In this document: positions 1-64,000 of the stretch, in pieces | Numbering within the stretch: position 1 is the stretch's first letter | How the letters are laid out: every line of letters begins with the position of its first letter | Notes under the pieces: generated by a model | Databases searched by the model: none | Told to the model about the DNA's origin: nothing | Seen by the model: only the letters and a program-made list of their open reading frames with translations | NCBI RefSeq assembly: GCF_003207815.1 | Contig: NZ_NKTX01000013.1 | Span: forward strand, 1-64,000 | DNA from: Komagataeibacter oboediens | GTDB lineage: Bacteria > Pseudomonadota > Alphaproteobacteria > Acetobacterales > Acetobacteraceae | Reading direction: 5' to 3' | Length of the DNA: 64,000 bases | Program-made: the position numbers and the translations under genes

Positions 1-641
1 GGAAATATCCATATCTTCTGCGGGATCTGGTCATCAATCGGCCTGACCAGGTCTGGTGTTCCGATATCACATATATTCCCATGAAACGGGGATTTCTCTA
101 TCTCGTGGCGATAATGGACTGGTTCACGCGCAAGGTCCTGTCCTGGCGTCTGTCGAACACGATGGACGTGGAGTTCTGTATCGAGGCGCTACAGGATGCC
201 CTCATGCGCTATGGCGCCCCGGACATTTTCAATACTGACCAGGGGTCGCAATTTACGACACCCCGTTTCACCGGGATACTGGAAGAGCGTCAGATCCGCA
301 TCAGTATGGACGGGCGTGGGCGATGGCTGGATAACGTGTTCATCGAGCGTCTGTGGCGGTCGCTGAAATATGAATGCGTCTACCTGCACGCGTTCGAGAC
401 CGGATCGGAGCTGAGGGCCGGGCTTGGCAGATGGATCGCCCACTATAACGAAAGGCGTCCGCATACGGCGCTGGCTGGACGTACGCCCGATGAGGCGTAT
501 CATGACGTGCCGACGCCATCTGGTCCGGGGTTAACCCCGGACCAGATAGCCAACAGCAACGCCGTCAGAAGGGCGGCATAACAACAACCGGGTATAGCTT
601 ATCAAGCCCACAAAGCTGTCCGAACGGACGGGACCACCTCA
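1..641 (+). mobile_element. IS3-family insertion sequence, right-hand part (left part outside window)
   Basis: This is the 3' portion of an IS3-type element; the window starts inside its transposase gene. After the transposase stop there is about 60 bp of non-coding DNA. The segment at 615-641 ends in CA, and its reverse complement would begin TGAGGTGGTCCCG. IS3-family ends normally read TG...CA, so I place the right terminal repeat there. The left repeat and any target duplication cannot be seen, so the boundary at 641 is an inference. Confidence 0.6.
3..581 (+). CDS. IS3-family transposase (OrfB, DDE integrase core), 5' truncated by window
   Basis: The reading frame is open from the first bases of the window, so an ATG at position 81 is internal and not the start. 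The translation is the retroviral-integrase-like core of IS3 OrfB. The first catalytic Asp lies in WCSDITYIP, the second in FNTDQGSQFT and the Glu in DNVFIERLWRS, followed by the typical HYNERRPH motif. All three DDE residues are present, so the core looks intact. OrfA and the frameshift window normally used to make OrfAB would lie upstream of this window. In acetic acid bacteria such elements are frequent sources of rearrangement; here it borders the levan/T2SS locus. Confidence 0.9.
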   Translation, partial: KYPYLLRDLVINRPDQVWCSDITYIPMKRGFLYLVAIMDWFTRKVLSWRLSNTMDVEFCIEALQDALMRYGAPDIFNTDQGSQFTTPRFTGILEERQIRISMDGRGRWLDNVFIERLWRSLKYECVYLHAFETGSELRAGLGRWIAHYNERRPHTALAGRTPDEAYHDVPTPSGPGLTPDQIANSNAVRRAA

Positions 642-940
642 AGGTGCTGCCACACGTGGAGCCTCGACCATCGGATAAACAATTGTGCGGCGGTTAACCA
701 GGGACCCAACAGTAGCTGGCAGGGCACTCCACTTTGCGCCGTTTGTATGCCATCAGAAGGTCACGGAAATCTTCCGCCGAAGGTTCTTCGGCGGGGTCTT
801 GCCCCTCGGATGGACTTTCTCGATTAAAGAGATCCAGACAGACTGCATCATGCTAATAATAAACAGCTGTACGTTTCATTCCGAAGTTAAAGTACTAAAT
901 GGTTGTATCATAATATAATTAAATTAAAAATCTTCAACCA
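642..940. other. Intergenic stretch between IS3 end and lsdB; one perfect hairpin
   Basis: No gene is recognised here. A perfect inverted repeat occupies 774-794: CCGCCGAA, a 5-base loop, then TTCGGCGG. It is followed by neither a T-run on the plus strand nor one on the minus strand, so it is not a convincing intrinsic terminator for lsdB, which stops 147 bp away. The last 60 bp before the lsdB stop are AT-rich. Confidence 0.5.
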
Positions 941-2551
941 TTAGTTGCTATCAAGGGGGGTGATTTTCATATGCCTGAATTCTGTCATGCCGTTTTCGGA
1001 AAAGGCTATGACACGATCAGCCCTGGCAGGTGGGAAGATAAGGTCTGTTATGACGACAGAACCGTTTCGGGAAAGAATTTCAATAGAATTGCGGTCAACA
1101 ATAACATGTAAAGAAATGTCCCCTGTCTGCGAAGGCATATTGACGATATGTTCATGACTGAATTTTGGTGAGAAATCAGTCAGGCCCGAACGTGACCGGT
1201 CGACGGTCAACACATGCTTTTTCATATCGTAAGCAATATTTGTGCCGGTATGGCCATCGGGTGTGGCCCGCACGACTATTCCGGCACGATCCGCGTTTTG
1301 TATGTGCATGCTCATGTCAATATCCAGAACCTGACCATGCACACGGTCAGGTAGCAGATGGCGTCCCGAGAATACCTGCAACCCGTCGAAAGATAGCGTC
1401 GGTCGGGCCGCGACCAACGCAGTGTAATGGCTTTCGGGGGTCAGGCAAAGCTGGGGGGTGCCATCAATTGTTCGCAGGGCCATGGTCATGGGGAGAGTCA
1501 TCTGACCTTTCCATGGCGATGTCGGTACCTGGGAGGCATAGTCCCAGTTATTCATCCAGCCGATGGTAACAGGTGTGTTTTCAGGCAGGCCAGCAAACGG
1601 GATTGCGGCATAATGGTCCGCCCCGTGATCGAGCCAGTCATATGCTGCCGGGTCTGATCCATCGGGCGGCAGTCTGTCCGGGTGGAATGCCGTGCCATCG
1701 AAGGACCCAACGAAATAGATGCTGCCCGATCCGCCCGCGATGCTCCATGGATTGATCCCCAGCATCAGGACCCATTTCTGCTGTGCCGGATTCCCGTCCA
1801 GGGGCAGGGGAAATAGCGATGGCATTTCCCATAACATTCCCGGGCGAATAAAGCCGGCCGGACCGAAATCGCTGAGGAATGTCCAGTCCGTCAGGTTGAC
1901 CGATTTGTATAGTTTGACGACCGGTGCATTTGCAACGACCGTTGCCATGATCCAGTAACCACCGGGCGCGTACCAGAACACGCCGGGGTCACGAAAGTGA
2001 AGTGAATCCGGTGATAACGTCAGGACAGGGTCCTTCTGGTAGGGTTTCCATGTCTGGCCATTGTCAAGACTGTATGCAAGGGACTGCGCCTGCACGCCGG
2101 GTTCTCTGGACGCGTTTTTCTTGAAAACACTGGTGTACAGTGCCACCAGCGGCGGATTGTTTGTCGTGCCCAGCCCGGATGTATTGTGGGTGTCCGCCAC
2201 GACTGTTCCGGAAAAAATGTCTTTTGTCTCATTGGACGGAAGGGCGACATCATGTTCATGCCAATGCAGCAGGTCCGTGCTGGTCGCATATCCCCAGGAC
2301 ATATTCCCCCATTCGGAGGCTACAGGATTGTACTGATAGAAAAGATGATAGACTCCCTTGTAAAAAAATGGGCCATTGGGATCATTCATCCAGTTACGTT
2401 GGGGCGTATAATGCAACAGCGGGCGCCACTGTGGGGTGGCGCCCTGTAATGGCGCGGTCTGTTGCATGTCGGCTGCCTGCGCTGTCACCAGCGCAGGCAG
2501 GTTGGTCGATAATGCCATCAATACAGTCCACCGTATCATTTCTGCCCGCAT
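941..2551 (-). CDS. lsdB: Secreted exolevanase / fructan beta-fructosidase (GH32)
   Basis: A 536-residue GH32 enzyme that would release fructose from the non-reducing ends of levan. An N-terminal signal peptide of about 27 residues ends near AQA-AD. The GH32 catalytic set is complete: nucleophile Asp57 in WMNDPNG, transition-state stabiliser Asp188 in RDPG, and acid/base Glu242 in the EMPSLFPL motif. A C-terminal beta-sandwich follows, as usual in GH32. The gene lies 53 bp downstream of lsdA on the same strand, the same order as lsdA-lsdB in Gluconacetobacter diazotrophicus, so co-transcription is likely. A GGGGGAG-like ribosome site lies 11 bases before the ATG at 2551. Invertase or inulinase activity is possible, but the neighbour argues for levan. 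Confidence 0.92.
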   Translation of the reverse strand: MRAEMIRWTVLMALSTNLPALVTAQAADMQQTAPLQGATPQWRPLLHYTPQRNWMNDPNGPFFYKGVYHLFYQYNPVASEWGNMSWGYATSTDLLHWHEHDVALPSNETKDIFSGTVVADTHNTSGLGTTNNPPLVALYTSVFKKNASREPGVQAQSLAYSLDNGQTWKPYQKDPVLTLSPDSLHFRDPGVFWYAPGGYWIMATVVANAPVVKLYKSVNLTDWTFLSDFGPAGFIRPGMLWEMPSLFPLPLDGNPAQQKWVLMLGINPWSIAGGSGSIYFVGSFDGTAFHPDRLPPDGSDPAAYDWLDHGADHYAAIPFAGLPENTPVTIGWMNNWDYASQVPTSPWKGQMTLPMTMALRTIDGTPQLCLTPESHYTALVAARPTLSFDGLQVFSGRHLLPDRVHGQVLDIDMSMHIQNADRAGIVVRATPDGHTGTNIAYDMKKHVLTVDRSRSGLTDFSPKFSHEHIVNMPSQTGDISLHVIVDRNSIEILSRNGSVVITDLIFPPARADRVIAFSENGMTEFRHMKITPLDSN

Positions 2552-2604
2552 GTTATTGATGGCTCCCCCTCAGGAATGTGGGCATCATATGAACAACTGC
2601 CGCA

Positions 2605-4296
2605 TTATTGCTGCTGTACGAACGAGGCAAGTGATATACTGGCATTGGGCGATCTTCCGGACTGCAGCAGGTCACGCACAAACCCCTGCCAGTCCAGATC
2701 ATACCGGTTTGCCGGGATATTGCCATATCCACCCAGCCCGTTCTGACCATATGACAGGTCGATCTGGGTCGTTGCATCACTGATCTGGATCTTCACGGTG
2801 GGCGCCAGTGCCCCGCCCCGCCGGCCTTCTACCGTGTCGATAAACGATTCAACCAGACCATTGGGCATCACATAATGCGAATACGCCTGAAAGGCACGTG
2901 GGTTCTGCTGTGGATCGGGATCAAAATCCGAACCCGCTGCGGTATTGAGGTCGGTGGGGTTGCCCAGCGCCAGACCGCTGCCCCAGTTCAGCGGTTCGAA
3001 ATCGCTTCTCAGGCCATTGCCGACAAAACCATAAACCCCATCTGGTCCATCAATGCCTGCTGCGAAGGTTGAGCGATGACTGATGGTGAACAGATAGTAT
3101 TTCCCATCCTTGATATAGACCTGAGGCCGTTCCGTCTGGTCGTTGACACAGTTCGCGGAAATAAGGGGCGGCAGGAAACGCCATTGCGTCAGTGAACTGT
3201 CGGTGGATACCGCCAGGCCGATATTGGCTTTCTGGTATGTCGCTCCCGAATTCTGTACGGTATCCAGATCTTCGGCATTGGGGTCACCCGCCTGATAACC
3301 CAGGTCGGCTGCCGTGCAGTCCTTTGCGCCGCGTTCGCCCGCCGTGTTGCCTTCGAATACCATGAATGTCTGCCCGGGGTTCTGCGGATCCTCGAACGTG
3401 AAGGGATCACGGAAAGAGTAGAATTCATTCTGCTGCCCGGTCTGGTAATAGGTTCCATCAGGCTGCAGCAGCCCGGTATGGTTATTGAACCCGGTAAACC
3501 AGACATGGTTCAGGTCTGCATGGATCCTGCCGTTCGTCTTGGAAATGATCGCAACGGGGGGCGCGATGTTCGCCCCCTCCGCCGTGCGGTTGAAGCCAAG
3601 TGCGGTATAAAACACCGCTACTTCGTTTCCGTCCGTTTTCAGCAGGCGCGTCGATCCTGACCATTCGGCATTGTTGGTCAGCGGGGTGGAACCGAACACC
3701 TTGACGCTGGCCCCATCGGGGAACAGGTGACCGCCATATATCCACCCCCCGTTACGTGGCCGCGCCGAAGCGGGGATGCCCGCACGACGGTAGAAATAAC
3801 TGATACGCGCATGCACGTGCCGGTCATCAAAGGTATATCCGGCATTGGGATCAGCCGTCAGCGCGAAAATGACTTCCCATCCATTATAGCTGAACTGGTT
3901 GGCGTGGGCATCGATCAATGTCCATGTATCCCATAGCCATACATCCGGGTTCGTCTGGGGAAAGTCGGCAGGAATATCGGGCATTGTCACGCTGGTCGGC
4001 ATGGAATTCGCCCCTACGGCAACATTCGGGTCGGATCGGGCCTTGATCTGCCGTGCATCCGCACGTGTCCATCGGGAGGTGAACGTGTCGAACGGGCTAT
4101 AGACCTGTTGTGTATGGGTGGTAGGCGCCGGAAAACCGGGCACCGGGGTGACTGCGGTCTGCGCGTGCGCCGTGACAAGGGGGACACTGCCCGTAATGGC
4201 ACAGGCAAGGACCAGTCTGATGGCGGTTCCATACACTTTTCGGCCAGAATGACCGTTGCCGATTATTCTGGAGACATCCTGATTGGAAATTTCCAT
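2605..4296 (-). CDS. lsdA: Secreted levansucrase (GH68)
   Basis: Converts sucrose to levan, fructo-oligosaccharides and glucose outside the cytoplasm. From the ATG at 4296 it has 563 residues. The catalytic triad is nucleophile Asp123 in WDTW, Asp297 in RDPF and acid/base Glu389 in QTERPQ. These align with Asp135, Asp309 and Glu401 of Gluconacetobacter diazotrophicus LsdA at a constant offset of 12. Cys327 and Cys383 keep the 56-residue spacing of the known LsdA disulphide. I chose 4296 because GGAG lies 9 bases upstream. Earlier starts (ATG at 4314, GTG at 4329) have no ribosome site and would lengthen the signal region. The signal peptide ends near VTAHAQ. LsdA of G. diazotrophicus is exported in a folded state by a T2SS, and a full T2SS is adjacent here. 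Confidence 0.95.
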   Translation of the reverse strand: MEISNQDVSRIIGNGHSGRKVYGTAIRLVLACAITGSVPLVTAHAQTAVTPVPGFPAPTTHTQQVYSPFDTFTSRWTRADARQIKARSDPNVAVGANSMPTSVTMPDIPADFPQTNPDVWLWDTWTLIDAHANQFSYNGWEVIFALTADPNAGYTFDDRHVHARISYFYRRAGIPASARPRNGGWIYGGHLFPDGASVKVFGSTPLTNNAEWSGSTRLLKTDGNEVAVFYTALGFNRTAEGANIAPPVAIISKTNGRIHADLNHVWFTGFNNHTGLLQPDGTYYQTGQQNEFYSFRDPFTFEDPQNPGQTFMVFEGNTAGERGAKDCTAADLGYQAGDPNAEDLDTVQNSGATYQKANIGLAVSTDSSLTQWRFLPPLISANCVNDQTERPQVYIKDGKYYLFTISHRSTFAAGIDGPDGVYGFVGNGLRSDFEPLNWGSGLALGNPTDLNTAAGSDFDPDPQQNPRAFQAYSHYVMPNGLVESFIDTVEGRRGGALAPTVKIQISDATTQIDLSYGQNGLGGYGNIPANRYDLDWQGFVRDLLQSGRSPNASISLASFVQQQ

Positions 4297-4594
4297 TTCT
4301 ACGTACTCCGGCATAGGATGATCCCGCACTTCAGACGCCGTGCCGAAGTATACGGGTTATGGACTCGACGTCATTACTTGTTCCGTATCGTTGTCGCTGT
4401 CTGTTTCAGGGCATAAACACACGATCATGACTGTCGCGTCTATTTTCGTTGTATTTGAGAATCATGTCGTCATATTTTGATAAATACAGGCATGACATCT
4501 CGTGTCTCGAACGGCAGGCTCATGAACAGGTTGCCCGGACAGGAAAATATTTTAACGCATTTTTAATACAGGCCATAAGAACAGCCATACGTTT
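4297..4594. other. Intergenic region upstream of lsdA
   Basis: 298 bp between the end of gspK and the lsdA start, with both genes leftward. It is richer in A+T than its surroundings and has no open gene. It must hold the lsdA promoter unless lsdA is read through from the T2SS operon. I see no clear intrinsic terminator after gspK and no confident -35/-10 pair. Confidence 0.4.
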
Positions 4595-5431
4595 TTATTT
4601 TTCTTCGGGAATGTCCCATTCCAGTACCCGGACGGGGGCTGCAGCGTTATCCGCAGGCGCCTTCATGATGATCGCATGACGGAAGGCACGTGCGCCAGAC
4701 CCGTCCTGCGCGGCGGATTCAATACTGACCACCTGCTCGGCCCGGGCCATTCCCCCAGTGGGGAAAGTGTGTCCGGCGTTTATCACGACCTGACGCACCA
4801 CCGGGTCAGCGTGTTCCACGATCGGCCCGTCATCCCAGTATATGCTCAGATGTGGGATGAGCTGGGCCGCGATCACGGGCGTCATGCCCAGCACCAGGCG
4901 CAGTTCCCCCACACTCTGGAACGGTGCGCCCGGTGGTCCGTAGGGCAGGCCGGCTGCGGCATAGGCGGCCGGTCCGCCGGGTAGTACGATGCTGTCCGAT
5001 GATGCAGGGAAGCGCCATGCACGGATATTGAGGGTCAGCGCCTGTGCTTCGTGCATGTCCAACCCTGTTGCCCGTAACAGCGCCAGCAGTAGCCCGGTTG
5101 AGGCAATGTTGGGATTGATCTTTCCCGCTTCACTGGTGATCCGTAGATCCAGCCGCGTGTTCCCGTGCCGGATCAGGTGGTCGGTTCCATCCGCCCCCCA
5201 GTGCCCGGCCGAGGTATCAAGCAGGTGGAACGCCGCTTCCCATATCCCTCCGTCAGCTTCCTGCTGCAGGCGGGCATGAAGACGCAGCAGATCGGTCGTA
5301 CGCATTTGCCCCCGCCCTGCGGATGCGATGGCAAATGCCAGGAATGACAGCAGGACCACTGCCCACAATACGATCAGCAGTGCGAAGCCACCATCGGTCG
5401 TGGTTCGTATACGTGGTGGCGGTGTCTTCAC
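4595..5431 (-). CDS. gspK: T2SS minor pseudopilin GspK
   Basis: A 278-residue tip pseudopilin of the type II secretion pseudopilus. The N-terminus has a basic leader followed by GFALLIVLWAVVLLS, the prepilin-type methylation segment. The LLIVLW variant, with no Glu at position +5, is typical of GspK. The rest is the large alpha domain that caps the GspI-J-K tip complex. The leader would be cleaved by the prepilin peptidase encoded at 11148. The start overlaps the gspD stop by 4 bp (ATGA), so translation is probably coupled. The gene is the last of the leftward T2SS operon and the nearest one to lsdA. Confidence 0.85.
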   Translation of the reverse strand: MKTPPPRIRTTTDGGFALLIVLWAVVLLSFLAFAIASAGRGQMRTTDLLRLHARLQQEADGGIWEAAFHLLDTSAGHWGADGTDHLIRHGNTRLDLRITSEAGKINPNIASTGLLLALLRATGLDMHEAQALTLNIRAWRFPASSDSIVLPGGPAAYAAAGLPYGPPGAPFQSVGELRLVLGMTPVIAAQLIPHLSIYWDDGPIVEHADPVVRQVVINAGHTFPTGGMARAEQVVSIESAAQDGSGARAFRHAIIMKAPADNAAAPVRVLEWDIPEEK

Positions 5432-7767
5432 GGCCCCAGCCCGACGCCACGGCGGATACGGGCCTGCGGGTCGGCACTGCCGGTGGACCGCATGTTCGTC
5501 AGTTCATCAGGCACGCCGGCCGCATTGGGCAATGTATCGCGCAGGTCAGCGGTCAGCGCCTGTGCGTCCCGCTGATCATGTATGACGTGGGGGGTAATGA
5601 GAACCAGCAGTTCCGTGCGCTGGCGGTTATTGCTCTGGTCGCCTGCCAGTATGCCCAGCACCGGGATATCCTTCAGCCATGGAATGCCGCTGTTGTTGCG
5701 CGAAGATGTATCGGTGATCAATCCGGCCAGCCCCAGTGTCTGCCCGTCCTGTATCACTACGCGGGACGTGACGGAGCGGTCATTGAAGGTCGGGTTGACC
5801 GTGCTGGATGATGTGGAACTGACCGAGCTGACTTCCTGCGAGATGTCCAGCGTCACCAGTCCGCCGTTATTGACCCGTGGCGTCACCTGCATGATGACCC
5901 CGGTGGGCTGGTACGTGAACTGGTTGTAGATCGAGGTCCCGATCGTGCTGGACTGTGATCCCGTCTGGATCGGAACAAGCTGCCCCACCTGCAGGCGCGC
6001 AGGCTGGTTGTCCAGAACCATGATCTGGGGCGAGGACAGGACATGCACCTTCGTCACATTCTGCAGCGCATCCAGGGCGATGGGCGCCCCGCCGCTGCCA
6101 CTTGCGCTGCCGATGATGAAACCGGGCAGGGTATGACTGAACGCGGCGGAAGCCAGCTTGCCGGTGGTAATGGTCTGGCTGTTGCTGCTCAGCACGCCGT
6201 TGATGCCACCTGACTTGAAAAAGAACTGTGTGCCGTAGCGCAGGGCGTCATTCAGTTGCACTTCGGCAATCACGGCATCGATGCGTACCTGCACGGGAAG
6301 GATGTCCACCTTGCGCAGCATGTCTTCAATCGTGTCGTTTTCCTGATCGGTGGCATAGATCAGCAGCGCGTTATGCTGGGGGCTGGGGATGATCCGCATG
6401 CCCCGGGCCCGACCGTTTCCCCCGGCGGTATTGTCAAGACCGCCCAGCAACGGATTGGCGTTCGCAGGCTGCGTGCCGCCTGCCGCACCGACCTGTGTTC
6501 CGGGCTGCGTGATACCAGACATCATGCCCGTGCCGCCGGCCAGTCCGGTCCCGCCTCCCAGCGTACTGCCGGACTGCATGCCCCCCAGTCCGGACAGGCC
6601 CCCACCACCCGTCATGCCTGTGGTGGCCTGCTGGCCCGCACCGGGAATATTTGCCTGTGGTGGCTGGGTGGGCTGGGCCGTCACGTCATCAGGGGTGAAG
6701 GCCTGCTGCAGGATATAGGCCGCGTCATTGGCATTGGTATTCTGGATATAATAGACGTGCCACGTACGCATTGTCGTCCGCCGGGTGCGTTCCAGCAGAT
6801 CGAATAGCCGGCGCGTATCGGCAATGTACCGGGCGGAACTGGCGACAACCAGCACGGCATCCACGCGCGACATCGCAATGACCCGAACCACCTGCGCCAG
6901 TGCGCCGCCATGTCCGCGCAGGGCTTCCTGCAACGCCGTGGCCATGTCGCGCGCTGCCCCGGAAGAGACGGGCAGAAGGGCATAGGACTGCCCCGCCAGC
7001 ATATCGACATCGAAGGCATGGATCAGATCCACGATCGTATTGCGCGTGACGGGATCACCGGCGACAAGCAGCGCATTCGCCCCGCTGGCCGCGGTGACAT
7101 GGCCGCTGCCCTGCACGAAGGGCTGCAGCGCCTTGGCAAGGTCTTCCGCCCCGGCATAGCGCAGTGGCACCATGATGCTGCCCGCCATTGCCGGATCTTC
7201 CGCCAGCCCCACCGGGCTGCCGCCTGCGGCACCCGCACCGGCAGCCGTGCCCGCAGGCCTGGCGGCACCGGGCGTTACCCGGTACAGATCGCCCACCCGG
7301 TCCAGGGTCGCCCCCACTTCCGACAGGAGCATCTGCAGGACAGGCAGCATTTCCCTGCTCAGCAGCGGTGTTGCGGTATGAAGTGTCACCGTGCCTGTTA
7401 CCGCTGGATCGATCGTGTAATTGACGTGCAGCACATTGCCCAATATCTGCGCCACGACATCACGGATATCCGTATCGGCAAAATCCAGCGTCACGGTTCC
7501 TGATGGAGTTGTCTGCACCCCGTGGCCCAGATGGGGAACGGTATCACGGCCATAGCTGACCTGTGCGGTCATGGGGTGATCGGTCGATCCGACCGGCCCG
7601 TTTACCGGGGGCTCGGCCCCGCCATGCAGCAACTGGGGACCGGGCAATGGCGATACCCTGGGTGGCGCGCCCGTATCGCATCCTGTCATGGACATGCACG
7701 CCAGCAGGGCGGCACACCACCTGGACAGGGTGGCGAAGCGGGCAGGGGTAACGGAAAATGGATTCAT
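5428..7767 (-). CDS. gspD: T2SS outer-membrane secretin GspD
   Basis: A 779-residue secretin that forms the outer-membrane channel. The N-terminus resembles a lipoprotein signal with Cys30 in a MTGC box, so a pilotin-independent lipidated secretin is possible. The N0 domain (about 90-165), N1 and N2 (about 195-325) and N3 (from about 335) are followed by the secretin core. The core contains VLSSPQIMVLDNQPA, VTPRVNNGG and the C-terminal WLKDIPVLG...RTELLVLITPHVI block. N3 carries an unusually long Gly-rich insertion at about 370-455. It overlaps gspN and gspK by 4 bp each. In G. diazotrophicus the matching gene is lsdD. Confidence 0.93.
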   Translation of the reverse strand: MNPFSVTPARFATLSRWCAALLACMSMTGCDTGAPPRVSPLPGPQLLHGGAEPPVNGPVGSTDHPMTAQVSYGRDTVPHLGHGVQTTPSGTVTLDFADTDIRDVVAQILGNVLHVNYTIDPAVTGTVTLHTATPLLSREMLPVLQMLLSEVGATLDRVGDLYRVTPGAARPAGTAAGAGAAGGSPVGLAEDPAMAGSIMVPLRYAGAEDLAKALQPFVQGSGHVTAASGANALLVAGDPVTRNTIVDLIHAFDVDMLAGQSYALLPVSSGAARDMATALQEALRGHGGALAQVVRVIAMSRVDAVLVVASSARYIADTRRLFDLLERTRRTTMRTWHVYYIQNTNANDAAYILQQAFTPDDVTAQPTQPPQANIPGAGQQATTGMTGGGGLSGLGGMQSGSTLGGGTGLAGGTGMMSGITQPGTQVGAAGGTQPANANPLLGGLDNTAGGNGRARGMRIIPSPQHNALLIYATDQENDTIEDMLRKVDILPVQVRIDAVIAEVQLNDALRYGTQFFFKSGGINGVLSSNSQTITTGKLASAAFSHTLPGFIIGSASGSGGAPIALDALQNVTKVHVLSSPQIMVLDNQPARLQVGQLVPIQTGSQSSTIGTSIYNQFTYQPTGVIMQVTPRVNNGGLVTLDISQEVSSVSSTSSSTVNPTFNDRSVTSRVVIQDGQTLGLAGLITDTSSRNNSGIPWLKDIPVLGILAGDQSNNRQRTELLVLITPHVIHDQRDAQALTADLRDTLPNAAGVPDELTNMRSTGSADPQARIRRGVGLGP

Positions 7768-8423
7768 GGATGCGACCGGGCCGGAGGGGGCGGGGGAACG
7801 GGAAAGCGTGCTTCAGGGATTGTAATGGCATCATCCGGACCGGCAGACGCATCGTCGCCCTGCTGGCTGCCCGGTGGGGCGCGTTTGCCGCCACCCCGTT
7901 CCCGATCGGGGCGCAGTTCCGTCATGCCGTTACTGCCGTCCACCCCCACGGTTTCTGGTCCGATCCGGCGTATGTGCCATGGTCCGATCACGTCCCCCTC
8001 GCGCGCCAGTATGCCGCGACTGCCTGCAACCCGGGGGCTGCCGGGGGCGTGCAGGATGCCCGGTGGCAGCGCGCCGCGGGGCAGGGAAAAGATGGCGGTC
8101 CTGATGCCGCCCGGTCCGATCACGATGCCACTCAACCGCATGCCCGCCGTGGCCGTGGTGCCGTCATTCGCCGCACGACGGGAGGGGACGAACAGGGGAC
8201 GCTGGAGGATGGGCGGCAGCCCGCCTTCCAGCCGGTCCGTCCCATTCTGCGCAGTTTGCTGCGCCGTGGGCAGTCCCCTGAGGATATCAGGTTGCGCGGG
8301 TGGATGGGGGGCGGGGCTGTGGCATTCTTCAACCACAATGCCCGCCAGCACCACACCACAGCAGACCAGCGCCAGCAGTCCGGCCGGAACCGGCAGCCGG
8401 GGTGGCAGGGAAAGGCGGATCAT
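7764..8423 (-). CDS. T2SS GspN/GspC-like inner-membrane protein
   Basis: A 219-residue protein with one N-terminal membrane helix (about residues 10-30), a Pro-rich linker, and the motif PPILQRPLFVPSRR near residue 75. That motif is typical of the small GspN/GspC-type proteins in alpha- and gamma-proteobacterial T2SS clusters. A compact HR-like domain with VIGPGGIRTA and REGDVIGPW follows, similar to the region of GspC that meets the secretin N0 domain. No separate gspC is present in the window, so this protein probably does that job. The C-terminal 40 residues are low-complexity and rich in Gly and Pro. It overlaps both neighbours by 4 bp. It corresponds by position to lsdN; sequence assignment is moderate. 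Confidence 0.65.
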   Translation of the reverse strand: MIRLSLPPRLPVPAGLLALVCCGVVLAGIVVEECHSPAPHPPAQPDILRGLPTAQQTAQNGTDRLEGGLPPILQRPLFVPSRRAANDGTTATAGMRLSGIVIGPGGIRTAIFSLPRGALPPGILHAPGSPRVAGSRGILAREGDVIGPWHIRRIGPETVGVDGSNGMTELRPDRERGGGKRAPPGSQQGDDASAGPDDAITIPEARFPVPPPPPARSHP

Positions 8424-9025
8424 CGCGCCCCCTTGCGCGGCGTGTCGCCTTCCGGCCTGTAGGCAATGACGGTCATGGCCGTATCCAGCATGGGATTGTC
8501 ACGCCGCGCCCCCGCGGCAAGGTGCAGTTGCAGTTCATCAACCACCATTGCCGGTGTTGCCCGTGCGATGGCATCCAGCAGCCGGACATCCGTTTCAAAG
8601 GAAACCGTGGTGGCAATCCGCACGCTGATGCGGTGATAGGCCCCGGACTGCACGACGGGCAGGGTTTCCACACTCGACAGCGTGGCTCCCAGCGCTGTTG
8701 CCATGGCCTGCACCCGGTCCTGCAACGCGGCGGCAGTGACCGTGTCGTTGGCCCCGTTGAGGAAAAACGACGGGCCGGGCCGGGATGTCGCAGCCCGCTG
8801 GCGCAGGGCAGGCAGGGCGGCCGCCAGTTCGGTCATGCGCGCAGTCATTGCGGCACGCATGTTTAGTGCTTCGGCCCGTTGATGGTACCAGCCCATCAGT
8901 GGCAGCGCGATGCCATTCCACATTACCAGAACGACAATCCCCGCCATGGCGCATGCCAGTATCCTGCCAGACCGCCCTTCGGGCAGGATGCCCTGTGTCA
9001 TGGTGGGAGGGGGCTGGGACACCAT
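8420..9025 (-). CDS. gspM: T2SS inner-membrane protein GspM
   Basis: A 201-residue bitopic protein: a short cytoplasmic tail, a membrane helix at about residues 23-45 and a periplasmic ferredoxin-like domain. The recognisable features are the predicted coiled stretch after the helix and the ARATPAMVVDELQL segment, seen in GspM (type 'GspMb') proteins. GspM partners GspL in the assembly platform. Its ATG lies across the gspL stop and its end overlaps gspN, so it is translationally coupled on both sides. Family assignment is from topology, length and position more than strong motifs. Confidence 0.75.
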   Translation of the reverse strand: MVSQPPPTMTQGILPEGRSGRILACAMAGIVVLVMWNGIALPLMGWYHQRAEALNMRAAMTARMTELAAALPALRQRAATSRPGPSFFLNGANDTVTAAALQDRVQAMATALGATLSSVETLPVVQSGAYHRISVRIATTVSFETDVRLLDAIARATPAMVVDELQLHLAAGARRDNPMLDTAMTVIAYRPEGDTPRKGAR

Positions 9026-10167
9026 CAGCGCTTTCCCACCGTGGCCTGTATGGAAAACTGGCTGTAGCCCCGGTCACTGGACCGGGTGACGGGGGCTGCG
9101 AAGGAAGGCGCCATAAAAACCGGGTCGGCGTTCATCGCCTGTATGACCGCAGTCGTTGCATGTGACTGGCCGCTTATCAGCAGTCGCCCCTGCTGCAGGG
9201 ACAGGTCGGTCAGGTAGGTATCATCGGACAGCGCAGTGGTCAGGGCGCCAAGTATGACAAGGGGATTGCCCAGTCGCTGCTGTTCGGTGCGTATAAGGTT
9301 TCGTCCCGCAGCCTCGCCCTGTATGTCCTGTCTGATCCGGGTTGCGGCCAGTGCGGGGGCACGCACACTGGCCATGCGGCGGTCCAGCCGCGCGTAAGCC
9401 ACGGACTGCAATGCAAAGGGCAGGACCAGGGCCACGACCGCCAGCCCCCCGCATATCGCTGCCACCCCGGTAAGCAGGTGCCGGGCACGACGCTGCGCCA
9501 TTGACCTCCGCTGTGTCAGTGAAAGGTGCAGCGGGCCTGGCCCGGGCCGGAGAATTTCCAGCGCCAGTGGCTCCATGCCGGCACTGCGCAGGACAGGCAG
9601 CAGCCCGCCCAGTGCTGCGGTCGGCACAAGGGAAAGACATACATGCAGCCGTCCCGCCGCCATGTCCCGCCGCATGATCCGCGCACCGAAGACAACATCC
9701 GCAGCGGCAAAGGGCGTCAGGCGGTCCATTTCGTAAACCAGAACGTGGTCAAGTGAGTGTTCCGCGGCTGTCGGCAGGATTACTTCACGTTCCAGCAGCA
9801 TTGTGGGATTGGGCCGCAGGATGACTTCCCTGCGGCCATAGGTGGCCACGATCGCCGTCAGCGCGTCGTGCAGGGTGAACTGATCGGCCGCAGGTATGCC
9901 CCCGCCATCCACCTGCGGCGCAGGGCCAGGCAGGGACACGGCCGTTCCATCCGGCAGGCGCAGCATGACCCCATCGGGCAGGTAGTCGATCATGTAGCCA
10001 TCGAATGCACGGCTTTCACGTATAAACCACGCAGGAAGCAGATCGTGCATCTGTCGTAACCACCAGTCCCGGACGTCGCGTATTTTCATGGTCAGGGAAA
10101 CTCTCGCATCCATGGTGTGTTCCGGGTGTCGGGGAACGTATCGGCCAGTATGGCGAGGACGTTTCAT
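9025..10167 (-). CDS. gspL: T2SS inner-membrane assembly protein GspL
   Basis: A 380-residue protein with a cytoplasmic actin-like domain (about 25-230), a membrane helix near 240-260 (VAAICGGLAVVALVLPFAL) and a periplasmic domain ending in a Fimbrial_PilN-type region. GspL recruits the GspE ATPase to the membrane and pairs with GspM. The ATG at 10167 overlaps the stop of the lytic transglycosylase gene by 4 bp, which supports that start. An internal Met about 26 residues in (MKIRDVRDWW) is an alternative. The order L-M-N-D is that of the lsd cluster in G. diazotrophicus. Confidence 0.82.
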   Translation of the reverse strand: MKRPRHTGRYVPRHPEHTMDARVSLTMKIRDVRDWWLRQMHDLLPAWFIRESRAFDGYMIDYLPDGVMLRLPDGTAVSLPGPAPQVDGGGIPAADQFTLHDALTAIVATYGRREVILRPNPTMLLEREVILPTAAEHSLDHVLVYEMDRLTPFAAADVVFGARIMRRDMAAGRLHVCLSLVPTAALGGLLPVLRSAGMEPLALEILRPGPGPLHLSLTQRRSMAQRRARHLLTGVAAICGGLAVVALVLPFALQSVAYARLDRRMASVRAPALAATRIRQDIQGEAAGRNLIRTEQQRLGNPLVILGALTTALSDDTYLTDLSLQQGRLLISGQSHATTAVIQAMNADPVFMAPSFAAPVTRSSDRGYSQFSIQATVGKR

Positions 10168-10580
10168 CGCCCCGTCTGTGCCGCGGCAAACAGGCGGGCT
10201 GCCGATTGCATGACCTGCAACTGATAGGCCCGGTTCAGGTCGGGAGTATGGGAATGGTAATTGCCGACAGCCCGAAGCAGACCGTCATGCGTGGCATCCA
10301 TCTGGGTGCGCATGATCGCCCCCGCCGCCGCAATGTTGTAGCAGGCGTCATCACGCAACCGGCGATAGACCGTGGCCATGGGTGTGCCGGTATAACGGAC
10401 CAGTGGACCAAGCCACGCCGTATTGACCTGCATGACCCCCAGATCACGGGTGCCGTTGGTATTGGGGTGTTCCAGACCGGGATAACCGCCCTCCACCGCC
10501 TGGATTGCGGGCAGTACGCGCGGCGGAAGATGATAGAGCGATGCGACAAGCGCCATGCAGGCCAGATACGGAATTCCCAT
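10164..10580 (-). CDS. Lytic transglycosylase (SLT/VirB1-like) heading the T2SS operon
   Basis: A 138-residue protein starting at the ATG at 10580, where GGGAG lies 4 bases upstream; a longer TTG-start form is less likely. A short hydrophobic signal-like segment (YLACMALVASLYHLPP) is followed by the SLT fold: catalytic Glu in IQAVEGG, then NTNGTRDLGVMQVNTAWL, which is the conserved N-NGT-D-G-MQ-N-W block of VirB1/IagB/PilT-type enzymes. These cut peptidoglycan so that large envelope machines can pass. It overlaps gspL by 4 bp and is the first gene of the leftward operon, so it is probably a dedicated T2SS assembly enzyme, which is not a standard gsp component. Confidence 0.85.
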   Translation of the reverse strand: MGIPYLACMALVASLYHLPPRVLPAIQAVEGGYPGLEHPNTNGTRDLGVMQVNTAWLGPLVRYTGTPMATVYRRLRDDACYNIAAAGAIMRTQMDATHDGLLRAVGNYHSHTPDLNRAYQLQVMQSAARLFAAAQTGR

Positions 10581-10643
10581 CGTTCTCCCACACCTTCTGA
10601 CCGTGGCGCCGTGCCATGCGGCGGGACAGCCCCGCGCGATCAT
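10581..10643. promoter_or_regulatory. Divergent control region between the two T2SS operons
   Basis: About 60 bp separate the preferred start of the transglycosylase gene (leftward) and the most likely gspG start (rightward). Both halves of the secretion system must be driven from here or from promoters inside the coding ends. I cannot pick out a convincing sigma-70 promoter. The compact layout would allow one regulator to control both operons. Confidence 0.4.
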
Positions 10644-11132
10644 TTGCAAAACGCAAGAAAAGAACGGCGGTTTATTTCAGGGAAAAGAAAAAAATCTGCC
10701 CGTTTCATAGGGTTCCACAAAAAACGCGACGAAAAAGGATTCACGTTAATCGAACTGCTGGTCGTTATCGCAATCCTTGGCCTGCTGATCGGACTGGTCG
10801 CCCCGGCGGCCCTGCGCCAGCTGGGTGGGGCGCGTACCTCCGTCGCCCGGCAGTCAATCGAACGGATGGGGCAGATCCTTGACCTGTATAAACTTGATGT
10901 CGGATCCTATCCCTCCACCGATGAAGGGCTGCAGGCCCTTGTGACCCGCCCCGCTGATGCCGAGACGTGGAATGGTCCCTATGTAAAGGACAGTCACCCG
11001 TTACTCGATCCGTGGAACCATCCCTATATCTATCGCAATCCTTCCGATCGTCCCGACCATGATTATGATCTGTGCTCGGCCGGACCGGCTGGCCATGGGG
11101 ATGATTCCGCCCACCAGATATGCAACCCCTAG
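10644..11132 (+). CDS. gspG: T2SS major pseudopilin GspG
   Basis: Main subunit of the pseudopilus piston. The prepilin site is HKKRDEKG/FTLIELLVVIAILG, with the Glu at +5, followed by the GspG hallmarks LDVGSYPSTDEGLQAL, WNGPYVK, DPWNHPYIY and DYDLCSAGP near the C-terminus. The start is unresolved. There is no in-frame ATG between the divergent gene and the prepilin site. Candidates are GTG 10611 and TTG 10644, neither with a ribosome site, or ATT 10674. I list TTG 10644, giving a long, very basic leader of about 32 residues. A frameshift near the A7 tract at 10688 is another explanation. The product is probably 130-160 residues. First gene of the rightward operon. Confidence 0.85.
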   Translation: MQNARKERRFISGKRKKSARFIGFHKKRDEKGFTLIELLVVIAILGLLIGLVAPAALRQLGGARTSVARQSIERMGQILDLYKLDVGSYPSTDEGLQALVTRPADAETWNGPYVKDSHPLLDPWNHPYIYRNPSDRPDHDYDLCSAGPAGHGDDSAHQICNP

Positions 11133-11147
11133 AAGGGAAATGCGCGG

Positions 11148-11960
11148 ATGGATGGAACGCTTCTCATCGCGCTGCTGGCCGCCCCTTTTGCGGGATCATT
11201 CCTTGGTGTCCTGATCCGGCGCCTGCCGGTCGGTCAGCCGGTTGTATTGTCCCGCTCCGCCTGTGAGCACTGCGGATCGCGGCTGATGGCCCGCGATCTG
11301 GTGCCGTTACTGAGTTATGCCGGGACACGTGGGCGGTGCCGGTACTGCCGTGCGGCCATCGGCCGGTTCCATCCCCTTGTCGAACTGCTGGCGCTGGGGG
11401 CGGCTGTTATCGTGGCCTGTGCTGGATACATGCGTTTTTCCACACCGGACCCGGTATGGATATGGAGCGGATGCGCGCTGGGCTGGACCCTTCTTGCGCT
11501 GGGCTGGATTGACCTGAAAACCCAGCGTCTGCCCGATGCGTTGACCCTGCCGTTGCTGCTGGGGGGATTGCTGTCGTGTCGCCTGCTGTCGCCTGCGGCC
11601 GTGCCCGAACATACGGTTGCAGCGGCAGCGGGGTACGGCGGTTTTCGTCTGATCGCGCTGACTTACCGCCGCCTGCGTGGGTATGAGGGGCTGGGCATGG
11701 GGGATGCAAAGCTGCTGGCGGCGGCCGGGGCGTGGACGGGTCTGGGCTCCCTGCCTTTCGTTGTCACGGGGGCCGCCATCGTGACGTTGGTTGCAACGGG
11801 TGTGGCATATACCGGCCTGTCCCTGCGCAGGCAGATGGAGGTTGCGCCAGCGCACAGCGAACGCGGGCATGTAACAGCCATCCGCATCCCGTTCGGGCCG
11901 GGACTGGGTCTGATGATGTGGCTTGTGTTCCTTTCGGGTGTGGGGGGCGGCGCGTCATGA
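11148..11960 (+). CDS. gspO: Prepilin peptidase / N-methyltransferase (GspO, peptidase A24)
   Basis: A 270-residue polytopic membrane aspartic protease. It cleaves the leaders of GspG, H, I, J and K and methylates the new N-terminus. The N-terminal domain has a zinc-type tetracysteine arrangement (CEHCGS and CRYCRA). The catalytic Asp residues lie in GWIDLKTQRLPD and in GLGMGDAKLL, the conserved GxGD site. About seven hydrophobic segments are visible. The gene starts 15 bp after gspG and overlaps gspE by 4 bp. It corresponds to lsdO in G. diazotrophicus. Confidence 0.92.
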   Translation: MDGTLLIALLAAPFAGSFLGVLIRRLPVGQPVVLSRSACEHCGSRLMARDLVPLLSYAGTRGRCRYCRAAIGRFHPLVELLALGAAVIVACAGYMRFSTPDPVWIWSGCALGWTLLALGWIDLKTQRLPDALTLPLLLGGLLSCRLLSPAAVPEHTVAAAAGYGGFRLIALTYRRLRGYEGLGMGDAKLLAAAGAWTGLGSLPFVVTGAAIVTLVATGVAYTGLSLRRQMEVAPAHSERGHVTAIRIPFGPGLGLMMWLVFLSGVGGGAS

Positions 11961-13705
11961 TGATGGAACCGCACGGGGATGCCGGTCCCGCACCGGTGAT
12001 GGTGACGGAGGGGCCACCTGCACCCGGGACAGTGGACGCACGCCTGCTGCAGCTTCTGGTCCGGACGGGGCGGTGTGATTCGCGCACGCTCGATCGCGCA
12101 CGCCGGGCGGCGGCGGATATGGGGGGGCGGGTTGATATCGCGCTTCTGCGGCTTGGGCTGATTTCGGAACGGGGGCTGGCGGAAGCCTATGCCGAACTGC
12201 TGGGAATACCCGTTGTCGGCCCTGACCGGTTTCCTGCTGAACCCATCCTGGCCGACAGGTTGCAGCCTCGTTTCCTGCGTGATGTCCACGCGCTGCCGAT
12301 CGCCCGCACGGAGCATACGCTTGTCGTTGCGCTGACTGATCCGCTGGACCATTTTGCCGCGGCCGCCATCACCGCCGCCACGGGGCTTGCGGTGACACCC
12401 GCCATTGCAATTCCTGTCGAGATCGAGGCGGCCTTCGAACGTCTCTATCCCCCGTCCGATGCGGCGGAGGGGGAAGAAAAATCAGATACGCCGTTTGAGG
12501 AAGATACGGAACGCCTGCGCGACATGGCATCCGAAGCGCCGGTTATCCGGCTTGTCAACCAGATCATCTTCCGCGCGGTCGAAAACCGGGCATCCGATAT
12601 TCATATCGAACCCTTCGAGGATCGCCTGCGCATACGCTATCGCTATGTTGGCATATTGCATGAAGTCGAAAGCCCGCCAGTGTCACTGACCGCGGCTGTC
12701 ATCTCACGTATCAAGATCATGGCGCGGCTGGATATTGCCGAACGCCGCCTGCCGCAGGACGGCCGCATCCGGCTGCCCATCCGGGGGCATGAGGTCGATT
12801 TCCGTGTCTCCACCATTCCTTCCCTGCATGGTGAGACGGTGGTGCTCCGCGTTCTGGACCGCTCGGCTGTCACTTTTGATTATGCTGCCCTGGGCATTGC
12901 GCCCGCCGTCGTCGCCTGCCTGACCCGGACGCTGACGCTGCCCAATGGCATGGTGCTGGTGACGGGGCCGACCGGATCGGGAAAAACCACGACCCTTTAT
13001 TCCGGTCTGCTGACCCTGAATACGGTTGATCGCAATGTGGTCACCGTCGAAGACCCGATTGAATTCCAGTTGCCCGGCATCAGCCAGATTCAGGTCAAGC
13101 CACAGATCGGCCTGAATTTTGCGACATTGCTGCGTGCCATCCTGCGACAGGATCCGGATGTGGTGATGGTGGGTGAAATCCGGGACGTGGAAACTGCCCA
13201 GATTGCGGTTCAGGCCGCCTTGACCGGACATCTGGTCCTGTCCACGCTGCATACGAACTCTGCTGCTGCCGCCATTGTGCGCCTGCGCGACATGGGGGTG
13301 GAAGATTATCTGCTGACAGCCGTGCTGCGTGGGGTCATGGCGCAACGGCTGGTGCGGCGGCTGTGCGGGGCATGCCGCCAGCCCCGGCCGGCATCGTCCG
13401 AACTGATTGCCCGTTTCGGACTGGCGGAACGCAGCGGCGGGCAGGCCGTCACCCTGTTTCAACCCGTGGGCTGCCCCCGTTGCCGTCACACCGGGTACGC
13501 CGGGCGTCTGGCCATTACGGAATTCCTGATGCCTGATGAGGCGGTTACGCATCTGGTCTTCACCGGTGGCGACCACGCAGCCATTGAACGTGCGGCGATT
13601 GCGGGCGGCATGGTGCCAATGTTCGAAGCGGGGCTGAACGCCGCCCTTGCAGGCCAGACCACAATCGAGGAAGTCACCCGCAGCATACGGGCGGAACAGC
13701 CATGA
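11957..13705 (+). CDS. gspE: T2SS cytoplasmic ATPase GspE
   Basis: A 582-residue secretion ATPase that powers pseudopilus assembly. The N-terminal MshEN-like domain (about 25-160) is the docking domain for GspL. The core has Walker A GPTGSGKTT, the Asp box (VEDPIEF), Walker B ILRQDPDVVMVGEIRD and the His box (LVLSTLHTNSA). A tetracysteine zinc motif follows: CGAC, about 40 residues, CPRC. I start it at 11957, where ATGATG overlaps the gspO stop; a longer in-frame extension would lie inside gspO. It overlaps gspF by 4 bp. Confidence 0.94.
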   Translation: MMMEPHGDAGPAPVMVTEGPPAPGTVDARLLQLLVRTGRCDSRTLDRARRAAADMGGRVDIALLRLGLISERGLAEAYAELLGIPVVGPDRFPAEPILADRLQPRFLRDVHALPIARTEHTLVVALTDPLDHFAAAAITAATGLAVTPAIAIPVEIEAAFERLYPPSDAAEGEEKSDTPFEEDTERLRDMASEAPVIRLVNQIIFRAVENRASDIHIEPFEDRLRIRYRYVGILHEVESPPVSLTAAVISRIKIMARLDIAERRLPQDGRIRLPIRGHEVDFRVSTIPSLHGETVVLRVLDRSAVTFDYAALGIAPAVVACLTRTLTLPNGMVLVTGPTGSGKTTTLYSGLLTLNTVDRNVVTVEDPIEFQLPGISQIQVKPQIGLNFATLLRAILRQDPDVVMVGEIRDVETAQIAVQAALTGHLVLSTLHTNSAAAAIVRLRDMGVEDYLLTAVLRGVMAQRLVRRLCGACRQPRPASSELIARFGLAERSGGQAVTLFQPVGCPRCRHTGYAGRLAITEFLMPDEAVTHLVFTGGDHAAIERAAIAGGMVPMFEAGLNAALAGQTTIEEVTRSIRAEQP

Positions 13706-14967
13706 GCCAGCCTTCACCCGCCAGCCATACATTCCGCTTTTCGGCCCTTACGCCCGATGGGCAGACCATACGGGGCATGGTCAGTGCCGGTAGCGAGGCC
13801 GAAGCCGTCGCATGGATACGACGGCAGGGCAATCTCCCGCTTCGGGCTGAACCGGGGGGTATGGGGATAACCCGGTTTCTGCTGGGGTGGCTACCGTCGG
13901 GAAAACTCCGTTTTGCCGGTCGCCGTCATGGCCTGCGGCGGGCGGAGGTCACGCACATGACGCGGGAGCTTTCCGTCATGCTGGCGGCTGGACAGGATCT
14001 GGACCGGGCGATGCGGTTTCTGGTCGAAACGGCGGGCGGGTCACGTATGCGCGCGGTGCTGGAGCGTATCCGCGTTGCGCTGCGTGACGGGCGCAGCCTG
14101 CATGTGGCGCTGGCTTCATGCCCCGACAGCTTTCCGCCGCTGTATGTCGGGCTGGTGCGTGCGGCCGAAGCGGGGGGCAGCCTGCCTGCCACGCTTGAAC
14201 ATCTGGCGGGCATGATGGAGCGTGAACGCGCGCTGGTTGCAACCATCCAGTCCGCCATGATCTATCCCGCCCTGCTGTCGGTCGCAGCCGTTGGGTCCGT
14301 CGTTCTGCTTCTGACGCAGGTGCTGCCGCAGTTCGTGCCGTTATTCATGGAAAACGGGGCGACACTGCCGCCTTCCACCCGTCTGTTGATCGGGGCGGGT
14401 CACTGGCTGGGGCAATACGGGATCATCATGCTGTTCGGCCTGTTTCTGATCGGCATGGGGGGCAGGTGGATGCTCCGCCAGCCCGGTCCCCGCCTGCGCG
14501 CCGACCGGTTATGGCTGCATCTGCCTGTGATTGGCATGTTGTTGCGCGAGACGATTGCCGCGCGCTTTACACGTACGCTGGGTACCCTGCTGACCAACGG
14601 CGTGCCCCTGCTGGCGGCGCTGGGCATTGTTCGTGACGTGATTGGCAACCGGGCCGTGCTGGGGGCAGTGGAGCAGGCAACGGATACCGCCCGGAGCGGT
14701 GGCGTGCTGTCACGTTCGCTGGGCGCATCGGGGCTGTTTCCATCGCGCACCATCCATCTGATCCGGCTGGGGGAAGATACGGCGCAGCTTGGTCCGCTGG
14801 CGTTACGGGCCGCTGGCATTCACGAAGAACAGGTGCGCCTGCGGGTACAGCGTCTGGTTGCCCTGCTGGTACCTTTGATTACCATCATCATGGGGGCCAT
14901 GATTGCCGGTATCGTATCGTCGTTGATGCTGGCCATGCTTGGGCTGAACGACCTTGCGCAGCACTAG
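13702..14967 (+). CDS. gspF: T2SS inner-membrane platform protein GspF
   Basis: A 421-residue polytopic protein with two tandem T2SSF domains, near residues 85-205 and 285-410, each ending in strong membrane helices. Motifs such as TRELSVMLAAGQDLDRAM and FTRTLGTLLTNGVPLLAAL are the conserved repeats of the family. GspF links the GspE ATPase to the pseudopilus base. It overlaps gspE by 4 bp and its last 14 bp overlap gspH. Confidence 0.92.
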   Translation: MSQPSPASHTFRFSALTPDGQTIRGMVSAGSEAEAVAWIRRQGNLPLRAEPGGMGITRFLLGWLPSGKLRFAGRRHGLRRAEVTHMTRELSVMLAAGQDLDRAMRFLVETAGGSRMRAVLERIRVALRDGRSLHVALASCPDSFPPLYVGLVRAAEAGGSLPATLEHLAGMMERERALVATIQSAMIYPALLSVAAVGSVVLLLTQVLPQFVPLFMENGATLPPSTRLLIGAGHWLGQYGIIMLFGLFLIGMGGRWMLRQPGPRLRADRLWLHLPVIGMLLRETIAARFTRTLGTLLTNGVPLLAALGIVRDVIGNRAVLGAVEQATDTARSGGVLSRSLGASGLFPSRTIHLIRLGEDTAQLGPLALRAAGIHEEQVRLRVQRLVALLVPLITIIMGAMIAGIVSSLMLAMLGLNDLAQH

Positions 14968-15382
14968 CGAAAAACGTGCGGAGGGGTTCACCCTTATTGA
15001 AATGATCGTGGTGCTGGCGGTGCTGGGGCTGGTCGGTATGGTGGTCCTGTCCCGTGGGCCCATGCATTCACCCACGCTGGAATTGCGCGTTGCGGCACAG
15101 GGCATGACTGCCGCCATGCGTGATGGACGGATGACCGCGATTGTCATGGCCCGTCCGGTCATCTTCATGACCAATGCCTCACAGAGATGGTATGGTATTG
15201 AGGGCAGACCTGACCATACCCTGCCATATGGCGTCATGCTGGCGGATAATGTCACCCTTGTATTCCATCCCGACGGGAGTGTGACGGGCCGCACGATCAC
15301 GTTGTTCCGGGGCGCGCGGCGGATCACGCTTGCTGCCAATGCCCTGACGGGGAGCGTGACGGTGCGTGAGAACGTTCCATGA
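14954..15382 (+). CDS. gspH: T2SS minor pseudopilin GspH
   Basis: A 142-residue prepilin-like protein. The leader ends EKRAEG/FTLIEMIVVLAVLG, the type IV methylation site with Glu at +5. The C-terminal domain ends in a beta-rich FHPDGSVTGRTITL segment typical of GspH. The start is TTG at 14954, inside the gspF end; no ATG or GTG lies closer to the processing site. It overlaps gspI by 4 bp. Confidence 0.85.
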   Translation: MRSTSEKRAEGFTLIEMIVVLAVLGLVGMVVLSRGPMHSPTLELRVAAQGMTAAMRDGRMTAIVMARPVIFMTNASQRWYGIEGRPDHTLPYGVMLADNVTLVFHPDGSVTGRTITLFRGARRITLAANALTGSVTVRENVP

Positions 15383-15798
15383 CGGGGAGGGCGGGGCATG
15401 ACGCGGGTTTTACCCTGCTGGAGGTCATGGTGGCGTTTGTCATTGCCGCCCTTGCGCTGGGTGTCCTGTTTGATACGGGCACGGGCGGATGGCGCAATGC
15501 ATGGATCGCCGATCGCGCATCCGAGGCCCTGTCGCGCGCCGAGTCCCATCTGGCGGTTGTGGGGCATGGGCTGGCTGTGGCGGCTACGGTGCAGGAAGGC
15601 GATGACGGCCATGGCTTCCGCTGGCAGCTACGCATCGCCCCGGTCCAGAGCGCGGGGCATCTTACACTTTATTCCGTCGAGGTCAGGGAAACGTGGTCGC
15701 GTGGCGAAAGCAGCACGATGCAGGCAGATGAGGATAATCCACGCGTGGTCCTGCTGCGCACGATGCGTATTGGCGGGCCGGCAGGAGGCGGACCATGA
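15379..15798 (+). CDS. gspI: T2SS minor pseudopilin GspI
   Basis: A 139-residue minor pseudopilin. The processing site is HDAG/FTLLEVMVAFVIAALALG, and LLEVMVA is the usual GspI form. GspI nucleates the tip complex with GspJ and GspK, although gspK here lies in the other operon. The ATG at 15379 overlaps the gspH stop, and its end overlaps gspJ. Confidence 0.85.
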   Translation: MTGRAGHDAGFTLLEVMVAFVIAALALGVLFDTGTGGWRNAWIADRASEALSRAESHLAVVGHGLAVAATVQEGDDGHGFRWQLRIAPVQSAGHLTLYSVEVRETWSRGESSTMQADEDNPRVVLLRTMRIGGPAGGGP

Positions 15799-16403
15799 TC
15801 CGTTGCGGCCGATATGAGGGGCCTGTCGCCGATGCTGGCTTTACCCTGCTGGAACTGCTGGTGGTTCTGGTCATATTCGGCGTTCTGCTGGCCACGCTGA
15901 CGCAGGGAACGTATTTTGGCGTAACGGTGTTCGAACGGCAGCGCCGGTCGATTGAGGAAAGCGAGCGCCTGATCAATCTTGACGGGTTGTTGAGGTCGAT
16001 GATCGAACAGGCTGATCCCGGCAGCAGTCTGGATACGCGCACGTTGACGGGCACCCATCATGGCATGGTTTTTCGTACCCGCCTGCCTGAGGGAGCTGCG
16101 ATGACGGCTGCCGATCGTCTGGCGGATGTCCGTCTGAACCGTGAAGGGGACGTTCTGCTATTATCCTGGCTGCCCCATCAACATGTCCTGCCACGTGGAT
16201 TGCCAGGTGCGCCGCAAAGGGCCGTTCTGCTGTCTCCGGTTTCAGATATGGAAATCAGTTATTTTGCCCATGGGCAGTGGCTGGCGGAATGGGCAACGGA
16301 TGGACTTCCTGATCTGGTCCGCATCCGTATCGTATTGCCGGATCAGGAAAAGCGGGTATGGCCTGATATCGTTGTTGCGTTGATTCGGTATCCACGAAAT
16401 TAA
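15795..16403 (+). CDS. gspJ: T2SS minor pseudopilin GspJ
   Basis: A 202-residue minor pseudopilin with processing site VADAG/FTLLELLVVLVIFGVLL and a large C-terminal domain. The WLPHQHVLPRGLPG and VSDMEISYF stretches fit GspJ tip proteins. It is the last gene of the rightward gspG-O-E-F-H-I-J operon and overlaps gspI by 4 bp. I see no clear terminator after it; degraded transposon DNA follows. Confidence 0.85.
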   Translation: MIRCGRYEGPVADAGFTLLELLVVLVIFGVLLATLTQGTYFGVTVFERQRRSIEESERLINLDGLLRSMIEQADPGSSLDTRTLTGTHHGMVFRTRLPEGAAMTAADRLADVRLNREGDVLLLSWLPHQHVLPRGLPGAPQRAVLLSPVSDMEISYFAHGQWLAEWATDGLPDLVRIRIVLPDQEKRVWPDIVVALIRYPRN

Positions 16404-16545
16404 TTCAATATACTCAGTATGATCCGTACGTCCTGAGGGTTGACCTGATTGTGGGATAATGAACTGTCCCGAGTTTACTGGAGAGCGGCTTGCAGATCTG
16501 AACGGTAATTGATGATTCGTATGTTTGTGGATGTAGGGTGAATTT

Positions 16546-16918
16546 GTGAATGATGTGTTCTCGCTGCCTCAAGGCCAGCCGGAGCGGATTGCGCCGTATT
16601 TGTCGCTGGCGCTGAGGGGCGGAGATGGATGACCGTCGGATTGTCGCGGTGCTTACTGAGTTGGGCGGGGGGCTTAAAACGTCGCATGATCGACGCGATA
16701 CACTTCAAAGCGCACAGGATGGTGGCCTTCCTCTCCAAAATGGGGCTTTTCCCCGTCATATAAGCCGAATAAGAGGTGGCTGGGACTGCAAAGCTGCGAG
16801 GGCGTATGTATGTTGATGGCCAGGGTCGATCTGGCCGCCTTCAGATGACCGCAGGGCAGGTCAGCAATTTTAAGGGCGCAGATGGTCTTCTGGCTGATAC
16901 ACGCATCGTTGGCCTGTA
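16546..16918 (+). pseudogene. Degraded IS5-family transposase remnant
   Basis: Several frames together spell a decayed IS5-type transposase. The first gives VFSLPQGQPERIAPYL, like the N-terminal segment of IS5 proteins, then stops; the next frame has MDDRRIVAVL. A third gives IDAIHFKAHRMVAFLSKMG and, after another shift, FPRHISRIRGGWD and DGQGRSGRLQMTAGQVSNFKGA. These match, in order, the KAHR, FPRHIGRTRGG and TEGQ.SDHKGA blocks of IS5 transposases. At least two frameshifts and internal stops are needed, and the DDE C-terminal half is missing. It fills the gap between gspJ and tag. Ends are approximate. Confidence 0.7.
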
Positions 16919-16939
16919 AATTTATACCAGAGATGCTTC

Positions 16940-17524
16940 ATGGATCATAAATGTCGTTGCGCCTGGGTCAGTTCGCGCCCCCTGATGCAGGATTACCATG
17001 ATACCGAATGGGGCGTGCCTGAGCGTGATTCGCGCAGGCTGTGGGAAACACTGATGCTCGAAGGCTTTCAGGCGGGCCTCTCGTGGGAGATCGTGTTGCG
17101 GAAACGTGTGGCGTTCCGGGAGGCCTTTGCCGGGTTCGATCCCCGGAAAGTCGCGGCATTCACGGCAGAGGATATTGAGCGACTGATGGGCAATGCCGGC
17201 ATTATCCGCTCACGTGCCAAAATCGAGGCGACCATTCGCGGCGCACGGATTTTCAATGCGATGCAGGATGCGGGCGACGATTTTTCTGCCTTCTGCTGGT
17301 CGTTTACGGACGGCAGGCCATTGGAAGGTTCCGGATACAATACGGAAACCGAGTTATCCCGAACCATCTCGAAAACACTGAAAAAGCGGGGTTTCAAGTT
17401 CGTTGGCCCAACCATTGTCTATGCCTGGATGCAGGCGGTCGGCATCGTCAACGATCATGCCCCATCCTGCTTCCGTAAAAGCGAGGTCGAGAACATGTCT
17501 GGAGGACCGAGGCACGGCACGTAG
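16940..17524 (+). CDS. tag: DNA-3-methyladenine glycosylase I
   Basis: A 194-residue cytoplasmic base-excision repair enzyme that removes 3-methyladenine from alkylated DNA. It aligns along its whole length with E. coli Tag: CRCAWVSSRP, YHDTEWGVPE, EGFQAGLSWEIVLRKR, NAGIIRSRAKI, KKRGFKFVGPTIVYAWMQA and GIVNDHAPSCFR. The zinc ligands (N-terminal Cys, His in YHD.EWG, His and Cys in NDH...C) are all present. It stands alone after the IS5 remnant and runs opposite to the following epoxide hydrolase gene. Confidence 0.95.
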   Translation: MDHKCRCAWVSSRPLMQDYHDTEWGVPERDSRRLWETLMLEGFQAGLSWEIVLRKRVAFREAFAGFDPRKVAAFTAEDIERLMGNAGIIRSRAKIEATIRGARIFNAMQDAGDDFSAFCWSFTDGRPLEGSGYNTETELSRTISKTLKKRGFKFVGPTIVYAWMQAVGIVNDHAPSCFRKSEVENMSGGPRHGT

Positions 17525-17683
17525 TGAATGCGTTCATCATGGCAAGCAGCAGCGAAGATGGAAAGTGTATCATTTCGTGCATGAAGATGGGAATGTGCAC
17601 GTTATCAATCTGCTCCGGACCGGGGCAGTCGATTGTCCGGTGAAAGTGCGCTGAAGAGGGGGTGGAGGCAGAAATCTCCGGTG

Positions 17684-18823
17684 TCAGGAGCGCTTTTCCG
17701 ATACCTTGACAATGAAGGCCCGCAAGTCGGCCAATAGCAGGTCTGGCTCTTCCAGAGCAGCGAAATGGCCGCCTCTGTCCATGTCGGTCCAGTGCACGAT
17801 ATTGTAGGTTTTTTCGGCAAACGAGCGTGGTGTCGACAGGAATACGGGATCGGGAAACGCTGCGACCCCGGTCGGCACATCTATGCGCGTGCCGACGGGA
17901 AACCGGTCCGAACCTTCCAGACGTCGGCCGAGATAGATCCACGTCGCCGTCACGACTGCCGAGGGTGCGATATAGAGCATGATATTGGTGATCAGTTCCT
18001 CCTCCGAGAACCGGCTCCAGATATCCGGACTGCCATCGGCGGATGTCGGGAGGTCGGCCCATCTGCCAAATTTTTCGAGTATCCAGCCGGCCGCACCGAC
18101 TACGCTATCGGCCATCGCAACGCCCAGTGTCTGCGGGCGTGTTGATTGCTCGTGACTGTAGCCGGTCTCTCGATCAAGGATCGTGGCACGACGGGAAAAC
18201 AGATCTTTTTCCTCAGGAGTCGTTGGGGCTGTGTCGTCGGCGAAGACGCTCATCGTGTTGACGTGGATGCCGAGCAGTGCCTCGGGGCGTGTACAGGCCA
18301 CCCAGCTTGCAATATGCGCCCCCCAGTCGCCGCCCTGAACGACATAACGGGCCTGACCGAACAGACGAACCATCAGCCCGTGCATCAACTCGGCCACCCG
18401 ACGTGGCCCTGTGACACCGGTGATCGGATTGGAAAAGGCAAAGCCGGGGAGCGAGGGCACGACAATATCATGCCCGTCTGCGGCCAGTGGCTTTAACAGC
18501 TGCTTAAACTCAAGATACGAGCCCGGCCAGCCGTGGAGGAGGAGGACGGGTGGTCCGGAGCCGTCACCTCTCACATGAATGAAGTGGAGATGCTCACCCT
18601 CAATATCGGTTATAAAGTTGGGCAACGCGTTAAGACGCCGTTCGACCGCGCGCCAGTCATAGTGCTCTCTCCAGTATGTGATGAGACGCTTCAGGTCATT
18701 GATCCCGACGCCCGCTGACCAGCCGCCCGCATCAGGAAGCTGGCTCCAGTCATAGGTTTCGATACTGGCCCTGATTGAGGTGAGCCGTTTGGCAGGTATG
18801 TCGATCGTGTAGGGCGAGATCAT
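17684..18823 (-). CDS. Epoxide hydrolase (microsomal type, EHN plus alpha/beta hydrolase)
   Basis: A 379-residue enzyme expected to hydrolyse epoxides to diols. Residues about 3-110 form the EHN domain (DWSQLPDAGGWSAGV, YWREHYDWR). The hydrolase domain has the oxyanion motif HGWPGS and nucleophile Asp in QGGDWGAHIA. A C-terminal His lies in DMDRGGHFAALEEPDLL, where the catalytic His of the family sits. The ATG at 18823 is preceded by a GGAGAA ribosome site. It has no obvious operon partner. Substrate is unknown; family members act on terpene, juvenile-hormone-like or xenobiotic epoxides. Confidence 0.88.
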   Translation of the reverse strand: MISPYTIDIPAKRLTSIRASIETYDWSQLPDAGGWSAGVGINDLKRLITYWREHYDWRAVERRLNALPNFITDIEGEHLHFIHVRGDGSGPPVLLLHGWPGSYLEFKQLLKPLAADGHDIVVPSLPGFAFSNPITGVTGPRRVAELMHGLMVRLFGQARYVVQGGDWGAHIASWVACTRPEALLGIHVNTMSVFADDTAPTTPEEKDLFSRRATILDRETGYSHEQSTRPQTLGVAMADSVVGAAGWILEKFGRWADLPTSADGSPDIWSRFSEEELITNIMLYIAPSAVVTATWIYLGRRLEGSDRFPVGTRIDVPTGVAAFPDPVFLSTPRSFAEKTYNIVHWTDMDRGGHFAALEEPDLLLADLRAFIVKVSEKRS

Positions 18824-19075
18824 GATCTTCTCCGCGCAGGGGCATCATTTCATGACGTTTCACATTGGCTCTGTTGATGAAGCGCTACACTTTTAAACCA
18901 TGCGGGTTCGTCATAGTTCAGTGGTCCGCTAATGCCATTTGTGGTCCAGAAGCAGGCCGGGACCCCACCCTGCCCATAGCAGCCGCCAGCCCGGGGCCAT
19001 GAAGGACTCCTGATCTGGCAATTTTATTTTTCCGTCAGCTTACGGTTATGACGCTGCGGTTGTCGGCGTCTTATC

Positions 19076-19437
19076 GTGCCACGTGGATTGAAGCCGATTT
19101 TTCTGGCAGCCAGGCAATTCGCGGACCGGCGTACGCCAACCATCGTGCAGGAAGCCCTCACATCGCTTCTGGAAGGCGGGCTGTATGAATGGCATATCCG
19201 GCGCGTTCGTCGGCACAATGGAGAACTGCGTCGCTGCCTGCTCGGTGTTTCGGATCAGGCTTTTGGCGCACGGGTCGCGATCAAGGGCGCGGACGACGGA
19301 CTGCAGACCGTAGTTTGAATATCTGTCCTGTTTACCATGGTGGAAGCCGGTCTGGTGGTACGCGGCCGTCAAAAGCGGATCGGCCTCTCAGGATTTGCAC
19401 GAGCACGTCACTGCATGATGCTCGGACACTATAATTA
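19076..19437 (+). pseudogene. Fragment of a MocR/PdxR-type (GntR-aminotransferase) regulator
   Basis: The frame from 19076 to 19318 reads FLAARQFADRRTPTIVQEAL, then GGLYEWHIRRVRRHNGELRR and VAIKGADDGLQTVV. This is the C-terminal aminotransferase-like part of MocR-family regulators (usual form ...HIRRMR..Y.ERR......AGLH.VLWL). It stops where the family continues. The DNA-binding domain and the PLP lysine region are absent. The 250 bp upstream (18824-19075) hold no recognisable gene. Most likely a decayed relic. Confidence 0.6.
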
Positions 19438-19646
19438 ATATAACATATACATTATATATTAAAATAAATAATTGTAATTATGCCCTCAAGGGCACCCTCT
19501 TAGGTGCGGGTTGCATGTGCAATCGCGCCTCAAGGCGACCATCCTGACCGGTTGTGTTTTGTATTGATGTTCATGGTTTGATTTTGATGTCTGAGCATAC
19601 CTGCTCATTGGTAATGCGCAAGCGCCTGAAGGAGGCTGCTGCTTTT
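19430..19646 (+). other. AT-rich tract followed by four consecutive small hairpins (possible structured RNA)
   Basis: An AT-rich block (about 19430-19480) is followed by four inverted repeats packed into 57 bp. They are TGCCC-TCAA-GGGCA (19481-19494), GCACC-N6-GGTGC (19492-19507), TTGCA-TG-TGCAA (19511-19522) and CGCC-TCAA-GGCG (19526-19537). Two share a TCAA loop. About 80 bp later, near 19619-19646, AGCGCCT and AGGCTGCT could pair ahead of a short T-run. No protein is convincing here. The layout could be a small RNA with its own promoter and terminator, but nothing proves transcription. Confidence 0.35.
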
Positions 19647-19917
19647 CTGTTCAGTTGGTTTTGTGCCTGTCTACATGAATAAAATCGCTGAATTATGCGG
19701 AAAAATGGCTTTTTTACTGCGCGCTGATGCGTGTGTTGGTCGGCTGTTGGCTGAGGATTCATCTGCAGGATTGCATTGTCGGATGGGTGGCTCCCCGCCT
19801 TGTCGGGTTCGGTTGTTCCGGCCTGCCTGAAGGTTGCCCTCATCTGGGCCTCGTCCGCTTCCCTTGGTGAGGTTCGTTGCCCGATGTGGTTTTTAAAGAA
19901 GACCGGGCTGCTCCTTC

Positions 19918-19946
19918 TTGACATCCAATATTTACATAATTAACTA
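19918..19946 (+). promoter_or_regulatory. Probable sigma-70 promoter of cydDCAB
   Basis: A perfect -35 hexamer TTGACA (19918-19923) is followed after 17 bp by TAACTA (19941-19946) as -10. It lies 48 bp before the cydD start, giving a short leader that ends in a purine-rich AGGGGCGG ribosome site next to the ATG. No FNR-type box is obvious. Confidence 0.55.
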
Positions 19947-19993
19947 AACTACACATACATAAAGTGTGTAACTCTCTGCCCGGATAGGGGCGG

Positions 19994-21697
19994 ATGAATG
20001 GTGTGAAAGTGGTTATGGACTATCCCGGTAATAGAGCGCTCATTGGGTTTACGCGGCGCATCGGCCTCTGGCTGGGTGCGGCTGTCGTGCTTGGTGGGGC
20101 GGCGGCGGTCATGCTGGTGCTGCAACTGGCTGTGCTGGCGCGTATCGTCTCGGACCTCGCATTCCATAATCACGCCATTTCCGATGAACGCGCCGGATTG
20201 ACGCTGCTGCTGGCCCTGCTGGCCGGGCGCGCGCTGCTGCAATGGGCTGCCGATATGGTGGCGAATGAAGGCAGTCTGCGGCTGACTGCAGCCATACGTG
20301 GCGAACTGCTGCGCCACCTGTTCAATGTCGGCCCGGTTGGCCTGACCGGGCAGGCGACCGGCCATATGGTCACGGTAATGGGCGACGGCATTGCAGCGCT
20401 GGAACCCTATTTTGCGCAGTACGTGCCGCGCGCCGCCATGATGGTGGTCCTGCCGCTGCTGGTGCTGGGCATGGTCGCGCATCTGGATGCATGGAGCTTT
20501 GTCATCCTTGCCTGCACGGGGCCGCTTATTCCTGTCTTCATGGCGCTGGTGGGGTATCGTGCCCAGGCGATCATGGACCGGCAGTGGACGCAGCTTCTGC
20601 TTCTGGGCTCGGCCTTTCTCGATACACTGCAGGGGTTGACCACGCTGCGGCTGTTCGGTCGCGCGCGGGACGCGGTGGCTGCCGTGGCGGGCATGGCCGA
20701 TGAATACCGCGCCACCACCATGTCGGTCATGAAGGTGGCATTCCTGACATCCGCCGTGCTGGAATTCTTCGCCAGCCTGTCCATTGCGCTGGTAGCCGTC
20801 GTGTTCGGTGCACGCCTGCTGGACGGAAAGGCGGATTTCCAGTCCGCTTTTATGGTCCTGCTGCTTGCGCCGGAATATTTCATGCCGCTCCGTGCATTCT
20901 CGGCCAGTTATCATGCCCGCCAGAATGCAACGGCGGCCATGGCGGGCATCAGCCAGCTTTTCGCCCTGCCTGAAACAGCCACCCGGCATGCGACACGGGA
21001 CAGTGCAGCCGGTGCCCCGCTGGTCGCCATCCGCTGTGAAGATGTTACGGCCGGGTATCAGGCCGATGCACCGGTGCTGTCGCACGCAGGCTGCACCTTC
21101 AGGCGGAATGCCCTGACGGTTATAACGGGCGAAAGTGGCGTGGGTAAAACCACCCTGATCCGGCTGCTGTTGGGGCTGTTGCAGCCCATGCAGGGGCATG
21201 TCACGGCCGTGGACGAATGTGGCATGCCGCATGCCAGGTGGCAGGACAGGGTTGGCTGGGTGCCCCAGCAGCCACGGCTGATTCATGGCACCGTTGCCGA
21301 AAACCTGCGCCTGGCCGACCCGATGGCGGATATGGACACCCTGCGTGCCGTCGCGGCCCAGGCCGATGCCCTGTCCTTTATCGAGGCCCTGCCGCAGGGG
21401 TTTGATACCCCGGTGGGGGAGCGTGGGGCATGTCTGTCGGGTGGGCAGGTGCAGCGTCTGGCATTGGCCCGCGTGCTGCTGCGCAACCCGCAGGTGCTGA
21501 TTCTGGATGAACCCACCGCCAGCCTTGATCTGCAGAGTGAACAGCGTGTCGCCGCGGCCATTGCGCGCGCAGCGGTGGGGCGGATCGGGATTGTGGTGGC
21601 CCATCGGCCTGCCATGATCGCACAGGCGGCACAGGTTGTGCGCCTGCGTGACGGGCGGCTCTTTTCTGGCCCGAGCACCGTGGAGTGCGCGGCATGA
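19994..21697 (+). CDS. cydD: Thiol reductant ABC exporter subunit CydD
   Basis: A 567-residue fused membrane/ATPase half-transporter. With CydC it exports glutathione and cysteine to the periplasm and is needed to assemble cytochrome bd. Six membrane helices occupy about residues 20-310. The nucleotide-binding domain has Walker A GESGVGKTT, the signature LSGGQVQRLALARVLL, Walker B VLILDEPTAS and a downstream switch His in VVAHRP. The start ATG has AGGGGCGG directly before it. It overlaps cydC by 4 bp and leads the cydD-C-A-B operon. Confidence 0.93.
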   Translation: MNGVKVVMDYPGNRALIGFTRRIGLWLGAAVVLGGAAAVMLVLQLAVLARIVSDLAFHNHAISDERAGLTLLLALLAGRALLQWAADMVANEGSLRLTAAIRGELLRHLFNVGPVGLTGQATGHMVTVMGDGIAALEPYFAQYVPRAAMMVVLPLLVLGMVAHLDAWSFVILACTGPLIPVFMALVGYRAQAIMDRQWTQLLLLGSAFLDTLQGLTTLRLFGRARDAVAAVAGMADEYRATTMSVMKVAFLTSAVLEFFASLSIALVAVVFGARLLDGKADFQSAFMVLLLAPEYFMPLRAFSASYHARQNATAAMAGISQLFALPETATRHATRDSAAGAPLVAIRCEDVTAGYQADAPVLSHAGCTFRRNALTVITGESGVGKTTLIRLLLGLLQPMQGHVTAVDECGMPHARWQDRVGWVPQQPRLIHGTVAENLRLADPMADMDTLRAVAAQADALSFIEALPQGFDTPVGERGACLSGGQVQRLALARVLLRNPQVLILDEPTASLDLQSEQRVAAAIARAAVGRIGIVVAHRPAMIAQAAQVVRLRDGRLFSGPSTVECAA

Positions 21698-23382
21698 GCA
21701 CGCTGGCACGCATCATCGGCCTTATGCGGCCCCTGCGGGGGCGGATGGCGCTGGGGCTTGCGCTATCGGTTGCGGCGTCGCTGGCCAATTTCGGGCTGCT
21801 GTTTCTGTCGGGCTGGCTGCTGGCGGCTGCTGCCGTGGCCGGGCTGAGTGGGATTGCTGCACGTAATGCTTTCAACCTGTTCCTGCCTGCGGTCGGGGTG
21901 CGGTTTTTTGCCACCATGCGTATTCTGGCCCGTTATCTGGAACGGCTGGTCACGCATGATGCGACGTTGCGCCTGATCGGGCGGGTGCGGGCGTGGAGTT
22001 TTGAACGCCTTGCCCCGCAGGCGCCCGCCGTACTGGCGCGACAGCGCAGTGGGGACATGCTGTTCCGCTTCGTGGCGGATACGGACCGGATGGGGCAGTT
22101 CTATCTGGAAGTGCTGCTGCCCATCGCCAGCGCCGCCATCTGCTGCGTGGTGTTTGTGACGGTTACGGGGGTGTTTTCCCTTTCTGCCGCTGTCGTGCTG
22201 GCTGTGGGGCTGGTGGTGTGTGGCGGCGTGTTGCCGAGCGTGGCCGGTGCATTGTCCGCACACGGCATGCGGCGCATCAGCCACCAGCAGGACGTCATGC
22301 ATGCTGACCTGACCGAAGTGCTGCAGGGCATGGGTGAGTTCATGTTCCTCGGCGCAGCACGGACCGTGCAGGCGCGGATTGCCGACCGCGATGCTGATAT
22401 TCGTAATGAACGCCGGCGTGTGGCCCTGATTGAAGGGGGCGCGCGGAGTGCGATGACCGTCATTGCCATGATGAGTGCGGCAGGTGTTCTGGTCATGGCC
22501 GATATGGCCTATGGCGCCGGTGCGCTGTCTGCGGCCTGCCTGCCCATGCTGGCGCTTGGCGGTCTGGCGGCGTTTGATGTGCTCATCCCCCTGCCTGCGG
22601 CCTGGCAGTTGCTGTGGCAGGTGCGTGTGGCGGCAGGGCGGGTGTTTGCCCTGTGCGATACGCCGCCCTGCGTGCCCGCACCCGCAAGGCCCGGCAGTCC
22701 CCGGGCACCGTTCGACCTGTCGCTGTCCGGTGTCGGTCTGCGTTACCCCGGGGCGACGCACTGGGCCTTGCGCCATGCCGACCTGTCGGTGGCACAGGGT
22801 GCGCATGTGGCGCTGGTCGGTCCCTCTGGCGCGGGCAAGAGCACGCTGGTCAACCTGCTGTTCCGTTTCCATGACTATCAGGAAGGACAGGTCCGCTTTG
22901 GCGGTGTGGACCTGCGTGATGTCGATGCGGATGTCATGGCCCGGCATATTGGCGTGGTGGCGCAGGACTTTCACCTGTTTCAGGGCAGCATACGACGCAA
23001 CCTGACCATTGCCTGTCCCACCGCCACGGAAGAGGCGATGTGGCAGGCCCTGCAGGTCGCGCAACTGCATGCGTTCGTGCAGTCGGAACCCGCAGGTCTG
23101 GATACTCTGATCGGGGAGGGGGGCATGCGCCTTTCCGGCGGGCAGGCACGGCGGCTGGCCGTGGCCCAGGTTGTGCTGCGTAGTCCGGACTGGATCATCC
23201 TTGATGAACCGACCGAAGGGCTGGATGCACGGACCGAGCGCGACCTGATGGACGCGCTCCTGCAGGCCCTGCCACTACGGACAACCATCATATGCATTAC
23301 CCATAATCCTGCCGTGGCGGCACGGATGGGCCGGGTGGTGCGTGTCGAGGGCGGCCGGTTTCATGAGGCCGGGAGAACGTAA
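21694..23382 (+). CDS. cydC: Thiol reductant ABC exporter subunit CydC
   Basis: The 562-residue partner of CydD. It has six membrane helices followed by an ATPase domain with Walker A GPSGAGKSTLVNLL, signature RLSGGQARRLAVAQVVL, Walker B DWIILDEPTEGLD and switch His in CITHNP. The ATG at 21694 lies in the ATGA overlap with cydD, so it is chosen over a slightly earlier GTG. 71 bp separate it from cydA. Confidence 0.92.
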   Translation: MSTLARIIGLMRPLRGRMALGLALSVAASLANFGLLFLSGWLLAAAAVAGLSGIAARNAFNLFLPAVGVRFFATMRILARYLERLVTHDATLRLIGRVRAWSFERLAPQAPAVLARQRSGDMLFRFVADTDRMGQFYLEVLLPIASAAICCVVFVTVTGVFSLSAAVVLAVGLVVCGGVLPSVAGALSAHGMRRISHQQDVMHADLTEVLQGMGEFMFLGAARTVQARIADRDADIRNERRRVALIEGGARSAMTVIAMMSAAGVLVMADMAYGAGALSAACLPMLALGGLAAFDVLIPLPAAWQLLWQVRVAAGRVFALCDTPPCVPAPARPGSPRAPFDLSLSGVGLRYPGATHWALRHADLSVAQGAHVALVGPSGAGKSTLVNLLFRFHDYQEGQVRFGGVDLRDVDADVMARHIGVVAQDFHLFQGSIRRNLTIACPTATEEAMWQALQVAQLHAFVQSEPAGLDTLIGEGGMRLSGGQARRLAVAQVVLRSPDWIILDEPTEGLDARTERDLMDALLQALPLRTTIICITHNPAVAARMGRVVRVEGGRFHEAGRT

Positions 23383-23453
23383 TGACCCGACGATGACCTG
23401 AATGAATCCCGGAAAATTCCCTCACGCTCATACCGAAATCAGGAGACCTGACG

Positions 23454-25064
23454 GTGGAATTCATTAACCCCGATGTCGTCGATCTGTCGCGCTTCCAGTT
23501 TGCGCTGACGGCATTGTACCACTTCATGTTCGTGCCGCTGACACTCGGCCTGACATTCATGCTGGCGGCCATGGAGACGGTGTACGTCGTCACCGGCCGG
23601 CAGATATACAGGGACATGGCCCAGTTCTGGGGCAAGCTGTTCGGCATCAACTTCGCCATTGGTGTGGCCACCGGCATCACCATGGAATTCGAGTTCGGCA
23701 CCAACTGGTCCATGTATTCCCACTTCTTTGGGGATATGTTCGGAACTCCGCTGGCTATTGAGGGGCTGATGGCCTTCTTCATGGAGTCCACGTTCGTCGG
23801 CCTCATGTTCTTTGGCTGGGACCGGCTGAGCAAACAGGCGCATCTGGCCATTACCTATCTGGTGGCCCTTGGCTCCAACCTGTCGGCGCTGTGGATCCTG
23901 ATTGCCAATGCCGGAATGAACATGCCCGAAGGCGCGCATTTCGATCCCGAAACCATGCGCATGCAGTTCGAAAGCTTTGTCGATCTGGTCTTCAACCCCG
24001 ATGCGCAGGCCAAATTCGTGCATACTTCGGTGGCGGGCTATGTGTCGGCGGCCATGTTTGTCATGGGTATCAGCGCCTTTTACCTGCTGCGTGGTCAGCA
24101 CCGGCAGTTTGCCGCGCGTTCGTTCCGCATGGCTGCGCTGTTTGGCATCATTTCCACCGTGGCGGTCATTACGCTGGGAGACGTGCTGGGACGGCTGGAT
24201 TATGAAAAGCAGCCGACCAAGATCGCTGCGATCGAAGGGCTGTGGCACACCAGCAACCCGCCGTTCGAACCGTGGATCGTCGCTGCCCTGCCGGATGATG
24301 CAAAGCAGGAAAATCGCTACGAGATTGGCGTGCGGCTGGTCCTGACCCCGCTGATCACCCACACGTTTGACCAGCCCATTACCGGCATGCATGAACTGGA
24401 GGAGGAAGCTGGCCCCCGCATACGTTCAGGGATCGATGCGGTTGCGGCACTCCGCCGTTATGGTGTCACCCACAGCAGCATGGACCTTGCCCAGTTTACC
24501 GCGCATGAGCAGGACATGGGCTATGGCCTGCTGGCCACCCGCCATGCCCCGGGTCAGGATATCACGGCCATTCCCGCGGACCAGATCGATGATGTGGTCA
24601 GGGCAACGCAGCCCGACATCCTGCCCAACGTGTTCGTCACGTTCTGGTCGTTCCGGCTGATGGTGTTCCTGTCGCTGTGGTTCTTCGCGCTGTTCGCCAT
24701 TTCGGCCTATCTCAGCCTGAAGCGTCGGCTTGAACGCAGCCGCCTGCTGCTGAAGCTGTGCATGTGGTCGATCCCGTTGCCAATCCTGGCGACCGAGTTC
24801 GGCTGGATCACGGCGGAAGCAGGCCGCCAGCCCTGGACGGTGTTCGGCTGGCTGCCTACCTTTCTTTCCGCCTCCAGCCATGGCGTGTCCTACATGGTGT
24901 TCTCGCTGATCGGCTTCGTGCTGCTCTACAGCGTGTTCATCGCGGCTGAACTCTACCTCATGTTCAAGTTTGCCCGTCTTGGCCCCGAACATGACAGCAT
25001 GGAACCGCACGCGCCTGCCGCATCCAGGGCATCCGCCTTTGACATGCGTCCCATGGCATCCTGA
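23454..25064 (+). CDS. cydA: Cytochrome bd ubiquinol oxidase subunit I
   Basis: A 536-residue quinol oxidase subunit carrying the haem b558, b595 and d sites. Landmarks are the N-terminal VDLSRFQFALTALYHFMFVPLTLG with the haem-ligand His, EFEFGTNWSMYSHFFGD, the quinol-binding region with KIAAIEGLWHT, a long Q-loop (about 240-390), and GRQPWTVFGWLPT near the C-terminus. The long Q-loop and the cydDC genes mark it as the classical CydA type, unlike the CioA at 40227. The start is GTG at 23454 behind a GGAGACC ribosome site. 14 bp before cydB. Confidence 0.95.
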   Translation: MEFINPDVVDLSRFQFALTALYHFMFVPLTLGLTFMLAAMETVYVVTGRQIYRDMAQFWGKLFGINFAIGVATGITMEFEFGTNWSMYSHFFGDMFGTPLAIEGLMAFFMESTFVGLMFFGWDRLSKQAHLAITYLVALGSNLSALWILIANAGMNMPEGAHFDPETMRMQFESFVDLVFNPDAQAKFVHTSVAGYVSAAMFVMGISAFYLLRGQHRQFAARSFRMAALFGIISTVAVITLGDVLGRLDYEKQPTKIAAIEGLWHTSNPPFEPWIVAALPDDAKQENRYEIGVRLVLTPLITHTFDQPITGMHELEEEAGPRIRSGIDAVAALRRYGVTHSSMDLAQFTAHEQDMGYGLLATRHAPGQDITAIPADQIDDVVRATQPDILPNVFVTFWSFRLMVFLSLWFFALFAISAYLSLKRRLERSRLLLKLCMWSIPLPILATEFGWITAEAGRQPWTVFGWLPTFLSASSHGVSYMVFSLIGFVLLYSVFIAAELYLMFKFARLGPEHDSMEPHAPAASRASAFDMRPMAS

Positions 25065-25078
25065 CAGGAAACGGAGAA

Positions 25079-26218
25079 ATGGAACTTTACGCGATACTGA
25101 AAATAGTCTGGGCAGCACTGCTGGGTGTGCTGTTCATCGGACTGGGTACCATGGTGGGCATGGATATGGGCGTCGGCACGCTGCTGCGCTTTGTTGGCCG
25201 TAATGATGGGGAGCGGCGCACGGCGCTGAATATCATCGGTCCCCACTGGGATGGTAACCAGGTGTGGTTCATCCTGGGGGGCGGCGCGATTTTCGCGGCT
25301 TTTCCCACGCTGTACGGCACGTCGTTTTCCGCCTTCTATGTGGTCATGATCACGCTGCTGTTCAGCATGATCCTGCGGCCGGTGGCGTTTGAATACCGCT
25401 CCAAGGCGGACAGCCGGCTGTGGCGGGCAGGCTGGGACTGGGTCTTTCTGGTGTCGGGTTTTGTACCGATGTTCATCTACGGCGCGGCGTTCGGTAACGT
25501 GCTGGAAGGGGTGGGCTACCACTTCGGCTGGACAGGGCAGTACTATCAGGATGAATCCTTCCTGTCCTACCTGCTCAACCCGTTTGCCATCCTGTGCGGC
25601 CTTATGTCCGTGGGGCTGAGCGTCTATCAGGGTGGGGCGATGCTGATGCTGCGGGCGGATGACCCGATCTGGTCGCGCGCCCGGCGTTATGCCATGGGTG
25701 GCGGTCTGGTTGCGGCTATCCTGTCTGTCATCGGTGGCATATGGGTGCAGTTCCTGCCCGGTTTTGTCATGACCGCGCCCGTCAACCCCGCCATGCCGGC
25801 CAATCCGCTGCATGGGCAGTCCGTGGCAGTGGTTGCAGGGGGCTGGATGCATAATTTCCATGCGCATCCCGCTTTGTGGCTGCTGCCGCTTGTGGGGCTG
25901 GGTTGTATGCTGCTCGGGGTTGGCATGCTGGCTAGGGGCCACACGGTTGTGTCCTGGTGGCTGGGGCTGGGTGCATGGGTAGGTACCATCATGACGGTAG
26001 GGTGTGCCATGTTCCCGTTCCTCATGCCGTCTTCCACCACGCCCGACCAGAGCCTGACGGTATGGAACAGTACCGCCAGTGAATATGGTCTTGGCTGCAT
26101 GCTGGTGGTGGCGGGGATCTTTGTCCCGATCATCCTGTCCTATACTTCATGGTGTTATTACGTCATGCGCGGGAAGGTTCATACCGCCGATGTCGTGAAC
26201 GATACCCATAGCTACTGA
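25079..26218 (+). CDS. cydB: Cytochrome bd ubiquinol oxidase subunit II
   Basis: A 379-residue membrane protein with about eight or nine helices that stabilises CydA haems. Characteristic stretches are DMGVGTLLRFVGRNDGERR, GPHWDGNQVWFILGGGAIFAAFP, MILRPVAFEYRSK and the C-terminal LSYTSWCYYVMRGKV. The GGAGAA ribosome site lies just before the ATG. A small membrane-protein gene follows 13 bp later, as in E. coli cydABX. Confidence 0.95.
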   Translation: MELYAILKIVWAALLGVLFIGLGTMVGMDMGVGTLLRFVGRNDGERRTALNIIGPHWDGNQVWFILGGGAIFAAFPTLYGTSFSAFYVVMITLLFSMILRPVAFEYRSKADSRLWRAGWDWVFLVSGFVPMFIYGAAFGNVLEGVGYHFGWTGQYYQDESFLSYLLNPFAILCGLMSVGLSVYQGGAMLMLRADDPIWSRARRYAMGGGLVAAILSVIGGIWVQFLPGFVMTAPVNPAMPANPLHGQSVAVVAGGWMHNFHAHPALWLLPLVGLGCMLLGVGMLARGHTVVSWWLGLGAWVGTIMTVGCAMFPFLMPSSTTPDQSLTVWNSTASEYGLGCMLVVAGIFVPIILSYTSWCYYVMRGKVHTADVVNDTHSY

Positions 26219-26231
26219 TTACGAGGTCGTG

Positions 26232-26426
26232 ATGACAAAGCTTCTGCGTCTGGCCGGTCTGGCCGTTATTCTGGTTGTTTCCCTGCTGTTCGCCGTATTC
26301 GTGGGGGATCAGGGGCCGTGGTATTTCGCATGGGTGATCGGCACGGTCATGATCATCCTGATTTCCGGGGCTGGCGCGATCATGCTTGATGCCCAGTCCA
26401 GTCTTTCATCCGATGGAGAGATCTGA
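26232..26426 (+). CDS. CydX-like small membrane protein with an extra N-terminal helix
   Basis: A 64-residue protein. The C-terminal half contains PWYFAWVIGTVMI...GAIMLDAQ, which resembles E. coli CydX (WYFAWILGTLLA...). CydX is normally about 37 residues with one helix. Here a full hydrophobic helix (LAGLAVILVVSLLFAVFVG) precedes it. I prefer ATG 26232 over the adjoining GTG 26229 because GAGG lies five bases upstream. Position directly after cydB supports a role as a cytochrome bd accessory subunit. The match is short. Confidence 0.65.
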   Translation: MTKLLRLAGLAVILVVSLLFAVFVGDQGPWYFAWVIGTVMIILISGAGAIMLDAQSSLSSDGEI

Positions 26427-26428
26427 CC

Positions 26429-26527
26429 ATGATGGGAGATCTTGAACGGATCATTTTCTTTATTCCGATGATTTACATGGGGCTTTACCTGATTGCCTAC
26501 CGCTGCGGGCGGCGCTGGTTCCCATGA
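26429..26527 (+). CDS. Very small membrane protein at the end of the cyd operon
   Basis: A 32-codon gene beginning 2 bp after the CydX-like gene. The product has one hydrophobic helix (IIFFIPMIYMGLYLIAY) and a positively charged tail (RCGRRW). There is no ribosome site of its own apart from GGAGAG in the preceding gene end, consistent with coupling. I do not recognise its family. It is the last frame before the operon terminator, and the tight spacing suggests it is real. Confidence 0.5.
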   Translation: MMGDLERIIFFIPMIYMGLYLIAYRCGRRWFP

Positions 26528-26601
26528 TACGGATGGCGGTGGGTCTTTCTTCATCTCATGCCTGCCGCCATATCACGGCATCACCCTGCCGATGATACGA
26601 A

Positions 26602-26640
26602 GCGCGCCACCCGGGCACCGACGGGTGGCGCGTTCTTTAT
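26602..26640 (+). terminator. Intrinsic terminator of the cydDCAB operon
   Basis: A GC-rich stem of 12 pairs (26602-26613 with 26622-26633, one G-U pair) with an 8-base loop, followed by TCTTTATT. It sits 75 bp after the last small gene. The remaining stretch to 26908 has no recognised gene. Confidence 0.8.
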
Positions 26641-26908
26641 TCCTGGCGCATTATCGGAACGTATCGCCGGTTGGCAGATGGCTTCCATTAGACGTGTATT
26701 ACCAGGGTTGTCCATAATCGGTCCGGCGATCGCAGGGCCGGTTACGGAAACTGTTGTCATCGAAGGTGAGGGACGGGAAGGAATATCCCATGCCCGATGG
26801 CAGCCGCTGCCATCTGGCAATCCTGAACCTGACCTTCCGTTATCCCTGTTCAAAGGGGACTGGTATCTGCGCAGTCATCAACCTCAGTTTATATGAAAAA
26901 ACGGGTAA

Positions 26909-28096
26909 TCAGCCGAACCTGCGGATCATCCAGCTGAAGAAAGTGGCGTGCCAGAGGGTCTGGGCACCAAGCTGGCAGTGTTCAGCGCCCCCGGAGAGGG
27001 TATCGAAGGTAACGGTTTCGACGGATCTTGCTGCGGTGCATGCTTTTTCGAAATCTTTGGCCTGGGCTGCCGGGACGAAGTGGTCATGTTCACCGACAAG
27101 GATCAGTACGTCGGCAGTGATTTTTCCAGCTACGTCCTTGAGTGTGTAAGGGCGGATAGCCGCGACCGCTTCGGGCATGGTGCTGACGCCAAGGGTCCAG
27201 CAGGCGTTATCGACGGCCCAGACAAGATCGGGATTTTTCGCAGCAGCGGGGTTCTGTGCAAGGGCGGCGTAGCGATCGGCGATGCTGCCCATATCGAACA
27301 GGACATCATAGGCGACAACGCCAGTAATGCGGGAATCGAACGCGGCGGCGCGGGGGGCAAGGTAACCGCCCATGCTCATGCCGATGAGGATGGTGTTTTC
27401 CGGCCGGAACTGCGTGGTCTCGAAGTAATCCAGAATGGCAGACGTGGGTTTTTCCCATTCCGGGGTGAAGGGAAGGCCATATTCGCGCAGGACACCGCCC
27501 TGACCGGGACCTTCATAGGTCAGGACGCCGTAACCCCGGTCATGTGCGGCTTTGACAAGGACGAAATACAGTTCTTCAAGTGTGGAATCATAACCGCCGA
27601 CGAGAACGATAAGCGGTTTTTTCTGCCAGCCATCCGGACCGGGATAGAAAATGCCCCGGAGGCGGCCATCACCATACGGAATGGTGAAACGTTCATGGGC
27701 GATTCCAGCCAGTTTCAGCCCGTTATCAAATGCGGCGATTTCCCGCGTCCAGGTGGTCTTGCGGCGCGCATCGTCGGGACGAAGAAGAAATTCGGCGGTG
27801 CGCCAGTAATTATGGGCACGGAGCCACGCGTAACCTTTGCTGAGCGGGTCGGCACATGCGGCAATGCGGTCTTCGGTACGTATGGCCAACCCGGAAAAGG
27901 CGTCGAACCAGGCATCCGTGTCGCCATCAGGGATGGCGCTGATCGCTGTCAGCACCTCGTTAAGATCAGCACCGTTCGCCGCTATGTCATTCAGGGCGCG
28001 AAGGGTCTGAAAATGGAAGGTCTGGTTACGGAAGAACCGGGAAAGGCCGTGATCAGCCATTTCGGTGGGAGCAGGGCCATCGGGCATGTCTGTCAT
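26909..28096 (-). CDS. Alpha/beta hydrolase with N-terminal helical domain (possible C-C or ester hydrolase)
   Basis: A 395-residue cytoplasmic hydrolase. Residues 1-135 form an all-helical domain; the hydrolase fold starts near 140. The nucleophile is Ser241 in GMSMGG, with an acidic residue in LVGEHDHFVP and a His in SGGAEHCQLG. This architecture resembles 2,6-dihydroxypseudooxynicotine hydrolase and related C-C bond hydrolases or esterases. It starts 70 bp after a flavin monooxygenase gene on the same strand and is probably in its transcript. The pair could hydroxylate and then cleave an aromatic or polyketide-like substrate. The substrate is not deducible. Confidence 0.75.
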   Translation of the reverse strand: MTDMPDGPAPTEMADHGLSRFFRNQTFHFQTLRALNDIAANGADLNEVLTAISAIPDGDTDAWFDAFSGLAIRTEDRIAACADPLSKGYAWLRAHNYWRTAEFLLRPDDARRKTTWTREIAAFDNGLKLAGIAHERFTIPYGDGRLRGIFYPGPDGWQKKPLIVLVGGYDSTLEELYFVLVKAAHDRGYGVLTYEGPGQGGVLREYGLPFTPEWEKPTSAILDYFETTQFRPENTILIGMSMGGYLAPRAAAFDSRITGVVAYDVLFDMGSIADRYAALAQNPAAAKNPDLVWAVDNACWTLGVSTMPEAVAAIRPYTLKDVAGKITADVLILVGEHDHFVPAAQAKDFEKACTAARSVETVTFDTLSGGAEHCQLGAQTLWHATFFSWMIRRFG

Positions 28097-28166
28097 TGGT
28101 TACAGGGCTTTCTATATGAATGGTATCTGGTTTTTACAGGGGGCTGTAGGCGGACATATTTTGTGC

Positions 28167-29504
28167 TTACGCCGTGGTTACGCTATGTACGTAGCCATCC
28201 GGGCGAATTAATACGGATGCAATGCCAGTAAAGGACGGGCTGTTACCGACGCAGCGTGCCCTTATGTATTTCACGATATCTGGCTTGAGCCATTCGGGAA
28301 ACGCCGGATCATCCCGTTTTTCCGGTGCGAGCGCTATATGCACCCATTCACCTTTTTTCATGCAGTCATAAAGCGTCGCCGGCTGGGTATCGATCATCAG
28401 ATCAACATCCGGAAAAGACAGGACATCATTCATTGTATTGCGCAATGACAGATTGGGCGGTGTAAAATCTGTCGCCAGCGCAACCTGCGCCAATGTATTG
28501 TCAAACAACATCTGGCCGACGGGCCTGCGCTCGGAATGATAGGTATCCAGCAGGCTTTCAGGCGCCTGCTTTCTGACGACCATGGCAAGTTTCCAGCCAA
28601 GATTCATCGCGTCCTGCAGACCGACATTCAGCCCCTGGCCACCCATGGGGGCATGAATATGGGCCGCATCCCCCGCCAGCAGGATACGCCCCTTTCGGTA
28701 GGCGGACGCAAGGCGCGTCGCATCGGTAAAGCGGGACAGCCAGGACGCTTCGCCCATTTCATAATTTTTACCGGAAATTTTCAGTGCGGCAGAGGCCAGC
28801 TCCGTAACGGTTAGAGGTGTGTCCTTTTCCACTGACGGTCGTGCCGCATCAATAGCGATCACACGATGATGCACGTCATCACCCAGCGGAGACATCATGA
28901 GTGCACCACGGGCGTTGACCATCGACAGGATACCGCCGCCTTCGGGCGGTTTTGCTAGAACCACATCTCCAAGCATGGCGGTCACACGGCCATCAAAACC
29001 GTCAAAACCGATCCCGGCCTGATGCCGCACCAGACTGCGTGCCCCGTCGGCTCCGACCAGCCACGGGGCAGAAAATGGCCCGCGAGATGTGGTGACATGC
29101 ACTCCTGCCTCATTTTCTGCCACCTGGGTAACCTCGGTTTCACGCAGCAGGGGAACGCCGAGAGCCAGGGCGCGCTTTTCCAGAAATTCCTCCGTTCTGG
29201 TCTGGCGGAGGAACAGGGTGAAAGGAAAGCGACTTTCAAATGAGGAAAATACCAGTCGCGTATTCAGCGCCCCATATTCCATCATGGGAATTTTGCGGCC
29301 AGCACCAAGAAAATCCCCAGCACAACCGCGCAGCCCGAACATTTCCAATGTCCGCCCATGTATGGCCAGCGCACGGGATTCAGTTGTCCGGACAGGGCGC
29401 CGGTCAAGCACAGCGACATCAATCCGGGCAAGTTTCAGCTCACACGCGAGCCATAAGCCAACAGGACCTGCACCACAGACCAGGACGTCGTACGAAGTTT
29501 TCAT
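28167..29504 (-). CDS. FAD-dependent monooxygenase (aromatic hydroxylase, PheA/TfdB and Rox/TetX-like group)
   Basis: A 445-residue class A flavoprotein monooxygenase. It has the dinucleotide site VCGAGPVGLWLA at the N-terminus, the DG motif (LVGADGARSLVRH) and the GD motif (RILLAGDAAHIHAPMGGQGLN). Such enzymes hydroxylate phenols or inactivate antibiotics such as rifamycins and tetracyclines. The start is taken at ATG 29504. An in-frame ATG 24 bp upstream lies inside the first palindromic operator. It is divergent from a TetR-type gene, with two matching palindromes between them, so it is very probably repressed by that protein. No MFS efflux gene is next to it. Confidence 0.85.
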   Translation of the reverse strand: MKTSYDVLVCGAGPVGLWLACELKLARIDVAVLDRRPVRTTESRALAIHGRTLEMFGLRGCAGDFLGAGRKIPMMEYGALNTRLVFSSFESRFPFTLFLRQTRTEEFLEKRALALGVPLLRETEVTQVAENEAGVHVTTSRGPFSAPWLVGADGARSLVRHQAGIGFDGFDGRVTAMLGDVVLAKPPEGGGILSMVNARGALMMSPLGDDVHHRVIAIDAARPSVEKDTPLTVTELASAALKISGKNYEMGEASWLSRFTDATRLASAYRKGRILLAGDAAHIHAPMGGQGLNVGLQDAMNLGWKLAMVVRKQAPESLLDTYHSERRPVGQMLFDNTLAQVALATDFTPPNLSLRNTMNDVLSFPDVDLMIDTQPATLYDCMKKGEWVHIALAPEKRDDPAFPEWLKPDIVKYIRARCVGNSPSFTGIASVLIRPDGYVHSVTTA

Positions 29505-29519
29505 GGACGATTCCGTAAA

Positions 29520-29558
29520 ATCTAACATTGTTAGATTAAAAATCTAACGGCATTAGAT
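29520..29558. promoter_or_regulatory. Two 17-bp TetR-type operators
   Basis: The first palindrome (29520-29536) has perfect arms ATCTAAC and GTTAGAT around ATT. The second (29542-29558) has arms ATCTAA and TTAGAT around CGGCA. Starts are 22 bp apart, about two helical turns. The centre CTAACATTGTTAG closely resembles the classic tetO core CTATCATTGATAG. The pair lies between the divergent monooxygenase and tetR-like genes and would let one repressor control both. Confidence 0.8.
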
Positions 29559-29587
29559 TTCGAGAGCAAGGAGGAAACAGGAAAGCT

Positions 29588-30220
29588 GTGAGTGCAAAAA
29601 TCGTAAAGGAACAGGTCGTCAGTTCGGCACTGCAATTGCTGGACAGGCTGGGTATGGAAGGGCTGACAATGCGCAAGGTGGCGGATGCGCTGAATGTGCA
29701 GGTACCTTCGCTTTACTGGCATTTTGCGAATAAGGATGCGTTGTTCGAAGCCGTGGCCGATACACTGCTGGAACATGTCGCCACGACGACAGTCGCTGGC
29801 GAAACGTGGCAGGATATGTTTTTCAGAATTTCCTGCGAGGTGAGACAGGCATTACTGTCCCACCGCGACGGCGCCCGCTTTCTGGCGCGGACCTATCCTC
29901 TTTCCGATAATGTGGCCCGGATCAGTTCACAAATGATCTCCAGCCTTAAAGACGTCGGCGCGGACGATCGCACAGCCGCCTGGGGCACTTTCTCCACCCT
30001 CTATTTTGTCATCGGTTTTACAATCGAAGAGCAGGCATTTGCCGAAAAACGCCCGGATCATAACCAGGGCCCGGATATTAAGTCGCTTCTGTTACGGTAT
30101 CCTGTAGCGGCCCAGGCATGGCAGCAGATACTGGAGAGCGATACTGATGAAGGTTTCCATTTTGGCCTGAATATGTCGCTTCAGGGGCTGGTACACCATC
30201 TTTATACCCCTGAAAAATAG
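29588..30220 (+). CDS. TetR-family repressor of the tetracycline-repressor subclass
   Basis: A 210-residue regulator. The helix-turn-helix is at about 20-65 (ALQLLDRLGMEGLTMRKVADALNVQVPSLYWHFANKDAL). The C-terminal half also resembles TetR(B) itself: GETWQDMF, QALLSHRDGARF, FTIEEQAF and FHFGLNMSLQGL line up with TetR positions GESWQDF, CALLSHRDGAK, CVLEDQEH and FLFGLELIICGL. The start is GTG at 29588 with AGGA five bases upstream. It lies next to two tetO-like palindromes and is divergent from the flavin monooxygenase. Ligand unknown; a planar polycyclic compound is a reasonable guess. Confidence 0.88.
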   Translation: MSAKIVKEQVVSSALQLLDRLGMEGLTMRKVADALNVQVPSLYWHFANKDALFEAVADTLLEHVATTTVAGETWQDMFFRISCEVRQALLSHRDGARFLARTYPLSDNVARISSQMISSLKDVGADDRTAAWGTFSTLYFVIGFTIEEQAFAEKRPDHNQGPDIKSLLLRYPVAAQAWQQILESDTDEGFHFGLNMSLQGLVHHLYTPEK

Positions 30221-30752
30221 TGTTGCGAGATGTTGATATCATGACCATCGACCGAAAGACGGTTCCGTAACGCAATGTTTTTGAATGAGGGTCCCCAGTT
30301 CATGTCGGCAGATTGGAAAAGGCTGGACTGGAAACCCTTTCGGCCTACGTTGGTGACATCGTATTTATAATTTTATTTTCAATGTACACTTCTATTTTGA
30401 CCTGCGTAATTGAACCGAAATATTAATCGGCTTGTAATGAAAAATATATCTTCCCGGACGGGACGCAGTTTGGACTTTCAGCCGATCAGTGTGTTTTTAT
30501 CTATGCTGGCGGCACGGAAATCTTCTAACCGGACACGTCCTTTGCGCAGGCATCATGCCCGACTGACCAGTTCATCTGGTATCCGGACAATCCGGTCCTG
30601 ATCATGTTCTGTCACAAGGCAGACCATTTCACAGGGCCTGACAGCAGGAACAGTCACGCGGTCGAAGAAACCGGTGCAAAACATCTTTTCTATCTATAGT
30701 AAAATGTGATGTCATCGCAGTCCGGGGCAGGACAACGACTGTTTGCACGACC
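30221..30752. other. Intergenic region with no recognised gene
   Basis: About 530 bp between the tetR-like gene and the LacI gene. It is AT-rich around 30360-30440. No open frame gives a familiar protein and no hairpin with a T-run was found. It may hold the lacI-type promoter. Confidence 0.4.
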
Positions 30753-32060
30753 ATGCGCCAGGCAAAGGACAGTCGGGACGTTGTAGACTGCCTGCGCAAA
30801 TACCTTGCCTGTCGTGACCTGAACTGGCAGGCACACGCAGTAGACACCTGGGCGCAAGGGCCCGAAGCTTCTTGGCCCGAGCGGCTTTCTGACGATTTAA
30901 TCCCGCTACTTCGCAATTCGCAATATGCACGAACGTGGAGGCTCTTCACGATAGGGCAATTAAAGTCATGGATCTTGCCGCCAGCATGGTATTACAGCCC
31001 CGCATGGGGTAAACCCGTCATTAACCGTGATCTGCAGGAGCAAGCCGCCATTCGTGCTGTTACGTCCATTGATGTCGCCCGGCTGGCTGGCGTATCCCAA
31101 TCGGCTGTATCGCGCGCGTTTTCTCCTGATGCCAGCATTTCGCCACGCACAAAGCAGAAGGTACTGGCCGCGGCCGCCAGCCTTGGTTACCGGCCCAACC
31201 GTATTCCGGCCATCATGCTTTCGGGTCGGTCATATATGGTGGGCGTGGTGATCGGTGGGCTGGAAAACCCATTCTATGCCACGGCGCTTGAGCGTCTGGC
31301 GACTGCATTGCGTGAACGCGGCCTTCAGGTATTGCTTATGTATGTGGATGATGCCCTGACGCTTGATAGCGCGCTTGATCAGTTGTTGAGCTACCGTATT
31401 GATGCCGTCGTCACCTCGCTTGCAATCGGGTCGAAAACGGTAGCGCGGGCATTGTCCCAACTTCAAATACCGGTTGTCTGCTTCAATTCTTCACTGGTGG
31501 GCCCCTGGATCTCGACGGTCAATTCCAACAATCACGGGGCAGGGGTCGCTGCTGCGCGCCTGATGGTGGAACGGTGCGTGGCGCGACCGGTCTGGCTGGC
31601 TGGTCCCGGCAAGAATGCAGCATCCCGCGCACGTGGCGAAGGGTTCTGCCAGGGGTTGCGGGAGGCAGGAATGTGCATGACCGGACTGACCCGGTTGCGG
31701 GGTGACGATACCTACGACAGTGGCTACGACGCCATCACCCGCCTGTGGAAACGGGGTATCCGGCCGAACGGTATTTTTTCCAGCAATGATATGATGGCCT
31801 GCGGTGCGATTGATGCCCTGCGGGAACGCATGGGCCTGATCTGTCCACGGGATGTCATTATTCTGGGATATGATAATATTCCTCAGGCCGGTTGGCGCAG
31901 TTACGACCTGACATCTTTCGACCAGCATACGGACCGGATGGTTACAGGCGCCATGGAACTGCTGGATGAGGCCCTTTTGGCGAAAGACAGCCCCCTTTCG
32001 CGCACCCATGTTGTTGACGCTCAGTTGATCGAACGCGGCAGCACAACCCTGCCTGACTGA
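30753..32060 (+). CDS. LacI-family transcriptional regulator, N-terminus uncertain
   Basis: The helix-turn-helix begins about 100 residues into the open frame: SIDVARLAGVSQSAVSRAFSP, followed by the hinge region (GYRPNRIPAIMLSG) and a periplasmic-binding-protein-like sensor domain to the end (FSSNDMMACGAIDALRE and ILGYDNIP). LacI proteins normally start with this domain, so the first 100 residues are probably not translated. No in-frame ATG or GTG lies near it; TTG at 30975 is the closest candidate but lacks a ribosome site. The shikimate dehydrogenase-like gene follows 84 bp downstream, so it probably controls that gene and the MFS after it. Confidence 0.8.
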   Translation: MRQAKDSRDVVDCLRKYLACRDLNWQAHAVDTWAQGPEASWPERLSDDLIPLLRNSQYARTWRLFTIGQLKSWILPPAWYYSPAWGKPVINRDLQEQAAIRAVTSIDVARLAGVSQSAVSRAFSPDASISPRTKQKVLAAAASLGYRPNRIPAIMLSGRSYMVGVVIGGLENPFYATALERLATALRERGLQVLLMYVDDALTLDSALDQLLSYRIDAVVTSLAIGSKTVARALSQLQIPVVCFNSSLVGPWISTVNSNNHGAGVAAARLMVERCVARPVWLAGPGKNAASRARGEGFCQGLREAGMCMTGLTRLRGDDTYDSGYDAITRLWKRGIRPNGIFSSNDMMACGAIDALRERMGLICPRDVIILGYDNIPQAGWRSYDLTSFDQHTDRMVTGAMELLDEALLAKDSPLSRTHVVDAQLIERGSTTLPD

Positions 32061-32144
32061 TGGATTAGGGCTTGCGTCCGGGCGTAAAAGGCGTCTTGTC
32101 TTGCATAGCTATGCAATTTACCTTTCACCCGTCAGGAACGTCGT

Positions 32145-33008
32145 ATGAGCAACCAGAATTTCCGCAGCATTCTTACCGGCTCGTTTTCCACACCCTGCGC
32201 CGACAATCCGACCGTCGCGATGATCGAAGCGGCGTACCGCCATACCGGGATCGATGCGCGCTATATCAATTGTGACGTCAAGGCTGTGCATCTGAAGGCG
32301 GCGGTAAGGGGTGCGGTTGCCATGGAATGGGCAGGATTCAACTGCTCCCTGCCCCATAAGGTGGCCGTGATCGAATATCTGGATGAGCTGGCTGAAGCCG
32401 CGCGGATTATTGGTGCCGTAAACTGTGTCGCCATTCGCGATGGCAGGCTGGTGGGCAACAATACCGATGGCAAGGGCTTTCTTGCCTCGCTCAGGGATGT
32501 GGTTGATCCGGCTGGCAAGAAAATCTTTATGCTTGGCGCGGGTGGGGCGGCGCGCGCCATTGCGGTGGAACTGGGACTGGCGGGAGCTGAACAGATAACG
32601 GTAATCAACCGCGACGCGGCAAAAGCCGAAACCATTGCGGCGCTGGTGCGCGACAATACCGGGAGTGATGCAGTCGGCCGCCCATGGTCCGGAAAGGCCT
32701 GCGTTCCAGACGGCACCGATATTGTCATCAACGCCACATCGGTCGGTCTTGGTGACGCGCAGGCCATGCCTGAAATCGATCTCGATACGCTGGCAAAGGG
32801 GCAGATCGTGGCGGATGTCATTCCCAATCCGCCCATGACCCGCTTCCTGCGTGAAGCCCGTGAACGTGGCTGCACATCGCTCGATGGTCTGGGAATGCTG
32901 GTCAATCAAGGCGTGATTGGCGTGGAGCTGTGGCTTGGAAAGACACTTGATGCAGGTGTGATGAAACAGACCCTGCGCGATATTTTCAGCGCATCAGACG
33001 CAGGCTGA
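32145..33008 (+). CDS. Shikimate/quinate dehydrogenase-like enzyme
   Basis: A 287-residue NAD(P)-dependent dehydrogenase of the AroE/YdiB fold. The substrate domain shows GSFSTPCADNP, FNCSLPHK (catalytic Lys) and NNTDGKGF (catalytic Asp). The Rossmann domain has LGAGGAARAIAVELG and INATSVGLG. The usual AroE motif N-T-PHK is changed to N-S-PHK. Placement between a LacI regulator and an MFS permease points to catabolism of a polyol or cyclitol-type acid such as quinate or shikimate rather than aromatic amino-acid synthesis. A housekeeping aroE is expected elsewhere in the genome. Confidence 0.82.
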   Translation: MSNQNFRSILTGSFSTPCADNPTVAMIEAAYRHTGIDARYINCDVKAVHLKAAVRGAVAMEWAGFNCSLPHKVAVIEYLDELAEAARIIGAVNCVAIRDGRLVGNNTDGKGFLASLRDVVDPAGKKIFMLGAGGAARAIAVELGLAGAEQITVINRDAAKAETIAALVRDNTGSDAVGRPWSGKACVPDGTDIVINATSVGLGDAQAMPEIDLDTLAKGQIVADVIPNPPMTRFLREARERGCTSLDGLGMLVNQGVIGVELWLGKTLDAGVMKQTLRDIFSASDAG

Positions 33009-33049
33009 CCACCGGTTTGTCTTGACCACAGGGAAAAGGAAAGCCCGGA

Positions 33050-34543
33050 ATGCCCACCACCCCGAACATCCAGGACATATCCCGCTATCATACCCATAAA
33101 CGTGCCCTGTCCGCCCTTGCGGCCATGGTGCATCGGGGGGACCAGACCCTTTCCGCGCGGCGGTATGTGTCCGTTGCTGCTGCTGTTGCTGCGGTGGGTG
33201 GCCTGCTGTTCGGATATGATACCGGGATCATTGCTTCCGCCCTGATTTTTGTTACCCAGACGTTCTCGCTTTCTACGGCGGGGCAGGAATGGGTGGCTGC
33301 GGCGCTGAATATCGGGGCGATTTTTGGTGCCTTGCTGAGTGGCCCCGTATCGGATCAATGGGGACGTCGGCCTGCCATCATGGTGGCAGCCGGTATATTC
33401 ATCGTGGCATCGCTGGGGTGTGGGCTTGCTCCTGATGTCAGCACGCTGATTTTTGCGCGCCTGTGGCTGGGGGCGGCGATAGGTGCCACCACGCAGATCG
33501 TTCCGGTCTATGTTGCCGAACTGGCCCCGGCATCCCGGCGCGGGGGGCTGGTATCGCTATTCCAGCTGGTTTTTTCACTTGGTCTGCTTCTGGCGTTTTT
33601 CGTGGGGTATGAACTGTCTGGCGGTGTCGAGTCATGGCGCGCAATGTTCATGCTTGGAGCCCTTCCGGCAATTCTTCTTGCTCTTGGTATGATCTTCCTG
33701 CCGGAAAGTCCGCGTTGGCTGCTGCATCATGAACATGAACACCGTGCCGTCTCGATCCTGTATAAACTGCGGGGGCATAAGGATATCGTGCGGCAGGAAC
33801 TGGATGATGTCCTGACAGTCGACGCGGGGGTGGCTGACGAAGCCAATGGAGCCAGCCTGAAACAGCGCTGGATACGGCCTGCTCTTCTGGCGGCATTGGG
33901 GGTTGCTGCTTTCTCCCAGCTATCCGGCCCCAATGTCATTGTCTATTACGCGCCCATCATCCTGTCGCAGGCCGGGTTGGGTCATTCGGCGGCATTGCTG
34001 ACGTCTGTGTCCGTCGGGGTTACATCCACCATTACGACGGCAATGGGGATCGCGTTTATAGACCGCATCGGCCGTCGGCGCATGATGCTGTGCATGTTGC
34101 CAGTAGCCGCCCTGTCCCTGTTTGTGCTAGGGGCTGTATTCCTCAGCTCCGCGCCGCTTACGGGGGTGCGGATGGTTCTTATGGTCGTATCACTTCTGGG
34201 CTATATCTTCTTTAATTTCGGTTCTCTATCCGTTGCGGTATGGCTGATCGCTGCCGAAGTCTTTCCCCTGTTTGTCCGCAGCAAGGCCATGGGAATGGCC
34301 AGTGCGACGGTGTGGGTGTCCGATACACTTGTTTCTCTTGTCACGTTATCTCTGGTGCAGGCGCTGGGCACGACGGGGACTTTCTGGCTGTTCGGGTTCA
34401 TAAATCTCGCGGCCTTTGTATTCGTGTGGAAATATGTGCCTGAGACCGCGGGAACCACGCTGGAGGAGATTGAAAGCGCGCTTCGATCTGGAACGTTCTA
34501 TACAAACATTGGCAGGCAGGCTGGCACGCGTCGGAATTTCTGA
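33050..34543 (+). CDS. MFS transporter, sugar porter family
   Basis: A 497-residue 12-helix permease of the inner membrane. The sugar-porter signatures are GGLLFGYDTGII, the SDQWGRRPA loop-2 motif, PVYVAELAPASRRG, PESPRWLL after helix 6, IDRIGRRRMM and VPETAGTTLEEIE at the end. The N-terminus has an extra 45-residue hydrophilic stretch. It follows the dehydrogenase by 41 bp. The substrate may be a hexose, pentose, polyol or quinate/shikimate; the neighbour favours the last. Confidence 0.87.
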   Translation: MPTTPNIQDISRYHTHKRALSALAAMVHRGDQTLSARRYVSVAAAVAAVGGLLFGYDTGIIASALIFVTQTFSLSTAGQEWVAAALNIGAIFGALLSGPVSDQWGRRPAIMVAAGIFIVASLGCGLAPDVSTLIFARLWLGAAIGATTQIVPVYVAELAPASRRGGLVSLFQLVFSLGLLLAFFVGYELSGGVESWRAMFMLGALPAILLALGMIFLPESPRWLLHHEHEHRAVSILYKLRGHKDIVRQELDDVLTVDAGVADEANGASLKQRWIRPALLAALGVAAFSQLSGPNVIVYYAPIILSQAGLGHSAALLTSVSVGVTSTITTAMGIAFIDRIGRRRMMLCMLPVAALSLFVLGAVFLSSAPLTGVRMVLMVVSLLGYIFFNFGSLSVAVWLIAAEVFPLFVRSKAMGMASATVWVSDTLVSLVTLSLVQALGTTGTFWLFGFINLAAFVFVWKYVPETAGTTLEEIESALRSGTFYTNIGRQAGTRRNF

Positions 34544-35056
34544 CAGGAGGGAACGGGAACTGTCCCTTCTGTCGAACGCACATGATTATGGAACCTGTGG
34601 GCCACATCGGGCGGAAAATGTGCCTTTGAAGATCGCGTCGCGCGCTGTGCCGCATGATCGTCAATAGCTTTGCCCATTCAGCATTTTGACCATAGTGCAC
34701 GGGCTGACCCGCCGCCTGGATCAAACAGCGCAGGCGGATGTCAAAAAGCTGGGGCTGGCATAGGTAAGCCGACAAACGCTTGATATGTCATGTGAAAGCA
34801 TGTCGCCGTAGCCGTCTGGCACTTGCCGTCCAAAGACGCCTTCGCAGCACTTCGTTGCGGGCACGCCCGTACGTAGTGCTGCGGAGATTGGTGGCATCAT
34901 GGCACGGCAACCGAAGCCCGGAAAGACAGGGATGACCCAGCCTGCTGGAACAGATCAGGCTGGTGTGACCCTTGCTTGTGACATCGCAAGGCCGGACTAT
35001 GATGGTACGGTGCCTTCAGCCGGGGAAAGGGGCAGGTATCAGGATAATATCTGGGG
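34544..35056. other. Intergenic region between convergent MFS genes
   Basis: About 510 bp without a recognised gene. Just after the sugar-porter stop, AGGAGGGA and TCCCTTCT (about 34545-34570) could form a stem with one G-U pair, but there is no T-run after it. The base composition is mixed and may include eroded coding DNA that I could not identify. Confidence 0.4.
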
Positions 35057-36283
35057 TCAGGAGTGAACGTCCGGCCGTGCCATATAACGCTTCCGCATGG
35101 GACGGAGTACAGCAAAGGCCAGCGTTGCAGTCAGGATATCGCCCCCGATGGCGCAGGCAAAAACCGGCCCCCAGTTTCCACCTGTCGCCTCGTGCAGCCA
35201 CGCCGCCAGTGGCCCCCCCAGTATCGCCCCGACCCCCTGTGCCATATAGAGGATGCCGTAATTGCGTGATGCATCCCGCGTGCCGAACGTGTCAGTCAAT
35301 GTGGCGGGAAACAGGGAAAATATCTCTCCCCATCCCAGGAAGACCACCCCGGACAGCAGCACGAACAGCACCGGGTGACTGGATAGCCCAATCCAGCATG
35401 CCAGCGCCACGGCTTCCAGCATGAACGCAATGGTCATGGTCAGTTCACGGCCGATCCGGTCCGAAATCCAGCCGAACATGGGCCGTGTCAGGCCATTGGC
35501 AATACGGTCCAGCGTCATGGCCAGCGGCAGGGCCGCCATGCCCCATACCATAAGATGGGCGACCCCCTTATCCGCTGCGATCTGTGCAAGCTGCGACGTG
35601 ACCATCAGGCCGGATGTCGCCATGGTGGCCATCATGAAGAACATCAGCCAGAAAATGGGGCTGCGTACCACCTGTGCGGTATTTGCCCCCCAGAGCACCT
35701 GCTGCCGGGTGGACAGGGCATGAGCATCCGGGCGGTAGAGGAAACACGCTGCCACCGTTCCGGTCACCGCAATCAGCAGGCCAAAGACAACCATGGTGCT
35801 GCGCCAGCCTGATGCCGCCATCATGTGCGCGATGGGAAAGGTGGTCAGCATGGCCCCCATGCCGTACCCCGCAGCCCCCATGCCCGCCGCCATGCCCCGG
35901 TTTTCGGGGAACCATTCCATCAGGAGCGAGACGACACCGACATAGACAATACCGGTGCCAATGCCCCCCAGCAATCCATAGGTCATGTACAGCATGGTCA
36001 GCGAATGCACCTGTGCGGCAGCGACCCAGCTCAGTCCCGTCACGATCACTCCTGCACCGATCAGCACGCGGGGGACGACATGGCGCGCGATCCACCCCTG
36101 AACGGGAGAAAACAGGGTCTGCACGACGATCAGGATGGAGAACGTCACCTGAAGCGCCGGCGCCCCGACGGAAAGTTCGGTGCGCAGATGGGGCGTAAAC
36201 AGCGTCCAGACATATTGCGGGGAAGAAATGGATAGCATGCAGATCAGGCCTGCAGCCATCTGGCCCCATTTTTTGGCGGTCAT
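35057..36283 (-). CDS. MFS transporter, oxalate/formate antiporter-like (OFA) family
   Basis: A 408-residue inner-membrane permease with 12 helices. OFA-type features include SSPQYVWTLFTPHL in the first helix, GLLGGIGTGIVYVGVVSLLMEWFPENRGMAAGM and the C-terminal GRELTMTIAFMLEA and RNYGILYMAQGVGAILGGPLAAWL. Members move small carboxylates such as oxalate, formate or lactate. It lies 59 bp after the OprB-type porin on the same strand and probably shares its transcript. Confidence 0.82.
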   Translation of the reverse strand: MTAKKWGQMAAGLICMLSISSPQYVWTLFTPHLRTELSVGAPALQVTFSILIVVQTLFSPVQGWIARHVVPRVLIGAGVIVTGLSWVAAAQVHSLTMLYMTYGLLGGIGTGIVYVGVVSLLMEWFPENRGMAAGMGAAGYGMGAMLTTFPIAHMMAASGWRSTMVVFGLLIAVTGTVAACFLYRPDAHALSTRQQVLWGANTAQVVRSPIFWLMFFMMATMATSGLMVTSQLAQIAADKGVAHLMVWGMAALPLAMTLDRIANGLTRPMFGWISDRIGRELTMTIAFMLEAVALACWIGLSSHPVLFVLLSGVVFLGWGEIFSLFPATLTDTFGTRDASRNYGILYMAQGVGAILGGPLAAWLHEATGGNWGPVFACAIGGDILTATLAFAVLRPMRKRYMARPDVHS

Positions 36284-36342
36284 GACAGATTTCCTAAAAT
36301 ATATGATGCATCGGGTACGAAGGGTTATTCACGGCGGTCCTG

Positions 36343-37944
36343 TCAGTTACGCACGCGGTGCAGCATTGGCAGGCCAAAGGCTGGATTGAACTGGATGTTG
36401 AGCAGCAGCCCCGACTGTACGGCGTAATGCACATCAGGCTGGGGTCTGGACATGGCCAGTTCATCGGGGTTCCAGATGTACTGGAAATAGGGGGTCAGGG
36501 TTATGCCGGGGGCAATATTGGCGCCGTAATTGATTTCCAGCATGGTTTCCTGGCCGTTCCACTGGTTATGGTGGCCCTGCTTCTGCATGGTATCATTCAT
36601 GTCCTGAACCAGACGCCGGTCCCAGCGCAGGGTCTGGACCACCAGACCAACCGAATCACGTGGACGGGCCCTGAAGGGGCCCCAGTCAAACACGCCCAGT
36701 ACGAACCCGTCCTTTACCGGGGCATCGCCCGATGTCATGATATTGGCCGCACCGAACAGGATCAGGCCACGGGTATCGCGGGCATCGGGCTTCCAGATCA
36801 TCTGCTGGGCCTGGATATAGAACTGCGTCCGGCCCCGACGGCTTTGTGCATTGCCGCCAAAAAGGGCCTTGGGCTGACCCGCCGTATTGTACAGCGGGTC
36901 GCTGTATTTGGCATCATCGTAGATGAAACCGATATCATAGGCGCGGGGGAACCGGTCATTCGAAAAATTTGTCCGATACCCGCCTTCAACCGGAATGAAC
37001 TCACCTTCCGACTTGTCAAAACCCCAGTCAGGGCCGGGCCAGCTGTTGTGGTTCGTGGCTTTCAGCCATGGTTCCGCTTCCCATATGCCTCCCTTGATAT
37101 ACGATTTCTCGGTGGGCTTGATCAGCAGCCGCACACCCCAGGAAGATGTGACAAAGGACGGCATGGATCCGTTGATGGTCATTGTGGTTGGCACGGAACA
37201 CATGAAGGTGGGGAATTTGCAGTACAGGTCGGACCCGTCAAATTCACCACCCTTTGGCATGGAACGGCCAGCCAGCAGGAAAACCTTGTTCTTGAACAGC
37301 GCCTGGTCCCATGTGAATTCACGGATCTGGAAACCGTCGTGATTCCCCCAGTAGGACACATACCCCCAGTTGGAACCCGTAAATTCCCCTGCATGGCCCT
37401 GTCCCGCCACGTCATCCGCCAGAAAGTGGATCTTGGCGCCCGGAATGTGGGCCAGCTTCTGCATGTCGAGATCCAGTCCGATCCCGGCAAAGTTGTTGAA
37501 GAACGATCCGTGGTTGATGCCGCCTGCCGGTACGCCGGAATATTCCGATGCATCCCACCCGGTCAGGTAGACACCCGCGCGCGCCATGGTCTTGCCCACG
37601 TTGTCCCCGCCTTTCGTATCCAGGCTGAACAGGTAGGGCTGTGGCGCAATGGAATGGGCGGAATTGGCTGTGGGCTTCGACGGAATACCTCCCGGTGTAA
37701 AGAGTGACGGGACCAGACCGGGCATGGAGGGATCGGTTACGGCGCGTTCTTTCTGCAGCACTGTGTGCTGGCGGCTCTGCCATACCGTCACGTTGACAGG
37801 CTGCGTTGTGCCTGTAGCTGCGGGCTGTTGTCCCGTAGTGGGCACGGCCTGCGCCTGAACCGCCATTGCAGCCAGGAGCGGACCGAGAAAAGAAACAGCC
37901 CCGGCGAGGCTGGTCTTCATGTCATGTCGTATTGCTGGAATCAT
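36343..37944 (-). CDS. Outer-membrane carbohydrate porin (OprB family)
   Basis: A 533-residue outer-membrane beta-barrel. A signal peptide (about residues 9-32, ending VQAQA) is followed by a Pro- and Gln-rich stretch. The OprB domain includes GIGLDLDMQKLAHIPGAKIHF, WGVRLLIKPTEKSYIKGGIW and the C-terminal ITLTPYFQYIWNPD. Acetic acid bacteria use such porins for sugar and polyol uptake. The gene sits between a LysR regulator and an OFA permease, all leftward with gaps near 55 bp, so the porin may serve a carboxylate or sugar acid. No ribosome site is visible at the first ATG. Confidence 0.87.
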   Translation of the reverse strand: MIPAIRHDMKTSLAGAVSFLGPLLAAMAVQAQAVPTTGQQPAATGTTQPVNVTVWQSRQHTVLQKERAVTDPSMPGLVPSLFTPGGIPSKPTANSAHSIAPQPYLFSLDTKGGDNVGKTMARAGVYLTGWDASEYSGVPAGGINHGSFFNNFAGIGLDLDMQKLAHIPGAKIHFLADDVAGQGHAGEFTGSNWGYVSYWGNHDGFQIREFTWDQALFKNKVFLLAGRSMPKGGEFDGSDLYCKFPTFMCSVPTTMTINGSMPSFVTSSWGVRLLIKPTEKSYIKGGIWEAEPWLKATNHNSWPGPDWGFDKSEGEFIPVEGGYRTNFSNDRFPRAYDIGFIYDDAKYSDPLYNTAGQPKALFGGNAQSRRGRTQFYIQAQQMIWKPDARDTRGLILFGAANIMTSGDAPVKDGFVLGVFDWGPFRARPRDSVGLVVQTLRWDRRLVQDMNDTMQKQGHHNQWNGQETMLEINYGANIAPGITLTPYFQYIWNPDELAMSRPQPDVHYAVQSGLLLNIQFNPAFGLPMLHRVRN

Positions 37945-37996
37945 GAAAGTATAACCCAGTAAGGAGGGGAGGGTGAAAGCACTGTATTGTGGATAA

Positions 37997-38878
37997 TTAC
38001 AGGGAAAACATTTTCTGTTTTTTGTTCAGTCTTGTTTTCATTTTTTTTATGAAAGCATTCGCCGGGCCGTCGGAATTCGATGACTGGACGGATGCAATGA
38101 ATTCGACCCGGGGCATCGGGCTCAGGGTGCTGGCATCCACAGGAACGATCCCTTCGGCAGACAGGAAGGCCGGTTGGGGCGTGATGCCATACCCGGCTCT
38201 GACGGCAGCCAGGATTGCACTCAGGTTTGTACTGCTGAAGGCGATATGCCAGGGGCGTCCGATGCGATTGAGGGTTTCGATCGCCAGTTTCCGGGTGATG
38301 CTCCGATCCGGGAAAGTAACGAGTGGGAAAGATTCATCCGGCGCAAGGGAGCAGGTGGATGCGTGGGAAAACCAGACCAGTTCATCTTCCCACAGCAGCT
38401 GTCCATGTGTATCGCTGGACTGTCGCATGCCGCAGACAATATCCAGCCGGTCATCGGCCAGAAGCTGGTGCAGGTGGTGGCTCAGCCCCACGGTCAGGTC
38501 AATCTGCAGCTGCGGATAATCCTGCCGGAACATGCGCAGGTCTTCGGGGAAGCGCGACAGGACCAGATCTTCCGTAATGCCAAGACGCAGGGTTGCGTGC
38601 AGTTGTTCCTTGTGGAAATGCGCCAGCACACGCTCCTGCTGGCGCAGGATGTTCTGTGCCATGCCGATCAGGGCCTGTCCGTCATCTGTCAGTTCCACCT
38701 GTTTCGTACTGCGTTTGAGCAATACGCAGTCAAGTTGCGCCTCCAGCCGGTGGATATGCTGGCTGATGGTGGACTGGCTGGTGGAGCATATATACGCCGC
38801 GGATGTGAAATGCAGCGTATCCGCAACCGCAAGGAAGGAACGCAGGTGGGCGATATCAAGATTGTCTTTATTTGACAT
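37997..38878 (-). CDS. LysR-family transcriptional regulator
   Basis: A 293-residue regulator. The winged helix-turn-helix is at residues about 8-65 (LRSFLAVADTLHFTSAAYICSTSQSTISQHIHRLEAQL). The type 2 periplasmic-binding effector domain occupies the rest. It lies 52 bp upstream of the porin gene on the same strand. LysR genes usually face away from their targets, so this arrangement is less typical. The upstream region has direct repeats and a palindrome (see 38881-38973). Confidence 0.85.
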   Translation of the reverse strand: MSNKDNLDIAHLRSFLAVADTLHFTSAAYICSTSQSTISQHIHRLEAQLDCVLLKRSTKQVELTDDGQALIGMAQNILRQQERVLAHFHKEQLHATLRLGITEDLVLSRFPEDLRMFRQDYPQLQIDLTVGLSHHLHQLLADDRLDIVCGMRQSSDTHGQLLWEDELVWFSHASTCSLAPDESFPLVTFPDRSITRKLAIETLNRIGRPWHIAFSSTNLSAILAAVRAGYGITPQPAFLSAEGIVPVDASTLSPMPRVEFIASVQSSNSDGPANAFIKKMKTRLNKKQKMFSL

Positions 38879-38880
38879 TA

Positions 38881-38973
38881 CGATATGTCAACATTCATTT
38901 ATCGCCAAGTCAATTCGATATGACAACAATATGAAATATTTTTAAAAAATCCAATTATAACAGTTTGTTATAA
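38881..38973. promoter_or_regulatory. Direct repeats and a palindrome upstream of the lysR gene
   Basis: CGATATGTCAACA (38881-38893) and CGATATGACAACA (38916-38928) are near-identical direct repeats 35 bp apart. A perfect inverted repeat TTATAAC-N5-GTTATAA follows at 38955-38973. The DNA is AT-rich. These could be sites for the LysR protein next to them or for the regulator whose remains start at 39168. Confidence 0.5.
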
Positions 38974-39167
38974 GGTATTTCTGCATATGTAATAACGCAA
39001 TACAGAAGAATATTTATATTGAATGTTTCTTTGTTTATTTCTTTCCCATGGTGCCGTTGCTGTTTTGGAAACGGAACGGCGCCCTGTTTCCCATGGTCAG
39101 TCGCCATGCGGCTTCAGGCACAGGCTTCTTTACGGCATCCGGAAGATGACGCGCCGGTCGTAATATT

Positions 39168-39803
39168 ATGGCCAAGAATATGCCCATGGTTTCCTGGAAC
39201 AATGTTTCATGGAGCAGGGTCCGCCAGGTACACCCCGCCGGGCTTGTCGCCATAATTCTGGAAGCGGCAGTTTATGTTCTGGCAGCGCAAGGTGCCGCGT
39301 GTTTTACGACGGCGCGTGTGGCGGAACGGGCGGATGTAAGTATCGGCTCGCTTTATCAGTATTTTCCCAACAAGGCCGTGATCCTGTTCCGGCTCCAGAC
39401 GGATGAATGGAGACAGACAAGCGACATGATGCGCGACATCCATGAAGATACCTGCGATCCCGCACCGAACCGTCTGTGCAGATTTATCTGTTCGGAATGC
39501 GGAGAGGCGGCGGTCTGTGTGGCGCATCAATGATGCAGCACCGTTTTATCGTCATGCGCCGGAAGCTGTTGAGGCACGACAGGCGGCGGACAGCCTCATC
39601 GCGCGTTTCATGCATGAAATTCTGCCTGACGCCTCGGACATGACGCGCGATCCTGCCGGTGGCCTGATTACGACGACATGCAGCGCGGTCGGCAAGGTAT
39701 TTCCGAAACACCGCGAACTGATGCGGACATCGCGGCTTATGCCTGCGGCATGGCCGACATGTTTGCAGCCTATCTGACGCATCCTGCAGGACGGACACGA
39801 TAA
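39168..39803 (+). pseudogene. TetR/AcrR-family regulator, broken by two frameshifts
   Basis: The first frame gives ACFTTARVAERADVSIGSLYQYFPNKAVILFRLQ, a complete TetR helix-turn-helix, and continues to SECGEAAVCVAHQ before stopping at 39533. The family continues in the next frame as NDAAPFYRHAPEAVEARQAAD...DASDMTRDPAGGLITTTCSAVGKVFPKH. It then shifts again to DADIAAYACGMADMFAAYL, ending at 39803. The three pieces line up end to end with full-length TetR proteins. Either the gene is dead or two sequence errors are present. It precedes cioAB by about 420 bp. Confidence 0.8.
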
Positions 39804-40226
39804 GGCAAGCTCCGGTACGAACAGAAGGAAGGGGCAGCGTATTCAATTTCATATGAACAGGGCTGTGGATATGACAGATATTCCATAGAAGCCTTCCGTC
39901 CGGTCTTTATGTGCAAAATGAAAGACCGGCCCTCCCGGGAGTATAGAAATATATATCAAATATTCTATGGTTATTGAGTGGTATTTTTCTGTTGTATGTA
40001 TTTTAGTATAAACAGACATGCATTGAATATGTCTCGTTCATAAGCGCTGTTTATAATCTTATGTATGATCTGTCTTGGACGTCCTGCTTCTGATTGATCT
40101 ATTCCATCTTCCAGGACACCGCAGCATGCATCCGTCTTTCAGGACGGAACATCGTTGACGGAACCACTATGCCGGGAAGCTATTTATGAATTCCAAGTCT
40201 TCCGGCATGAGTTTTGGAAAGTATCG
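39804..40226. other. Intergenic region upstream of cioAB
   Basis: About 420 bp that should carry the cioAB promoter. The middle (39945-40070) is AT-rich. I see no complete FNR/ANR box and no clear hairpin. Confidence 0.4.
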
Positions 40227-41660
40227 ATGCAGTACGCACATGACCCGGCGCTTCTTCTGGCGCGTTTTCAGTTCGCCTTCACCGTAGGCGTCCATATCAT
40301 TTTTCCGGCCTTTTCAATCGGGCTGGCGGCCTATCTGGCAGTTCTGGAGGGACTGTGGCTCAGGACCGGACGGCCGGTATTCCTTGACCTGTACCGCTAC
40401 TGGATCAGGGTATTTTCCATCGTCTTCGGCATGGGGGTCGTCTCGGGACTGGTCATGTCGTATGAATTCGGCACCAACTGGTCGATCTTTTCCAAAAAGG
40501 CCGGACCGATTACGGGCGTGCTCCTGTCCTATGAAGTCATGACCGCCTTTTTCCTTGAGGCAGGTTTTCTCGGTGTCATGCTGTTCGGCATGAACAAGGT
40601 GGGACGCAAACTGCATTTCGCCGCCACGTGCTGCGTATCGCTCGGCACCCTGATTTCCATGACATGGATACTGTCATCCAATTCATGGATGCAGACACCG
40701 CGCGGGTATTCCATTGATCCGGCCACCGGGCGGTTCATGCCTGCCGACTGGCTGGCGATCATTTTCAATCCGTCCTTTCCGTTCCGTCTGGTGCATATGG
40801 GGCTGGCGGCCTTCCTCTCCGTTGCGTTCATCGTGGGCGCAACGGGGGCATGGCACATGCTCAGGGCACGGAAAGAAGGAAAGGCGGCCAGCGAACCGGT
40901 GCGGGTCATGTTTTCCATGGCCATGTGGATGGCGGCACTCGTCGCCCCCCTCCAGATACTGGCTGGCGATGCCCATGGCCTGAACACCCTGAAACACCAG
41001 CCGGTAAAAATCGCGGCGATGGAAGGGGACTGGGTTTCGGAAGATCATGCGCCTGAACTGCTGTTCGGCATTCCCAACATGAAGACCGAACATACGGATT
41101 ATGCCCTAAGGCTGCCGCTGGCCGGATCGCTGATCCTGACACACAGCCTGAATGGCAGGGTGCCGGGCATGAAGGACTTTCCCCGCGACCAGCGGCCGCC
41201 TTCACCGGTCATCTTCTTCTCCTTCCGCATCATGGTGGCGCTTGGCATGCTCATGATGCTGGTGGGGTTGTGGTCCCTGTGGCTCCGGCGGAACCATACC
41301 CTGTTTACCAACCCGGTTTTCCACCGCGTCGCGCTGTGCATGGCGCCTGCAGGCTTCCTGGCGCTGTTGTGTGGCTGGGTCACGACGGAGGTCGGCCGTC
41401 AGCCCTGGACGGTCTATGGCCTGCTGCGCACGTCCGACAGCGTATCGCCGGTTGCGCTTTCCTCCATGGCCTTTTCGATGACGGCGTTCGTGGTGGTCTA
41501 TGTGCTCGTATTTGGCTCCGGGCTGGGCATTCTGGTGCGGCTGCTGGCGCGCGCGCCGCATGAAGGCGAGCATGATACAAGTCCCGTCCACGCTTCCGAT
41601 ATACTGGGCGCCCGCATGCATCCGGGCGTGATTGATCCCTCTTCCGGCAAAGGAGCCTGA
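40227..41660 (+). CDS. cioA: Cyanide-insensitive-type quinol oxidase subunit I
   Basis: A 477-residue bd-type quinol oxidase subunit. Motifs are LLARFQFAFTVGVHIIFPAFSIG with the haem-ligand His, SYEFGTNWSIFSKKAGPITG, KIAAMEGDWVSE and GRQPWTVYGLLRTSDSVSP. The Q-loop is short and the SDSVSP ending is of the Cio type, in contrast to CydA at 23454. I start at ATG 40227, where GGAAAG lies five bases upstream. An earlier in-frame ATG at 40155 would add 24 residues not found in the family. In acetic acid bacteria this enzyme is the non-proton-pumping bypass oxidase during rapid periplasmic sugar oxidation. Confidence 0.92.
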   Translation: MQYAHDPALLLARFQFAFTVGVHIIFPAFSIGLAAYLAVLEGLWLRTGRPVFLDLYRYWIRVFSIVFGMGVVSGLVMSYEFGTNWSIFSKKAGPITGVLLSYEVMTAFFLEAGFLGVMLFGMNKVGRKLHFAATCCVSLGTLISMTWILSSNSWMQTPRGYSIDPATGRFMPADWLAIIFNPSFPFRLVHMGLAAFLSVAFIVGATGAWHMLRARKEGKAASEPVRVMFSMAMWMAALVAPLQILAGDAHGLNTLKHQPVKIAAMEGDWVSEDHAPELLFGIPNMKTEHTDYALRLPLAGSLILTHSLNGRVPGMKDFPRDQRPPSPVIFFSFRIMVALGMLMMLVGLWSLWLRRNHTLFTNPVFHRVALCMAPAGFLALLCGWVTTEVGRQPWTVYGLLRTSDSVSPVALSSMAFSMTAFVVVYVLVFGSGLGILVRLLARAPHEGEHDTSPVHASDILGARMHPGVIDPSSGKGA

Positions 41661-41663
41661 GGC

Positions 41664-42683
41664 ATGATGGATTTCGCATACTGGCTCCCCATCGTGTGGG
41701 CCGTCATTCTGGTGGCCGCCATTTCGATCTATGTCGTTCTTGACGGCTTTGATCTTGGCATCGGGATGCTGTTTGCATTCGAACGCCATCCGGACCGTCG
41801 GGACGTGATGGTCAACACCATCGCCCCCGTATGGGATGGGAACGAGACATGGATGGTACTGGGTGGGGCCGTGCTGTACGGTGTTTTTCCCGGCGCTTAC
41901 TCAACTTTGCTGCCCGCTTTCTACCTGCCGATCGTATTGATGCTGCTGGCGCTGATCTTTCGCGGCGTGGCGTTTGAATTCCGCGTCATGACACGCGGGA
42001 CAGGGCGCGAAGGCATGTGGAATGCAGGTTTCATGGCAGGCTCCGGCATTGCCGCCTTCTGCCAGGGCGCGATCCTGGGTGGAGTTGTGCAGGGGATCAG
42101 GGTTGTCGATGGGGCTTTTGCCGGTGGGCCGCTCGATTTTCTGACGCCGTTCAGCGTCCTGTGTGGTCTGGCGGTCATGTGCGGCTATGCCCTGCTGGGG
42201 GCGACGTGGCTGATCTGGCGCACCACCGGTGTGCTGGAGGCATCCTGCCGTCGCTGGGCCGCACGGCTGGCCGTGGGCCTGTTCCTCGGCATCGTGGCGG
42301 TCAGCCTGTGGACGCCGCTGCTGCATGCGCCTTACCTGCGGCGCTGGACCGATTGGCCGAACATCGTATTTGTCGCCCCGGTGCCGGTTCTGGTGGTCGT
42401 GCTGGGGGGCCTGTTTGTCATGGGGCTGCGCAGGGGACACTCAAAGGGGCCGTTCCTGTGTGCGCTGGGCTGGTTCTTTCTGTGCCTGTCCGGTCTCGGG
42501 ATCACGGTGTGGCCCTATGCCGTGCCGCCGGGGCTGACATTGTGGGATGTGTCTTCCCCGCCATCCAGTCAGTTTTTCCAGCTGGTCGGCACGGCCATCC
42601 TGCTGCCAATCATCCTGACCTACACGATCTATTCCTATCATGTCTTTCGCGGAAAGGTGACGGAAACCGATGGCTATCACTGA
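41664..42683 (+). CDS. cioB: Cyanide-insensitive-type quinol oxidase subunit II
   Basis: A 339-residue membrane subunit with about eight helices. DGFDLGIGMLFAFERHPDRRDVM, APVWDGNETWMVLGGAVLYGVFPGAY and LIFRGVAFEFRVM are the CioB/CydB hallmarks. It starts 3 bp after cioA. Its last 14 bp overlap a tiny downstream gene. Confidence 0.92.
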   Translation: MMDFAYWLPIVWAVILVAAISIYVVLDGFDLGIGMLFAFERHPDRRDVMVNTIAPVWDGNETWMVLGGAVLYGVFPGAYSTLLPAFYLPIVLMLLALIFRGVAFEFRVMTRGTGREGMWNAGFMAGSGIAAFCQGAILGGVVQGIRVVDGAFAGGPLDFLTPFSVLCGLAVMCGYALLGATWLIWRTTGVLEASCRRWAARLAVGLFLGIVAVSLWTPLLHAPYLRRWTDWPNIVFVAPVPVLVVVLGGLFVMGLRRGHSKGPFLCALGWFFLCLSGLGITVWPYAVPPGLTLWDVSSPPSSQFFQLVGTAILLPIILTYTIYSYHVFRGKVTETDGYH

Positions 42684-42819
42684 GATTGTCCGGGGCAACG
42701 GCGACGATGCGCCACCCCGCACCGGTGTGCGGATTGCATGGTTCGTTGCGATCTGGTCGCTGAGCACCTGCGTGTTTTTCGGGGCGGCATCCCTGCTGCA
42801 CCTGATCGTGCCCAGGTAG
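42670..42819 (+). CDS. DUF2474-like small membrane protein (CioZ type)
   Basis: A 49-residue protein whose ATG lies inside the cioB end (14 bp overlap). After a polar N-terminus it has one helix, VRIAWFVAIWSLSTCVFFGAASLLHLIV. Length, single helix and location match the DUF2474/CioZ proteins found after cioB in other proteobacteria, which are thought to be small subunits analogous to CydX. The helix starts with the aromatic RIAWF pattern of the group. Confidence 0.7.
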   Translation: MAITEIVRGNGDDAPPRTGVRIAWFVAIWSLSTCVFFGAASLLHLIVPR

Positions 42820-43151
42820 AACGGACGGCATGTCCGGCTTTCTGCAGCAGGACACGGGACGTCCATGAAATGCGGAGGGTGCGCGAAATCCGCAGCCGTA
42901 TCGCGCGCCTGCATGTCTGATGAAACCGGGGGCAGGCATCATTGGGTAGCGAAAAAAGCCCGAATGCTGACCCTGCCATCATCCACAGGGCGCGCCGGGA
43001 CACCGGTGAAGATGCACGGTCTCCCGGTCATGCCGACGTAATATGATGCTGAAGTGACCGGAATGACCCAGTGGCTGTCTTATTCTGGCAACACCTAACA
43101 GCTATATATACCTAAATACAGGTCTGGATACGAATATATATAGACAGCGGC
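42820..43151. other. Intergenic region upstream of the TonB-dependent receptor
   Basis: About 330 bp without a gene. The 70 bp before the receptor start include AT-rich segments (43100-43145) that may be the promoter. I could not identify a convincing Fur box. Confidence 0.4.
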
Positions 43152-45599
43152 ATGTCGGGAATGGAAGGAAGGGCCCAACGTCATTTGTTCATATCACGGA
43201 CGAACTGCCTTATGCTTCGTTGCTATAGTACTTTTTTCATAACCGGAACGTCGGGAATGTTCCTGCTGGCCAGCACCGCGCTGGCTGCACCGGTAACATC
43301 CACGTCGCAGGATAAGACTGGCAGGCCTGTCGCCGTAAAGGCGGCGTCCCCCGCGACGTCCGTCGCAAAAAACCAGACCACCGGGACGCCTGCGGGCCAG
43401 GCATCGGGCACGGCTGCCCCCATCGCCGGGATACTGGATGGTTCAAACGGGGAAACAATTACCGTTCATGGCCACCATGCGGCGGATGGCACCAGCGCCA
43501 AATATATGAACAAGAACATCTATCTGGGGCCGCTGGGCAACCGCGATACGCTGGATACGCCCTATTCTGTCATGGGTGTGCCGCATGACGTCGTGGTCAA
43601 CCAGCAGCTGCGTAACATCAATGACATGGCGCAGTACCTGCCTTCAGTGCAGCTGGAAATCCGTGGTGATCCCAACACATCGCGCCCGCAGTCGCGCGGG
43701 TTCGAGGCCGATGTGGTGGCCAACTCTCGTCTTGATGGCCTGAACGTGGTCTCCACCACGCCCTATCCGGCGGAATGGGTTGATAACCTGCAGGTCCTCA
43801 ATGGTCTGGCCGGGGCGATGTACGGACCGGAAAACCCGTCTGGCGTGTTTGAATATACCCTCAAGCGTCCGACCAACCGCCGCACCGAGCGGCTTTCGGT
43901 TGGCGTGGATTCCATCGGCACGCCTACGGTCAATGGCGATATTTCTGGCCGGGTCGGTCGTAACGGCTGGTTTGGCTACCGCCTGAACATGCTGCATGCC
44001 AATGGTTCGGCCTATGCGCCGGGCAGCTGGATCCGGCGTGAGATGGTCAGCGCCGATTTCGATATCCATTTCGATTCCAAGACTGTCCTCGAACTTGATG
44101 CCAGCCACTATACCTATGATGAACGCGGCATGGCGCCCGGCTTTGGCATTGCCGCCGGCACAGCCGCCAATCCCACGGGCATTGGCGGGCAACTGCCCGA
44201 AGCGCCGGATCTGGGCAGACGTCTCGCCCCGGACTGGAGTGGGTACAACATGGAAACCAATACCTTCCTGGCCAAGATCAAGCACCAGATCAACAAGGAC
44301 TGGAGCTTCACGCTGGGCGGGCTGTACCAGGATGCCATGCGCCAGTCCTTCGGCATAAGCGATACGTTAAGTGCAACTCAGGGGTATGAGGGCTTTTACA
44401 GTTCAAAAGCCACGGCCACGACAACGGCAGATGACTTCCGCGTTGGCAGTAACATGGCGTATTTCAACGGCCGTGTTCATACCGGCCCCCTTACACATGA
44501 CCTGGTCATTGGCACCAATGGCTACATGATGGGGAATTACAACCCGACAACCGCGCTTACATCGGCGCAGAGTCTTGGTACATACAACATGTATGGTGCC
44601 GCCCCGACCAATGGCACGCAGCCCTATTATAGCGGGCGTTACAAATCCAGCAGCATCATGAGCCAGTCCTTCATTATTGGCGATACGATGCGGATCAACA
44701 AGCACTGGTCGGTCATGGGTACGCTTGCATGGAGCTGGATTGACCAGAAGGGTGCGCTCAATGCCACAAGTCCGCTCAAGAATACCTTTGAGGCCAATGC
44801 GACCTTCAGCCCGACGGCCAGCCTGATTTACAAGCCAACCCAGAACCAGACCCTGTATTTCACCTATGGCCGTTCTGCTGAAGCAGGGCCGGTTACGCCC
44901 AACAGCAAATATTATACCAATACCAATATTGCCCTGCCTGTTGCACATTCGGAAGAATATGAAGTCGGCTACAAGCTGCGATACCAGAAAATGCAGTTCA
45001 ACGTTGCCGGTTTCCGTATGACGTCACCTTATGCAATGTATATTCCCGCAGCGGACGGCTCCTGTTCGGGTGGCACGACCTGCCAGACTTATGAATATGG
45101 CGGCACACAGCGCAATTACGGTGTGGAAGCCCAGATTTCAGGTGAAGTCCTGCCCAATCTGTCGGTTCTGGCCGGCATGACGTGGCTGGATGCGGAACTG
45201 GTCAACAGCAAGACCGCTGCCTATAACAACAAGGAAATCGTGGGTGCGGCCCCGCTGCAGGCCAACCTGCTGCTGGATTACCGCCTGCCGGCGTCGCTGG
45301 GTTCCTTCGCTTCGGGCTGGGCCTTCAACGCCAGCGTCCATTACATGGGCAACCGTGCCGCCAACATTACCAACACGCTGCATACCGGTTCCTATACCAC
45401 GCTGGACCTTGGCACACGTTACGCCTTCCATGTTTCCAAATTCCCATGGGTTGCGCGTTTTGGTGTCAGCAATGCCACGAACGAGCGGTACTGGGCCTCG
45501 GTCTATACAGGTTCGCCCAGTGGCACATCCGGCGCCGCATCAACCCTGTATGCGGGGCTGCCGCGCGTCTATCATTTCACACTTTCGATGGAGTTCTGA
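43152..45599 (+). CDS. TonB-dependent siderophore-type receptor
   Basis: An 815-residue outer-membrane receptor. A signal peptide lies at about residues 21-46 (ending STALA-AP), so the true start may be ATG 43212 (residue 21) or 43161; none has a strong ribosome site. A low-complexity Ala/Thr/Gly stretch (47-95) precedes the plug domain (about 110-245), with TPYSVMGVP, SVQLEIRGDPNTSRPQSRGF and LNGLAGAMYGPENPSGVFEYTLKRP. The 22-strand barrel follows and ends in YHFTLSMEF, with the usual terminal Phe. Substrate is probably a ferric siderophore. It is followed by a terminator and appears monocistronic. Confidence 0.9.
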   Translation: MSGMEGRAQRHLFISRTNCLMLRCYSTFFITGTSGMFLLASTALAAPVTSTSQDKTGRPVAVKAASPATSVAKNQTTGTPAGQASGTAAPIAGILDGSNGETITVHGHHAADGTSAKYMNKNIYLGPLGNRDTLDTPYSVMGVPHDVVVNQQLRNINDMAQYLPSVQLEIRGDPNTSRPQSRGFEADVVANSRLDGLNVVSTTPYPAEWVDNLQVLNGLAGAMYGPENPSGVFEYTLKRPTNRRTERLSVGVDSIGTPTVNGDISGRVGRNGWFGYRLNMLHANGSAYAPGSWIRREMVSADFDIHFDSKTVLELDASHYTYDERGMAPGFGIAAGTAANPTGIGGQLPEAPDLGRRLAPDWSGYNMETNTFLAKIKHQINKDWSFTLGGLYQDAMRQSFGISDTLSATQGYEGFYSSKATATTTADDFRVGSNMAYFNGRVHTGPLTHDLVIGTNGYMMGNYNPTTALTSAQSLGTYNMYGAAPTNGTQPYYSGRYKSSSIMSQSFIIGDTMRINKHWSVMGTLAWSWIDQKGALNATSPLKNTFEANATFSPTASLIYKPTQNQTLYFTYGRSAEAGPVTPNSKYYTNTNIALPVAHSEEYEVGYKLRYQKMQFNVAGFRMTSPYAMYIPAADGSCSGGTTCQTYEYGGTQRNYGVEAQISGEVLPNLSVLAGMTWLDAELVNSKTAAYNNKEIVGAAPLQANLLLDYRLPASLGSFASGWAFNASVHYMGNRAANITNTLHTGSYTTLDLGTRYAFHVSKFPWVARFGVSNATNERYWASVYTGSPSGTSGAASTLYAGLPRVYHFTLSMEF

Positions 45600-45617
45600 T
45601 CCACGTTTCATGAAGGT

Positions 45618-45647
45618 GGGGCATGTGGGTCGCATGCCCCCTTTTTT
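45618..45647 (+). terminator. Intrinsic terminator after the TonB-dependent receptor
   Basis: A perfect 8-bp stem GGGGCATG / CATGCCCC (45618-45625 and 45633-45640) with a 7-base loop, followed by CTTTTTT. It begins 19 bp after the receptor stop. The rest of the gap to purU (268 bp) shows nothing recognisable. Confidence 0.85.
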
Positions 45648-45915
45648 GTGTGATACGGATCGCCTGTAGCTGCCAGTAAAGCAGACGGTCAGGTAGGCAG
45701 GCATCCTTACCCGCATCCTGATCCGCTGGCTTCGATCATGACCTCCCCCGGTTTAGCCATTGCCCGCAGGTACGCCACCGTGACGGTGCAGGCTACACAC
45801 GCAAAAACCACGTTGATTGGCAGCATCGATCCCCGGCCATTCATGGCGCACATTCCGTGCAACCTGAAAAATGAAACGCCCGGCGGGCACCACCATCGTA
45901 TCCTGCGCGCATCGC

Positions 45916-46788
45916 TTAGGATGTAAATACAATCGTCTTGTGGCCGGTTATGATGGTACGGCGTTCAATATGGTACCTGACGGCACGGGCCAGAACGCGG
46001 CGTTCTATGTCACGTCCCTTGCGCACAAGGTCATCGGGCGTATCGGCATGGGAAATACGCTCGACATCCTGTTCAATGATCGGGCCTTCATCAAGATCGC
46101 TCGTCACATAATGCGCTGTTGCGCCGATCAGTTTGACCCCCCGGGCAAAGGCCTGATGATAGGGGCGCGCGCCCTTGAAACCGGGCAGAAATGAATGGTG
46201 GATATTGATGCAGCGCCCCGACAGCCGGTGCGACATGTCATTGGACAGGATCTGCATATATCGCGCCAGCACGACCAACTCGGCCCGGCTGTCGTCCATG
46301 ATCTGCAGGATCCGTGCTTCCTGCGCCGGTTTGGTGTCCGGTGTTATGGGCAGGTAATGAAAGGGAATACCACCAAAATCGAGGTTTTTATATACGTCAC
46401 GCGGGTGGTTTGAAATAATGCCGACCGGATCAATCGCCAGTTCCCCGATCCGCCAGCGATAGAGCAGGTCCACCAGGCAGTGATCAAAACGGGACACCAG
46501 TATGAGAACCCGCGGGCGCCGGGCCGTGGTGGTCAGGGACCATGTCATGTCGAATTCATGGGCCAGACGCATGAATTCCTCTTCCAGCACCGATCTGTCC
46601 GTTGTGCCATCCTGTATTTCAAAGACGACACGCATGAAGAACTGTCTGCTTTCCGTTTCGTCAAACTGCTGGGCTTCGGTAATATTTGCGCCCAGTTCAG
46701 CCAGACCATGGCTTATGCCCGCCACAATACCGGGACGGTTGGGGCATTTTATCGTAACGATATAGATTGTTTTGACACCCTCGGTCAT
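45916..46788 (-). CDS. purU: Formyltetrahydrofolate deformylase
   Basis: A 290-residue enzyme that hydrolyses 10-formyl-THF to formate and free THF. An N-terminal ACT domain ([29 protein letters not shown]) is followed by a formyltransferase-like domain. The latter has [79 protein letters not shown], with the catalytic Asn/His/Asp set. I start at 46788, which overlaps the soxG stop by an ATGA and has GGAAG seven bases upstream. It is the last gene of the sox operon and would regenerate THF from the C1 units the oxidase makes. Confidence 0.93.
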
Positions 46789-47390
46789 GGGCAAACTTCC
46801 GATACAGGTACGCCGCCACGCGCCGCGTGGCAAAGGTCGTGGTAAAGACTGTGAGCAAGACTGCGAAAAACGAACAGGTCGTATGTCGGCGTCATGTCAT
46901 GCTGTAAGATCTGGACAGGTATATGTCCCGCCAGCGTCAGGGCCGTGCTATCGGGGGCGAATGCACGGGGATGCAGGTCAATCGGGACAAGTTTTGACAA
47001 GATCGCGCGTGAATCCGGGCCGCGGACCCGTATGACGCTGCGTCCATCCCCCTGTGCCGTAATGGCCGCATGGGGCTGCGTTACCCGTCGCAGCCCGTCC
47101 AGGAGGTCAGCCTGCCCCTGCGGTGCACAGACCAGCCATTGGTCCGGTCCCGCCCAGATGAAACGCACGGCATCACGGCCATCACGGGCATGGGATGTCA
47201 CGGGTGCCTCCACGCCATATGCCGCCATCAGTGCGGTCTGGACGGCGGCATGGGACGCAGGGGAAAACTGCATGCTGGCAAGCTGCAGATCCGGCCCGGG
47301 GCCGATCGTGACGCGTGCGGCCTGTTCGCCCCCGGGCGGGATGAAGGGGGCTGACGGAATGGGTGACGTGGCGGCCAGTGTCTCAGGCAT
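46785..47390 (-). CDS. soxG: Sarcosine oxidase / N-methylglutamate dehydrogenase gamma subunit
   Basis: A 201-residue subunit of the GcvT-like fold. The start is ATG 47390 ([10 protein letters not shown]), 8 bp inside the soxA end; a longer open frame upstream is only the shadow of soxA. Recognisable blocks are [50 protein letters not shown] and [28 protein letters not shown]. The gamma subunit supports the heterotetramer of the folate-linked oxidase. It could be MgdD if the complex acts on N-methylglutamate. It overlaps purU by 4 bp. Confidence 0.88.
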
Positions 47391-50300
47391 GCAGGCGGTC
47401 TCCGGCAGGATCGAAGAAGGTGGGAGGGCAGACGACTGCGGCAACCTGGCTGTCGGCCAGCGGGTTATGGACCATGACCATCTCGCCATGACGGGCAGGA
47501 CCGCCAGACAGGAAGCCCAGTGCGATCCATCCATCCAGTGTCGGGGACCATGCGGCAGACGAGATCCATCCCTGATCATGCGCGCCCGTGGCCTCGGCGC
47601 CATGGGGCAGCAGGTGGCTGCCCGCGACCAGTTCATCGTGCGCATGAACCGGACGCAGGCCAACCAGCGTGGGGCGCACGGGGTCGGTCAGGGCAGGGCG
47701 GGCAGCCATGGCGCGGCCAATGAAGTCCTTTCGGGTGGACAGCATCCGCCCCATGTTCAGGTCATGCGCCGTTGTCTGGCCATTGAGTTCCGGTCCGGCG
47801 GGGTGACCCTTTTCAATGCGCATCACCCCCAGCGCTTCAGTGCCATAGGGCGCGATGCCGTACGGGGCGCCAACCTTCATGAGCAGCCGTGCCAGCGCAT
47901 CGCCATACCGTGCGGGAACCGCCAGTTCGTACGCAAGCTCCCCGGAGAAGGAAAGGCGGAACAGGCGCGCGGCCTGTCCGCCGCATATGGTGATTTCGGC
48001 AGCATGCATGTAACCGAAAGCGTCATTGGACAGGTCCGTATCCGGATCGACGACATGACGCAGCACATCGCGTGAGCGCGGGCCGGCAATGGCCATCTGC
48101 GCCCATTCATCGGTTACGGATATGAAGTGGACATCCAGTTCCGGCCACAGCCACTGGTGGCACAGTTCCATATGCTGCATGACCGCACCAGCATGTGCGG
48201 TGGTCGTGGTCATGACATAATGCTGTTCACCCAGTCGCGCCGTGGTGCCGTCATCAAAGGCAAAGCCGTCCTCCCGCAGCATCAGGCCGTAGCGGACCCG
48301 CCCCACGGGCAGTTTTTGCCATCCATTGATATACAGGCGGTCAAGGAAGGTAGCGGCGTCAGGACCCTGAATATCGATCTTGCCCAGTGTGGTGACATCA
48401 CAGAACCCGACGGCCGTACGGACGGTTCTCACCTCGCGGTTGACGGTATCGCGCCAGTGGGTTTCTCCGTCCTGCGGGAACCACTGTGCCCGGTGCCAGA
48501 TTCCATTGGCCGTAAATACGGCGCCCTGCTGGCGCGCCCATTCATGGGTGGGGGTCAGTCGGTCCGGCTTGAAATACCTGCCGCGATGCGCGCCCGCAAG
48601 CGCGCCGATGGCCACGGGCTGCACGGGCGGGCGGAACATGGTCGTGCCCGTCCGGGCAATGTCCTGACCGGTCTGCTGCGCCAGTGCAGCCAGACCATTG
48701 ATGTTGGATGTCTTGCCCTGATCTGTTGCCATACCCAGCGTGGTGTAGCGCTTGACATGTTCAACGCAGCGAAAGCCCTCCATCGCGGCCAGGCGCACGT
48801 CCTTTGCCGTGACGTCATTCTGGAAATCGATGAACGCCTTGCTATCTCTGCCTGCCTGATCCTGCAGCACGGGCTGGATGGCCTGAATGCCGTAGCTTTC
48901 CCGCGGTGCGGCCGGCAGGGGGGGCAGTTCGGTGTCAAAGCCACACGCGGCAGCGGCTTCCTGCCCGCGCGCAGCCCCTTCGTGCAGGCAGTCGGCAGTC
49001 ATGAAGGTGCCATTGGCCACGCCAGCCGCCAGCATGCCGGGCGGGAAAGACCCGGCTGTGAAAGCGCATAGTTCCGGGTCATAAACCGGTTTTGCGCCCA
49101 GATGTGTCGTCAGGCTCAGTTCCGGGTTCCAGCCGCCCGACATGGCGATCAGGTCGCAGGCCACATGCCTGACCCTGCCCGACCGGTCCCGTATGGCCGC
49201 AGTATGAACCCCGAGGCGGCCATAGGTATTGGAAATCGCGCCGCCAGTGAAAAGGCGCGCACCAGTGTCATGGGCGACCTGCTGTGCCATATCGCTGGCC
49301 TGCGTGCGCGTATCCACAATGGCGGTGACCGCCGCACCGGCATGCTTCAGGTCCACGGCCGTGCGCAGGCCATCGTCATTATTGGTGAAGACGATGGCGC
49401 GCTGTCCCGCCACGACGCCGAAACGGTTGATATAGGTGCGCACGGCCCCGGCAAGCATGATGCCCGGACGGTCGTTGTTGGGAAAGACCAGGGGACGTTC
49501 GATCCCGCCGCCTGCAACAATGCAGCGACGGGCGACAATGCGCCACAGACGCTGGCGGGGCTGGTCAGAGGCAGGACAGGACACATGATCCGCCACACGT
49601 TCCAGCGCGCCATAGGTGCCGCCATCATATGTCCCGAAAACGCAGGTGCGCGTCATTATGCGCACCTCGGGCATCTGACGCAGGGCGGCCACGGTCCGGT
49701 CCGCCCACTGCCAGCCGGGAACGCCATCAATATCGGTCCGCTCCGCCCGCAGGCGTCCACCTGTCACGCTGTCCTGTTCACACAGGATGACCCGCGCGCC
49801 CGAACGTCCCGCCACCAGGGCCGCGGCAAGCCCCGCCGGGCCACTACCCACCACCAGCACATCACAGAACGTGGTGGTTTTTTCATACAGGTCGGGATCC
49901 GCCTCGTCCGCTGCCCGGCCGAGGCCCGCGGCACGGCGGATGAGGGGTTCATATACCTTTTCCCAGAACGCGGCAGGCCACATGAAAGTCTTGTAGTAGA
50001 ACCCGGCCGTAAACAGGGGGGAAAACAGCCCGTTAACGCCAAGTGCGTCCATGCGGAGGGATGGCCAGCGGTTCTGGCTGCATGCGTCCAGCCCGTCGAA
50101 CACTTCGGTGACAGTCGCGCGGCTGTTGGGTTCGCGCCATGCGCCCGTGCGCAGTTCCAACAGGGCGTTGGGTTCTTCCGGGCCGGCCGTCAGGATGCCG
50201 CGCGGGCGGTGATACTTGAACGAACGCCCTGCAAGATGCTGCCCATTGGCCAGCAGGGCCGACGCCAGCGTATCACCCGGATGTGCGTCATAGCTTATCC

Positions 50301-50415
50301 CGTCAAAGGTAAAACGGATGATCGTATCCGGATCGATCCCGTTGGCGGGGATACGACGTCCGGCCTGTCCCGACAGGCGGTGGGAGCAGGCATCTTTCTT
50401 CCACGGCAGTTTCAT
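47383..50415 (-). CDS. soxA: Sarcosine oxidase / N-methylglutamate dehydrogenase alpha subunit
   Basis: A 1010-residue, multi-domain subunit. The N-terminal 2Fe-2S-ferredoxin-like domain (FDGISYDAHPGDTLASALLANG) is followed by an NAD-binding Rossmann domain (VVGSGPAGLAAALVAGRSG, near 190). The C-terminal half is a GcvT-like tetrahydrofolate-binding domain (about 600-1000, with GPRSRDVLR and FSGELAYELAVPA). The length is normal for heterotetrameric sarcosine oxidase. The folate domain captures the methyl group as methylene-THF. MgdC of N-methylglutamate dehydrogenase is homologous. It overlaps soxD by 4 bp and soxG by 8 bp. Confidence 0.92.
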   Translation of the reverse strand: MKLPWKKDACSHRLSGQAGRRIPANGIDPDTIIRFTFDGISYDAHPGDTLASALLANGQHLAGRSFKYHRPRGILTAGPEEPNALLELRTGAWREPNSRATVTEVFDGLDACSQNRWPSLRMDALGVNGLFSPLFTAGFYYKTFMWPAAFWEKVYEPLIRRAAGLGRAADEADPDLYEKTTTFCDVLVVGSGPAGLAAALVAGRSGARVILCEQDSVTGGRLRAERTDIDGVPGWQWADRTVAALRQMPEVRIMTRTCVFGTYDGGTYGALERVADHVSCPASDQPRQRLWRIVARRCIVAGGGIERPLVFPNNDRPGIMLAGAVRTYINRFGVVAGQRAIVFTNNDDGLRTAVDLKHAGAAVTAIVDTRTQASDMAQQVAHDTGARLFTGGAISNTYGRLGVHTAAIRDRSGRVRHVACDLIAMSGGWNPELSLTTHLGAKPVYDPELCAFTAGSFPPGMLAAGVANGTFMTADCLHEGAARGQEAAAACGFDTELPPLPAAPRESYGIQAIQPVLQDQAGRDSKAFIDFQNDVTAKDVRLAAMEGFRCVEHVKRYTTLGMATDQGKTSNINGLAALAQQTGQDIARTGTTMFRPPVQPVAIGALAGAHRGRYFKPDRLTPTHEWARQQGAVFTANGIWHRAQWFPQDGETHWRDTVNREVRTVRTAVGFCDVTTLGKIDIQGPDAATFLDRLYINGWQKLPVGRVRYGLMLREDGFAFDDGTTARLGEQHYVMTTTTAHAGAVMQHMELCHQWLWPELDVHFISVTDEWAQMAIAGPRSRDVLRHVVDPDTDLSNDAFGYMHAAEITICGGQAARLFRLSFSGELAYELAVPARYGDALARLLMKVGAPYGIAPYGTEALGVMRIEKGHPAGPELNGQTTAHDLNMGRMLSTRKDFIGRAMAARPALTDPVRPTLVGLRPVHAHDELVAGSHLLPHGAEATGAHDQGWISSAAWSPTLDGWIALGFLSGGPARHGEMVMVHNPLADSQVAAVVCPPTFFDPAGDRLHA

Positions 50416-50696
50416 GATCCGGCGTTTTCCCTGGCCTGGCGTGCGACATCCACCGCGCGGACGACATCGGCAATTTCATGAGTGCGCATGTTGCGCGTCA
50501 CGACCAGCCATGCATGGCAGCCCGCGCCATGGTACCACAGTTCCCGGTGCCATCCGTCGGGATTGTCACGCAGGTAGACATAATCCACCCAGGCATGCGC
50601 CGGTGCATCCATACCGGGACGGTGCACCGTGGCATCCCCCCGATAGGTGAATTCTTCAATGCCGCGTGGCCCGCAGCAGGGACAGTTCAGACGCAT
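50412..50696 (-). CDS. soxD: Sarcosine oxidase / N-methylglutamate dehydrogenase delta subunit
   Basis: A 94-residue zinc-binding subunit with CPCCGPRGIEEF at the N-terminus and WYHGAGCHAWLVVTRNMRTHEI further on. The Cys/His ligands of the SoxD family are visible. It starts 7 bp after soxB and overlaps soxA by 4 bp. MgdB is the equivalent in the N-methylglutamate complex. Confidence 0.9.
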   Translation of the reverse strand: MRLNCPCCGPRGIEEFTYRGDATVHRPGMDAPAHAWVDYVYLRDNPDGWHRELWYHGAGCHAWLVVTRNMRTHEIADVVRAVDVARQARENAGS

Positions 50697-50703
50697 TGGA
50701 ACC

Positions 50704-51963
50704 TCAGTGCAGATTGGGCTGTGCGCCCATGCCTTTTTCGTCGATCACGGCCCCACGGCCAAAGCGGTCCAGACGGTATGCGGTCGCGACCGGATGGGGT
50801 TCGTTACGTGCGATCAGGTGCGCGAAACACAGGCCTGATGCAGGTGTCGCCTTGAACCCGCCATAACACCATCCGGCGTTGAGATAGAGGTTGTCCACCG
50901 GTGTCCTGTCGATGATGGGGCTGCCATCCATGCTCATGTCCATAAGGCCGGCCCAGTGACGCAGCAGCCGGACACGGCCGATCCGGGGCATGAGCGCCAT
51001 GCCGCCTTCGCACACATCCTCGATGACCGGCATGTTCCCACGCTGGGCATATGAATTATAGCCGTCGATATCGCCACCAAACACCAGGCCGCCCTTGTCG
51101 GACTGGCTGATATAGAAATGACCCGCGCCAAACGTCACCACGCAGTCGATGAATGGTTTCAGCCCTTCACTGACGAAGGCCTGCAGCACATGGCTTTCAA
51201 TCGGCAGGCGCAGACCCGCCATGGCCGCGACCCGCGACGAATTGCCCGCACATGACAGTCCCACGTGCCCCGCGCCAATGAACCCGCGCGTGGTTTCCAC
51301 CCCGACCGCCCGGCCCGCATGCATGCGGATGCCGGTGACCTCGCAGTTCTGGATGATATCCACGCCCAGCCGGTCGGCTGCACGGGCGAACCCCCACGCC
51401 ACGGCGTCATGCCGCACCGTGCCGCCGCGTTTTTGCAGCAGGCCGCCCAGTATGGGGAAACGGGCCGCGTCGTAATTCAGGAACGGCAGCTTCTGGCGTA
51501 CCGCTTCCGTATCCAGCAACTGCGCATCCACCCCGTGCAGCCGCATGGCGTTGCCCCGGCGGGTGTAGGCGTTGCGCTGGGCATCGTTATGGAACAGGTT
51601 GAGCACGCCGCGCTGGCTGACCATGGCGTTGTAATTGATGTCCTGCTCCAGCCCTTCCCATAATTTCATGGAACATTCGTAGAAGGGGATATTGCCCGAC
51701 AGCAGGTAGTTCGAACGGATGATGGTCGTGTTGCGGCCGATATTTCCGTTGCCGATCCAGCCCTTCTCCACAACCGCCACGCGGTGGATGCCGTACCGCC
51801 GGGCAAGGTAATAGGCAGTGGCCAGACCATGGCCGCCGCCACCCACGATCACGACGTCATAAGCGGGCTGTGGCTGTGCGTTCCGCCATACGGGGCGCCA
51901 GCCCGTCTGCCCGCGCAGAGCTTCCCTCAGAAGGGTAAAAATGGAATAATGATTGCTTTTCAT
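50704..51963 (-). CDS. soxB: Sarcosine oxidase / N-methylglutamate dehydrogenase beta subunit
   Basis: A 419-residue flavoprotein amine oxidase (DAO fold), the catalytic subunit. It has the FAD motif DVVIVGGGGHGLATAYYLARRYG near residue 35, EKGWIGNGNIGRNTTIIRSNY, and the C-terminal RTPVDNLYLNAGWCYGGFKATPASG. In the family this subunit carries covalent FMN and oxidises N-methyl amino acids. It is the first gene of the leftward operon and is divergent from a LysR gene 82 bp away. Confidence 0.93.
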   Translation of the reverse strand: MKSNHYSIFTLLREALRGQTGWRPVWRNAQPQPAYDVVIVGGGGHGLATAYYLARRYGIHRVAVVEKGWIGNGNIGRNTTIIRSNYLLSGNIPFYECSMKLWEGLEQDINYNAMVSQRGVLNLFHNDAQRNAYTRRGNAMRLHGVDAQLLDTEAVRQKLPFLNYDAARFPILGGLLQKRGGTVRHDAVAWGFARAADRLGVDIIQNCEVTGIRMHAGRAVGVETTRGFIGAGHVGLSCAGNSSRVAAMAGLRLPIESHVLQAFVSEGLKPFIDCVVTFGAGHFYISQSDKGGLVFGGDIDGYNSYAQRGNMPVIEDVCEGGMALMPRIGRVRLLRHWAGLMDMSMDGSPIIDRTPVDNLYLNAGWCYGGFKATPASGLCFAHLIARNEPHPVATAYRLDRFGRGAVIDEKGMGAQPNLH

Positions 51964-52008
51964 TACGAAATCTTCGCTCTGCCACCGTAGTCCATGCTAA
52001 CGGCTTTC

Positions 52009-52024
52009 ATAATGGAGACATTAT
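52009..52024. promoter_or_regulatory. Inverted repeat between soxB and the divergent lysR gene
   Basis: ATAATG-GAGA-CATTAT, a perfect 6+4+6 palindrome in the 82-bp divergent gap. Its T/A-flanked form fits LysR-type boxes. It lies 22 bp before the lysR start and about 45 bp before soxB. Confidence 0.5.
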
Positions 52025-52045
52025 AAATTTTTCTTATGGTATGGG

Positions 52046-53017
52046 ATGATGTCATTGAACGCTCCCCCGTTTGACCTGTCCGCGCTGAACGTCTTCCTTG
52101 CCGTATGCGACAACGGCAGCATGGCGGCGGCGGGACGTATGCTGGGCATAACCCAGCCCGCCGTGTCACAGACGATAGCCGAGCTGGAAAAGCGCGTGGG
52201 AACGCAACTGTTTGACCGTGGAGTGCGCCCCATGGTGCTGACGGCGGCGGGCACGGTGCTGCGCCAGTATGCGGCCGGGCTGATGGTCGAGATGCGGCAG
52301 ATCGTCGGACGCCTGCATGAAATGCGCTCCGGCCGGGTCGATCTGCTGCGTATCGGCATAGTCGATTCCCTGTCGCGTGCCGTAATGGGCGACGTATCGC
52401 ATTTCATGCGCGACCGCGTGGACCGGCTGGTGGTGCATGCCGGCCTGACCGAGTCCCATGTCACTGCCCTGCTGACCCGGCAGATCGATTTTGTCCTCAG
52501 TGTCGATAATCTGGAAGATGTCGCTGATCTGGAACGCTGGCCGCTGTTCGAGGAACCATACATGCTGCTGTGCCCCGCCGGGCTGCAGCCACCTTCACGG
52601 CTGCCAGACCTGCCGGGATTTTTCGCAGCCCATCCTTTCGTGCGGTTTTCCCTGCGTTCACGCACGGGCATGGAGGTGGAACGATACCTGCGGCGACTGA
52701 ACCTGGACATTCCCTATGGCCAGGAATTTGACCGTCCGGAGGGGGTGCTGGCCGCGTGCAGGCTGGGGGGTGTCGCCATTACCACGCCGCTATGCATGTA
52801 CGAGGCTGGCTTCGACGGTAGTGACGGGCTGGTATGTCACGCACTGCCGGCCGGCATGCTGCGCCGCAGGCTGACGCTGGTGGCGCGGCGGCGTGAATTC
52901 GGGCGCCTGCCGCTGGAGTTTGCCAGATCGCTCCGGGCTGTCCTCACGGACCGGACGCTGGGTGAACTGACCGCCCGTTTTCCTGCCTTTGCCGAGCAGA
53001 TGGACGTCCTGTCCTGA
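52046..53017 (+). CDS. LysR-family regulator divergent from soxBDAG-purU
   Basis: A 323-residue regulator. The helix-turn-helix is LNVFLAVCDNGSMAAAGRMLGITQPAVSQTIAELEKRVG (about 12-55), followed by the LysR substrate-binding domain. It has the classical divergent position relative to soxB, so it probably activates that operon. The first two codons are both ATG; either may be used. It is followed 25 bp later by the XRE-cupin gene on the same strand. Confidence 0.87.
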   Translation: MMSLNAPPFDLSALNVFLAVCDNGSMAAAGRMLGITQPAVSQTIAELEKRVGTQLFDRGVRPMVLTAAGTVLRQYAAGLMVEMRQIVGRLHEMRSGRVDLLRIGIVDSLSRAVMGDVSHFMRDRVDRLVVHAGLTESHVTALLTRQIDFVLSVDNLEDVADLERWPLFEEPYMLLCPAGLQPPSRLPDLPGFFAAHPFVRFSLRSRTGMEVERYLRRLNLDIPYGQEFDRPEGVLAACRLGGVAITTPLCMYEAGFDGSDGLVCHALPAGMLRRRLTLVARRREFGRLPLEFARSLRAVLTDRTLGELTARFPAFAEQMDVLS

Positions 53018-53042
53018 TTTTTGCCTTTCCGGGAGAAGAGAC

Positions 53043-53696
53043 ATGAGTACCGTGCGCAAGCCCCGTTCTGAAAAAAAGACCACCGAACTGATTACCGGCT
53101 CATCCGCCGGTCCGGTCCGTGAACTGACGCTTGAAGAGTCGCTGGGCGCGCAGATCCGCCATCTGCGGCGAAAAGGCGAACTGACTGGCGCTGATCTGGC
53201 CAGTGGCGCGGGCATATCGCTGGGTATGCTGTCGAAAATAGAAAACGGGCAGATTTCGCCCTCATTATCCACCCTGCAGTCCGTATGCCGTGCGCTGAAT
53301 GTGCCGCTCAGCCAGTTGTTCGCTACGTTTGAGGAGCAGCGTGACTGTTCCTTCGTCAAGGCGGGACAGGGTGTTGTCATTGAACGCCGGGGTACGAAAG
53401 CCGGACATGAATACCAGTTGCTGGGACATCTGCTGGATGGCACCCTGGTGGTCGAACCCTACCTGATCACCCTGCATGAAGATGCAAAGCCGTATACCAG
53501 TTTTCGCCATCAGGGGGTGGAAATCATCTACATGCTTAGTGGTCGCGTGTTATACCGTCATGGTAACGAGTCATACGAGATGGGGGCGGGGGACACATTG
53601 ATGTTCGATTGCCAGGCCCCGCACGGGCCGGAGCTATTGATAGAGAAACCAATGAATTATCTGTCGATTATTGTATATATGCGACAGGACGATTAA
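53043..53696 (+). CDS. XRE-family regulator with C-terminal cupin domain
   Basis: A 217-residue protein. The helix-turn-helix is LGAQIRHLRRKGELTGADLASGAGISLGMLSKIENGQISPSLSTLQ, around residue 35-80. A cupin_2 sensor domain is at about 140-210 (SFRHQGVEIIYMLSGRVLYRHGNESYEMGAGDTLMFD). Such proteins commonly control amino-acid, polyamine or amine catabolism. The start at 53043 has a GGGAGAAGAG ribosome site. It lies directly before the mgs operon and is likely to regulate it. Confidence 0.87.
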   Translation: MSTVRKPRSEKKTTELITGSSAGPVRELTLEESLGAQIRHLRRKGELTGADLASGAGISLGMLSKIENGQISPSLSTLQSVCRALNVPLSQLFATFEEQRDCSFVKAGQGVVIERRGTKAGHEYQLLGHLLDGTLVVEPYLITLHEDAKPYTSFRHQGVEIIYMLSGRVLYRHGNESYEMGAGDTLMFDCQAPHGPELLIEKPMNYLSIIVYMRQDD

Positions 53697-53702
53697 CCGG
53701 AG

Positions 53703-53763
53703 TTTCTCTTAAAGAAAGTTTTGTTCTTTTGCGTTGACAGGGTGGGGAGATGGGGGCTTTATG
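53703..53763 (+). promoter_or_regulatory. Probable mgs operon promoter with overlapping inverted repeats
   Basis: TTGACA (53734-53739) is followed after 18 bp by TTTATG (53758-53763). Just upstream are two overlapping inverted repeats: TTTCT-N5-AGAAA (53703-53717) and AAAGAA-N7-TTCTTT (53711-53729). The placement right before -35 suits an activator site, with the XRE-cupin protein as candidate. Confidence 0.5.
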
Positions 53764-53798
53764 GTCACATCTTTTCCTCTTTCGGCGGAGAAATGACG

Positions 53799-54698
53799 AT
53801 GTGTGGCATCGTTGGGTTGTTTTTGAAAAATCCCGATCTTCAACCTGAACTGGGGCTTCTGACATCCCAGATGCTGAAGGTCATGACGGAGCGCGGGCCC
53901 GACAGCGCAGGTTTTGCCGTCTATGGCGGCGCACGGCACGGGCAGACCAAGATTACGGTGCGTGGCGTCGCCCCCGCGCAGACCGCACTCTTTGAAAAAG
54001 GGCTGGCGGGTATTGCCGGTCCCGAAATGTCCGTGACCTGCCGCAATGACCATACGGTCATTACTCTGCCGACCGAACATGAACAGACCGTGCGCCGGTT
54101 CATCGACGCATTCGGCCACGGGGTTGCATTCGTTTCCAGCGGTGACAGCATCGAACTGTATAAAGGCGTCGGGTTGCCGGAAGATGTTGCAGCCCGCTTC
54201 GACCTTGCGGGCATGCGTGGCACCCACGCCATCGGGCATACCCGCATGGCGACGGAATCCGCCGTAACGACGGCTGGCGCGCACCCGTTTTCGACTGGCC
54301 CGGACCAGTGTCTTGTGCATAACGGATCACTGTCGAACCATAATACCCTGCGCCGCCAGCTGGTACGTGAAGGACTGAAATTCGCCACCGAGAATGACTC
54401 GGAAGTTGCCGCGGGCTATCTGTCGTGGCGTCTGTCACGCGGTGAACGGCTGGATGAGGCGCTGACAGCCTCCCTTGCGGACCTTGACGGTTTCTACACC
54501 TTCGTCGTCGGCACGCGTGACGGGTTCGCGGTCCTGCGCGACCCGGTGGCATGCAAGCCCGCCGTCATTGCGGAAACGGATGACTATGTTGCGTTTGCTT
54601 CCGAATACCGGGCATTTGCCCGGCTGCCGGGCATCGGGCAGGCAACCGTTTTTGAACCTGAGCCACAGCGCGTCTATCACTGGGAACATGCGGCATGA
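53799..54698 (+). CDS. mgsA: N-methylglutamate synthase subunit A / GlxB-like glutamine amidotransferase
   Basis: A 299-residue class II (Ntn) glutamine amidotransferase domain. The start decides function: ATG 53799 puts Cys at position 2 (MCGIVGLF), the N-terminal nucleophile after Met removal. A GGAG lies eight bases before it and is too close to the ATG at 53793. Other motifs are TERGPDSAGFAVYG, GTHAIGHTRMATES, HNGSLSNHN and NDSEVAAGYL. It corresponds to the glutaminase domain of GltB as a separate protein. In methylamine users MgsA moves the methylamine group from gamma-glutamylmethylamide. It overlaps mgsB by 4 bp. Confidence 0.88.
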   Translation: MCGIVGLFLKNPDLQPELGLLTSQMLKVMTERGPDSAGFAVYGGARHGQTKITVRGVAPAQTALFEKGLAGIAGPEMSVTCRNDHTVITLPTEHEQTVRRFIDAFGHGVAFVSSGDSIELYKGVGLPEDVAARFDLAGMRGTHAIGHTRMATESAVTTAGAHPFSTGPDQCLVHNGSLSNHNTLRRQLVREGLKFATENDSEVAAGYLSWRLSRGERLDEALTASLADLDGFYTFVVGTRDGFAVLRDPVACKPAVIAETDDYVAFASEYRAFARLPGIGQATVFEPEPQRVYHWEHAA

Positions 54699-55381
54699 GT
54701 AACATGCAGGAAATCGATCTGGCCCGATGCACGCTCCGTGAAGCCAACAGCCAGCTACAGGGCGAGGATGCGACAGGTGCATGGGTCATTCGCAATCCGC
54801 AGGGTCGGCACGCCCTGGCCGTTGGCCTGAACGCGCCGATTGACGTCATGATTGACGGGCAGGCCGGATATTATGCAGGCGGTATGAACAAGCATGCCAA
54901 TATCACCATTGAAGGCAATGCCGGCCCCGGCGTTGCTGAAAACATGATGAGTGGCAGCACCCGCGTGCGCGGCAATGCCAGCATGGCAGCCGGTGCCACG
55001 GGACACGGCGGGCTGCTGGTGATCGATGGGGATGCCGGGGCGCGCTGCGGCATATCGATGAAGGGCATCGAAATCGTGGTGCGCGGTTCGGTCGGGCATA
55101 TGAGTGCCTTCATGGCGCAGTCCGGCACGCTGGTCGTTTGTGGGGACGCGGGCGAAGCACTGGGGGACAGCCTGTACGAAGCGAAGATTTTCGTGCGTGG
55201 CGAAGTCAGAAGCCTGGGTGCGGACTGCGAGGAAAAGGACATGACGGCTGACGACCTGGCCTGCCTGCAGTCCCTGCTGGACCGCGCAGGTGTGACCGAA
55301 TATCCGGCAGACAGCTTCCGTCTCTATGGATCCGCGCGCCGCCTGTACCATTTCCATGTTGATAACGCCGCGGCGTACTGA
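54695..55381 (+). CDS. mgsB: N-methylglutamate synthase subunit B / GlxC-like (GXGXG domain)
   Basis: A 228-residue protein made mostly of a right-handed beta-helix, the GXGXG domain of glutamate synthase alpha subunits. Repeats such as NITIEGNAGPGVAENM, TRVRGNASMAAGATGHGGLLVIDGDAGARCGIS and GTLVVCGDAGEALGDSLYEAKIFVRG are clear. It gives the structural scaffold between the amidotransferase and FMN subunits. It overlaps mgsA by 4 bp and mgsC starts 7 bp later. Confidence 0.88.
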   Translation: MSNMQEIDLARCTLREANSQLQGEDATGAWVIRNPQGRHALAVGLNAPIDVMIDGQAGYYAGGMNKHANITIEGNAGPGVAENMMSGSTRVRGNASMAAGATGHGGLLVIDGDAGARCGISMKGIEIVVRGSVGHMSAFMAQSGTLVVCGDAGEALGDSLYEAKIFVRGEVRSLGADCEEKDMTADDLACLQSLLDRAGVTEYPADSFRLYGSARRLYHFHVDNAAAY

Positions 55382-55388
55382 GGCCATC

Positions 55389-56726
55389 ATGACAGACAAT
55401 ACAAAGAAGATCCCGCGAACGAAGCCGCGTTTTTCCGCAACATTCGATCCCTTCACCATTTCCGAAATCCAGCGCGCCGCTGCCACCGGGATTTATGACA
55501 TCCGCGGTGCTGGCACCAAGCGCAAGCTGCCCCATTTCGATGACCTGCTGTTCCTTGGGGCGTCCATTTCCCGCTATCCGCTGGAAGGTTACCGTGAACG
55601 CTGTGACACGGATGTCGTGCTGGGCACGCGGTTCGCGAAAAAACCCATTCACCTCAAGACGCCGGTGACCATTGCGGGCATGTCCTTCGGTGCGCTGTCC
55701 GCGCAAGCCAAGGAGGCGCTGGGACGCGGGGCCAGCGCTGTCGGGACCTCCACGACCACAGGTGACGGCGGCATGACGCCGGAGGAGCGGGGACATTCCT
55801 CGACCCTTGTCTACCAGTACCTGCCTTCGCGCTATGGCATGAACCCTGATGACCTGCGTCGTGCGGACGCGATTGAAGTGGTGGTGGGACAGGGCGCAAA
55901 GCCTGGCGGTGGCGGCATGCTGCTGGGGCAGAAGATTTCCAGCCGTGTAGCCAGGATGCGCGACCTGCCCGAAGGCATCGACCAGCGTTCCGCCTGCCGC
56001 CACCCGGACTGGACGGGGCCGGACGATCTTGAAATCAAGATCGAGGAACTGCGGGAAATTACGGCGTGGGAAAAGCCCATCTATATCAAGGTGGGGGCAA
56101 GCCGTCCCTATTACGACGTGTCGCTGGCGGTAAAGGCCGGGGCGGATGTCGTGGTCCTCGACGGGATGCAGGGCGGCACGGCGGCAACGCAGGAAGTCTT
56201 TATTGAACATGTCGGCCTGCCCATTCTCTCGGCCATTCGCCCCGCAGTGCAGGCGCTGCAGGATCTGGGCATGCACCGCAAGGTACAGCTGATCGTGTCC
56301 GGTGGCATCCGCAGCGGCGCGGACATGGCCAAGGCCCTGGCGCTGGGTGCGGATGCGGTGGCTATTGGCACTGCCGCCCTGATCGCACTGGGTGACCAGA
56401 GTCCGGAGCTGGCGGAAGAATACGCCCGGCTGGGTACGGTTCCCGGCGCGTATGACGACTGGCAGGACGGACGCGACCCCGCCGGTATCACCACGCAGGA
56501 CCCGGAACTGGCCGCACGCCTTGATCCCATTATGGGGGGGCGGCGGATTGCCAATTACCTGTCTGTCATGACGATGGAAGCGCAGGCGATTGCCCGTGCA
56601 TGCGGAAAGAGCCACCTGCACAATCTTGAACCTGAAGACCTTGTCGCCCTGACGATGGAAGCGGCTGCCATGACCCGCATCCCGCTGGCCGGGACGGAAT
56701 GGTACCCGGGTAAGCAGGGCTTCTGA
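55389..56726 (+). CDS. mgsC: N-methylglutamate synthase subunit C / GlxD-like (FMN glutamate synthase domain)
   Basis: A 445-residue FMN-binding subunit of the glutamate synthase central fold. Visible elements are TPVTIAGMSFGALSAQAKEALGRGA, TGDGGMTPEERG, QGAKPGGGGMLLG, KVGASRPYYDVSLAVKAGADVVVLDGMQGGTAAT and VSGGIRSGADMAKALALGADAVAIG, the FMN/TIM-barrel signature. ATG 55389 is chosen over an earlier frame that runs inside mgsB. In the methylamine pathway it forms N-methylglutamate from 2-oxoglutarate and gamma-glutamylmethylamide; in other bacteria the homologue GlxD has no fixed role. Confidence 0.88.
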   Translation: MTDNTKKIPRTKPRFSATFDPFTISEIQRAAATGIYDIRGAGTKRKLPHFDDLLFLGASISRYPLEGYRERCDTDVVLGTRFAKKPIHLKTPVTIAGMSFGALSAQAKEALGRGASAVGTSTTTGDGGMTPEERGHSSTLVYQYLPSRYGMNPDDLRRADAIEVVVGQGAKPGGGGMLLGQKISSRVARMRDLPEGIDQRSACRHPDWTGPDDLEIKIEELREITAWEKPIYIKVGASRPYYDVSLAVKAGADVVVLDGMQGGTAATQEVFIEHVGLPILSAIRPAVQALQDLGMHRKVQLIVSGGIRSGADMAKALALGADAVAIGTAALIALGDQSPELAEEYARLGTVPGAYDDWQDGRDPAGITTQDPELAARLDPIMGGRRIANYLSVMTMEAQAIARACGKSHLHNLEPEDLVALTMEAAAMTRIPLAGTEWYPGKQGF

Positions 56727-56802
56727 AAACATGGCGGGGCACCTTTGCACAGGTGCTTCCTTTTCGGGTTTCTCGACGATACTGAACACGGATATCCTGC
56801 TT

Positions 56803-58131
56803 ATGGTTCAAGATACTATCCCGCAGCGGCCGCCTGTCGATCTTGCAGCCGTAGCTGAAGAGCGGGGAATAAAATACTTTCTCATTTCCTATACCGACCT
56901 GTCGGGTGCACAGCGGGCGAAACTGGTGCCGGCTGTTGCCATAAGGGACATGCAGAAGAACGGGGCCGGATTTGCGGGGTTTGCGGCTGCGTTCCAGCTT
57001 TCCCCTGCTGATCCCGATCTGGTTGCTGTGCCCGACCCCACGACACTGATCCAGCTTCCATGGAAGCCTGAAGTCGGCTGGCTGGCATCCGACCTGAAAA
57101 TGCATGGGCAGTGGATCGAGCAGGGGCCACGCAACACATTACGCCGGATGATCGACCGGGCGGCGCAGGCCGGACTGACGGTCAAGACCGGGGTGGAGTG
57201 CGAATTCTTCCTGCTGACACCGGATGGGCAGACCATTGGTGACGCGCACGATAATGCTGCCAAATCATGTTATGATGCATCGGCATTGATGCGGCAGTAT
57301 GATGTGATTACCGAAATATGCGACGCGATGCTGGAACTGGGCTGGCAGCCCTACCAGAACGACCATGAGGACGCAAATGGCCAGTTCGAAATGAACTGGA
57401 TATTTGATGAGGCCATGGTCACCGCAGACCGCCATGTATTTTTCAAATTCATGACACGATCCATTGCCGAGAAGCATGGATTGCGGGCGACATTCATGCC
57501 CAAACCCTTCGTCAACCTGACGGGCAGCGGCTGTCATGCGCATATCTCGCTGTGGAACAACGGCAGGAATGTCTGTCATGCGGACGGCGATCCGCTCGGG
57601 CTGTCCGCGCAGGGGTATCATTTTGTCGGTGGCCTGATCGAAAATGCGGATGCGCTGTGCGCCTTCCTCAATCCCGTGGTGAATTCCTACAAGCGCATCA
57701 ATGCGCCACGGACTGTTTCGGGCGCTACATGGTCCCCCAATTCCGTTACGTATGCCGGGGATAACCGGACCCACATGATCCGTGTGCCGGGCAAGGGACG
57801 TTTTGAAATGCGGCTGCCCGATGGTGCGGCCAATCCTTACCTGCTGCAGGCTTCGCTGCTGGCGGCCGGGCTGGATGGGCTGGAACGCAGACTGGATCCG
57901 GGCAAGCCGCTGGACATCAACATGTACACGGATGGCCATACGGTTCCGGATGCCAAGAAACTGCCCCTGAACCTGCTGGATGCCGTACGTGCGCTGGACG
58001 CGTCCACAGCAATGCGCCGACTGCTGGGTGATGGGCTGGTCGGTCCGTATATCAACCTGAAAATGGAGGAATGGAATGCCTATTGTGGGCATCTGTCCAC
58101 ATGGGAACGGCAGGCGACGCTTGACTGCTGA
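56803..58131 (+). CDS. Type III glutamine synthetase GlnT / gamma-glutamylmethylamide synthetase
   Basis: A 442-residue ATP-dependent ligase of the glutamine synthetase family. ATG 56803 starts MVQDTIPQRPP; the next 110 residues are the beta-grasp domain (KYFLISYTDLSGAQRAKLVP). The catalytic domain has GVECEFFLL, YQNDHEDANGQFEMNW, GSGCHAHISLW and the Arg of RFEMRLPDGAANPYL. The length matches both GlnT and GMAS (about 440); the two cannot be told apart by motif. Location after mgsABC favours the methylamide synthetase role, making gamma-glutamylmethylamide from glutamate, ATP and methylamine. It is followed by a strong terminator. Confidence 0.82.
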   Translation: MVQDTIPQRPPVDLAAVAEERGIKYFLISYTDLSGAQRAKLVPAVAIRDMQKNGAGFAGFAAAFQLSPADPDLVAVPDPTTLIQLPWKPEVGWLASDLKMHGQWIEQGPRNTLRRMIDRAAQAGLTVKTGVECEFFLLTPDGQTIGDAHDNAAKSCYDASALMRQYDVITEICDAMLELGWQPYQNDHEDANGQFEMNWIFDEAMVTADRHVFFKFMTRSIAEKHGLRATFMPKPFVNLTGSGCHAHISLWNNGRNVCHADGDPLGLSAQGYHFVGGLIENADALCAFLNPVVNSYKRINAPRTVSGATWSPNSVTYAGDNRTHMIRVPGKGRFEMRLPDGAANPYLLQASLLAAGLDGLERRLDPGKPLDINMYTDGHTVPDAKKLPLNLLDAVRALDASTAMRRLLGDGLVGPYINLKMEEWNAYCGHLSTWERQATLDC

Positions 58132-58155
58132 AAACCATGACCGCGTATGTGTGCA

Positions 58156-58188
58156 GGGCGGGTGACTGTCAGGTCCCCGCCTTTTTTT
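58156..58188 (+). terminator. Intrinsic terminator of the mgsABC-glnT operon
   Basis: GGCGGG (58157-58162) pairs with CCCGCC (58176-58181), with outer G-U support and a 13-base loop, followed by seven T. It lies 25 bp after the glutamine-synthetase-family gene. Confidence 0.8.
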
Positions 58189-58241
58189 ATGGTGCATATG
58201 GGGCGGACCGTTTTGCCTGTCACGGCCCGTATTCCGGTCAT

Positions 58242-59015
58242 TCAGGCATAGAAATTGGGGGAGAGCGGCAGGTTCTGTATTTCCTGCGGGTCATGAAACA
58301 GGATGAGTTCCGCATTGAAACGCTGGGAGAGGGCATTGATCCGCTGGATGGACCCAAGGGCTGCCTCGGCATCATAGGTGACCCCGGGTAGTACTTCATG
58401 CGCAAAGTTCTCGCGTAAATCACCGGCATCGAATGTCAGGATCTTTTTACCCGAACAGGGCAGGGTAACAATTGCCGACTGGTGCCCCGGCGTATGACCG
58501 TATGTTGCAATCAGGTCCAGGCCGGGGCACAGGCTCCAGTCACCGTTATGGAAGTTCCACGCAATATCATCACTGGCGAAGTCTTCGGTGAAATAGCCGT
58601 ATTCCTTGCACTCCATGGCGTAAGAGTATTCTGCTTCCTGCATATGGATAACGGCATTGGGAAGCTTTTTTATGTATCCGGAATGATCATAGTGCAGATG
58701 GGAAATAATGACGTCGGAAATGTCATCCAGCCCGATGCCGATTTCAGCAAGCAGTCCTTCAAGATCATGCCCTTTGCGGATAATGGGCGGCGTTACGCCA
58801 TAATCGGAAAAATACCTGGCTTTGTTTTCCTCGGTTGAAAGATAAAAAGGGTCCAGGCCAGTATCAAGCATTGTCCACCCTGTCGCAGTTCTCAGCAGAT
58901 AGACACAGATCGGGGCGCAGATCATGAAATTCTGCCCACGGCCCAGGGTTGAGACGGACTTGGGTATGACTTCATATCCACATAGAAGAATATAAAGACG
59001 CTCGACGGCCGTCAT
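58242..59015 (-). CDS. Metallo-beta-lactamase-fold hydrolase (AHL-lactonase-like)
   Basis: A 257-residue hydrolase with the dinuclear-metal motif SHLHYDHSG (HxHxDH) near residue 105. Further metal ligands lie in GHTPGHQSAI (His) and TFDAGDLREN (Asp), and a last His in LILFHDPQE. Length and motifs match the AttM/AiiA group of N-acyl homoserine lactonases, which open lactone rings. Gamma-butyrolactone or another lactone is as likely, given the amidohydrolase and lipase-type genes upstream. It is the last gene of a leftward group; 57 bp separate it from the amidohydrolase. Confidence 0.78.
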   Translation of the reverse strand: MTAVERLYILLCGYEVIPKSVSTLGRGQNFMICAPICVYLLRTATGWTMLDTGLDPFYLSTEENKARYFSDYGVTPPIIRKGHDLEGLLAEIGIGLDDISDVIISHLHYDHSGYIKKLPNAVIHMQEAEYSYAMECKEYGYFTEDFASDDIAWNFHNGDWSLCPGLDLIATYGHTPGHQSAIVTLPCSGKKILTFDAGDLRENFAHEVLPGVTYDAEAALGSIQRINALSQRFNAELILFHDPQEIQNLPLSPNFYA

Positions 59016-59072
59016 GCTACTTCTCCATGGTATGTTGTCTGTTGAATGTATGTCATCTGTATTGGACCATAG

Positions 59073-60545
59073 TCATGCCAGATGCGCACCGGACCGGTAG
59101 AAGCGTCTTATCCCGTCCTGCATCTGAAGGTCATGCACCTGTCTGTCCGTATTGGTCCTTGCATCGATGAACCGGGCGGTACTGCGTAGTTCTGCTTCAA
59201 TGTCGGACCTTGAGACCGTGCGGCATCGACCGTTTTCGACAATGGTTTTCCCGTTTATGATCAGGCGGTCCACGTCCTGATGTGTCAGGCGCGACATAAG
59301 TATGTCAGGGGTCAGGGGCATGGCCGGAGCTGTCGCATGAATGCGTCCGGTGTCCAGCACCACCACGTCCGCCACCTCTCCTGCGGCAAGACGGCCCCCA
59401 TCGCGCGATCCGGTCACAATATAGCGTCCGTCCTGCATCAGTGCCTTCAGGCATGCAGGCAGCATCAGGTTCATGTCGCCCGGGCCATCAATGCCGGGGG
59501 CCAGGGCCTGCGTTATGCCCTTCACAAGGCGTGCTTCACGCAGGATATCGTCATCATCTTCCAGCGCCATTCCATCCAGGCCGATACCAAACGTAATGCC
59601 TGAACGGACGATCTGGGGCAGAGGCGGAAAACCGGAGCACAGGCGCATGTTGGATGACAGGTTGCATGCAATCGTGACGCCGCGTTGTATCAGAAGGTCC
59701 AGTTCCCACGGCTGAAGCCAGACACAGTGCGCAAGGGTAAGGCGGGGACTGAGCAGGCCAATTTCGTCAAAATAGGTCACGATACCCTGCGGGAAGTGAT
59801 GATCGGCCCAGTCCCGCTGGAGCTTTGTCTCAAGGAAATGCATGTGGACACGGCGATTTTCGGCCGCCGAAATCTCGGCAATCTTTTCCAGCGTTTCCCG
59901 GTTGGTCCATTGTGGGCCAACGGGGCCGAACTGTATGGTGAAGGTATCTGTTTCCAGCGCCTTCAGTTCTTCAAAGATCCGCAGCCCTTCTTCCAGTGTG
60001 CGTTTATGGCGCGCTGCCCATAGCTGCGGGTGAGCCTGCGGGTTATCGACAAAGCGCGCCAGATCCGCCGTTTCGCCATAGACAAACGGGTTTTCCCCGG
60101 CAAAGGGCAGTGCGAACGCAACACGGATCCCGACCTGCTGGGCTGCCTGCGCCACGCCTTTCGCTTCTTCCAGCAGTCTGCGGCCATCCTGCGTGTTATG
60201 GCAGTGTACCACGGCGCCGATCCCGGCTTCCGCCATGCGAGTAAAGGCGCAGGCCGTGCTGAGATAGGAAAGGGCGCGCGGTTCCAGCCCGAGGCGCGCC
60301 ATCCATATCTCCAGTGGACCATCGGCTATGCCAACAGACAGGGTGGGAAAACCGCGGCCATGGTCATGCGCGTTGGCAAAGGGCGGCATGGCCACCCGGC
60401 GCGATGCCCCCGCCAGATCAGGGGAAGGGGCAATACGTTCGATATGCCTGCCGTTCAGGCACAGGCGTTGGTTGGCCACCAGTTCAGGATCTGTCGGGTT
60501 GGCCAGAAGATAGTCTACATCCAGATCCATGGTGTCATCCATCAA
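59073..60545 (-). CDS. Amidohydrolase-superfamily hydrolase/deaminase (TRZ/ATZ-like)
   Basis: A 490-residue metal-dependent hydrolase. The HxH-type metal site is PPFANAHDHGRG near residue 60. Further ligands are His in VHMHFLETK and TLAHCVWLQ and the Asp in FGIGLDGMALEDDDDILRE. The fold continues with GGRLAAGEVADVVVLD and DRLIINGKTIVENGRC, the C-terminal composite domain of cytosine/guanine deaminase-like enzymes. Substrate could be an N-heterocycle such as a hydantoin or triazine-like amide. It lies 36 bp after the lipase-type gene on the same strand. Confidence 0.8.
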   Translation of the reverse strand: MMDDTMDLDVDYLLANPTDPELVANQRLCLNGRHIERIAPSPDLAGASRRVAMPPFANAHDHGRGFPTLSVGIADGPLEIWMARLGLEPRALSYLSTACAFTRMAEAGIGAVVHCHNTQDGRRLLEEAKGVAQAAQQVGIRVAFALPFAGENPFVYGETADLARFVDNPQAHPQLWAARHKRTLEEGLRIFEELKALETDTFTIQFGPVGPQWTNRETLEKIAEISAAENRRVHMHFLETKLQRDWADHHFPQGIVTYFDEIGLLSPRLTLAHCVWLQPWELDLLIQRGVTIACNLSSNMRLCSGFPPLPQIVRSGITFGIGLDGMALEDDDDILREARLVKGITQALAPGIDGPGDMNLMLPACLKALMQDGRYIVTGSRDGGRLAAGEVADVVVLDTGRIHATAPAMPLTPDILMSRLTHQDVDRLIINGKTIVENGRCRTVSRSDIEAELRSTARFIDARTNTDRQVHDLQMQDGIRRFYRSGAHLA

Positions 60546-60581
60546 TAGAAAACTGCGGTCATCCCGGTTGGGACCGGGACC

Positions 60582-61847
60582 TTAATTATTGAATTTCACG
60601 TCCGTCCGCGGGGTCTGTATGGGACCGGGTTCCGCAAGGTCGTGACAGGAGGATGGTGCCGGCCTGCCATCCATAACGCCCTGAACAAAAGGCCATGAAT
60701 CCTGCAATGCGTAATTGACGGTACCGCTATGGGTCAGTCCGGGATATTTGTACCAGACAACCGACGTTCCGGCCTGGCACAGCGTCTTGACCGCTTCATA
60801 CTGTCCGTTGGTGCCTGCCATGTTATCAGAAAGGCCCGTCCCGACAAAAAGCGGTATGGTCACATGGCCGTCCGGCAGATCGAAATAAGTATTGAATTTG
60901 GCGTCAGACGGGGGAAGATCCGATTTGATCAGTTCACCGCCCTCATGAATATCAAGCGCCTTTGCCTGATTGAACAGATCATGCAGGCAGCCCTCGTTTG
61001 CCGTCTTGTAAAGCGCCTTTCCCTTTTCCGACAGATAGGCCGGCAGGTCGGTCTGGGGCGCGATAGCCTGGTCACTGCCCGCAAGCCGCAGCATTGCAAA
61101 GGCAGGGTCCATTTTCAGGATGGTTGTATAATGCTGGTCGACGCTTGTCTGCCCGTTACGTTCCTTATCGCCGATGGCGGTCACCAGTCCGGTCAGCACC
61201 CCACCGACAATATGAAGTTGCGGTGCGTAATGCGGATATTCCCATGCAGCGGCCAGCGCGGCACCCGCCCCCTGTGACTGTCCGATCAGGACAATCCGGT
61301 TCTGGATATCCAGTGATCTGTCGCCAATAACTGCACGCGCGGCATCAAGGGCGCTATAGGCTTCGGGCCGGTAGAGCAGGTAGGGATGCACACCTTCGGT
61401 CCCCAGCCCCTGGTAATCGGTCGCGACAACGGCAAACCCCTTTTCCAGCCATGCGTTCAGATAGGCCTGATCGCGCTTGCTGGGCCCGCGCCGGGAGGGG
61501 GCGCACTGATCGGCAAAGCCCACTGTGCCATGTTCCCATGAAACCAGTGGCCAGCCGCCTTTTGGGGGGGCGGATCTGGGAAACAGTATGTAGCCTGATA
61601 CGGCGGTCTTTTCTGTATTGTTCAGGCCATTCGTGGAACTGTACAGAATGCGCAGCGCTTTCCCCGTTGCCGGGGGCAGCCAGGATTCAGTCAGTTTTTC
61701 CGTGCGAAGCATTGTGCCCGGCGCCGCCGATACAGGTTCCGACCATTCATAAAAGGGAGGGAGCGGGGTCAGGACACCTGCCGCATGCGCCGTGCCCAGT
61801 GTCAGGCTGGCGGCAACTGATAAAAACAGGAAAGACTTTGGTATCAT
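60582..61847 (-). CDS. Secreted lipase-family alpha/beta hydrolase
   Basis: A 421-residue exported hydrolase. The signal peptide is MIPKSFLFLSVAASLTLG to THAA. The nucleophile Ser is in LIGQSQGAGAAL; the Asp is likely in VGTGLSDNMAG and the His in PGLTHSGTVNYAL. EHGTVGFADQCAPS is typical of the secretory lipase (LIP) family. The ATG at 61847 overlaps the IclR gene stop by 4 bp and has an AAGGA site upstream. It could act on esters or as a lipase; the acceptor is unknown. A longer frame from 61874 is not preferred. Confidence 0.85.
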   Translation of the reverse strand: MIPKSFLFLSVAASLTLGTAHAAGVLTPLPPFYEWSEPVSAAPGTMLRTEKLTESWLPPATGKALRILYSSTNGLNNTEKTAVSGYILFPRSAPPKGGWPLVSWEHGTVGFADQCAPSRRGPSKRDQAYLNAWLEKGFAVVATDYQGLGTEGVHPYLLYRPEAYSALDAARAVIGDRSLDIQNRIVLIGQSQGAGAALAAAWEYPHYAPQLHIVGGVLTGLVTAIGDKERNGQTSVDQHYTTILKMDPAFAMLRLAGSDQAIAPQTDLPAYLSEKGKALYKTANEGCLHDLFNQAKALDIHEGGELIKSDLPPSDAKFNTYFDLPDGHVTIPLFVGTGLSDNMAGTNGQYEAVKTLCQAGTSVVWYKYPGLTHSGTVNYALQDSWPFVQGVMDGRPAPSSCHDLAEPGPIQTPRTDVKFNN

Positions 61848-62650
61848 AGTAACTGGTTCCTTATTTCCGAACATGCCTGATGCAGAACCGGAATAATACT
61901 CTCTTTTTTCTCGGGGGAACTGATCTTCTCGACACGGGTCCCCATGTTCAGGGCGGCAACCTGCACCCCGTCGCGCCGGATCAGTGGAACGGCAATCGAA
62001 CAGTACCCGATCTCGACTTCCTGTTCGACAATACAGAATCCAGTCTCGGCAGTATGGGAGAAGATTTCACTTAACCGCTGTTTGTCTGTCACCGTAAAGG
62101 GCGTCAGGCGCACGGGTGACAGGTTCTGGAGGAACGTGTCACGTTCCTCGGGCGGCAGGGCGGAAATCAGGATACGCCCGACGGCGCTGCAATATGCGGG
62201 CAGCCGCATGCCGATGTTTTCCCGGATCTGATAAGTCGGTGATTTCCCGGGGGAAGCATACGCGATCATCAGGGCCTCGGTCTGGTCCATGACCGCGACG
62301 GAACAGTTGGCGTCCAGTTCGGTGGCCAGTCGTTCGCATAATGGCTGGAGGATGGACGATATGGGGTTGGTATCAAGATAACTGCTGGCCAGTTCCAGAA
62401 TCTTGGGCTGTATCCTGAACAGCCGCCCCTCCTCGGCAAGATAGCCCATATGTACAAGGGTCAGAAGCGCACGGCGCACGGTCGCGCGGGGAAGGTCCAG
62501 CTTCCGTGCGATTTCACTCAGCGTCATGGCCCGGCTGTCGGATGAGAAAGTCCCGAGAACGCCCAGGCCACGCGCCAGTGCTTCCGAAAAATCCCTGCCT
62601 GCCGGGTTTGCACTCCGTGCATCGGCGCTGCTGCTCTGAAGCCGGCTCAT
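61844..62650 (-). CDS. IclR-family transcriptional regulator
   Basis: A 268-residue regulator with a winged helix-turn-helix (SRAMTLSEIARKLDLPRATVRRALLTLVHMGYL, about 40-75) and an IclR effector domain (YQIRENIGMRLPAYCSAVGRILISALPPEE and GFCIVEQEVEIGYCSIAVPLI). The pattern is that of PcaU/PcaR-type regulators of aromatic catabolism. The stop overlaps the lipase start by 4 bp, so it is coupled to the gene group it probably controls. The 108 bp between it and the upstream glutamine-synthetase-like gene may contain a promoter. Confidence 0.87.
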   Translation of the reverse strand: MSRLQSSSADARSANPAGRDFSEALARGLGVLGTFSSDSRAMTLSEIARKLDLPRATVRRALLTLVHMGYLAEEGRLFRIQPKILELASSYLDTNPISSILQPLCERLATELDANCSVAVMDQTEALMIAYASPGKSPTYQIRENIGMRLPAYCSAVGRILISALPPEERDTFLQNLSPVRLTPFTVTDKQRLSEIFSHTAETGFCIVEQEVEIGYCSIAVPLIRRDGVQVAALNMGTRVEKISSPEKKESIIPVLHQACSEIRNQLL

Positions 62651-62758
62651 GTTCTGATGGTTCCCATGTTATGTCAGGTTGGCCATGGATATGTCACGTC
62701 ACATGGACTGCCATATCCCGGCCATGGCAGGAACTGCCTGACCGGGATGTGGTGGGGT

Positions 62759-64000
62759 TCAGAACAGGTCGAAATATTCCCGCTGTTCCCATTCGCTTAC
62801 CTCCAGTTCATACCGCCTGATTTCTGATCGTTTTATCTGCGTTATATAATCTATGAACAGTCCGCCAAAGGCTGCGCGGAATGTCTCGTTGGTCTGCAGC
62901 GCATCCACTGCTTCGGCCAGGGTCTGGGGCAGAAGGGGGCTCTGGTTGTCATAGGGGGTTTCGGTCGGCGGTCCCGGGTCAATCTTCTGGGCCAGCCCGT
63001 CCATGCCCGCCACGACCTGCGATGCGAGGTACAGATAGGGATTGGCCGCGGGTTCGCCCACACGGTTTTCCACGCGCGACGCCCTGTCGCCCGGTGCGCA
63101 TAGCGCCCGTACCATGACGCCCCTGTTGTCGATGCCCCATGCCGCCCGGTCCGGCGCAAGTGAGAAGGGGCGGTAGCGTTTGTACCCATTGATGGTCGGG
63201 GTGGAGAAGACAGCCGCCGCTGCAGCATTCTTCAGCAGCCCGCCCATCCAGTGCAGCCCCGTTTCCGACATGGCTTCCGTCGGGCCTGATGGTTCGAAAA
63301 CATTCCGGTGGGTCGCACGATCGCATAGCGACTGATGCAGGTGCCACCCGCTTGACATGACCGAGGGCAGGCGGGGCCGGCACATGAAGCTGGCATGATA
63401 GCCATGACGCTGGCAGACCTGCTTTGCGGCGGCACGGAACAGGACCATGTCATCGGCAGGCTGGCTGCCCTGTCCGACATTGAAGACCATTTCCACCTGG
63501 CTGGGTCCGAATTCCACCTCCAGCGAGGCAAGGTCAAGCCCGAGGCCCTGAACATTTTTCCGCAGGACTTCAAGAATCGGGTCCAGCGTATCGTAATTCA
63601 GCTCCGTCAGGTAGTTGTACCCGCGATGGGTCAGTTCCACCGTGGAGGGTTCCCCCGGCTGTCCTGCATCCGATAGCGCAAGCCGGGGATCGACCATGCG
63701 CGTAAGGTGGAATTCAACCTCCAGTCCCGACATGAAATCATATCCCTGATCAGCCAGGGATTTCATGGCATTGTGGCACAGGTGGCGTGTGGCGATCGGG
63801 ACGGGGCGGCCATCCCTGAAATACAGATCACAGAGTACCCAGCCCGAATGCGGTGCCCAGGGCAGCACCCGGAACGTCGTGGGGTCAGGCACCATGACCA
63901 TGTCGGCCGACCCGCGCATTTCCTTCAGCCCCGGAACATTCTGGGGCGTGAAGACGGAAATGACCGTGCGGTGCGCCGTATCTTTCATCAGCAGCGATGA
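62759..64000 (-). CDS. Glutamine-synthetase-family protein (5' end beyond window)
   Basis: At least 413 residues are visible and the frame is open to the window edge, so the start is outside; an ATG at 63988 is probably internal. It carries GS-fold motifs: LEVEFHL, SLEVEFGPSQVEM (Glu ligands), SSGWHLHQSLCD (His) and the Arg of ENRVGEPAANPYLYLASQ. It ends EWEQREYFDLF. The sequence differs clearly from the GlnT-type gene at 56803 and from GlnA. Members of this group include gamma-glutamyl-amine ligases. It lies upstream of the IclR, lipase, amidohydrolase and lactonase genes on the same strand. Confidence 0.82.
   Translation of the reverse strand, partial: SSLLMKDTAHRTVISVFTPQNVPGLKEMRGSADMVMVPDPTTFRVLPWAPHSGWVLCDLYFRDGRPVPIATRHLCHNAMKSLADQGYDFMSGLEVEFHLTRMVDPRLALSDAGQPGEPSTVELTHRGYNYLTELNYDTLDPILEVLRKNVQGLGLDLASLEVEFGPSQVEMVFNVGQGSQPADDMVLFRAAAKQVCQRHGYHASFMCRPRLPSVMSSGWHLHQSLCDRATHRNVFEPSGPTEAMSETGLHWMGGLLKNAAAAAVFSTPTINGYKRYRPFSLAPDRAAWGIDNRGVMVRALCAPGDRASRVENRVGEPAANPYLYLASQVVAGMDGLAQKIDPGPPTETPYDNQSPLLPQTLAEAVDALQTNETFRAAFGGLFIDYITQIKRSEIRRYELEVSEWEQREYFDLF

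Follow-up and report, generated by a model that had tools for sequence, protein, structure and literature searches.

Positions 45916-58131 of this Komagataeibacter oboediens DNA raise the question of whether the genes there form a single route from methylamine to glutamate, the N-methylglutamate (NMG) pathway, or a sarcosine oxidase with unrelated neighbours. By "the window" we mean the whole stretch analysed, of 64,000 nucleotides. Taking together the gene set, the ancestry of SoxB, residue conservation and synteny, we conclude that this 12 kb block very probably encodes a complete NMG pathway.

Gene layout and its conservation

The block is made of two divergent arms, purU-soxGADB on the minus strand and mgsABC-gmaS on the plus strand, with genes for a LysR and an XRE-cupin regulator between them. 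This is the arrangement given in the first-pass annotation, and all the genes it named are open frames at their places in the open reading frame list. The start codons of soxG, the XRE-cupin gene, mgsA and gmaS were chosen by us within longer frames.

purU, 45916..46788, minus strand: formyltetrahydrofolate deformylase (NCBIfam PurU, 336 bits, above cut-off)
mgdD (soxG-like), 46785..47390, minus strand: gamma subunit of the predicted N-methylglutamate dehydrogenase, assigned by gene place (TIGR01375, 88.5 bits, below the cut-off of 144)
mgdC (soxA-like), 47383..50415, minus strand: alpha subunit, FAD/NAD part and GcvT-like folate domain (TIGR01372, 1360 bits)
mgdB (soxD-like), 50412..50696, minus strand: delta subunit, putative zinc ligands C5, C8, H56 and C60 (TIGR01374, 98 bits, below the cut-off of 116.5)
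mgdA (soxB-like), 50704..51963, minus strand: predicted catalytic beta subunit, from trees, near-fixed differences and the loop GWCYGGFK (TIGR01373, 697 bits)
LysR-type regulator, 52046..53017, plus strand: divergent from mgdA
XRE-cupin regulator, 53043..53696, plus strand: Pfam HTH_3 and Cupin_2
mgsA (glxB), 53799..54698, plus strand: class II amidotransferase-like subunit with N-terminal Cys nucleophile (amidotransferase models, below cut-off)
mgsB (glxC), 54695..55381, plus strand: GXGXG subunit (formylmethanofuran dehydrogenase subunit C models, below cut-off)
mgsC (glxD), 55386..56726, plus strand: FMN-binding glutamate-synthase-like subunit (glutamate synthase large subunit, 8.9e-38, below cut-off)
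gmaS (glnT in other annotations), 56803..58131, plus strand: predicted gamma-glutamylmethylamide synthetase (NCBIfam type III glutamate-ammonia ligase, 640 bits, above cut-off)

The NCBIfam matches above cut-off are thus PurU, soxA, soxB and the type III ligase. MgsA, MgsB and MgsC match related models only (amidotransferases, GXGXG proteins and glutamate synthase), all below cut-off. GmaS, MgsABC and four Sox-like subunits are present, which bears out the earlier claim that every module of the NMG pathway lies within 12 kb.

This layout is not a matter of chance: Komagataeibacter saccharivorans and two Acetobacter species share it, and mgsABC is near most gmaS loci. Among the best 80 gmaS loci of one scan, mgsABC is inside the fetched stretch at 73. 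An mgsC of more than 60% identity is absent from 4 of these 80 loci, and from 6 of 22 fetched Acetobacteraceae gmaS stretches, some of these being cut by contig ends. SoxB of more than 70% identity is found near gmaS at 47 of the best 80 (same strand 35, opposite strand 12), an XRE-cupin relative at 55 and a purU relative at 10. Loci L057/L123, L124 and L126 also have a LysR gene divergent from soxB, as do L113, L122 and L137, where its identity is 48-52%.

The gene set and divergent layout are those of the NMG pathway of Methylobacterium/Methylorubrum; for M. extorquens DM4 this is by published description, which reports mgsABC-gmaS with adjacent divergent mgdABCD (PMC6237917). The window differs in having LysR and XRE-cupin genes between the arms and purU at the end of the mgd arm, and in a genome with no Fae.

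On plasmid pRlX2 of R. johnstonii, soxBDA and glxBCD-glnT-purU-dmm also form divergent arms with an XRE-cupin gene, with identities to the window of 63% (gmaS), 84% (mgsC) and 76% (soxB). The differences are a GlxA-type regulator where the window has LysR, and purU on the gmaS arm. Downstream follow a DmmA-family gene, annotated as dimethylamine monooxygenase, and its neighbours, whereas the alpha subunit of that enzyme (PF11927) has no match in the K. oboediens genome. Dimethylamine monooxygenase produces methylamine. Given the same divergent layout and the DmmA-family gene, the rhizobial glx-glnT set looks like the same pathway as that of the window. A rhizobial set "of unclear role", previously offered as an alternative, is hardly a separate one, and we set it aside.

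The Sox-like subunits and the ligase

The phylogeny of SoxB had been set beforehand as a test, and it groups the window SoxB with GmaS-linked SoxB, apart from the solved sarcosine oxidases. The window SoxB falls in a 42-row clade (SH-aLRT 99), with gmaS in the stretch for 36 rows. A separate 31-row clade (SH-aLRT 87, and 87-92 across the SoxB trees) holds both PDB sarcosine oxidases, with 2gag_B as a long branch. The window clade includes most GmaS-linked SoxB, among them that of Methylorubrum thiocyanatum, 77% identical to the window protein. Eight others, three of which come from other classes and five from the same one, branch more deeply as a clade of their own. The trees thus do not support one common origin for every GmaS-linked SoxB. 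Of the proposed relation between Mgd and Sox, the placement of the window protein stands, while "SoxB versus MgdA" as one split does not. The four Sox-like subunits are placed in the GmaS-linked clade on the tree of SoxB alone.

The window's MgdA clade by itself does not prove a methylamine route, because at least three genomes (G064, G092 and G194) carry it with no GmaS over cut-off. These genomes suit a reading in which MgdABCD acts on imported N-methylglutamate or another N-alkyl glutamate, with methylamine use secondary. In one of them (L120) the genes nearby encode a GbdR-like regulator, a small oxidoreductase resembling SoxB and an ABC substrate-binding protein of the peptide type. The window, however, has GmaS and MgsABC, the block is kept in K. 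saccharivorans and the two Acetobacter species, and its eleven genes include no transporter. We consider import improbable as the main role here. In favour of the NMG pathway, among 200 genomes of the family 21 of the 23 with GmaS over cut-off also have a soxA (E<=1e-200, of one clade or the other), versus 70 of the 177 without, the two listings of these genomes being matched by hand.

Heterotetrameric sarcosine oxidase (PDB 2gag, 1vrq) has the same four subunits. The window mgdA keeps the His aligned with 2gag_B His173, which we take to be the FMN-binding His, and mgdB keeps C5, C8, H56 and C60, presumably the delta-subunit zinc ligands (across both clades and counting repeat fetches, all 59 rows have the His and 55 have each Cys). 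These residues are not diagnostic, because both families have them. Near-fixed differences do separate the two SoxB clades at 28 positions, and 9 of these hold in every row, although 2gag_B has the window-clade letter at 5 of the 28. The differences include a loop that reads GWCYGGFK in the window clade where sarcosine oxidases have GWGTGGFK, and the window protein has FGAGHFYISQ for SNHIHVYVSQ.

An ordinary sarcosine oxidase feeding PurU, next to an unrelated mgsABC-glnT, would agree with the NCBIfam label of all four subunits. The window soxA (mgdC) is also the only one over cut-off in the genome, so any use of sarcosine would fall to the window enzyme. Against this, the tree position and the near-fixed differences set the window SoxB apart from the SOX clade, and close SoxB relatives accompany gmaS at the many loci counted above. 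In the soxA search of the genome no dimethylglycine-dehydrogenase-like protein was seen, the only other sizeable GcvT-domain match being a 444-residue frame. We reject the ordinary reading on the SoxB trees, and with mgsABC-glnT as an unrelated neighbour it is very improbable. Paralogues occur side by side in K. saccharivorans, which has the window-type set and a second soxBDA (SoxB identity 51%). Less favourable to the NMG reading, gmaS locus L152 has a SOX-type set close by in addition to the MgdA type.

Turning to the ligase, it scores 608 bits against RhGmaS of Rhodovulum sp. 12E13 (PDB 7cql), 328 against 9qur and at most 225 against glutamine synthetases. RhGmaS has been crystallised and assayed, with Km values of 27 uM for methylamine, 58 uM for ethylamine and 8.7 mM for ammonium (PMC7948447). 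The two proteins are identical at 262 of 428 positions (61%). Of the 21 residues listed as ligand-binding or catalytic they share 20; the exception, Tyr191 of RhGmaS, is Phe in the window ligase and in 41 of 105 rows. The methylamine pocket is complete (K30, Y147, Q175, D177, E179, E186 and N188), and its seven residues are invariant in all 105 rows above 55% identity, counting the window and repeat fetches. The genome's own GlnA differs at five of the seven, in an alignment of distant proteins. The ligase is GmaS-like, as the first-pass annotation had it, rather than an ammonia-specific GlnT. It is extremely unlikely that the main substrate of the ligase and mgsABC is ethylamine or some other small amine, or that it is ammonia under high nitrogen, which the name GlnT would suggest. 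RhGmaS does take ethylamine and, weakly, ammonium, but the pocket is of GmaS rather than GlnA type, linkage to PurU and to a Sox-like complex that has a folate domain suits a methyl group, and in R. johnstonii a DmmA-family gene follows the set.

Missing cysteines in MgsC

MgsABC consists of a Cys-nucleophile amidotransferase (the N-terminal Cys of mgsA is present in 96 of 96 rows), a GXGXG subunit and an FMN glutamate-synthase-like subunit. Unlike glutamate synthase, the window MgsC has D337, W359 and D364 where GltB aligns three cysteines, presumably the [3Fe-4S] ligands. The cysteine-free state has one origin on the MgsC tree.

A tblastn search with the genome's own GltD found a GltD-like reductase beside MgsC at 1 of 20 places with the cysteine motif (L050, a divergent one) and at 0 of 100 without it, a count per place that takes in repeat fetches as well as weak MgsC-like matches. 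With a match at that one place only, there is no sign of an own reductase in the cysteine-motif sets.

A cysteine-free MgsC would fit a redox-neutral amine exchange on FMN. NMG synthase could then exist in two forms, a proposal for which we see the case as evenly balanced. In the first, MgsC would have lost the cluster once, with the cysteines replaced in place (mostly by D, W and D), and would need no external reductant, the FMN carrying a hydride to the methyl-imine from a glutamate that gives up its ammonia. In the second, the deeper MgsC that keep the cysteines would perhaps still be reductive. The redox cofactor of NMG synthase is stated as unknown in PMC6237917. The absent cysteines bear on this question and make the cofactor directly open to experiment.

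Proposed pathway and physiological role

We infer the substrate, the reaction order, the folate hand-over and the regulation of the window pathway. GmaS would join methylamine and glutamate, with ATP, into gamma-glutamylmethylamide, from which MgsA would free methylamine again. MgsC, with MgsB as scaffold, would set this methylamine on C2 of a glutamate skeleton, so that NMG is formed and the overall reaction releases ammonia. MgdABCD would oxidise NMG to glutamate and pass the methyl carbon to tetrahydrofolate; PurU and a folate dehydrogenase/cyclohydrolase would then release the folate C1 as formate. In net terms, methylamine would yield ammonium and a folate C1 unit, with glutamate recycled.

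MgsABC may also accept methylamine directly. According to PMC6237917, M. extorquens DM4 requires GMAS when methylamine is the carbon source, whereas it can use methylamine nitrogen without it; in P. putida, mgsABC by itself gives NMG, 2.5 times less than with gmaS. On the basis of these two results, GmaS may not be an obligatory first step.

In K. oboediens nitrogen supply looks the more probable role, ahead of growth on methylamine carbon, since neither Fae nor a formate dehydrogenase above cut-off was found in the genome (best formate dehydrogenase match 528 bits versus 666, and also close to nitrate reductases).

The NMG pathway itself is already known, and the set of Komagataeibacter and Acetobacter, common to K. 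saccharivorans and two Acetobacter species, is a further member. It gives a full methylamine-to-glutamate gene route to genera better known for vinegar and cellulose, in which the family labels sarcosine oxidase and glnT appear to mislead. The clade-fixed loop could serve as a quick genome marker for the window clade versus sarcosine oxidase.

Lastly, Rieske/ligase genes lie downstream of the window cluster. A literature search for a link between them and homarine or NMG found nothing, and two plasmids carry the Rieske-ligase core in displayed stretches where no mgs gene is annotated.

Gene layout and known counterparts

The cluster has two divergent arms, purU-soxGADB on the minus strand and mgsABC-gmaS on the plus strand, as the first-pass annotation described. 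The names correspond as follows: glxB/C/D to mgsA/B/C, the annotated glnT to gmaS, and soxB/D/A/G to mgdA/B/C/D.

Genes of the cluster, with coordinates, strand and basis of assignment
45916-46788, minus, purU: open frame, over the family cut-off
46785-47390, minus, soxG: open frame, start chosen inside a longer frame, below the family cut-off
47383-50415, minus, soxA: open frame, over the family cut-off
50412-50696, minus, soxD: open frame, below the family cut-off
50704-51963, minus, soxB: open frame, over the family cut-off
52046-53017, plus, LysR gene: open frame
53043-53696, plus, XRE-cupin gene: open frame, start chosen inside a longer frame
53799-54698, plus, mgsA: start chosen inside a longer frame, below the family cut-off
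54695-55381, plus, mgsB: match below the family cut-off
55386-56726, plus, mgsC: match below the family cut-off
56803-58131, plus, gmaS (ligase): start chosen inside a longer frame, over the family cut-off

The initial reading of a complete N-methylglutamate (NMG) route is supported. The pathway itself is already known, and the additions are the host group and the MgsC cysteine point.

On plasmid pRlX2 of R. johnstonii, soxA-D-B is divergent from a GlxA-type regulator, XRE, glxBCD, glnT and purU. After purU comes a member of the aminomethyltransferase family and then three genes, one annotated as a DmmA family subunit of dimethylamine monooxygenase, one for a PDR/VanB oxidoreductase and one with DUF3445; we take these three to be DmmABC. 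Methylamine, their product, would be the substrate of the rhizobial glx-glnT set. M. extorquens DM4 is described with mgsABC-gmaS and an adjacent, divergent mgdABCD (PMC6237917), the layout of the window. The GmaS, Mgs and Mgd route of R. pomeroyi is stated to end in ammonium and methylene-folate (PMC13390433), and SAR11 glxBCD-glnT plus soxBDAG were proposed as NMG enzymes (PMC3160333). Judged by titles and abstract beginnings, a methylamine search found no paper on this route in Komagataeibacter, and among the matches listed for methylamine and the NMG pathway no title treats acetic acid bacteria.

Ligase and SoxB-like subunit

The closest solved relative of the ligase is GmaS of Rhodovulum sp. 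12E13 (PDB 7cql, 608 bits, 262 of 428 residues identical), followed by glutamate-methylamine ligase 9qur (328 bits) and then glutamine synthetases (at most 225 bits). For the Rhodovulum enzyme, Km values of 27 uM (methylamine) and 8.7 mM (ammonium) are reported, and its methylamine-site residues are named (PMC7948447). All seven (K30', Y147, Q175, D177, E179, E186, N188) are invariant in 105/105 ligase rows, these being the window or more than 55% identical to it, out of 109 rows with repeat fetches counted. The genome's own GlnA differs at K30, Y147, Q175, D177 and N188. One match over cut-off was found in the genome for the ligase family, and one for soxA.

SoxB identity to the window falls in groups of 73-90%, 50-55% and 44-47%, with small oxidoreductases at 25-27%. 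The 75 rows of the first tree were the window, two PDB chains and a thinned set from 108 SoxB matches. Left out were rows below 40% identity or 80% coverage, presumed repeat fetches, 15 mostly Mesorhizobium rows, the SOX-type SoxB of gmaS locus L152 (for coverage), and stretch L081 of genome G084, which was taken as a repeat fetch, yet its counterpart L106 missed that gene. The window lies within a 42-row clade (support 99) that includes Methylorubrum thiocyanatum; gmaS is in the same stretch for 36 rows and absent from it for six, three of these six belonging to genomes that carry gmaS at another place. Both PDB sarcosine oxidases fall in a 31-row clade (87), together with 29 Acetobacteraceae SoxB without gmaS in the stretch, a label that is weak for rows from stretches L073-L102 because these span only a few kb. 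Two divergent gmaS-bearing rows fall outside both clades.

The second tree (58 rows), with GmaS-linked SoxB from further genomes added, resolves into the window's clade (33 rows, support 99), a SOX clade of 16 rows (92) and a deeper clade (100) whose eight rows all come from gmaS loci. One more row, 62% identical, branches as sister to the first of these. GmaS-linked Sox-like complexes are therefore not one clade. A SoxB phylogeny had been proposed as a check on a sarcosine-only function, and in both trees, built with a short search and SH-aLRT only and with 2gag_B (the SoxB chain of a solved sarcosine oxidase) flagged as a long branch in the second, the window is apart from the solved sarcosine oxidases.

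Between window-clade (62 rows) and SOX (36 rows) SoxB, 28 alignment columns differ at ≥95% and ≥90% conservation in the two groups, repeat fetches included. Nine differ without exception, and at five of the 28 2gag_B itself carries the window-clade letter. The nine include Gly354-Thr355 of 2gag_B, replaced by Cys-Tyr in the window clade (GWGTGGFK to GWCYGGFK); the glycine and lysine of this loop are presumably substrate contacts in sarcosine oxidases. A second loop changes from SNxxHxYxSQ to (F/Y)G(A/S)GHFYxSQ. The eight deeper rows have GWGT(W/Y)GFK, with the aromatic one place further on. The histidine aligned with His173 of 2gag_B is kept in 62/62 and 36/36 rows.

Putative cluster cysteines and the MgsC subunit of NMG synthase

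The GltB motif GCIMVRQCHSNTCPVG of the same genome holds three cysteines, which we take to bind the [3Fe-4S] cluster in glutamate synthase. Their aligned counterparts in the window's MgsC are Asp337, Trp359 and Asp364. Cysteine stands at each place in 4/97 MgsC rows; with 60 more loci the motif is absent in 143/159 and present in 16/159, window repeats counted. Three rows have one of the three cysteines (CYD twice, DFC once). A FastTree tree of 131 rows, thinned and with motif columns removed, has 114 motif-less rows on one side of a single branch (support 91) and GltB with 16 others opposite, long branches being flagged among GltB and the motif-bearing rows. Rooted on GltB, this reads as a single loss of the motif. 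A GltD-like gene was found in the stretch at 0/100 places without the motif and 1/20 with it, and does not discriminate the two types because of this low second count.

The loss fits, short of proof, a reaction that would be closed on FMN, glutamate + methylamine giving NMG + ammonia. NMG formation from these substrates is credited to Pollock and Hersh in PMC6237917, which calls the synthase's redox cofactor unknown; opposed to the FMN-closed exchange is a proposal relayed there, reductive methylamination of 2-oxoglutarate. NMG synthase and iron-sulfur were not found together among the literature matches listed.

A second, diverged mgsABC-like set is present near the normal one in three stretches (L144, 14.2-18 kb; L274, 9.9-14.5 kb; L279, 1.6-6 kb), with MgsC at 50-52%, MgsA at about 34% and a ligase that shares just 27-29% identity with GmaS. 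The L144 copy of MgsC keeps the cysteine motif. MgsC-like proteins of 49-57% identity occur at 30 places among the matches listed in the class search.

Distribution, probable role and neighbouring genes

K. saccharivorans (L123) carries the whole cluster (soxB 90%, mgsC 96%, gmaS 87-88% identical), and also a second soxBDA set with SoxB 51% identical, whose soxG was not picked up. The layout, LysR gene included, recurs in Acetobacter thailandicus and A. estunensis, the latter with another gmaS cluster besides. Among 200 family genomes, GmaS is over cut-off in 23 and soxA in 82 (91 at E≤1e-200). When the lists were compared by hand, with equal handles treated as one genome, 21/23 GmaS-positive genomes and 70/177 others had a soxA of either clade (E≤1e-200).

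Within the best 80 of at least 506 confirmed gmaS loci, metagenome bins included, we found mgsABC in 73, SoxB above 70% in 47, an XRE-cupin relative in 55 and purU in 10, counting genes inside the fetched stretch. For Acetobacteraceae stretches, several cut by contig ends, the counts are 16/22 for mgsABC and 6/22 for SoxB above 70%. In GmaS-positive stretches L046, L047 and L048 none of the other cluster genes matched, and the L044 ligase has only 39% identity. The LysR gene faces away from soxB in loci L057/L123, L124 and L126, and a 48-52% identical relative does so in L113, L122 and L137, the first two of which have no gmaS in the locus. This pattern suggests that the mgd arm is under the control of LysR and the mgs-gmaS arm under that of XRE-cupin.

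MgdA of the window's clade occurs in at least three genomes with no GmaS over cut-off (G064, G092, G194). In stretches L119, L120 and L121, which come from genomes of this kind, L120 from one of these three, it perhaps serves imported N-alkyl amino acids. Its neighbours in L120 include a regulator resembling GbdR, a small SoxB-like oxidoreductase and an ABC binding protein of the peptide type; near it in L119 is a small SoxA-like protein.

Searches of the K. oboediens genome found neither Fae nor the alpha subunit of dimethylamine monooxygenase, and no formate dehydrogenase scored over its cut-off. Nitrogen supply seems the likelier role of the cluster here. In DM4, GMAS is quoted as essential with methylamine as carbon source, not as nitrogen source (Gruffaz et al. 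2014, in PMC6237917), and P. putida with mgsABC alone is reported to form NMG, 2.5 times less than with gmaS (PMC6237917). GmaS could thus be unnecessary when methylamine is abundant.

A plasmid of Nostoc sp. UHCC 0302 carries a gmaS-type ligase on its own (L072, 8989-10299; 58% identity), with transposases within a few kb and no mgs/sox matches in its stretch, perhaps a transfer into a cyanobacterium.

Beside gmaS, a separate gene set runs from 58242 to 64000 and on, past the end of the window, to contig base 67256. It comprises a lactonase-like metallo-hydrolase, a TRZ/ATZ-like amidohydrolase, a secretory-lipase-like hydrolase, a PcaR-like IclR regulator, a Rieske oxygenase, a 2Fe-2S ferredoxin, a ferredoxin reductase and a second ligase resembling glutamine synthetase, which scores 224 bits where the family cut-off is 470. 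Its Rieske-ligase-ferredoxin-reductase core is also on Methylobacterium nodulans and Polaromonas plasmids. On the other side, two cytochrome bd oxidase genes lie at 40155-42683, and the frame at 43152-45599, just before purU, is a putative TonB-dependent receptor, judged by eye only.
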